From IMG/VR virus record IMGVR_UViG_3300032117_000125, positions 1-28,121 of that record: 28,121 bases of DNA; one strand, 5' to 3'. The notes under the pieces are model-generated. The model was given only the letters and a program-made list of their open reading frames with translations, searched no databases and was not told where the DNA came from. A program made the position numbers and the translations under genes. Of the stretch, positions 1-28,121 are shown piece after piece. Source of the DNA: a virus. Within the stretch, counting starts at the first letter, position 1. Each line of letters begins with the position of its first letter.

Positions 1-3000
1 TATTAAAGTTCATCGACTCCATTGTGGCAATCTGCGCTTCCATATCCGTCAAGCCCTGCTTGCGGAAACTATCATACAGAACTGAGCGAGTAGAAGCATC
101 AGCCTCAGACGCCATCTTATCCATAAACGCCATAGCACCAGATACGCTAGCTTTACCAGACTGTAGTCTTGTGACTATTTGGTTTAAATCCTCAGCACGT
201 CCTGTGTAAACTTCCCCACCCAAAATACCTGACTCTTGCAGATGCTTATTAGTTTCACCAGCACCACGCACAGCATTGTTAACTTCCTTAAGCGATGACA
301 GAATAGGTGTGAAATTAGCCCCTGTTGTCAGCCAAGCGGACATTGGGTCACGAACTAACTGCTTGTAAGCATAGAAAGGATTGCGTGTAACGCCCTTACG
401 GAGCCAGTTAGCTGGCACGCCCATCAACCGCACGATACCCGGAAGCTGAGTTGGGATACCTTCCATGCCTTTGACTAGCAAGTTAGGATCAATGTCGCTA
501 AACTCTGCGTTCTTACTTGTATCAATAACAGCGTGGTAGTCTTTGCCGTTAGCTTTAAAACGGATCACATCAGGGCGGGCTTCGCCTTCGCCTTTACGAA
601 TCTCAGCAATACCTAAGTCTTGTAGGGTTCTAGCTACGCTGGAGGTTGCGTTGTTGCGCAAAGCCATTTCGGTAATCATATTGGTGTTTTGTACAGACGA
701 CTTAAAGAAGTCTTGAATCTTCTGATCACCGCCAACCAACTCATGCAAGTATGGCTGGTCTTTTAATGTACCAATACGAATAGGGGTTTCAGAACCAATT
801 ACCAAATCAACTACACCACCTCGTGAACGATAGTATGGAATATAGTTTTTATTCTTAAACTCGGCGGCCTTCTCTTTAGAGATGTAGCCTGATTCAGCTA
901 AGCTATCCATCAAGCCGTTGTTATATTTTTGATAGGTTTCAAACGCCTTAACAAAAGCTGGGTCAGCATCGCCTGACTTCTTAGCAGCTTCTAGCATCTG
1001 TGGGGTAATATTAGCGCTAATCTCTCCATCAGCTAATAGCTTTTTGTAACCAACAACTTCCGCACGCTTAGCCGCAGCATAGGCGGTAAACATTTCATTG
1101 AGCGCTTGTGGGTTGCCCTTTTCAGATTGCAGTAACTCCTGCAATACTTGCTTCATACCGGGACCACCTGACGAACGGATAGTTACTTCGCCTGTGATTG
1201 GGTCTTTAAAGAAAGTACGGGCGCCGTTGACTACAGTCTCGCTAGAAATATTAGTGCGCTGTCCGTGTGCCAGCAAGTTATACATCATCTGCGAAGCTGG
1301 GCCTGTCTCACCCATACGACGCCAAATTTCTTTAAGCGGGGCTAAGCGGTCAATAAACTGCGTATTAAATGCGGCTAAGTTACCTTTCAAAGACTCTTTA
1401 ATACCCTTAGGCTGCGCAACAAGTTTGCCGGCCAACTGTGCAAGTGGGTCAGATTCATCAGAGAACTTAGCTTTACGATAGGCCGGCTCTAAACCAATCT
1501 CTCCAGTAGGAAGCTTACCGGCTTCAAATTCTTTCTTAGCACGTTTTATTAACGCGTAGATTTCAGCGTCATTTACGTCCATGTATTTATCTAGACCGAT
1601 ACCACGTAACCAATTTCTAAGTGCGCCTACTAACTCTTTAATAAAACGAATAGAACGGTGGATCATTCGAGTATCGGCAGGCTTTTCAGTAACATGCGCA
1701 ATCATTTCACGCAAAGAAACTATCATTTCATTCTCAGGAGTTAAATTAGGGTTGTCCCTACGTGCATCACGAATGGCTTTCATCACGTCGTCAAGCACTC
1801 CCATTTCCCTAGCCATGCGAATAATACCGCCATCGTTTTGGGCTTCAATCTTGCGACCTAAATCCACCAATCCTTTTTTACCGAGCAGGCGGTCTACAGC
1901 GTAGTGACCAATAGACTCGTGTGCTAAAGTACTTTGGAAATCTTGCAAGTCTACGTGTTTATCACCAACCGCAACAATAGTGCCGTCTTTTAATACAGCG
2001 CCCTTCATGTCAGCTAAGTTGTTTGCGCCAACTTCTGCTTTAACATAAGCAGGTAAATCTTCTGCTGTATCCGCGTATTCAAACTTCACGCCCTCGGGCA
2101 ACTTTTCTCTAAAAGCATCAGCAATTAACTTAGTTCCTTTTACATCAGCAGTGCCTTGTTCATCTTTACCTTTTCTAAATACTAGATTGCCGTTGTCATC
2201 TCTACCAACACGAGGTCCATACTCAGGCTCGTAGTCACGCTCAGACTTAAGGGCTTCTTCAAAATCTTTAGTTACATTTGCTCTACCACTCTTAAGCGGT
2301 TTTAATCTTTCTTTACGTGCAGGTGCATTACCCGCTACCGCTAGCGCACGTTCACCTTTAGCTAATTTCTGTTGCTCAGCTAAATTTTCTTTTTCATTCT
2401 CAAGCTCTTTAGTAAGCGTATCAACAATACCTTCAAACTTTTTACGTGCTTCTGTCTTAGGGCTAGCAATACGGCGCTTTTTGTCGTTAGCTTCGATACG
2501 CTCTTCAAGGGCTTTAATATACGCTTTAGAATCAGCAATCACATCTTTGCGGTTAGGCTTGTCTAGACCCAACTGTTTGCGGATAGCCTGCATTTCTCTA
2601 GCGCCTTCAGCGCTTTCTTCACGTAACTTAGCACGCTTTTCTTCGGCAGTAAGTGGCGCAGTCTTTTTAACTACACGTTTTTGTAAAATCTCATCTTTAG
2701 TGCCGGGCAATACTACGTTAGTACCAACAACTTCTTGACGAATAGTGGGCTCAGCGGCTTTCTTTTCCAGCATAGCTTGTTCAGCTATACGTTTTTCCGT
2801 AACACGTTTTTGCAGTTCGGCTTGATTGGCGGCTTCTATTCTGTCAATTTCTCTACTAACTGGAGCGGCCTGTTCTTCAGTAATTTTATTTTCGGCAAGC
2901 GCATCTTTTAACACCTTGCGAGTCATTTGAACAGAACGCTTATTGTTTTCGCCTTCAATAGTAAAGTACTCAACATCACGAGCACGAATATCTTCTAAGT

Positions 3001-6000
3001 ATTTTTCGGCTTGCGCTATAGTTTTTTCAAGTTCTTTTACGTATTTTTTGTAGCCTTCTTTAAACTTGCCTTTTTCACCAGCGGCTATTTCTTCATACTG
3101 TTTAATTTTTTCTTTAGTTTGCGCAATATCAAACAAAAGCTTGTACTCTAGTTGTGTACTAAATAAGTTACGTAACTTAGCGCTGCGGTCCATAGCAGCT
3201 TCTTTGTTTTTGGCAAAAGATTCTTCCAAACGAGTTGTTAAACGCTCAATTAACGGAGCTTTCTTTGCCTGTTCTGCTTCCATTCGTGCACGATCTTGTG
3301 CCGCGGTTGTGCCTTTATCTTTTATTTTTTCTAAAGCAGCTTGCGCCATCTTTATGCTGTGCTGCAACTTATTTCTTTGGATGCCAACAAACTTCATAAA
3401 GTTAGCTGGGGTAGCGCGCACTGTAGCAATAGGCTCTAACTCTTTAGCACCAAACAAACTGTATTGATCAGGGTTTACACCAGATGGAGCATAGCGCTCT
3501 TCATCAATTGCTTCTTGTCTAGCCTTTTCTTCTTCCGCTAGTTTTTCTTGCTCTTGAAGTTTTCTTACTTCATTACGTAGTGCTTTAACTTTTTCAAGAT
3601 TGGGGTTTTTCTTTTCCAGCTCTGACTTTAACATCTGAGCAGGATCACGTTCCATAGAACTAAAAAACTGCTTTTCACCTTTGACTAAAGGCTCTCCCTC
3701 AGCATATTTTTGTTTAATGCCGGCAAGTTGTTTTTCAATTTGGCTAACGCCTTCTGCAAGAGCGCCTTCTTTTCTAGATTTAGTGTACTGTGCGCTAAGT
3801 TTTTTAAGAGCTGCCGCCTCTTCTCCAGATGTTGCGCCTTTTAATTTAAGGCGTTGCTGCATGTAATCGGGACGTAGTAGTACGGATAAGTTTTGACTGC
3901 TAATAACTTTATCAAGTGAATCTTTTAAATCGTAGGCAAGTTTTAAAGACTCATCTACACTTAATGGTTTTTGTTTTAACGCGGCACGACGAGCGTTAAT
4001 ATCACGAATTGCTGCTTCAATATACTGCGCAACATGCCCTTTTGCCTTATCAATCAATCCCGATTTCATAGACTCGGCGGTAGAAGTATCTACTGCGCCT
4101 TCACCCAAATACCGGCCTGTTTTTACGTCTTCAACTGCATCACGCAAGTTATCAATAGCTTCTTGTTGGTCAAGTAATGCTTTATTTCTAGCATCTTCCG
4201 GACGCAGATTTAACTGTTCTTGTAAGTCGTCAAGGCGGTCATGGAGGGCCGCTTCGGACTTTTCGTCGCCGTTGGCTTTTGCTTCTTCAATGGCACGTTG
4301 AAGTCTTGCAACTCTTAAGTTAGTGGTAGGTTCTTCTTTACCTTGTGCGTTTACTGTGTCAACTAGTCTACCAACTAAATGCTCATCAGTGTTACCAAAA
4401 GTTTTTTCCAACTCAGCCTGTTTAGCTGCGTATGCTTTTTCTTCAGCCGTAGGTTCAAATGCTAGACCTTGCTGTACTGGTGCAGGTGGCTCCTCTAGTT
4501 TTTCACGCTCTGATTTGGCTTTTTCTAGCTTATCTAAAGCCGCTTCAAACTTATCTCTATCAAAAGTTTCGCCACTATATTTTTGTAAATCAGCATTATG
4601 CTTCTTGATTTGTTTATCAAGCGCATCCATTTTTTCTTTAACTGTTGGCTCAGGTTTTGGCAAAGCCTCAAGTTGTAAATCTGTGGCTTCTAGTGATTTA
4701 CGTAGTGTTTCTAAATTGCCTGCCAACGCCCTAGCTGTAGATGTGTCGCCAGTTTGTATAGCCTCTTGAAGTTTAGTTTGTACATCCTCAATTTGGCGCT
4801 CGACGTTTGGCTTAAATGTGTTTTCAAGCATAAAGCGATGACGTAGCATCTCTTCTCTATCTGCTTGCGCTTTATCTTCCGCAGCTTGTCTTTCACGAAC
4901 AGATAATGTACTAGGCGCATTAGGTAGCGGCTTAGCATTTACTGTCTCACCTAACTGCAGTTCGTTTGCTTGACGCAGTCTTTCTTGTTCGGCTTGCGCA
5001 GCTTGCTGTTGCTTTTCTTGTTCTGCTTGAGCAGCTTGTGCACGTTGTGTTTTTAGCGCAGCGAGGCGCCCTTCAATAGTTTGCGGTACTTCGCCTTCTT
5101 CAAGCGGTGGGGGCGTTACTCCCGGACGTTTATTGATTTCATCTAGTTGTTTTTGTAACGCATTAAGCTGCTCTCTACCGGCGTCTCTTTCTTCTTTAGG
5201 TAGCCCTTTGCCTTTAAGAACATCTCGCAAATCTTTCATTTGCTGAAGTATGGGTTCACGTTCTGCCTGTAGTTGCGCTTGACCTTCTGGGCTAGCGTAG
5301 TGCTCGGCCATTACACCGGCTTGTTGTTCTTGTGCTATTTGCTGTCTTTGAGTCTCACCTGTTTTAGCGACATTATCAATTAAAGCTTTAGCACGAGCCG
5401 GCTGACCAGCGTGCAATAATCCAAAGAACGGAGCAACCAAGCCCATCTGCTTAGCGCCTTCAACATACTGCTTTAATGCTTCTTCGCTAAATACATCTTG
5501 ACCTGCTGAGTATCTTTCGCCGGCTGTGCCGACTGTGGACATCAATGTACCTGCACCAGCAGCTTCGGCTGTGCCTTTTAATACGCTTGATAGTCTACCC
5601 GAGATTTGGGCTGCGGCGTCTTTAGCCGCAAGTTCTCCACTTAATACTTTAGGTGCTAATAGTTGTGCTTCTTGAGTTGCTGTCTTTAAAGCAAAGCCTT
5701 TCATAGCTCCGCCAACAATCTCACCACCTAAAGAATCAATTGCTGTTTGCGCTAATGCAGGAACCAGCGCTCTGCCATAATCGGGTTGTTGCCCAGCTTC
5801 TTTCTGAGCGGTAATGTCTTCACCAAAATGGATTGGGAAGTTAGCGGCAGCAAAGCCCGCTGTTCCGGCTAAAGCAGTTTCGGGAGCGAGAAAAGAAGCA
5901 GCAGCACCAGCTGCAGCAGGAGCGCCGTACCTACCAGCAAAGCTACCAACAGCTTGTCCGACAGGTTCAGTAATGTATTTGCTAAGTCCTGTACCCAAGA

Positions 6001-6325
6001 GTGACGTAATACCTTGGCGTCTAGCCACGTCCATATCTTGTGAAGTAGTTGGTTCATATGCTTGCGCACCTTCTTGTTTGATTTGTTTGCCGTAGCCGGC
6101 TACATCTTCACTACCTACTAAATTACCAAGACCTTCAAGCGCAGAACCAGCGCCTTCTCTAAAACCGGACTTAACTGCTGGAAGTAAACCTGTTTTCTTT
6201 TTATGCTCGGCGTAATCCTCAAACCCTTCAGGGAACTGTTCTTTAGCTAGCTTGAACGCTTGCTCATCAGAAAGTCCACTTGGAACTTCTACATACGACC
6301 CATTGGGTAGCGGTAAAAACGGCAT
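1..6325 (-). CDS. Giant polyvalent-type ejection protein, C-terminus beyond window
   Basis: An open frame of 2108 codons starts at ATG 6325 and runs without a stop off the left edge. The start is supported by AGGA seven bases upstream. Residues 1-30 form an N-terminal segment typical of phage internal proteins (MPFLPLPNGSYVEVPSGLSD). Residues about 105-165 are Gly/Ala-rich and hydrophobic. About 318-1325 is highly charged (Glu/Lys/Gln/Ala) and reads as long coiled coil. At 1469-1474 lies HESIGH, followed by REMIAHVTE (Glu1540), a possible divergent zinc metallopeptidase. From about 1620 the sequence resembles the large polyvalent protein associated domain LPD38, with NYIPYYR at 1827-1833 and a NPFYAYKQLVRDPMSAW segment nearer the end. 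Position after the lytic transglycosylase gene suggests a protein packed in the virion and ejected into the host. The polyvalent assignment comes from motif memory, not a search; the catalytic role is inference. Confidence 0.85.
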   Translation of the reverse strand, partial: MPFLPLPNGSYVEVPSGLSDEQAFKLAKEQFPEGFEDYAEHKKKTGLLPAVKSGFREGAGSALEGLGNLVGSEDVAGYGKQIKQEGAQAYEPTTSQDMDVARRQGITSLLGTGLSKYITEPVGQAVGSFAGRYGAPAAAGAAASFLAPETALAGTAGFAAANFPIHFGEDITAQKEAGQQPDYGRALVPALAQTAIDSLGGEIVGGAMKGFALKTATQEAQLLAPKVLSGELAAKDAAAQISGRLSSVLKGTAEAAGAGTLMSTVGTAGERYSAGQDVFSEEALKQYVEGAKQMGLVAPFFGLLHAGQPARAKALIDNVAKTGETQRQQIAQEQQAGVMAEHYASPEGQAQLQAEREPILQQMKDLRDVLKGKGLPKEERDAGREQLNALQKQLDEINKRPGVTPPPLEEGEVPQTIEGRLAALKTQRAQAAQAEQEKQQQAAQAEQERLRQANELQLGETVNAKPLPNAPSTLSVRERQAAEDKAQADREEMLRHRFMLENTFKPNVERQIEDVQTKLQEAIQTGDTSTARALAGNLETLRKSLEATDLQLEALPKPEPTVKEKMDALDKQIKKHNADLQKYSGETFDRDKFEAALDKLEKAKSEREKLEEPPAPVQQGLAFEPTAEEKAYAAKQAELEKTFGNTDEHLVGRLVDTVNAQGKEEPTTNLRVARLQRAIEEAKANGDEKSEAALHDRLDDLQEQLNLRPEDARNKALLDQQEAIDNLRDAVEDVKTGRYLGEGAVDTSTAESMKSGLIDKAKGHVAQYIEAAIRDINARRAALKQKPLSVDESLKLAYDLKDSLDKVISSQNLSVLLRPDYMQQRLKLKGATSGEEAAALKKLSAQYTKSRKEGALAEGVSQIEKQLAGIKQKYAEGEPLVKGEKQFFSSMERDPAQMLKSELEKKNPNLEKVKALRNEVRKLQEQEKLAEEEKARQEAIDEERYAPSGVNPDQYSLFGAKELEPIATVRATPANFMKFVGIQRNKLQHSIKMAQAALEKIKDKGTTAAQDRARMEAEQAKKAPLIERLTTRLEESFAKNKEAAMDRSAKLRNLFSTQLEYKLLFDIAQTKEKIKQYEEIAAGEKGKFKEGYKKYVKELEKTIAQAEKYLEDIRARDVEYFTIEGENNKRSVQMTRKVLKDALAENKITEEQAAPVSREIDRIEAANQAELQKRVTEKRIAEQAMLEKKAAEPTIRQEVVGTNVVLPGTKDEILQKRVVKKTAPLTAEEKRAKLREESAEGAREMQAIRKQLGLDKPNRKDVIADSKAYIKALEERIEANDKKRRIASPKTEARKKFEGIVDTLTKELENEKENLAEQQKLAKGERALAVAGNAPARKERLKPLKSGRANVTKDFEEALKSERDYEPEYGPRVGRDDNGNLVFRKGKDEQGTADVKGTKLIADAFREKLPEGVKFEYADTAEDLPAYVKAEVGANNLADMKGAVLKDGTIVAVGDKHVDLQDFQSTLAHESIGHYAVDRLLGKKGLVDLGRKIEAQNDGGIIRMAREMGVLDDVMKAIRDARRDNPNLTPENEMIVSLREMIAHVTEKPADTRMIHRSIRFIKELVGALRNWLRGIGLDKYMDVNDAEIYALIKRAKKEFEAGKLPTGEIGLEPAYRKAKFSDESDPLAQLAGKLVAQPKGIKESLKGNLAAFNTQFIDRLAPLKEIWRRMGETGPASQMMYNLLAHGQRTNISSETVVNGARTFFKDPITGEVTIRSSGGPGMKQVLQELLQSEKGNPQALNEMFTAYAAAKRAEVVGYKKLLADGEISANITPQMLEAAKKSGDADPAFVKAFETYQKYNNGLMDSLAESGYISKEKAAEFKNKNYIPYYRSRGGVVDLVIGSETPIRIGTLKDQPYLHELVGGDQKIQDFFKSSVQNTNMITEMALRNNATSSVARTLQDLGIAEIRKGEGEARPDVIRFKANGKDYHAVIDTSKNAEFSDIDPNLLVKGMEGIPTQLPGIVRLMGVPANWLRKGVTRNPFYAYKQLVRDPMSAWLTTGANFTPILSSLKEVNNAVRGAGETNKHLQESGILGGEVYTGRAEDLNQIVTRLQSGKASVSGAMAFMDKMASEADASTRSVLYDSFRKQGLTDMEAQIATMESMNFN

Positions 6326-6332
6326 AAATTTT

Positions 6333-6336
6333 TCCT
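6333..6336 (-). promoter_or_regulatory. Ribosome binding site of the giant protein gene
   Basis: AGGA on the minus strand sits seven bases before ATG 6325. It lies in a 29-base gap after the SLT gene stop, one of only two gaps over 20 bases in the window. This gene therefore seems to have its own initiation site rather than a coupled stop/start overlap. Confidence 0.7.
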
Positions 6337-6354
6337 AGCAGTTTGCAGGTATTA

Positions 6355-8286
6355 CTATTGTTTAACTGACCCTATTACGTTTCCGGGGGTGTTTTGTAAT
6401 TGTACAGAAGATGATACAGGACTTCCACCCTGATCTTGATACCATTTATACAAAGCTGGGTTTTGTTTTAAAAGTTCGTCGAAGCGGTTTTTTCTATATT
6501 GGTTTTTTTGCAACTGAGTTGCGTATTTATCCGTGCTGTCGTTAAGTTCTTTTTCAATCTGTCCGTTAATGCCTTGCAGCTGCGACGAAAATTTAACGTC
6601 TTGTCCTTGCTGACCCAACATATTGTAGTGTTGTTGTAGTACTTTATTTCTATCCATAGCAGCTTGAGCAGATAACGCAGCCATTTGACCGGACTGGTCT
6701 TGTTTTTGAGCTTGTTCATAAGACTGTAATCCTTGTAAACCGCCAGCCCCAATATTAGATAAACCATATGGAGAACGCTGACCAGCAATGCCTAAACCAG
6801 CCGCCATCATAGCTAAGCCGGGGGCTTGCTTACGAGACTGTTCTAAACCAGCCAAATACTTAGTAATCATGTCTTGGCTAGCGTCTGGTTGAGTTGGGAA
6901 TGAAGATGTTAGTTCATCTCTAGTTGGGCCGGTAGGACTTTGGTCTTGTTGTGCTTGAGTGTATGATGCAGGTGCTTGCCCAGCTGGAGCTGGTTTTGCC
7001 GGGGTTGCTGGCGCCGATTGTTGCGCCAAAGCTAAAGCCTGAGGGTTTTGTTTTAGAATCTGATTTCCAACAGCTACATCGCCCATAAACGGATCACTGT
7101 AGTCATCAAAATACGAATTACCGGCCATAGTGTTCATGGTAGCTTTACCTAATGTTTTACCGCCCTCATAAACAGCTCCGGGCACTAGATAGCTACCAAT
7201 CAACTTATTAATTCCACTAACGGCTGGGGCACTTGGTATTGCCGATGTTGCTGCGGGTGCTGTTGCCGCGCTGCGAGCTGCTTGTTTTCTTAGATAGTCT
7301 GCGGCTTCTTTACTTAATGGTTTTTTACTTGCGGCTGCTGTATCGTCCATAGTAGCTGCTTCGGGACCAAACTCGCTTAACAAATCATTTAACCCGCCTC
7401 CAGTAAAACCAACGGCGCCACCTTGTGCAAGGCTAGCAACATACATACGAGTTTCTTTAGGCAACGCTTTTTCGTCAGCTCCTTTATGAAGCCACTTATC
7501 TACGTTACCCGTACCCCAGTTGTAAGCCATAGCAGCTAATTTAGGGTCTTGATATTTATTATGTAGTGCTCCAACCAACTCTCTTCCGACGCGGTTGTAT
7601 TCTTCTGGGCTTACATCTTTAGCGGGTTTAATACCAAAGCCCGGATTCTTAGCTGTAGAATCTAGCACCTGCATAGCGAACTTAGCGCCTTTGTTTGAAG
7701 TGAGCGGTCTACCTTTTTCATCGTAGTCACGACCGCCACTTTCCTTACGCATAATGTAGTCAAGCAAAGAAGCCTGTCCAGCTTTAGGTGTACCCACGCC
7801 TTTATCTTGCATACCAATCGAACTATATTGAGCTGCTGCTGGGTTAGCAACGGACATAATGCCAGCGCCCAAACCGCCTAAGTCGCCTTGACGGGCAATC
7901 AATGAATTAAACTCATCTTCTTCGCTACTATCATCATCTTCATCAGGATCAGTAAAGCCACCCATACCAAACGCAACAATACCGCCAGCAGCCATACCGG
8001 GTTCACCCATAGACTGCATATTCTCAGCAGGTAGTTGGTCTAGTCCAGCTTGAGGCTGTGGTAAATCTTTAGCCAACATTGTGTCACGCACTGTAGGTTG
8101 TTTAGCGCCCATCTGTGCTTGTTGACCCATCTTAGCTTGCTCTAGTTTGTCTCGCTGTTGTTTAGCAGACATGGCTACAGCCATAGGAAGAGAGTTATCG
8201 TGGCCTTGTAAAACAGCCAATAAGCGTGAATCAGGGAAGATGCGCGGATCAAGCGCCATCTTATACATTTGTTCCATGCCGAGCAT
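6355..8286 (-). CDS. Virion lytic transglycosylase (SLT domain) ejection protein
   Basis: A 643-residue protein with an SLT lytic transglycosylase domain at about 173-287. The family landmarks are visible: catalytic Glu182 in KESGG, the KFAMQVLDST segment (202-211), AYNWGTG (254-260) and ETRMYVASL (278-286). These enzymes cleave glycan strands of peptidoglycan, so the likely role is local cell-wall opening during DNA entry, comparable to T7 gp16. Before the domain is an acidic stretch (113-125) and a GGIVAFGMGG motif (101-110); after it comes a second, similar motif (289-298), then Ala/Pro/Gln-rich and coiled-coil sequence to the end. Its start overlaps the stop of the upstream gene as TAATG. 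No signal peptide or membrane helix is evident, which fits a protein packaged in the capsid. Function is confident; the ejection role is inferred from context. Confidence 0.87.
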   Translation of the reverse strand: MLGMEQMYKMALDPRIFPDSRLLAVLQGHDNSLPMAVAMSAKQQRDKLEQAKMGQQAQMGAKQPTVRDTMLAKDLPQPQAGLDQLPAENMQSMGEPGMAAGGIVAFGMGGFTDPDEDDDSSEEDEFNSLIARQGDLGGLGAGIMSVANPAAAQYSSIGMQDKGVGTPKAGQASLLDYIMRKESGGRDYDEKGRPLTSNKGAKFAMQVLDSTAKNPGFGIKPAKDVSPEEYNRVGRELVGALHNKYQDPKLAAMAYNWGTGNVDKWLHKGADEKALPKETRMYVASLAQGGAVGFTGGGLNDLLSEFGPEAATMDDTAAASKKPLSKEAADYLRKQAARSAATAPAATSAIPSAPAVSGINKLIGSYLVPGAVYEGGKTLGKATMNTMAGNSYFDDYSDPFMGDVAVGNQILKQNPQALALAQQSAPATPAKPAPAGQAPASYTQAQQDQSPTGPTRDELTSSFPTQPDASQDMITKYLAGLEQSRKQAPGLAMMAAGLGIAGQRSPYGLSNIGAGGLQGLQSYEQAQKQDQSGQMAALSAQAAMDRNKVLQQHYNMLGQQGQDVKFSSQLQGINGQIEKELNDSTDKYATQLQKNQYRKNRFDELLKQNPALYKWYQDQGGSPVSSSVQLQNTPGNVIGSVKQ

Positions 8287-9638
8287 TATGCAGCCCTCCC
8301 AACCATATCGTAGTTAACAGCCTTAAAGCCGTTGTCCATAGTAAACACTGCTTCAGGCATAACCTTCTCAACTTCTTGCGCCATGTAACCAATAAACTTA
8401 CCATGACCGCAAAGTGGGTGGTCTTTAAACTCAGGTTTGTATTCAAACTCATAAACACGCAAGCCATTAGGCGCGGTCCATAAGCCAATAATATTTTCTT
8501 TCAAACCTGCATCAGAACCGCTAGAACCACTTGAACCGCCGAACGCTTGATAAGCGCCAAGACCTGCAAGACCTAAACCTGTAACTTGACTTAGTGCACT
8601 TGGAGGAGCTTGATAGCTTTGGGTTGTTGTAGATTGTGTTGGCAAACCACGTAACATAGCGTTCATGAAAGACAGTTGTTGCTCTGGATACTGTTGTGCA
8701 GTAGCGTAGTTTTGAACTGCCTGATTGATAATGTTTTGTTGCTGTTGTTGCTGCGCCGTACCAGCTTGCATTTGAGCTGAAGCAATACCTTGTTGAGCAG
8801 CTAACTGTTGACCGCCTAAAGAACCAAGTTGTCCTGCAGCACCAATACCTGTACCTAAAGCGGCGTTGGCAGCTTGTTGCCCTGCAAGACCTTGTTGTGA
8901 TCCAAACTGCATTGCCTGTTGTGCTTGTTGGTACGCTTGGTTATATCCTTGACCAATTGCTTGTTGCGCCGCTAAGTTACCTTGTTGCTGTTGCAGTGAA
9001 TTCATTAACGCTTCACGAGAACCACCAAAAGCACCGGCAGATGTAGCAGCGCCTTGTTCAGCCGCAGTATTAATACCAGTCTGCTGCCCCAGTAATTGAA
9101 GTTGTGGTGCAAGAGACTGTTGGACGTATGGGTTCATAAAAGCACCAACCGCATTTGGGTTAGTCGCCATCATGTTATATTGATTACCAGCTTGCGCTTC
9201 TTGACCTGCTAAACCATAAGCACCTAAACCACCAGCACCAGTCATTTGCGATGCTTGTCCGTATTGACTTGGTACTTGTAAATTAGCTGTTGTGTTAAAA
9301 GCCTGTTCTTGCATTGGGCTAAAACCAGCTACATAATCAGACGGGTTTTGGCTGTATGGTACGTATGGTTTAACACCAGTGATTTGAGTACTACCATCAG
9401 CGTTTTGTTGCGTATTAAATAGCTGTTGCTGAGTAGCGCCAAGCATTGTCTGCGCATAGGGCTGCAGATAATCGGGAATGTTTGTATTTTGAACAGTAGT
9501 ATTTGTAGGTGAAGCCGGAGGAGGAGGGGGAGGAGAACCACCACCACCTTCAAGGGTCATGCCACCACCACTAAAACCACGGCCTAAGCGTGGTTTAAAA
9601 GCCTCTAAAGGCAACATTGTATCTAAGCCATATCTCAT
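8286..9638 (-). CDS. Gln/Ala-rich internal virion protein with short C-terminal S74-like domain
   Basis: A 450-residue protein. Residues 1-50 are Gly/Pro-rich with a run of six prolines (36-41). Residues about 55-345 are exceptionally rich in Gln and Ala, with runs of four and six Gln, and contain FMNPYVQQSLAPQL (167-180). Residues 375-450 resemble the S74 intramolecular chaperone: SDAGLKENI (375-383), then YEFEY, GYMAQEVEKVMPEAV and VNYDMV. The usual long helical stalk after the core is absent, and the canonical Arg of SDxRLK is Gly. Its position between the GNAT-fold gene and the SLT gene matches T7 gp14, the small core/ejection protein. The gene overlaps the previous one as ATGA and the next as TAATG. 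A role in the ejection apparatus is inference; S74 is more commonly found on tail fibres and spikes. Confidence 0.75.
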   Translation of the reverse strand: MRYGLDTMLPLEAFKPRLGRGFSGGGMTLEGGGGSPPPPPPASPTNTTVQNTNIPDYLQPYAQTMLGATQQQLFNTQQNADGSTQITGVKPYVPYSQNPSDYVAGFSPMQEQAFNTTANLQVPSQYGQASQMTGAGGLGAYGLAGQEAQAGNQYNMMATNPNAVGAFMNPYVQQSLAPQLQLLGQQTGINTAAEQGAATSAGAFGGSREALMNSLQQQQGNLAAQQAIGQGYNQAYQQAQQAMQFGSQQGLAGQQAANAALGTGIGAAGQLGSLGGQQLAAQQGIASAQMQAGTAQQQQQQNIINQAVQNYATAQQYPEQQLSFMNAMLRGLPTQSTTTQSYQAPPSALSQVTGLGLAGLGAYQAFGGSSGSSGSDAGLKENIIGLWTAPNGLRVYEFEYKPEFKDHPLCGHGKFIGYMAQEVEKVMPEAVFTMDNGFKAVNYDMVGRAA

Positions 9639-10048
9639 ATTTTTGTCTCTACAATTCTGTACCGCTCTTCAAACCCATAGCGGCTCCACAAACGGGCAAT
9701 TGATTCTCTTGCTGCACCCTGTATTTTAGTGGCTCCGCTAGCCTTTAGTAAATCTTTAAGTTGCCCAAACGTATCTTTATTCGATATCAACTTGCCGCCT
9801 ATAAAAGTAATAAAAGCTATGCGGTCATTTGGGTAATTTAAAAATGTTACTGTCGCTGCTCCGTGTACCGCTCCTTGCTCATCTACTGCTACTAATAAGT
9901 TCCAACCGCCTTGACTTAAATAGACCTGTACTTGCTCTAACGTATAGTCTTCACCACCCCAAGAAACCGCAGACTCAATATAGTTCTCAACCAAAGGCCA
10001 AGCCTGAGCCACATAGTTTGTTGGAACAGCTTTTACTAGCAACGTCAT
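9635..10048 (-). CDS. GNAT-fold protein, T7 gp13-like in size and position
   Basis: A 137-residue protein with a GNAT-like pattern: beta segments NLLVAVDE and VHGAATVTFL (50-70), a central strand IAFITFIGG (78-85), and a C-terminal ARLWSRYGFEERYRIVE (118-134) that looks like the last helix and strand of the fold. The usual acetyl-CoA pyrophosphate loop (R/Q-x-x-G-x-G/A) is not seen; GGKLISNKDTFG stands in its place, so catalysis is doubtful. T7 gp13, an internal virion protein of about 138 residues, belongs to a GNAT-related family and occupies the same relative position before gp14-gp16. I infer a structural or assembly role in the ejection block. The stop overlaps the next start as ATGA. 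A true acetyltransferase cannot be excluded. Confidence 0.6.
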   Translation of the reverse strand: MTLLVKAVPTNYVAQAWPLVENYIESAVSWGGEDYTLEQVQVYLSQGGWNLLVAVDEQGAVHGAATVTFLNYPNDRIAFITFIGGKLISNKDTFGQLKDLLKASGATKIQGAARESIARLWSRYGFEERYRIVETKI

Positions 10049-11448
10049 GCTGGAACGTATTTATCGGCGTTAATCTTTGGAGCTTGTTTAGCTTTTCCAG
10101 TTCTTGCTTTTCTTACTTTATCCATCATAGCGTATAGCTTTTTAGCGCCGGCATCAGATGATCCATTACCCAAATGACTTACCACATCAGCCGGAACTAC
10201 GAACTCATTATCTGCTAAGCGGGCCGGTTGTTTATCTTGTATTGTAGCGGGAATACTATCGCTCATGCCATCGCCGGGGCCTTTAAGCATTTGACCGCCA
10301 TCAGAATAAGAGCCCAAAGATTTAATTTTACCCCCCGCTGCGCTAGCAGTAGGAATTAACTGAGGTAAACCCGAAAGGCGCGCCAGCATAGCTTGTTGCT
10401 GAATTTCAGCATTAGGGTCATATGCCATACCACCATTATCAAAAGCAACAACGCCACCAGTAGCCATGTTAGCCATTTCATCACCGGTTAATGGGTTTGT
10501 CTTTGGCTCGTATAAAGATGCGGTTGCTTGAGCACTAGTAGGCATTTGGCTTGGTGTGGCGTACGCAGAAGTATACTGTTGGCTTTGTGGGTACATACCA
10601 CCGCCCATAAAGTCTACTGGCTCAGAATTTGGGTCCATTAAACCGCCGCCAGCATAACCGGGTACCATTCCACCTTGAGCTGCTTGATAGTTCGTATAAA
10701 CAGGTTTATACGGTGGGTTTGGTGGGGATACTACATCTGGGCTATAGTGCTGCGGATCATATTTAAAATCAGCCAAAGAACCGCCGTTCCAATTTACCTG
10801 TGAGTCTGGTGGTGTGCCGTATTTAGCTTGGTCATTCTTCATCAAAGCCATTAAGCCAAGACCGCCCGCGCCGTACAAAGCAGCATTTGGGATACCCGAA
10901 ATAAGGGAAGTGCCAGCCCCAGTACCAGCCAAAATAGAACTCGCTGCAGGTGTTAAAACTCCAGAACCAGTAGCACCGGCACCGGCAGATAAACCAGTAG
11001 CGCCAGCGGCTCCGGCGTTAAACCCAATACCACCAGCCCCAGCAACTGTCGGCGCTGCCGACCCAGTACCAGCCAAAATAGAACTTGCTGCGGGTGTTAA
11101 AACCCCAGAACCAGTAGCACCAGCACCAGCGGATAAACCAGTAGCACCAGCACCAGCACCAGCACCAGCACCAGCACCAGCACCAACACCTAAACCAGCA
11201 GCAGCAGCGCCGCCTAAACCACCCATAAGGCCTGTTTGGACAGGATTATAGCCAAGCAAAGCCCCGCCTAATCCGCCAATACCCATGCCTGTTACACCAG
11301 CACCAAGCATAGTGGAGCCAAGAATAGTACCTTCACCTCCAAGTAAAGCGGGAGCTGCGTAAGGCGCAGCAATAGCTGTACCAGCCACTAAAGCTAGTTC
11401 TAAGGGATCGTTAAATAGGCCTCCGCCTCCTCCGCCGCCACCTGACAT
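10045..11448 (-). CDS. Gly/Ala-rich virion protein with tape-measure-type C-terminal motif
   Basis: A 467-residue protein. It starts with eight glycines in a row, then a hydrophobic Gly/Ala region (18-66), a Gly-Ala dipeptide run (89-101) and a 28-residue sequence present twice (102-129 and 150-177). The middle is Pro/Tyr/Asn-rich. Motifs GGMVPGYAGGG (259-269) and GGVVAFDNGG (331-340) resemble those in the SLT protein. The C-terminal part has GPGDGMSDSIPATI (390-403) followed by RLADNEFVVPADVVSHLG, a motif also found at the ends of many phage tape-measure and internal proteins, then a basic tail. It has its own AAAGGA ribosome binding site at a six-base spacing. A structural or ejected role is inferred from context; I do not know a defined function. 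Confidence 0.7.
   Translation of the reverse strand: MSGGGGGGGGLFNDPLELALVAGTAIAAPYAAPALLGGEGTILGSTMLGAGVTGMGIGGLGGALLGYNPVQTGLMGGLGGAAAAGLGVGAGAGAGAGAGAGATGLSAGAGATGSGVLTPAASSILAGTGSAAPTVAGAGGIGFNAGAAGATGLSAGAGATGSGVLTPAASSILAGTGAGTSLISGIPNAALYGAGGLGLMALMKNDQAKYGTPPDSQVNWNGGSLADFKYDPQHYSPDVVSPPNPPYKPVYTNYQAAQGGMVPGYAGGGLMDPNSEPVDFMGGGMYPQSQQYTSAYATPSQMPTSAQATASLYEPKTNPLTGDEMANMATGGVVAFDNGGMAYDPNAEIQQQAMLARLSGLPQLIPTASAAGGKIKSLGSYSDGGQMLKGPGDGMSDSIPATIQDKQPARLADNEFVVPADVVSHLGNGSSDAGAKKLYAMMDKVRKARTGKAKQAPKINADKYVPA
10921..11150 (-). repeat. Internal duplication in the Gly/Ala-rich gene, 144-base period
   Basis: Two near-identical copies of about 85 bases lie at about 10921-11006 and 11065-11150. 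They encode the same 28 residues (TGLSAGAG..SILAGTG) with only synonymous differences visible. The spacing of 144 bases keeps the reading frame. Confidence 0.75.
11146..11184 (-). repeat. Gly-Ala microsatellite
   Basis: A run of GGT-GCT type hexamers encodes alternating Gly-Ala (residues 89-101). It is likely to vary in length by replication slippage in units of two residues. Confidence 0.7.
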
Positions 11449-11454
11449 AATATA

Positions 11455-11460
11455 TCCTTT
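11455..11460 (-). promoter_or_regulatory. Strong ribosome binding site before the Gly/Ala-rich gene
   Basis: AAAGGA lies six bases before ATG 11448, within the 34-base gap (11449-11482), the largest in the window. No clear promoter or hairpin terminator is seen in that gap. Confidence 0.7.
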
Positions 11461-11482
11461 ACTTTTTTCCTGATTTTATCAC

Positions 11483-11785
11483 TTAAACTGCCGTTCCACT
11501 AGCGTTTATCCACTTAGTGCCGGTCCACCATATAGGCAGATTTAACGTAGTATCAAAATACTGCTGCCCAACCTGTAACTTTGACGTAGGTCTTTGATTT
11601 GTAGCCCCTGACGCAGGTACTACTGAACCTTGAGTAAAGTTATCTAGCTGTGCAAAATACAACCGTAATGCGTTATTAATCTGGTCTTGATACCCTTGCT
11701 GATAATCCGTAGGTGCAATAGGTAAGTTAGGCGATGTTGTTGGCCTAAGCTGTCCATTATATGTTTGGTACTTTGGAATACTCAT
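11483..11785 (-). CDS. Small tail-associated protein, conserved C-terminal WWTGTKW motif
   Basis: A 100-residue protein. The C-terminal third (QRPTSKLQVGQQYFDTTLN followed by LPIWWTGTKWINASG) is a short module often found at the ends of phage tail and fibre proteins, where it reads roughly RPT..VGQ.YFDTTL..PIWW.G..W. The N-terminal half contains a helix with many Gln and Asn (about 27-52). The gene starts six bases after the stop of the nozzle-like protein and so is probably co-translated with it. I infer a small tail component or tail assembly partner. No enzymatic motif is visible. Confidence 0.65.
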   Translation of the reverse strand: MSIPKYQTYNGQLRPTTSPNLPIAPTDYQQGYQDQINNALRLYFAQLDNFTQGSVVPASGATNQRPTSKLQVGQQYFDTTLNLPIWWTGTKWINASGTAV

Positions 11786-11791
11786 TTTATT

Positions 11792-13897
11792 CTATCTTCT
11801 GCCATCTGGTCGAATATCTATTCTCGGCGAACCCAGCTGCCAAGCCACACCTGTACCTGAAGACTCAATTCTAAATGCCATCTGGCGCCCTCTTAGGCGG
11901 GTGTAAACCTGCCCAGTAAACTCCTGAATCGTATATTGGGGTAGTGTCGTATAGTTTTGTGAACTTTGTACTTGTGGACTATCAGCAGTACCGTATGGTG
12001 TACCGGAGTTTTCCCGCGGTTTTACCGTCATTGTTACAGACGGCTGGTTAGTAGTAGAACCATTAAAATTAACGTCAGGCAATATTCTCCAAACAAAGCC
12101 GAAGTTGTGGCCGTCACCAATATCAAAGTCTGAGGATTGAACATAAGAGTAAATAGGTAAAGTTGCGGTTGTTGAATTGTCGTCTGTTCCATTTTCGTGG
12201 TAGAGCAATCTGCCGTTATAGTCAGCGGCAATAGGGTAAGGCTGTGTGCCAGTTTGAGTCCAAGCAGTGCGCCCCATTGTTCCGTAGTACCAAACGCGGT
12301 CAAGATAGTTGTAAATAACATATTTGTCAACCGCTGTACCATTACTAGACTTACTTACGTAGTACCACCACACTTCATTGAACGCTTCGTTAGCGCCAGC
12401 AAATACTTGATAGGCTTGGTCTGTATTAATATCATCAAAAATGTATTGGCGCAACGCACAAGGGAGAACCTCAACACGACCAGAATACATATAGAAGCGG
12501 TCTTTACCCATCCAATAAGTTACGTTGTTAATCGTAATCATCGAGTTAGGCGACATAATAGATATGTTATCCATCAAAATCTGGAAGCCCCATACATAAG
12601 GCGCGCCAATATACTGCATAGAGTAAATGGCAGAATCAGTCCATACTAAAATCTCTTGGCGGGTTGCACGAGCGCCCATAATATAAGAGCCGTTAGTTAA
12701 CGTAAATTCGCCTGACTGATTAGTTACTTCTGGTACCCATTGATAGGCATTGGCTTGGTCTGACCAGCGAACTAATAAAGGATTAAATGTAGAGTTAGGC
12801 GTGCCGGGTACGTACGAGTTAGCGCCAAATGCAATAACAAACTCTTGAATAGCGGATGTAATAACTTGATAAGTTTGACTTGGTACAAATGCACCTGAGT
12901 ATGAAAAGCTATAGTTACCAGAACTAGCGCCGGTTGTTGTGTTATTAATTGTAGCTGCACCAGTTACGTTGTTAATTGATAATACATAAGTTCCTGCTGG
13001 TATGCCTGAGCCTGTAATGTAAGAATATGGGTATACGTAGGGGGCATTAGCGGATGTAACAGCTATTGAAGTAGAACCAGAGCTAAACGTCGTAGCATCT
13101 GTAAGAAGAGTTGTAGTGTTAGCTAAGTTTTTTAAATATTGGGCACGAGTGCCTACGCCACCAGAATCTTGCCAATAAAAAATAGGGCCACCGCGAGGGG
13201 CAATAACAAGGTCTGCCCCAAAGTTATCATTAGACCAAAGGCGTAGCTGTTCTCCAATACCAGCATCGTATGATGACCCCCATGTTCCACGACTCCAAGG
13301 ACCTGCACCCCAGCCAGTACCGATACTGTAAACATCAAGACCGCTAGGGTACTCATAAGCTGCAGTTACAGTACCACCGCCAGTTGCCGATGTTGCTGGG
13401 CTTGTAATAGTAATTGTGTAAGTTGTAGCAGACACAACTGAAGTGACTTTATAGTCGCCGCTAATAGTTACGCCACCAACAGCAGAACCGCCAGAAAAGG
13501 TAACATAGTCACCAGCACTGGGGTTATATGATGCGTCTGTAACTAAAACCGTGTAAGCGTTACCGCCATAGTTAGTGGTAAATGGGTTTGTTAAAGTATC
13601 AGTTTGTACAATAGGTGTGATGTCGTTATAAACACCACCAGAGTAAATATAGTACTTATTACTTGTACCTAACCCGATATAGGTATTACCTGCTCCAGCA
13701 TCAGCGTTTAACCAAACCCATAATGAACGGCAAACACCGTTAAATTGATTATTAGATACTTGAGTCCAGCCGCCAATCTTTTCTGGAAAGCCAGAACGAA
13801 AACGTACCTTATCACCGTCGTACCAGCCGCCCTCGTTTGAGTAGTCTGTGCCTTCGCGGTTTAAACCGGGTCTAAATTGTAGTTTTTGTAGTGGCAT
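11792..13897 (-). CDS. Tail nozzle/stabilisation-like protein (P22 gp10 or T7 gp12 type)
   Basis: A 701-residue protein. The N-terminus (PGLNREGTDYSNEGGWYDGD, then KVRFRSGFPEKIGGW) and the C-terminus (VYTRLRGRQMAFRIES, then GSPRIDIRPDGRR) are typical of a large phage family that forms the tail nozzle or DNA stabilisation ring. The central part (about 345-600) has repeated Trp/Tyr-rich strands (VWTDSAIYSMQYIG, YWMGKDRFYMYSGR, EVWWYYVS) that fit a beta-propeller. Two Gly/Thr/Ser-rich beta segments at about 105-182 and 264-336 look like inserted Ig-like modules. It follows the endolysin with a TAATG overlap. It probably attaches below the connector and holds the fibres. The family assignment is from motif memory. 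Confidence 0.75.
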   Translation of the reverse strand: MPLQKLQFRPGLNREGTDYSNEGGWYDGDKVRFRSGFPEKIGGWTQVSNNQFNGVCRSLWVWLNADAGAGNTYIGLGTSNKYYIYSGGVYNDITPIVQTDTLTNPFTTNYGGNAYTVLVTDASYNPSAGDYVTFSGGSAVGGVTISGDYKVTSVVSATTYTITITSPATSATGGGTVTAAYEYPSGLDVYSIGTGWGAGPWSRGTWGSSYDAGIGEQLRLWSNDNFGADLVIAPRGGPIFYWQDSGGVGTRAQYLKNLANTTTLLTDATTFSSGSTSIAVTSANAPYVYPYSYITGSGIPAGTYVLSINNVTGAATINNTTTGASSGNYSFSYSGAFVPSQTYQVITSAIQEFVIAFGANSYVPGTPNSTFNPLLVRWSDQANAYQWVPEVTNQSGEFTLTNGSYIMGARATRQEILVWTDSAIYSMQYIGAPYVWGFQILMDNISIMSPNSMITINNVTYWMGKDRFYMYSGRVEVLPCALRQYIFDDINTDQAYQVFAGANEAFNEVWWYYVSKSSNGTAVDKYVIYNYLDRVWYYGTMGRTAWTQTGTQPYPIAADYNGRLLYHENGTDDNSTTATLPIYSYVQSSDFDIGDGHNFGFVWRILPDVNFNGSTTNQPSVTMTVKPRENSGTPYGTADSPQVQSSQNYTTLPQYTIQEFTGQVYTRLRGRQMAFRIESSGTGVAWQLGSPRIDIRPDGRR

Positions 13898-14490
13898 TAG
13901 TAATTATCCAGTATCTCTTTTGCTGCATCAATTTTAGCAATTCTATCGGCTAAACCCAATAACCCGCCGTTAATTCTTTTGGTCATCTCAGGGTAATCCC
14001 GCTTATCCGCTAAATCATTTAACCCCCGCTTACCCCAAAACCACCCCGCACTTAAAGCCGCATACTTTGGCTGTATTAAAAGTTCTGGATTATCAATAAA
14101 ACTAAATCCTAAAGCTGCACCGCAAGCGGTGTATAAATCTCTACCTGTTAGCTGAATAATGCCGCGTCCATGATAAGCCCATCCATCACCTTCTTCTGTA
14201 TTTCCCAACCGTCCTGCATACACTTTATTAGCGATTTTCTCTGGATTTTGTGCAAATTGTTCAGCCACATCTCTACTAGGAAATCTTGAGGGCCATGTAC
14301 GCATAAGTCCATCGGCAGAGTAATAAAGGTCCTCTTCCAAAGTTCTAAAGTTTCTTGACTCATGTTGGCACTGTCCTATAAAAGCTGCTTGTCTTTGTGT
14401 TGTCGATATGTTGTACTTAATAAATGTATCAGTTAAAGGCTTAAACCACTCTTCACCTATACCCAGTTTTTCTAGTTGCTGCGGACTCAT
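13897..14490 (-). CDS. Endolysin, glycoside hydrolase family 19 (chitinase/lysozyme-like)
   Basis: A 197-residue enzyme of usual length for a phage GH19 endolysin. The catalytic region is clear: QCQHESRNF with the probable acid Glu44, LEEDLYYSA with the second acidic residue at Glu52 or Glu53, and WAYHGRGIIQLTGRDLY (104-120) forming the substrate cleft. TKRINGG near 168-174 is another family landmark. The reaction is hydrolysis of beta-1,4 linkages in peptidoglycan. There is no signal peptide, membrane anchor or separate wall-binding domain, so release through a holin is expected. The start overlaps the i-spanin stop as ATGA and the stop overlaps the next gene as TAATG. It is the last gene of the lysis cassette. 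Confidence 0.93.
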   Translation of the reverse strand: MSPQQLEKLGIGEEWFKPLTDTFIKYNISTTQRQAAFIGQCQHESRNFRTLEEDLYYSADGLMRTWPSRFPSRDVAEQFAQNPEKIANKVYAGRLGNTEEGDGWAYHGRGIIQLTGRDLYTACGAALGFSFIDNPELLIQPKYAALSAGWFWGKRGLNDLADKRDYPEMTKRINGGLLGLADRIAKIDAAKEILDNY

Positions 14491-14918
14491 TTAATACTCA
14501 ACTGCTCGGTAATCCATTGCTGAAGCGTTACTGCTTGGAGGGTTGTGGCTGCGCAATCTGAAGCAAGTTGATTGTAGGCGGCGATTGCATCAGAGAGCTT
14601 GGAGGTTGAGGAAATGCCGGACATTGGACTGGTACCTGACTGGCGCACCCCGTTAGCATAATACTGGCGCAACATAGCAAGTTTCGCATCATATTCATCT
14701 TGTATTCCTTTAGTAACTATTTCTTGTTGTTTCTTGATTGATTCGTTTTCCGCAAGTTGTTTCTCGACGACAGCTTGTTGCTCAAGTTTGTATACAGTAA
14801 AGTCCCTATCACGAGTATGCCAGCCAGCAAAAAACACGCCGCATACAAGTACAACAAGTAGACCAACTTTGATTGCAGTTCCATAGCTAGAAAAAAATCC
14901 TGTAAACAAACTCCACAT
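14487..14918 (-). CDS. Rz-like i-spanin
   Basis: A 143-residue protein with one N-terminal membrane helix (about 15-33, AIKVGLLVVLVCGVFFAG) followed by a charged, coiled-coil periplasmic region (about 40-90) and a C-terminal DCAATTLQAVTLQQWITEQ typical of Rz-type proteins. I-spanins sit in the inner membrane and join an outer-membrane lipoprotein across the periplasm, fusing the membranes at the end of lysis. The assignment is strengthened by an o-spanin reading frame nested inside it (14528-14698). It lies between the putative holin and the endolysin, overlapping the former by one base and the latter by four. Confidence 0.85.
   Translation of the reverse strand: MWSLFTGFFSSYGTAIKVGLLVVLVCGVFFAGWHTRDRDFTVYKLEQQAVVEKQLAENESIKKQQEIVTKGIQDEYDAKLAMLRQYYANGVRQSGTSPMSGISSTSKLSDAIAAYNQLASDCAATTLQAVTLQQWITEQLSIK
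14528..14698 (-). CDS. Rz1-like o-spanin lipoprotein nested in the i-spanin gene
   Basis: A 56-residue reading frame lies wholly inside the i-spanin gene in the +1 frame. It begins MNMMRNLLCC, has a hydrophobic signal ending in the lipobox LTGC (15-18), and after Cys18 becomes short and proline-rich (Pro at 23, 27, 30, 32, 33, 40, 41, 51 and 53). This is the classic Rz1 architecture: an outer-membrane lipoprotein with a short proline-rich periplasmic part. Start codons are possible at residues 1, 3 and 4. No strong ribosome binding site is seen, as is common for nested Rz1 genes. Together with the host gene it makes a complete two-component spanin and implies a Gram-negative host. Confidence 0.87.
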   Translation of the reverse strand: MNMMRNLLCCASIMLTGCASQVPVQCPAFPQPPSSLMQSPPTINLLQIAQPQPSKQ

Positions 14919-15148
14919 TATTGTTCCTCTGGCTCAGTGCCTTTTTTCATCATCAACCCAAAACCATGGGCTCCGACAAGTGCTGCTGAACCTAAATAAA
15001 ACTTTTCAATATCGAATAATCCAGTATGCACGGCATTAAACACTAAGCCAGCAGTAAGCGTCAAAATAGAATACAGCAACGACCAACGCACTAAATCATG
15101 CGTTTGGTTATCTTTTCCAGTAAGAAGGTCGTTAATAATTTTGTTCAT
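14918..15148 (-). CDS. Putative holin, two membrane segments
   Basis: A 76-residue protein with two hydrophobic segments, about 22-40 (WSLLYSILTLTAGLVFNAV) and about 49-67 (KFYLGSAALVGAHGFGLMM). It has a charged N-terminus (MNKIINDLLTGKDNQTHD) and an acidic end (GTEPEEQ). Small size, two membrane spans and position directly before spanin and endolysin genes support a holin. Holins form the inner-membrane lesion that lets the endolysin out. It overlaps both neighbours by one base (TAATG). I recognise no dual start motif. The role rests mainly on topology and context. Confidence 0.7.
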   Translation of the reverse strand: MNKIINDLLTGKDNQTHDLVRWSLLYSILTLTAGLVFNAVHTGLFDIEKFYLGSAALVGAHGFGLMMKKGTEPEEQ

Positions 15149-16257
15149 TAGGTTTTGATAATGAAGTTAATACCGAGGTATGGAGAAATAGTAGTTGCTG
15201 CAGTGCCAGAACCTGTGTTGCCAATAGAAACCGAAATCCCAGTGACCGCACTATCAGTTGTGCCTGTATAAAAACCAGTTGGATTACCGCCACCAGCACC
15301 ACCAGAGCCAGCATAACCCCAAGCAAGATAGTTATGGGCGTGGCCCGGGTCACTTACCGAAGCACTATGGTTGTGAGCTGGTAAGTTAGCTGTGCTTAAA
15401 GTTGTTGTTGCAGAACCACCAGAAGAACCAATAGAAGCAGCAATAGTACCAGCACCAATAGGCATTCTATCGGTATAGTTTGGTAAGTTAAATGTAGTAG
15501 ACCCGTCACCAGTACCAAAAGTTGTACCAAGAACACTAAACAACGCAGAATAAGTAGTACGAGAAACTGCCGAGCCATCACAATTTAAATACCCGCTAGG
15601 GGCGCTAGTTGTGGGCCACATTAATAAAGAGCCAGTTAAAACTGCATTTTGTGCTACGAAAGCTGTAGTTGCTATTTTGGTTGAATTATCCCCCGTTGTT
15701 GGGGTTGTAGAAGTGCCCCCGCCATTAAGTGCAGCAGCGCCTGTAAATGTAGAAACTCCGGTAACTCCTAAAGTACCGCCAATAGACATACTCCCCGCAT
15801 CGGTTAAACCAGAAGCAGTTAAAGTTCCATTTACAACAAAGTTACCTGCAGAACCTGTTTGGGCGGAATAAAAATTTGTACCATCTGTATATACTTGAGC
15901 AGTAACGCCATTAGGGATAGTTACAATAGAACCAGTAGAAGCGCCAATAGTAATAGCATATCCGCCTGTAGTTTGGTTAGATATGACGTACATCTTAGGC
16001 TGATTTAAGGGCGCAACAACTTGGTAAATTCCTGAGTTTGTACCCTGAACAACGAGCACCATGTTGCGGGCTTCGTCAGAAACGCCATTAAGATTTGTCA
16101 ACGTATAGTTGGCATTAGACATAGTAATGGTTTGAACACCTGCCACCGCCTGTTCAATTAGGGTCCAGTTAGTATTAGTGGTTGTACCCCAAACGCCCGA
16201 TTGTTCGCCGTTGCCAATTTCTTGGATTTTTAACGAAGTTGTGTATGTAGATGCCAT
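15148..16257 (-). CDS. Tail fibre protein with tail collar domain
   Basis: A 369-residue protein. The N-terminus (STYTTSLKIQEIGNGEQSG, then VWGTTTNTNWTLIEQA) is a common phage fibre anchor that probably docks on the tail. The middle (140-205) is Gly/Thr/Ser-rich with a short TKIATTAFV segment near 193. Residues about 209-270 are a tail collar domain (GSLLMWPTTSAPSGYLNCDG to FNLPNYTDRMPIGAG). The C-terminal part has a His-rich site (LPAHNHSASVSDPGHAHN, 292-309), which may bind metal ions in the fibre axis, and ends SPYLGINFIIKT, a common fibre terminus. AAGGA upstream supports the start. It is the last fibre gene before lysis. Confidence 0.87.
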   Translation of the reverse strand: MASTYTTSLKIQEIGNGEQSGVWGTTTNTNWTLIEQAVAGVQTITMSNANYTLTNLNGVSDEARNMVLVVQGTNSGIYQVVAPLNQPKMYVISNQTTGGYAITIGASTGSIVTIPNGVTAQVYTDGTNFYSAQTGSAGNFVVNGTLTASGLTDAGSMSIGGTLGVTGVSTFTGAAALNGGGTSTTPTTGDNSTKIATTAFVAQNAVLTGSLLMWPTTSAPSGYLNCDGSAVSRTTYSALFSVLGTTFGTGDGSTTFNLPNYTDRMPIGAGTIAASIGSSGGSATTTLSTANLPAHNHSASVSDPGHAHNYLAWGYAGSGGAGGGNPTGFYTGTTDSAVTGISVSIGNTGSGTAATTISPYLGINFIIKT

Positions 16258-16260
16258 GTT

Positions 16261-17163
16261 TTATCCTTGAGTATCATTTACCATAACCCAGTTAGGGTTT
16301 TGTGCATTGCCAATATTAGTCCAAGTTATTGAATTTGTGTTGTTTACTGGGTTAAACGTAATAGTGCTGCCGTCATTAATCTGGAACCAGCCCGTAAATA
16401 CGTTTGAGTCTAGCCATACCACATTTTCATAAATACTTACATTATAGTTGGCTTGGACGCTATTGGCATCATTAAATATTACATTTTCCAAGACGTTGTA
16501 AAAATGGTTTGCCGTAGCGGTTTGGGTTGAGGCAAAAGAGGCTGGTTCACTAATAGTGTCATAGAAAACTGACTGGGTTGTGTTGGAATCGGCTAAATTA
16601 AGGTTTTCCGTAATAGAATCCAAGAAGGTAGACCGCGCGCTATTAGCATCGGCAAAAGTAAATCCTTCGCTAATTGCCTCTTGGAAAATACCTGCCTCAC
16701 TAATAATATCCCCAAATACAAAGTTTTCTGTAATAGAATCAAGTAACGCCGCTGTACTTGTTGGGGTATCGGCTAGATTAAAGTTTTCTGAACGGGATGC
16801 AGCAAATGCAGCCGCAATAGATGGGGTATCGGCTAAATTAAAGTTTTCGGCTATAGACTCGGCAAACTGAGCGGCAATAGATGCTGAATCAGCAAAACTA
16901 AAGTTTTCGGTTCTAGAAGTTGAGAATTGACCCGTAATTGTGGGTGTGTCGGCCAAGCTAAAGTTTTCTGATACTGACCCTAGGATTGCTGCTGTTATTG
17001 AGGCACTATCCGCATATTGGGCATCTTCGGTTACAGACTGGGCAAACTGGGCAGCTAGCGTTGCGGCGTCAGCAAAGTTCAAATTCTCCGTAGCAGCCAA
17101 TACATAAGCATTACCGCCAAGAGCAGCAAAAGGAGATTGAGCAAAGGCTGCGTATCCGAACAT
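16261..17163 (-). CDS. Tandem 20-residue repeat virion protein
   Basis: A 300-residue protein. After a short N-terminus (FGYAAFAQSPFAALGGNAYV) residues 25-244 are eleven tandem units of exactly 20 residues plus a partial twelfth (245 to about 264). The consensus is roughly (S/T)ENFNLADTxSxxAxFxxSI. The end (265-300) is different: ITFNPVNNTNSITWTNIGN, then NWVMVNDTQG. Such regular repeats suggest an elongated solenoid or shaft. It lies between the fibre cassettes and the collar fibre and starts with a TAATG overlap, so a fibre or tail role is likely. I recognise no named family. Confidence 0.8.
   Translation of the reverse strand: MFGYAAFAQSPFAALGGNAYVLAATENLNFADAATLAAQFAQSVTEDAQYADSASITAAILGSVSENFSLADTPTITGQFSTSRTENFSFADSASIAAQFAESIAENFNLADTPSIAAAFAASRSENFNLADTPTSTAALLDSITENFVFGDIISEAGIFQEAISEGFTFADANSARSTFLDSITENLNLADSNTTQSVFYDTISEPASFASTQTATANHFYNVLENVIFNDANSVQANYNVSIYENVVWLDSNVFTGWFQINDGSTITFNPVNNTNSITWTNIGNAQNPNWVMVNDTQG
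16372..17091 (-). repeat. 60-base tandem repeat array, 11 full units plus a partial one
   Basis: Eleven full in-frame units of 60 bases code for the 20-residue repeats, with a degenerate twelfth. Units are diverged at the DNA level but none shows an indel; Glu, Asn, Phe/Leu, Ala and Asp at fixed positions mark each unit. Confidence 0.85.
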
Positions 17164-17411
17164 TATCCGACTAAAGCCTTAATTTCATCTGCAGTTAAAC
17201 CAAGTGCAGTTAGTTTGGCTAATGCAGAAGCCTTTGCAGTTGCTTGTGCTGTTTCTTTTGCTGTTTCTGCTGCTTGTAATTCAGCTAATTTTGCTTGTGC
17301 TTGTGCCATATCATAAGACACTTCTTGTTCATTTACATCATAAGCAATATTGTTGCGAAATGAAATAACATCAGAGTTTAAAAAACAAATGGCTTCAAAA
17401 ATAGTAATCAT
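17163..17411 (-). CDS. Small fibre-partner protein, MITIFEA type
   Basis: An 82-residue protein. The start at 17411 is chosen because it overlaps the stop of the fibre gene as ATGA; a longer in-frame version starting at 17558 would run through the fibre gene. The N-terminal half ([20 protein letters not shown]) is beta-like and the C-terminal half (36-82) is Ala/Lys/Glu-rich helical, ending LTADEIKALVG. It follows fibre gene 17408-17845 as other small genes follow the other fibre genes here, so I infer an assembly chaperone or accessory subunit for that fibre. The following gene overlaps its stop as TAATG. Confidence 0.65.
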   Translation of the reverse strand: MITIFEAICFLNSDVISFRNNIAYDVNEQEVSYDMAQAQAKLAELQAAETAKETAQATAKASALAKLTALGLTADEIKALVG

Positions 17412-17845
17412 TGTGCTATTTCCATTAAAGTAATTGTATTTAAAACTGAATCTCCAAAAACATAATTTGTTCCAGCAGCAGCTCTTTGATATAAAGTATA
17501 TGTAGTAGATGAAGTTGTGGCTGGCGAATCTAAATAACAAATGTTTGAAGTTGACCAATTTGCTGCATTACATTCTATAAAACCGTTTGCTGGGCCAATA
17601 TTAGAACCACTACGATAAATTGTTATAAAACCAGCACTACTACTTTGATAAACAGCAAGTTGCACAATAATTAAAATTTTACTTGTTGAAAACAAAGGTG
17701 TAATTGAAGCAGAAAAACCTGTAGTTACAAATGAATTGCTAGTTGTAGATGAATAAGTTCCAGCATCATTATATGTAGCTTGAACTACTTGCACCACTTT
17801 TCCTGTGCCCGTTAGCATTCCCGGTTGTACGGTAGTTAAACTCAT
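17408..17845 (-). CDS. Receptor-binding/fibre domain protein
   Basis: A 145-residue beta-rich protein. Its pattern ([61 protein letters not shown]) matches a domain often found as the C-terminal tip of phage fibres, where it reads roughly kvLQvv, SASItP.s.SKIl, [12 protein letters not shown], itlmEi. Here it stands alone with almost no N-terminal shaft. The start overlaps the upstream partner gene as ATGA. It is probably a trimeric receptor-binding or decoration unit; how it attaches without an anchor is unclear. Confidence 0.65.
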
Positions 17846-18000
17846 TGCGCAGCCTCCGGTGTATTACCTTCTGCAAGCCAAGCTAGGTATTGTTGGTAAT
17901 CGGTGTTGTCTGGGTCGAATGGGATGCAAGCACCGTCTGATGTACGAATGATGCAATTTGATATTGGGTTAAGAATATCTGGTGTTATTAACTTATACAT
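17842..18000 (-). CDS. Small tail-fibre partner protein, MYKLI type (52 residues)
   Basis: The start is ATG 18000, immediately after the stop of fibre gene 18001-19095; the stop TGA overlaps the next start. The protein begins [10 protein letters not shown] and has the motif [20 protein letters not shown] followed by GNTPEA. This motif (iP.DP.N.DYq.YL.Wla.GNTPe) is frequent in small phage proteins encoded beside tail fibre genes and in tail fibre assembly proteins. A second copy of the same type lies at 20938-21108 behind a fibre of the same type. I infer a fibre assembly chaperone or capping subunit. Confidence 0.72.
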
Positions 18001-19095
18001 TTATAGCTCCGCAGAAAACGCTAAATAGGCAGTAACATCGCCATTACCCGTAAATCCAGTGTTTTGTCCTGTGGTCATAACGGCGCTTGAAGCATCAATC
18101 CCAAAATATCCATTAGACAAGCCCATTTGTGAGTTACCAAAAACTGAAAAACTAATTACATTTATACCACCATACACAATCCGATTATTTCCTCCAGCAG
18201 ACAAAGTAGGAAATGTTCGCATAGAAACTGGAAGTATTACAAAAACATAAGCTCTTGTTGCTGTACCAGCGTACCCATTTCCATATCCAGCATATCCACC
18301 ATTATTATCGTTTGCACTTAATTTTGAATAATAACGCTGACACAACGCTAACTCAGTACCATAGCTACGATACTCAAAGTTTGTTGCTGTAGTGCCGATT
18401 TCAAGCTGGACGCCGGTGATGTAGAAGGTTGCTCCGTTTGTGCCTACTACGGATGTTGCACCTGTTGCACCACGATAATCGCCTGATTGCCATGAGCCAG
18501 CAGTAGCTGAATAAGTTGAACCAACACCAAGACCTAAAAATACAGAAAGTCCTCTACCATTTGTTGTTAGCCAAGTTCCTGTTGTGCTTCCAGCAATAGT
18601 TACAGAAATAGAAGTCCAAGTATTAGCTACTGGAATAGAATATGTAAATGGATAAGACTGTGTTCTAGCATTGTTTTGTAACGCACCGCCAAAAGTTCCA
18701 GTTAATGAAGAATAAACTTGAAACGATAGGGTAACTGTTTTAGCATTAGCAGTTCCAAAGCCTAAATCAGCAACATTAAAACCTTCAATATATTGGGCAA
18801 TATTAAATAAATCACCGCTACCAACAGAATATGCAGAAGTGGATGTAACTCCAAGATAATTTGTAAATCCTACTGGCGGTGTTACTGGACCAGCGTTTTG
18901 TTGAATAGTTACTTTTGAGTTTTGAGTTGCATCGTAAAGCCAGCGGTCAAGAGTATAACTACCAGCGATAGAGCCTGAATATTGAGCACCAGCATTTCTT
19001 TGGTCAATAACCATCGCACCATTAATAATGCGATTTTTCCACGCAGTGCTAACTCCAGCAGAGCCTAACTGAGAAAGGATGTTTGATGTTGTCAT
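18001..19095 (-). CDS. Tail fibre/receptor-binding protein, RIINGAM type without anchor domain
   Basis: A 364-residue protein. It starts almost directly with KNRIINGAMVIDQRNAGA (20-37), continues with a carbohydrate-binding-like beta region (TLDRW, YIEGFNVADLGFGTANAK, SIPVANTWTSISVTIAGSTT), then GATFYITGVQLEIG and YRSYGTELALCQRYY, and a variable C-terminal tip (YSKLSANDNNGG onwards) ending AYLAFSAEL. This domain is common in phage fibre and virion proteins. The C-terminus is the likely receptor-binding part. Unlike its homologue at 21109-22452 it lacks the SGNGSTTAFT anchor region. It is followed by an MYKLI-type partner gene. Confidence 0.78.
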   Translation of the reverse strand: MTTSNILSQLGSAGVSTAWKNRIINGAMVIDQRNAGAQYSGSIAGSYTLDRWLYDATQNSKVTIQQNAGPVTPPVGFTNYLGVTSTSAYSVGSGDLFNIAQYIEGFNVADLGFGTANAKTVTLSFQVYSSLTGTFGGALQNNARTQSYPFTYSIPVANTWTSISVTIAGSTTGTWLTTNGRGLSVFLGLGVGSTYSATAGSWQSGDYRGATGATSVVGTNGATFYITGVQLEIGTTATNFEYRSYGTELALCQRYYSKLSANDNNGGYAGYGNGYAGTATRAYVFVILPVSMRTFPTLSAGGNNRIVYGGINVISFSVFGNSQMGLSNGYFGIDASSAVMTTGQNTGFTGNGDVTAYLAFSAEL

Positions 19096-19253
19096 TTAAG
19101 TTGGTCTTCCGTAGGTCTAGCAAGAGTTGGGTGTTCCCATTTAGCAATGTAATCGCCTTTGCCGTCTGAATCGTTTTGCAAAGTAATGACAGTCAAAAAG
19201 TCTTTATCTTCAAGGTTTGGGTAAATTGTTTTAATTTTTTCAAATAATGTCAT
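19092..19253 (-). CDS. Small fibre-partner protein, MTLFEK type (XkdW-like?)
   Basis: A 53-residue protein starting two bases after the stop codon of the C1q-type fibre gene and ending in a TGA that overlaps the next start. Sequence runs MTLFEKIKTIYPNLEDKDF, then VITLQNDSDGKGDYIAKWEH and PTLARPTEDQLK. The pattern of 'YP.L...DF' followed by 'LQND.DG.GdYI..W..P...PT.eqL' resembles the XkdW family of small phage proteins near tail genes; this is from memory and tentative. Residues about 20-47 are identical to the paralogue at 20283-20444 because of an 82-base perfect repeat. A fibre assembly or capping role is inferred. Confidence 0.7.
   Translation of the reverse strand: MTLFEKIKTIYPNLEDKDFLTVITLQNDSDGKGDYIAKWEHPTLARPTEDQLK
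19114..19195. repeat. 82-base perfect direct repeat, copy 1
   Basis: Identical base for base to 20305-20386 by eye. The copy covers most of the C-terminal half of the MTLFEK-type gene. The two genes diverge abruptly on both sides, so the identity looks like recent duplication or gene conversion rather than shared ancestry alone. Confidence 0.85.
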
Positions 19254-19254
19254 T

Positions 19255-20283
19255 TTATGCCGCCCTTACCAAAAAGCCTTGAAAGTTAGATTGTGTAGAA
19301 GTTCCTCTAAAAACGGGACTTGTTGCATTAAAATTTCCATAACATTCAACATAATCAGTTGTTCCATTGCAATATATTAAATACACACCTAAAGCTGAAC
19401 TAGAACTACCCCCTGATGTGATTTGTTGCACTTCATATTGAACACTTGACCCATTTTTATAAAATGCAATGCCTTGGACAACTGGATTTGTAGAAGCATC
19501 AACAGTTATTTGGGCATTAAACATATAATACCCAGCAACATTTGGAGTAAATCTATATGTTGATGTATTAAAGCAAGAAGCTGTATCAAATTGTTTGGTA
19601 TCAAATTGTGCTTTTGTCCATGTTGAACTTGTTACAGATTGGTTACTAGACATATAAGCACTAAACGCTGGCATATTACCGCTAACCATTACTGTGCCAG
19701 TAGCGCTGGGGAATGTGGCTGTATTGCTACCCGGTGTATTTAAAGTAGTAATTGTGCCAAGATATGAATTGGCTACAGAATTTGCCGTTGCAGGAATAGC
19801 ATTTAATACGCTAGACACATAGAAGCTTTCGGTGATAATTAAATCGCCAGCCGTTGCGCCCGTAGTCAAAACCACAGTAGTACCATTAGTCGCAGTATAG
19901 TCGGCAGAGCCTAGCAAAACACCATTACGATAGACTTGAATAAATCCCACTGTATAAGATGGCGGGGTAAATGTAGTCTGTCCTGCGGTTGCAGTAAATT
20001 CGGTCTGGGTGCGGTAGGCTGTGGTCGTTACGCCAGATGCTGGGATACCAAGATAGCGGGCTGAAATGTTGCCTGTACCAGTTGGAGGCGCAGCTGAGAA
20101 TGTTAGGGTCGTGCCTGAGACAGAGTAGGTTGATGGGTCTTGAACTACACCAGAGATTGCTACGAGAACTGAGGCCGTATTAGCTGGCGCTACAGAAGTA
20201 GTAAAGGCGGTTGTAGACCCGTTGCCACTAAATGTGTCTACAAGGAAGGCTACTTGAGAAGGCGATTGTCCGATATATGGCAT
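19255..20283 (-). CDS. Tail fibre with anchor domain and C1q-like tip
   Basis: A 342-residue protein. Residues 1-80 contain the fibre N-terminal module (MPYIGQSPSQ, then FSGNGSTTAFT, VQDPSTYSVSGTTLTFSAAP). Residues about 93-155 are a second, similar beta module (FTATAGQTTFTPPSYTVGF to AGDLIITESF). Residues about 196-342 form a C1q/TNF-like jelly roll beginning GTVMVSGNMPAFSAY and continuing FDTASCFNTSTYRFTPNVAG, YY, DYVECYGNF. C1q-like heads trimerise and are used by phages for receptor contact. Overlaps: start with the upstream partner gene as TAATG. Followed at once by an MTLFEK-type partner gene. Confidence 0.8.
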   Translation of the reverse strand: MPYIGQSPSQVAFLVDTFSGNGSTTAFTTSVAPANTASVLVAISGVVQDPSTYSVSGTTLTFSAAPPTGTGNISARYLGIPASGVTTTAYRTQTEFTATAGQTTFTPPSYTVGFIQVYRNGVLLGSADYTATNGTTVVLTTGATAGDLIITESFYVSSVLNAIPATANSVANSYLGTITTLNTPGSNTATFPSATGTVMVSGNMPAFSAYMSSNQSVTSSTWTKAQFDTKQFDTASCFNTSTYRFTPNVAGYYMFNAQITVDASTNPVVQGIAFYKNGSSVQYEVQQITSGGSSSSALGVYLIYCNGTTDYVECYGNFNATSPVFRGTSTQSNFQGFLVRAA

Positions 20284-20444
20284 TACGCTAATTGCTCCGC
20301 AGTTGGTCTAGCAAGAGTTGGGTGTTCCCATTTAGCAATGTAATCGCCTTTGCCGTCTGAATCGTTTTGCAAAGTAATGACAGTCATAAAATCTTGAATT
20401 GTGAGGCTAGGATATAAAGCCATGATTTTTTCGTATAAAGTCAT
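20283..20444 (-). CDS. Small fibre-partner protein, MTLYEK type (XkdW-like?)
   Basis: A 53-residue protein, MTLYEKIMALYPSLTIQDF to PTLARPTAEQLA. It overlaps the C1q-type gene upstream and the next C1q-type fibre downstream, each as TAATG. It is the paralogue of 19092-19253 and shares with it an 82-base perfect repeat; the N-terminal 17 residues differ at several positions, which may set partner specificity. Both copies of this type follow C1q-type proteins, while MYKLI-type partners follow RIINGAM-type fibres, which suggests a dedicated chaperone or accessory function. Confidence 0.7.
   Translation of the reverse strand: MTLYEKIMALYPSLTIQDFMTVITLQNDSDGKGDYIAKWEHPTLARPTAEQLA
20305..20386. repeat. 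82-base perfect direct repeat, copy 2
   Basis: Second copy of the sequence at 19114-19195. It lies within the MTLYEK-type partner gene, 1191 bases from the first copy, so recombination between copies would remove or duplicate exactly one fibre-plus-partner unit. Confidence 0.85.
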
Positions 20445-20938
20445 TATGCGCTCCTTACCATTGCTGCTTGGAAATAACTATTACTAATTCCACTTGAAAA
20501 AATTGGCAAGCTAGAAGCTACTTGCAATCCATATAACTCAACATAATCTGTTGTACCGTTCATGTAAATTAAAATAGTCATATTTGCAAGTGAAGCGGCA
20601 GGGGCACCAGCAGGATAAACTAAAGTTCCATATTTGAATAAAGAACTATTTTTATAAATTGCAATTTGAAATTGGCTATTTCCGCTTGAAGAATTAAAAT
20701 AAATATTTCCTGTTACCTGATAATAACCAGCTACAGTTGGTGTAAAACGATAATTTGTGGTGTTATCGTAACAAGAAGCAGTATCAAATTCTTTTGTATT
20801 TGCGGCAAGTTTTGTCCATGTATTACTAGAGATAGATTGGTTTGTTCCTAAATAAGCACTAAAAGCTGGCATATTGCCAGATACCATTACGGTTCCCGTA
20901 GACCCTGTAGAAGTTGCATCTATTACTGAGACTGACAT
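20444..20938 (-). CDS. C1q-like receptor-binding protein without anchor domain
   Basis: A 164-residue protein that is nearly all C1q/TNF-like jelly roll. GTVMVSGNMPAFSAYLGTNQ (15-34) leads into FDTASCYDNTTNYRFTPTVA, GYY, a Ser/Asn-rich loop, FQIAIYKNSSL and TDYVELYGLQV, ending YFQAAMVRSA. It matches the C-terminal half of the fibre at 19255-20283 from VMVSGNMPAFSAY onward, but has only about 14 residues before the domain. It may attach as a decoration or as an alternative tip. The start overlaps the MYKLI-type gene as TAATG; an MTLYEK-type partner follows. Confidence 0.78.
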   Translation of the reverse strand: MSVSVIDATSTGSTGTVMVSGNMPAFSAYLGTNQSISSNTWTKLAANTKEFDTASCYDNTTNYRFTPTVAGYYQVTGNIYFNSSSGNSQFQIAIYKNSSLFKYGTLVYPAGAPAASLANMTILIYMNGTTDYVELYGLQVASSLPIFSSGISNSYFQAAMVRSA

Positions 20939-21108
20939 TATGCTACTCCTTGTGTATCTGCTGGCTGGGCGACATTACCCTCAGATACCCATTTTAGGTA
21001 AGCTTGGTAATCTGTGTTGTCAGGGTCAAAAGGAATAAATGCGCCATCTGACAATCTTTGAACAGTATCTGACTTTTGTGTAATTTGATTTTTAATTAAC
21101 TTATACAT
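20938..21108 (-). CDS. Small tail-fibre partner protein, MYKLI type (56 residues)
   Basis: The ATG at 21108 directly follows the stop of fibre gene 21109-22452 with no gap; the stop overlaps the next start as TAATG. The protein begins MYKLIKNQITQ and carries [20 protein letters not shown] followed by VSEGN, the same motif as the protein at 17842-18000. Both copies follow fibres with the RIINGAM and LALCQRYY signatures. The motif is common in small proteins next to phage fibre genes; a chaperone or fibre-cap role is inferred. Confidence 0.72.
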   Translation of the reverse strand: MYKLIKNQITQKSDTVQRLSDGAFIPFDPDNTDYQAYLKWVSEGNVAQPADTQGVA

Positions 21109-22452
21109 TTATAGCTCCGCAGAAGCGTTAAAACTTCCAGTTGTTCCGCTAAATACATAAGTATCTCCAGAGCCAGCAGAATTAAACCCTAAAGATGGAC
21201 TATTTACTGTAGGGCCATTTGGGGCTAACGAATTGCTATTACTGTAAGTCCATGTGCCAGTAACAGTTATAGTTGGTATAGCCCTCATAGTTACAGGAAA
21301 ATTATAATTTAATGGGTATGTGTATCCAGTACTTGTTGCATAATTTCTTCCAAAAATTCCAAGACTTGATGATGCTGGGCTACCTAAATAGTAATAACGC
21401 TGACATAAAGCTAACTCTTGACCATACTGTCTATATTCAAATCCAGTAGCACTACTTCCTACTTCTAGTTGAACACCAGTAATGTAGAAGGTTGCTCCGT
21501 TTGTTCCTACTACTGATGTTGCGCCTGTGACTGATACATAAGTAGAACCAGACCAAGAACCAGCAGTTCCGCTTAATGTTGAGCCTGTACCCAAGCTGAA
21601 AAAAACACTAAATCCTTCGCCGTTTGTTGTTCCATAAGTTCCAGTTGTATCACCAGCAATAGTTATAAAAATTTGAGTCCATGTGTTTGCACTAGAAATT
21701 GTGTAACTAAATGGATAAGACCTAGTTCCATTTGGTGCATTTAAAGCACCTCCAAAAGTTCCAGTTAGGCTTGATTGAACCCAAAAAGAAACCGTTATAG
21801 TTTTAGCGTTAGCAGTCCCAAAGCCAAGGTCTGCTACGTTGTAGCCCTCAATAGGTTGTTGCAGACAAAACAATTCTCCGCTACCAACAGTATAGGAAGA
21901 TAAAGAAGTAACTTTAATGCTGTTATTAAATCCCGCTGGTGCTGTTGTAACTTGTTGAACGCTATATTTTGATGATTGGCTTAATCTGGCTTTCCATCTA
22001 TCTAATGTATATCCTTCTGCTGTAGGAGTAACACTAGCACCATTATTCCTTTGGTCAATAACCATCGCACCATTGATAATGCGGTTCTTCATAATAGAAG
22101 CATTACCAGCTCCTAATGTTGCATAAGTCATTGGTAGCGCTGTTACAGTGCCAAAAGAACTATTTTGAACTGTGCCTTGGCTTGGAGCAATAGTGTTAGT
22201 CTGTAAACTCGTGTATTCAACCCAAATGTTATTTGTGCCGCTTGGTGGAGCAGAAGTAAAAGTTAAAGTTGTACCAGATACAGTAAATGCACTTGATGGG
22301 TTTTGAACTACGTTAGCTACAGAGACAATAATCTGCGCTGCAGATACAACTGAAACCGGTAAAGTAAATGCCGTAGTTGAGCCGTTGCCTGAAAAATAAG
22401 CAACTTGTGGGGCGTACTGCTGGACGGAGAGCGAATTGCCGAGATATGCCAT
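21109..22452 (-). CDS. Tail fibre with anchor module and RIINGAM-type receptor-binding region
   Basis: A 447-residue protein. Residues 1-85 are the fibre N-terminal module (YFSGNGSTTAFTLPVSV, VQNPSSAFTVSGTTLTF, NNIWVEY). From about 121 comes MKNRIINGAMVIDQRNNGA, then a beta-rich region with TLDRW, QQPIEGYNVADLGFGTANAK and FSYTISSANTWTQIFITI, and the closing signature FYITGVQLEVGSSATGF plus YRQYGQELALCQRYY. After that the sequence is unlike its homologue at 18001-19095 and ends GSFNASAEL, so this C-terminal tip is probably the variable receptor-binding region. Followed without a gap by the MYKLI-type partner. Confidence 0.82.
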   Translation of the reverse strand: MAYLGNSLSVQQYAPQVAYFSGNGSTTAFTLPVSVVSAAQIIVSVANVVQNPSSAFTVSGTTLTFTSAPPSGTNNIWVEYTSLQTNTIAPSQGTVQNSSFGTVTALPMTYATLGAGNASIMKNRIINGAMVIDQRNNGASVTPTAEGYTLDRWKARLSQSSKYSVQQVTTAPAGFNNSIKVTSLSSYTVGSGELFCLQQPIEGYNVADLGFGTANAKTITVSFWVQSSLTGTFGGALNAPNGTRSYPFSYTISSANTWTQIFITIAGDTTGTYGTTNGEGFSVFFSLGTGSTLSGTAGSWSGSTYVSVTGATSVVGTNGATFYITGVQLEVGSSATGFEYRQYGQELALCQRYYYLGSPASSSLGIFGRNYATSTGYTYPLNYNFPVTMRAIPTITVTGTWTYSNSNSLAPNGPTVNSPSLGFNSAGSGDTYVFSGTTGSFNASAEL

Positions 22453-22453
22453 G

Positions 22454-22780
22454 TTATACCGCTGTCAAAGCTGAAATCCAAACATCACCAGAAGTGGCTG
22501 CGCTATTTACTACAGATAATGAATCACTTGCAATCATAACTACTCTATTGCCTTGAATGACCTCAATTGAACCGCCAACAGGAATAGTGGCTTGATAAAC
22601 CAAATAATAGTTCACTGAGCTGCGAGTAATATATACCGAAGTTGTAATAGGAGCATTAGTTGTATTTGATACGATGCAGCTAGAAATAGCAACTGTACCT
22701 GAGGAGATACTAGAAATTACAGTAGAGGCTGATGTGCCTACGTTCTTTGCTGCATACGAGGTATTTGAATAAGTAGTCAT
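22454..22780 (-). CDS. Small beta-rich virion protein
   Basis: A 108-residue protein of alternating short strands: VISSISSGTVAISSCIVSNT, TTSVYITRSSVNYYLVYQ, IPVGGSIEVIQGNRVVM, DSLSVVNSAATSGDVWI. The central 'IPxGGSIEVIxGxRVVM' pattern is shared by small proteins found near fibre genes of many phages. It lies one base from each neighbour. I infer a fibre- or tail-associated structural subunit; no enzymatic residues are seen. Confidence 0.6.
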   Translation of the reverse strand: MTTYSNTSYAAKNVGTSASTVISSISSGTVAISSCIVSNTTNAPITTSVYITRSSVNYYLVYQATIPVGGSIEVIQGNRVVMIASDSLSVVNSAATSGDVWISALTAV

Positions 22781-22781
22781 G

Positions 22782-23654
22782 TTAGCCCATCATAAATGAT
22801 AAAAAGTACGCAACGTCATTAGAAGCGCCAGCAGCCCAAACTGGGGGTGTGCTTGAACCTTGCGAAGTTAAAACCTGTCCAGTCGAACCATACTGTCCGT
22901 TAAATGCCACCGCACTAGCAGCATTAATTGTCATCGCATCGGTAGCAGCATTATTAATCGTAAAGTGAATAGCGTTTGAGCTATTTGTACCAACAGTTAA
23001 GTCAGTACTTTGCGCATATAAATACACCATGCTAGGCGAATTTAGAGGTCCAGTCCCTGTATAAGTAGAACTATTAATACCAAAGTCGCCATAGTTTGTT
23101 GAAGCTGTGCCGCCATCAGAACTTACAATATAGTCTGCAGAAGCTGCTGTGCCATTTAAACTATTTTGGATAATCATCTGGGCGTAACTATTTACGCTAG
23201 TTTGATAAGAAGCAAAAATGCCTGTATCCGAATAAGTTAAAGTACCGTAGTTGTATGGCCCTTTGTTTGTAGAACCTGTAGTACTAGCAGTTGTTGTAAG
23301 GCTGTTCAGCGACGCAGACGAACCAGTATAGATTGAGGTTTCGGCTGGATATGTACAAAATACCGTTAATGAATTTGATGTACTAAAACTAACTTTAGAT
23401 GGCTGTGTGCCCGCACTATTTGCATAAACTGTAGTGCGCTGTAAAGTGTTTGGGGTACCAGATACGATTGTGCCAAGACCCACTTCCCATGTATATCCAG
23501 CAGGGTCGTAGATTGTGTAATAGGTTGTGTTGCCGTTACCAATGCCCGAGACAAAAGACTGATAGCCGTTAACAGCGCCAGCTAAATTAACAGTCCCTGT
23601 ACCGGTAGATACTGTACCGGTTTCTTGTACTCGGTCAGCAACAATAAAGGTCAT
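22782..23654 (-). CDS. Tail fibre/spike protein with common DRVQETGT N-terminal anchor
   Basis: A 290-residue protein. The N-terminus (VADRVQETGTVSTGTGTVNL, GAVNGYQSF, WEVGLGTIVSGTPNTLQRT) is a very widespread anchor module of phage tail fibres and related proteins. Residues about 110-290 are a Ser/Thr/Asn-rich shaft with short strands (NYGTLTYSDTGIF, NYGDFGINSSTYTG, NAIHFTINNAATDAMTINAA, GQYGSTGQVLTSQGS). It ends after AYFLSFMMG without the usual long chaperone domain. It is the first clear fibre gene in transcription order. Confidence 0.75.
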   Translation of the reverse strand: MTFIVADRVQETGTVSTGTGTVNLAGAVNGYQSFVSGIGNGNTTYYTIYDPAGYTWEVGLGTIVSGTPNTLQRTTVYANSAGTQPSKVSFSTSNSLTVFCTYPAETSIYTGSSASLNSLTTTASTTGSTNKGPYNYGTLTYSDTGIFASYQTSVNSYAQMIIQNSLNGTAASADYIVSSDGGTASTNYGDFGINSSTYTGTGPLNSPSMVYLYAQSTDLTVGTNSSNAIHFTINNAATDAMTINAASAVAFNGQYGSTGQVLTSQGSSTPPVWAAGASNDVAYFLSFMMG

Positions 23655-23663
23655 TTAAAACCC

Positions 23664-24275
23664 TTAGCTTGTTGCGGTGGTGTTATAAGTTACGGTTACG
23701 GTATCGCCAGCAGTAACAGTTTTAGAAACAGAGAATCCACCTGCGCTCCACAATGTACCTGTGGTAGAACTAATTGTTGAAGAAGCGCCTGAACCTGTAA
23801 CTAAGAAGCATCCTGTAACAGTACCGCCAGCACCAGTAATAGTATATGTAACGGCAGTAGCTGCGCTAGTTACAACGTTTCCACCAGAAGAAGTTACGTT
23901 ATTACCAGTAGCGGTAGTAAATACAGCTGTACCACGAACTGCGGAACCACCAACTGTGTAGTTAGTAAATTCAGTCCAGTCGCTGTGTGAAGCCATTGTA
24001 TCTGTTGGGCTGTAACCTGTAGAAGAAGAAATCAAACCAAGGTATGGGCCAACCAGTGTATATCCTGATGCGGTATACAACAAAGTATTCATTGCAAGAA
24101 TCTTACCTACTTGCATTACTTGGTTTTCAAAACCGTCTTCCCATTTAACGCTACCATCTGCATCACGGCAGACTACATGGTAAAAGCCTTCAGCGGCTAC
24201 GTTTTCGATATTGGTGGTGTTAGCTTGTAGGGTCGCCACTGCGTGGTCGCCGTTACCAACAAATTCTTTTTGCAT
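23664..24275 (-). CDS. Conserved phage structural protein
   Basis: A 203-residue protein. The N-terminal half has GFYHVVCRDADGSVKWEDGF and, further on, YLGLISSSTGYSPTDTMASH, patterns that recur in phage virion proteins encoded just before fibre genes. The C-terminal third is Thr/Val/Gly-rich beta sequence (TYTITGAGGTVTGCFLV, FSVSKTVTAGDTVTVTYNT), similar to Ig-like or jelly-roll modules. It lies eight bases after the upstream gene. A tail or fibre-base component is inferred; the exact role is unknown. Confidence 0.6.
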   Translation of the reverse strand: MQKEFVGNGDHAVATLQANTTNIENVAAEGFYHVVCRDADGSVKWEDGFENQVMQVGKILAMNTLLYTASGYTLVGPYLGLISSSTGYSPTDTMASHSDWTEFTNYTVGGSAVRGTAVFTTATGNNVTSSGGNVVTSAATAVTYTITGAGGTVTGCFLVTGSGASSTISSTTGTLWSAGGFSVSKTVTAGDTVTVTYNTTATS

Positions 24276-24283
24276 AAAAGCTC

Positions 24284-24724
24284 CTAACTAATTCTAATAA
24301 TGGCGGTTGTCGCCGTGGGGGTTGGGAATGTTACAGTAAAAGTTCCTGCCGATGTGTTCGTTTTATCCGAACCAAAATCCAAAACCGCTACCGCTGCACC
24401 AGTAGTACTATTATATATTAAGGCACACCTAGCAGTAAAGCTGGCTCCAGTCCAAACAACGGGGGCAAATGAAATATAGGAAGTGTTTGAATCGGTGTTA
24501 CCTACGGGTACTTGAGTGATTGTTAGGGGTTTTCCCCCTGCCGTATAACCAGCGCCTGTAACTTCATTAGCCGTTGTGTAAGCGGTTGTAGCGTTGTTTA
24601 ATACTGCGTTACCGGTATAGAGGGCGATATTGTAGGTGTATGGGGTTCCAACAGCAAAATTTTCCAACCCGCTGAGCAGGTTGGTTTTAAATGTAGTTGT
24701 TTGGCCTTGAACAATGTTGGACAT
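24284..24724 (-). CDS. Conserved beta-rich phage virion protein
   Basis: A 146-residue protein with strands such as YTYNIALYTG, YTTANEVTGAGYTAGGKPL, YISFAPVVW and AVAVLDFGSDKTNTSAG and a short IIRIS end. The 'IALYT... YTTxNEVTGxGYTAGG' pattern is common in phage proteins from the connector-to-fibre interval. No catalytic motif is visible. It starts in the stop codon of the adaptor gene (TAATG overlap), which supports co-assembly with the connector or tail base. Confidence 0.6.
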   Translation of the reverse strand: MSNIVQGQTTTFKTNLLSGLENFAVGTPYTYNIALYTGNAVLNNATTAYTTANEVTGAGYTAGGKPLTITQVPVGNTDSNTSYISFAPVVWTGASFTARCALIYNSTTGAAVAVLDFGSDKTNTSAGTFTVTFPTPTATTAIIRIS

Positions 24725-25644
24725 TATGAACCTCTACCACCAACATTAATTTTAAGCTGCCCATCTCTGTAGAAGTCGCCACGCTCCATACCATCTGCAA
24801 GGCGTTTGAGCTGGGATAAAGACTCTTGGTACTTGTCTTCATAATACTTAACCAAATCGGCTTCACCCTTCATAAACAGCATGGCTTCACGCATAGCCCC
24901 ATAGAATAAAACTGGATCGTAGTTATTGCCAAGCCAGCTTTGGCCAGTAGCATTTGATATGACGCTTACTGTAACAGAAAAGCCGCTGCCAGTATTACCA
25001 AGGGAAGAACAAGAAAGAATATCGCCCACGACATAAAAGTTGCCGCCAAAAGTAATGCTACAGGATGTGACGACACCTCCAACAATAACAATATCTGCTG
25101 TAGCATTAGCACCCGAACCTCCAGTTAAAGGAACATTTTGATATATACCGTTGGTGTATAAAGAACCGCCAACTAGAGAATTAACTGTAACAATTTGACC
25201 CTGAACAATCGTTGGTGGGTAATAGAAATAGTGCATCTCTACTGTGTAGTTTTGGTCTGGGGTAGGTGCTAGAAGATAAGTCATATCCTCTAAATTAGAA
25301 ATCTGGCTACCAAACAAAGCGTAGTATTTTGGTAAACCCGTAGCAGTAGCTGTTGGGTATGCTTCGCGCAGAAAGTTAACATCTTTACTTAAAAGGTAGT
25401 TATAGCTACCAGAAGAATCAATAACCGCAATAGAATAATTAGCCAGCCAGTCAGTAGGTAAAGCTACATAAGGGTTAGATGCTGTAAGAGTACCTGTGAC
25501 ATTTTTACGTAATGAAGGTAGGTTAACGCTGTTGTATATACGGTCTTCAGCCTGCTGAATAAAAACAGGGATACTAGCTACGAATAGCTGCTCTGTATTC
25601 TCGGCGTAAGCTTGTATGTTGTTATACAGCGTTTCGTAATTCAT
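24724..25644 (-). CDS. Head-tail adaptor protein with inserted beta domain
   Basis: A 306-residue protein. Residues 1-146 and 237-306 match the helical phage adaptor (connector) family: ETLYNNIQAYAENTEQLF, FIQQAEDRIYNSVNLPSLR, ALPTDWLANYSIAV, PKYYALFGSQ, then GNNYDPVLFYGAMREAMLF and VKYYEDKYQESLSQLKRLAD. Such proteins bind the portal ring and form the upper tail. Between Tyr-Tyr-Pro-Pro (141-144) and Trp237 there is a beta-rich stretch of about 87 residues (YTNGIYQNVPLTGGSGANAT, GGVVTSCSITFGGNFYVVGD) that is usual in fibre proteins but not in adaptors. TAATG overlaps bound it on both sides. Confidence 0.78.
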   Translation of the reverse strand: MNYETLYNNIQAYAENTEQLFVASIPVFIQQAEDRIYNSVNLPSLRKNVTGTLTASNPYVALPTDWLANYSIAVIDSSGSYNYLLSKDVNFLREAYPTATATGLPKYYALFGSQISNLEDMTYLLAPTPDQNYTVEMHYFYYPPTIVQGQIVTVNSLVGGSLYTNGIYQNVPLTGGSGANATADIVIVGGVVTSCSITFGGNFYVVGDILSCSSLGNTGSGFSVTVSVISNATGQSWLGNNYDPVLFYGAMREAMLFMKGEADLVKYYEDKYQESLSQLKRLADGMERGDFYRDGQLKINVGGRGS

Positions 25645-25886
25645 TAGGCTAACGGACCTCTAGAAGTAAAGCCTTTAGTAGCAGCACCTTTACCACGTTG
25701 CGCTACGCCATCAGTTTTAGTTTTAGCGTAGTTACCCTTAGTAGTTGTGCCTGCACCAATATTGGCGTTATTCATAAACTCTGCGCCGGTTTCTACTGAC
25801 TCTGCTGGCAGTTCATTTCCGACAGTTTTACCACTCATTGTGTGTGGCTTAGCGTATGTGCTTGCTGGTTTGTTATTAATAGCCAT
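25644..25886 (-). CDS. Small basic Gly/Lys-rich phage protein
   Basis: An 80-residue protein, low in hydrophobic residues and likely disordered. It has NNKPASTYAKPHTMSGKTVG at the N-terminus and ends GVAQRGKGAATKGFTSRGPL. The C-terminal RGKGAATKG..SRGP pattern recurs in small phage proteins near connector genes. It overlaps the adaptor start as TAATG and lies two bases after its upstream neighbour. A minor virion or DNA-contacting role is a guess from its charge and place. Confidence 0.65.
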   Translation of the reverse strand: MAINNKPASTYAKPHTMSGKTVGNELPAESVETGAEFMNNANIGAGTTTKGNYAKTKTDGVAQRGKGAATKGFTSRGPLA

Positions 25887-25888
25887 GA

Positions 25889-26083
25889 TTATTTTCCGTT
25901 AGCAGATACTTTAGCCAAGCCACGTCCGACAGCTTCCATTTTATTCTGGTCGATGCCGCCAGCAGTACCTTTGCCAACTTTTTTACCTACTTCAATGCCG
26001 ACGCTTGCGCCGTCATCACCTAAATTTCTACCTTTGGTTTTACCCTTGCTTGTAATTCCATCGGCTGCGCTTCTATATCCCAT
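25889..26083 (-). CDS. Small Gly/Lys-rich hypothetical protein
   Basis: A 64-residue protein, MGYRSAADGITSKGKTKGRN at the start, then GASVGIEVGKKVGKGTAGG and GRGLAKVSANGK. It has many Gly and Lys, no Cys or Trp, and no membrane helix. It shares composition and position with the next gene (25644-25886), so the two may be related minor virion proteins. I do not recognise a family. Confidence 0.55.
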   Translation of the reverse strand: MGYRSAADGITSKGKTKGRNLGDDGASVGIEVGKKVGKGTAGGIDQNKMEAVGRGLAKVSANGK

Positions 26084-26092
26084 GTTCTACTC

Positions 26093-26470
26093 CTAGTTAA
26101 TTGTTACTGTTCCAACCTGCCCTTGACCCACTAAATAGTTAGGCGTTTCATTATAGTCGTAGCCCTGTCCTACAGGATTCCAACCCCACTGTGTATCGCG
26201 ACTACCACCACCTTGATAGTTATAAGCCGTCAAACCTGATGCCACATAACTATTATCCCGTCTTGGCTCCCTAACCGCTTGTGGGTCGTTAACGGGGTAC
26301 ATACCTAACTGCAATTGTGGGTGATCTGGGTCCCAGCAGGTCTTACAAACTTTTAACTGATACGGTTTGGTCTTAATAATCTCCGTACGTAGTTCAGTTA
26401 GTTTATACCTAAAATCACACCTATCACACTGCGCAATTGCATATTTACCGGATGAAAACTTATTAGGCAT
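26093..26470 (-). CDS. Zinc-ribbon phage protein
   Basis: A 125-residue protein. CDRC (15-18) and CKTC (42-45) form a likely four-cysteine zinc ribbon. After it comes DPDHPQLQLGMYPVNDPQAV, a motif common in small phage proteins of this type, and a Gly/Tyr/Gln-rich C-terminal half (NYQGGGSRDTQWGWNPVGQG) that looks extended. In related phages such proteins lie among connector genes; the function is not known to me. The start overlaps the HNH gene stop as TAATG. Confidence 0.68.
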   Translation of the reverse strand: MPNKFSSGKYAIAQCDRCDFRYKLTELRTEIIKTKPYQLKVCKTCWDPDHPQLQLGMYPVNDPQAVREPRRDNSYVASGLTAYNYQGGGSRDTQWGWNPVGQGYDYNETPNYLVGQGQVGTVTIN

Positions 26471-26967
26471 TATACTACCTCAAACCTATTTTTCTTACTT
26501 ATATTTTCAACACCACGTATAAACCATAAATTGTTCGGAGTGTGTAGTCCAGATACTTTTTCTCCCTGTAGTGGAATAATGTGGTCCACATGCCACGGTT
26601 CTTTGTTTTCACGTGTTAACATGGCGGCGACTTGATACAAGCAGCTTATTTTTAGTTTATCAAAAGCAGTCAACCAAACTGGCGTACGCTGTTTAACAAT
26701 CTTTTTGCGTGCTGCGACACGTGCATTAATTTTTCCTTTATTTGCTTGACGGTACTGGCGTTTCTGAGCTAGTATTTTTTCTTTATGCTTTTCGTAATGT
26801 TTCTTTTTATACGCAGGTTTACTTGAACGCTTATTGTGTATGTCGCATTGTAGGCAGCATCTATCATTAACCCTACGTTTACTTAAATGCCCATTAACGC
26901 AGGGTCTTCCTGTAAAATAGTGCGTTAAACCTAAAGCAGCCGCTTCAACACGCTCAATAATGTCCAT
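26470..26967 (-). CDS. HNH endonuclease
   Basis: A 165-residue protein. The C-terminal HNH nuclease motif is WHVDHIIPLQG (125-135) with KVSGLHTPNNLWFI (137-150) and NISKKNRF (155-162); His126, Asp128, His129, Asn146 and Asn160 are the probable metal and catalytic residues. An N-terminal Cys-rich segment (CVNGHLSKR, CCLQC) and a central basic coiled-coil (50-95) probably bind DNA. Such genes are common as free-standing mobile (homing-like) endonucleases in phage genomes. It interrupts the connector genes but keeps TAATG overlaps on both sides, so it is translated with them. Confidence 0.9.
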   Translation of the reverse strand: MDIIERVEAAALGLTHYFTGRPCVNGHLSKRRVNDRCCLQCDIHNKRSSKPAYKKKHYEKHKEKILAQKRQYRQANKGKINARVAARKKIVKQRTPVWLTAFDKLKISCLYQVAAMLTRENKEPWHVDHIIPLQGEKVSGLHTPNNLWFIRGVENISKKNRFEVV

Positions 26968-27722
26968 TAGCCACCCCCGAGGAACATCCTACGAGGCACA
27001 AACCGAACCGGTGCTTTTTCTCTATCTTCTTCGGCAGCCAACTGGAACTGCTGCTCATAGTCGGCTTTTAAACCCGCAATTCGTTGGGGGTCCATATTTG
27101 GTAACTTCATGGAAAGGTAATATGCTAAACCAGCTACCATGCAGTTTAAAAAGCGGAAAGGAATATCTTGGGTATTCACACCTGTACCATCGTCTTGAAT
27201 ACGACGCAAACGCCAGTAAACAAAAGTATAGGTTTGAGAACCATCTGGCGTAGGCCAGACTGTGATTTTGGGAGCGTCTACACCGCCTGAATTAACGCCA
27301 TTTGGATTGGTGGTGCTTGGGTATGTTGCGCCTGACATACGTTGAATCCAGACCTGAATAGGACGTCCTTGGCTCAGTTTATTTGGGATTGTGGCGTATG
27401 TTGATACGCTGATGCGGCTAATGTTGATATCTGTCTGTGTCGCCTGCTGACCGGCATTTGTACGGATCTGGTGTTCTAAAAGGTCGATTGTGTCAATTGG
27501 CAAGTCATATGTGTTTTGACCTTGAACAAGAGTAATCTGCCCCTGCTCAATAGTCCACATGTTAATGCCACGATTTGCCCACTCAATAGTAAGCAAATTC
27601 AAAGAACGACGCGCAGTCCTAAAGTCATAGCCAGTACGCAGCTCAGCACCACAACGCTCAAAAGCGTCTTCAATCAGTTCCGATAAATCTAGATTAAACG
27701 ACGAGGTGCCAGAAGTTGTCAT
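26967..27722 (-). CDS. Head-tail adaptor-like (tail tubular A/gp4-type) protein
   Basis: A 251-residue protein. The N-terminus (FNLDLSELIEDAFERCGAEL and TARRSLNLLTIEWANRGIN) and the C-terminal helical part (CMVAGLAYYLSMKLPNMDPQ, LKADYEQQFQLAAEEDREKA) fit the helical connector-type fold of T7 gp11 and P22 gp4. The middle has beta strands (KITVWPTPDGSQTYTFVYWR). It probably forms a ring between portal and tail. A second adaptor-like protein lies downstream (24724-25644). The stop and the HNH start overlap as TAATG. Confidence 0.7.
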   Translation of the reverse strand: MTTSGTSSFNLDLSELIEDAFERCGAELRTGYDFRTARRSLNLLTIEWANRGINMWTIEQGQITLVQGQNTYDLPIDTIDLLEHQIRTNAGQQATQTDINISRISVSTYATIPNKLSQGRPIQVWIQRMSGATYPSTTNPNGVNSGGVDAPKITVWPTPDGSQTYTFVYWRLRRIQDDGTGVNTQDIPFRFLNCMVAGLAYYLSMKLPNMDPQRIAGLKADYEQQFQLAAEEDREKAPVRFVPRRMFLGGG

Positions 27723-27955
27723 TACTTTGCCTTTTTAGCAACTTTAGTTGCTTTTTTAACAACAGTTTTTTTGGCTGGAGTCTTTTTAGCTGGACGAGTT
27801 GTAGCCTTGCGTACGTATTTACGCTTAGGACGTGGCTGAAAATCTTCTGATACTGGGAAAGGCCAAGCCGCAATCTCCGCTTTAGGAAAAACCAATTCTT
27901 CCTGCGGCTTTTGAAACAAGCTCATCACCCATGCAAAAACGCTACGTAATCTCAT
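27722..27955 (-). CDS. Small protein with histone-like lysine-rich tail
   Basis: A 77-residue protein. Residues 1-40 are mixed (FAWVMSLFQKPQEELVFPKA, AAWPFPVSEDFQP); residues 41-77 are a basic tail of Lys, Ala, Thr and Pro with PAKK-type repeats (ATTRPAKKTPAKKTVVKKAT), like the C-terminal tails of histone H1-type proteins. Such a tail would bind nucleic acid nonspecifically. It overlaps the upstream gene by four bases (ATGA) and the downstream one by one (TAATG). Its real role is unknown; a DNA-condensing or minor virion protein is possible. Confidence 0.65.
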   Translation of the reverse strand: MRLRSVFAWVMSLFQKPQEELVFPKAEIAAWPFPVSEDFQPRPKRKYVRKATTRPAKKTPAKKTVVKKATKVAKKAK

Positions 27956-28119
27956 TTTTTCCTTGCTGCTCTCATGTTATCGACTAAATTAGGATAAGGT
28001 CTGCCAGCCGCTTTAGCCATAGCTTTTGCGCTAGACTTTTTGGCTTCCGACATTTTTTTTGGTTTGCCTAATCCTTTTGGGCGCGGCTTATCCCAAACCT
28101 TACCGCCATCTTTTAGCAT
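27952..28119 (-). CDS. Small basic phage protein, possibly partial at its N-terminus
   Basis: A 55-residue reading frame from ATG 28119: MLKDGGKVWDKPRPKGLGKP, then EAKKSSAKAMAKAAGRPYPN and LVDNMRAARKK. It is Lys/Ala-rich. The last residues overlap the next start as ATGA, and AAGGAAAAA at its end may serve as ribosome binding site for that gene. Because only two bases precede the ATG, the true start may lie outside the window. No known function. Confidence 0.6.
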   Translation of the reverse strand: MLKDGGKVWDKPRPKGLGKPKKMSEAKKSSAKAMAKAAGRPYPNLVDNMRAARKK

Positions 28120-28121
28120 AA

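Follow-up and report, generated by a model that had tools for sequence, protein, structure and literature searches.

The window, by which we mean the whole stretch of viral DNA that was analysed (28,121 nucleotides, IMG/VR record IMGVR_UViG_3300032117_000125), contains an array of five units, each made up of a fibre or fibre tip and a small partner gene, and this array probably constitutes a set of interchangeable host-recognition units in which every tip is accompanied by a small chaperone or cap that is specific to the structural class of the tip. Three class pairs are observed: RIINGAM tips (with a predicted CBM4-like domain) go with partners of the MYKLI type, C1q tips with XkdW partners, and tips of the 17408 type (F5) with partners of the MITIFEA type (P5). 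The original prediction of a modular array with dedicated partners thus largely holds, on the grounds of class pairing, dependence on the tip and turnover of units.

An ORF check of the window recovered all ten ORFs of the five predicted cassettes on the minus strand, with every coordinate right. Unit 1 comprises an anchored fibre (21109-22452), in which a T7-tail-like/phrog_18673 N-terminus is followed by a RIINGAM domain and a variable tip ending in SAEL, and an abutting (21109/21108) 56-aa partner of the MYKLI type (20938-21108) that is in frame with the fibre with one TAA between. Unit 2 consists of an orphan C1q-type tip of 164 aa without an anchor (20444-20938, ending MVRSA), which overlaps the preceding partner by 1 bp at 20938, and a 53-aa XkdW (PF09636) partner of the MTL[YF]EK type (20283-20444), which has 1-bp overlaps with its own tip at 20444 and with the next fibre at 20283. 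That next fibre, in unit 3, is an anchored C1q fibre of 342 aa (19255-20283, ending VRAA); a 1-nt gap (19255/19253) separates it from a second 53-aa XkdW partner of the MTL[YF]EK type (19092-19253), which in turn overlaps unit 4 by 4 bp (19092-19095). Unit 4 contains an orphan RIINGAM fibre tip of 364 aa (18001-19095, ending SAEL) and, abutting it (18001/18000) and in frame after one TAA, a 52-aa MYKLI-type partner (17842-18000). A 4-bp overlap (17842-17845) leads into unit 5, where the orphan tip F5 (17408-17845, phrog_6942-like, ending MEIAQ) overlaps by 4 bp (17408-17411) the 82-aa MITIFEA-type partner P5 (17163-17411), which itself shares 1 bp with the next gene at 17163. The 82 aa of P5 refer to its ATG reading; in the mechanical list of ORFs it starts further upstream, with a TTG, and is read from 17558. 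The N-terminal anchor is found only in the fibres at 21109-22452 and 19255-20283, the other three being orphan tips, and the small genes touch or nearly touch both neighbours, as had been claimed.

The typing of fibres and partners was likewise upheld. The XkdW-type partners exceed the gathering cut-off of PF09636 (29.8 bits for 20283-20444 and 28.5 bits for 19092-19253, cut-off 24.6) and match PDB entry 2hg7 (E=4.8e-4). The C1q domain PF00386, whose fold is related to that of TNF, was recovered in residues 206-339 of 19255-20283 (30.9 bits, gathering score 23.7); the orphan 20444-20938 does not reach the Pfam C1q model and is C1q-typed solely by a profile built for this analysis from both C1q-type proteins of the window and their relatives. 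The PHROG matches are phrog_4492 (tail fibre) for the two RIINGAM fibres and phrog_20370 for the two MYKLI proteins; no Pfam match was found for the MYKLI and MITIFEA types, and an RNA family search gave no matches. Profile comparison detected no kinship among the three partner families. The predicted RIINGAM domain (residues 2-213) resembles CBM4-2 (Z 14.6, rmsd 2.7, 161 aligned) and TSP4 of phage CBA120 (Z 13.2) and is therefore predicted to be a CBM4-like jelly roll, a statement about the fold that does not imply sugar binding. The MYKLI structure model has a pLDDT of 84.5, and the partners appear as small, stable predicted domains; a likeness of this model to chemokines in the fold search concerns a generic sheet-plus-helix arrangement (Z ≤3.6) and was left uninterpreted.

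We then surveyed about 300 related viral loci, which yielded 379 non-identical pairs. The MYKLI type follows a RIINGAM tip in 169 of these, the XkdW type a C1q tip in 142 and the MITIFEA type a 17408-type tip in 68, without any cross-pairing among the three classes. The pairing first noted for the window, MYKLI with RIINGAM and MTL[YF]EK with C1q, is therefore the same in its relatives, and a random distribution of partners with respect to the upstream fibre domain, which the original prediction had named as the finding that would speak against it, was looked for in these pairs and not found. Read from the tip, 167 of 173 RIINGAM tips are followed by MYKLI, 137 of 157 C1q tips by XkdW and 68 of 86 F5 tips by P5; the 20 C1q and 18 F5 tips without the expected partner adjoining (many of the latter with another small gene) indicate that the partner is not always needed in cis, and 5 of 73 P5 genes lie behind other tips, which are unclassified. 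The mutual information between the partner and the upstream tip amounts to 1.444 bits for 304 representatives at 60% identity, far beyond chance (shuffle maximum 0.05), as compared to 0.263 bits in the downstream-neighbour control, the gene after the partner being much less constrained. Moreover, a single cluster of N-terminal segments carries 15 RIINGAM, 108 C1q and 16 F5 fibres, each with a partner of its own class, which shows that the partner follows the C-terminal tip and not the N-terminal segment.

The rule extends to named phages that were not used in model building and that include cyanophages, pelagiphages and phages of Bacillus and Paenibacillus. Among these, MYKLI follows a RIINGAM tip in 13 of 13 cases, XkdW follows C1q in 9 phages (including Bacillus PBP180 and Paenibacillus Unity) and a P5-like gene follows F5 in 4. 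One rearranged exception was encountered; in HTVC115P the XkdW gene is placed after a RIINGAM plus MYKLI unit. The partners of the XkdW type and of F5 have a common C-terminal family in HTVC106P (phrog_9114). A scan of genome contigs for XkdW-type relatives returned none. The pairing rule is not peculiar to the phage group of the window and spans Gram-negative and Gram-positive hosts. In contrast, none of 64 ORFs that end in the S74 intramolecular chaperone has any of the three partner types, and in one genomic slot, on the same type of anchor, an S74 tip occurs without a partner and a RIINGAM tip with one.

The ends of the fibre genes carry a second kind of information. For the MYKLI partner, a Shine-Dalgarno-like GGAG lies in the fibre codons GCG-GAG-CTA-TAA (21109-21120, minus strand), a layout repeated at 18001-18012, and for the XkdW partner a likewise Shine-Dalgarno-like AAGGAG lies in the C1q codons GTA-AGG-AGC-GCA-TAA (20444-20458, minus strand). 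Ribosome-binding sites occur within the last fibre codons in 78-96% of cases versus 2-7% in the control, and codon usage is biased there (GCG 90% versus 10%, AGG 90% versus 13%, GAG 77% versus 8%). This bias reveals a role in ribosome binding and weakens a reading of the C-terminal signatures as protein recognition tags only. A constraint at the protein level nevertheless remains, because the terminal E and L are near-invariant even where the spacing has changed or GAA is used.

Since the genes abut or overlap and the partner's ribosome-binding site is part of the fibre codons, tip and partner might simply be co-inherited through overlap and a common translation signal without functional specificity. 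We consider this quite improbable: the distances of tips and partners within classes barely correlate (rho -0.14, 0.19 and 0.20) despite odd/even column controls of 0.49-0.85, according to which both carry signal, and this argues against simple co-inheritance, as do the persistence of the pairing across very distant phages and the absence of these partners from S74 tips. The partners were originally described as dedicated, which stands for the tip class but not for the individual fibre, since tips and partners of one class co-diverge little or not at all; this could alternatively mean that the role of the partner is unrelated to the tip surface. The gain, loss and swap of whole units, which had been anticipated, is seen in one genomic slot of related contigs, where one to five units are present and tip plus partner are swapped; no recent population-level swaps are visible in the phage of the window itself, whose closest relatives match it with 100% identity throughout the array. 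A lack of purifying selection, the other finding named as contrary, was not observed either, the median dN/dS of the partners being below 1 throughout (0.21 for the XkdW type, 0.49 for the MYKLI type and 0.55 for the MITIFEA type).

Longer relatives of the small partners connect them to PF16778 (Phage_tail_APC), a known tail-assembly-chaperone domain, to which a MYKLI domain is fused in L059 (E=2.2e-16) and a P5-like domain in RN05-S (E=1.3e-16). These fusions, the purifying selection and the class-specific pairing make it very hard to regard the small genes as spacers with a translational or regulatory role, or as accessory proteins that have nothing to do with the fibres, for instance in lysis or anti-defence, as their very short length, the absence of a recognised catalytic motif and the lack of an assigned function in the databases might suggest. 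The window partners themselves did not qualify as members of the tail fibre assembly/chaperone profiles (PF16778, Tfa-type PHROGs), the XkdW-type partners matching phrog_8746 (tail fibre assembly) weakly (E=0.0055 and 0.068). By position they do resemble the fibre assembly/chaperone type, being directly downstream of a fibre and cognate to its C-terminal tip.

Fibre/Tfa pairs are known from Mu (S/U), P2 (H/G) and lambda (stf/tfa). Like the window they have a small gene right after the fibre that is cognate to the C-terminal region and moves with the fibre (E. coli phage examples in PMC11990801), but the window differs in having three mutually unrelated partner families of 50-80 aa in one operon, five consecutive units, several of them with orphan tips, and partners without a Tfa-model match. 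The gp24/gp25 pair of Pam3 combines a TNF-like tip domain with a downstream chaperone, in a 3:3 complex in which the 55-residue N-domain of the chaperone binds the fibre (PMC9608196); gp25 has an extra helical trimerisation domain, and the window partners are only about the size of the N-domain, a likeness that concerns their size. Chaperone 'caps' cognate to a fibre and common to unrelated phages have been described for Alteromonas V22/A5 (PMC10579305, PMC7289586), where one fibre and one chaperone type are present rather than a multi-class array. The MTL[YF]EK partners belong to the same family as XkdW of PBSX (PF09636, PDB 2hg7), and the XkdW homologue of the PBSX-like PBP180 is also found behind a C1q-like protein, although the window copies, at 53 aa, do not have the C-terminal extension of the 110-aa PBSX protein. 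Marine phage metaviromic islands place C1q, fibre and XkdW genes in hypervariable host-recognition islands (PMC3909814), for which the accessible parts of that account give frequencies, label XkdW 'unknown' and state no fibre-partner pairing rule. What is new with respect to the known fibre/chaperone pairs is the arraying of pairs, the three unrelated partner families and the tip-to-partner rule.

The same genetic data would fit a partner that is a permanent part of the virion, as a tip cap or second adhesin on the fibre that may itself touch the receptor, and so would the small stable predicted domains, the description of Mu Tfa as remaining on the fibre (PMC10579305) and the changed plaque type of XkdW-like mutants of phages Sam46 and Sam112 (PMC8190038). 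We nonetheless regard this as unlikely, because the partners of the C1q class are more conserved than the tips (median distance 0.27 versus 0.56), unlike a receptor-facing protein, and because Pam3 gp25 was not found in virions (PMC9608196). Most likely, the tiny partners are tip-specific assembly helpers, i.e. minimal fibre chaperones or caps, a reading for which the Pam3 3:3 complex and the Sam46 and Sam112 mutants also speak.

We infer that the partners bind and chaperone or cap the tips, and that the orphan tips become attached. The partner would be translated right after the fibre, from the ribosome-binding site buried in its last codons, would bind a class-conserved part close to the fibre C-terminus and would help three chains to fold and trimerise, or shield the tip. 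As it would recognise a tip by its class rather than by the variable surface that meets the receptor, a resident partner could work with any new tip of its own class; a tip of another class would arrive with its own partner, and S74-ended fibres would need none. The in-frame arrangement of fibre and MYKLI partner across one TAA allowed a read-through fusion to be modelled, in which the fibre domain folded well, the partner block came out less well (pLDDT about 63-74) and no usable interface was obtained. More tentatively, and with slightly less than even confidence, a general tip-to-partner code can be envisaged, in which every tip fold is served by a separate small chaperone domain, unrelated to those of the other folds, that reads a class signature (e.g. 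the near-invariant C-terminal EL or VR[AS]A) instead of the receptor surface, so that new tips plug in freely; XkdW would then be the C1q-tip chaperone in phages of Gram-negative and Gram-positive hosts, the MYKLI proteins a new family of chaperones for CBM4-like tips, and several tips of one class within an array could share a single partner.

These findings propose a testable role for the XkdW and MYKLI-type proteins, both without an assigned function in the databases used, and provide a practical guide to the helper gene with which a given tip should be expressed when phage receptor-binding proteins are produced in the laboratory. If the partners are tip-specific assembly helpers, this would be the first role for several 'unknown' phage proteins, and it would offer an account of how aquatic phages exchange host-recognition tips while their fibres stay assemblable.

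The ten genes that the original prediction had placed in the array (17163-22452) were all found on the minus strand at the coordinates given there and are tightly packed as claimed, neighbouring genes overlapping by 1-4 bp or lying 0-1 nt apart. In order of transcription the units comprise: i) an anchored RIINGAM fibre (21109-22452) with a MYKLI partner; ii) an orphan C1q tip (20444-20938) with an XkdW partner; iii) an anchored C1q fibre (19255-20283) with an XkdW partner; iv) an orphan RIINGAM tip (18001-19095) with a MYKLI partner; and v) an orphan tip of the 17408 type (F5) with a MITIFEA partner (P5). An 'orphan' tip protein starts a few to ~40 residues before the tip domain and is without an anchor like that of 21109-22452 or 19255-20283. 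Pfam and PHROGs identified both MTL[YF]EK proteins as XkdW and 19255-20283 as C1q; both RIINGAM proteins matched tail-fibre families, and 21109-22452 matched a T7-type fibre N-terminus just under the cut-off. The RIINGAM domain, behind which comes a variable tip, is predicted to fold as a CBM4-like jelly roll (Z 14.6). The two XkdW genes have 3' halves (19111-19187 and 20302-20378) that are identical in DNA over ~80 bp, unlike their 5' halves and the preceding C1q domains; this block has 97-98% identity in the related sequences L172 and L244 and is a possible site of recombination or gene conversion. Orphan tips of relatives, including those of the 20444-20938 and 18001-19095 kinds, carry short N-terminal segments (SGDTSG, IIDGTxG, ALTQV and YGTVN types), some common to different tip classes, that are possible docking peptides.

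Elsewhere in the window, a virion-type protein with an SLT transglycosylase domain (6355-8286) and an SU10-type adaptor (24724-25644) indicate a tailed-phage tail/structural region. The array is directly followed by a 300-aa protein (16261-17163) with ~20-aa repeats (60-bp period in the DNA), which keeps its position in relatives and belongs to no family, and a 2108-aa ORF (2-6325), without Pfam or PHROG matches, runs off the left end.

Central to the original prediction was that the partner type follows the fibre type. IMG/VR was scanned four times, twice seeded with partners and twice with fibres, so that the data were not selected from one side alone, and iteratively built profiles of all three partner families and all three tip classes (RIINGAM, C1q and F5) were run on every ORF of 314 sequences. 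Counting the ORF immediately upstream of each partner, with identical pairs removed, we found MYKLI after RIINGAM in 169 pairs, XkdW after C1q in 142 and P5 after F5 in 68, and no cross-pairs among the three classes in this set, as the claim demanded. The upstream ORF was unclassified in 16 pairs (10 MYKLI, 1 XkdW, 5 P5): all ten before MYKLI have the RIINGAM signature end (EL or EI), several being visibly truncated; the single XkdW (L098) is parted from its C1q gene by an inserted 182-aa ORF (4984-5532, exactly between the two) that, judged by eye, looks like a GIY-YIG homing endonuclease; and the five P5 genes are preceded by other tips. For six XkdW genes no ORF lay upstream within the search range; read individually, three have a C1q gene ~100 nt upstream, and the other three lie at contig ends. 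Among 304 representatives at 60% identity (165/80/59), the mutual information was 1.444 bits (shuffle maximum 0.05), against only 0.263 bits for the gene downstream of the partner. Conversely, the next gene was MYKLI for 167 of 173 RIINGAM tips, XkdW for 137 of 157 C1q tips and P5 for 68 of 86 F5 tips, most of the remaining F5 tips having another small gene.

The partner type goes with the C-terminal tip and not with the N-terminal segment: when fibres were clustered on the segment preceding the tip domain, the largest cluster contained 15 RIINGAM, 108 C1q and 16 F5 fibres, each with the partner of its own class. Within a class there was little co-divergence of tip and partner (rho -0.14 for RIINGAM, 0.19 for C1q and 0.20 for F5), although odd/even column controls (0.49-0.85) showed that both distances carry signal. 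Beside near-identical XkdW proteins (distance ≤ 0.10) the C1q domains differed at ≥ 40% of positions in 198 of 201 pairs, partly because XkdW evolves more slowly. The fibre ends are class-specific: E-L in practically all RIINGAM tips, mostly [VI]R[AS]A-like in C1q tips and MEIA-like in F5 tips. Judging from codon usage, these last codons double as the ribosome-binding site of the partner: compared with gene bodies, Ala is GCG in 90% versus 10%, Arg AGG in 90% versus 13%, and Glu GAG in 79% versus 31% (RIINGAM) and 77% versus 8% (F5). Shine-Dalgarno-like tetramers precede 84, 96 and 78% of partner starts (2-7% at control ATGs), nearly always inside fibre codons. Since E and L are near-invariant despite changes in spacing, the ends are constrained as protein too. 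At 21109 and 18001 the RIINGAM fibre and MYKLI gene share one frame with a single TAA between them, a layout found exactly in 48 of the 169 RIINGAM-MYKLI pairs; read-through of the stop would hypothetically fuse the two.

The pairing extends to named phages that were not used for building the profiles. The RIINGAM domain precedes MYKLI in 13 of 13 cases: Methylophilales phage MEP401, ct2os315, ctXG6705, Pseudomonas phage Kaagvere, HTVC115P, the cyanophages S-2L, P-TIM68, S-B43, RN05-S (twice), B23 and S-SRM01, and S45-C4. C1q-type domains are followed by XkdW in MEP401, ct2os315, HTVC106P, HTVC019P, HTVC203P, HTVC131P, HTVC010P, Bacillus PBP180 and Paenibacillus Unity (XkdW as annotated by the depositors); our C1q-type profile matched PBP180 (E=9.7e-13) and Unity (E=2.2e-15), where the Pfam C1q model was only sub-threshold. 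F5 tips are followed by P5-like partners, the latter matching weakly (3e-3 to 4e-6), in HTVC106P, RN05-S, HTVC010P and P-SSP7. The exception is HTVC115P, in which an anchored C1q gene and an XkdW gene are separated by a RIINGAM-MYKLI unit, as if a complete unit had been inserted there. In P-SSP7 (L332:1047-3114) three tandem F5-type tips precede just one P5-like gene, a hint that several tips of the same class may be served by a single partner. The C1q-type gene before XkdW in HTVC010P (L329:2669-3492) is apparently split over two reading frames.

The gain, loss and swapping of units that had been proposed was borne out by relatives with the same flanking genes. The slot with five units in the window holds a single RIINGAM-MYKLI unit in L043-L046; L172 has the window's order, but its first anchor bears a glycine-rich tip with a different 114-aa partner (phrog_7759); in L241 the same anchor type carries a confirmed S74 intramolecular-chaperone tip, and the small gene is absent; and in L250 and L274 further kinds of tip are accompanied by different small genes. 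A glycine-rich tip followed by a 'QPYPSW' protein of 93-114 aa (L172:3829-4170, L274:8192-8470, L250:6723-7001; phrog_7759 for those tested) is a fourth tip/partner class. None of the 64 distinct S74-type ends in the whole set was followed by any of the four partner families, and MEP401, P-TIM68, S45-C4 and HTVC106P have S74 fibres without such a partner alongside paired units. There is precedent in related fibres for a separate tail fibre assembly protein (Tfa) and an intramolecular chaperone as alternatives (PMC11990801).

Profile comparison detected no relationship among the three partner families. Purifying selection on the small genes, also expected from the original prediction, was present in all three and strongest for XkdW, as estimated roughly from pairwise values for diverged, recombining sequences. 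Elsewhere the MYKLI domain (L059, E=2.2e-16) and the P5-like domain (RN05-S, E=1.3e-16) are N-terminal in longer proteins with a C-terminal Phage_tail_APC domain (PF16778), and in one pelagiphage the XkdW-type and F5 partners have a common C-terminal family (phrog_9114). These architectures suggest chaperones built from an N-domain that is specific for the tip and a C-domain that can be exchanged and that the window's partners lack. The Pam3 protein gp25 holds the fibre tip with its N-domain of ~55 residues, while its helical part trimerises (PMC9608196); in the Bacillus phages Sam46 and Sam112, plaque-type mutations map to an XkdW-like gene, which according to the authors may act in tail assembly or in adsorption (PMC8190038). 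The fibre/partner pairing is confirmed, and the modular-array reading is supported and extends to other phages; the partners most probably act as chaperones or caps, each specific for a class of fibre tip.
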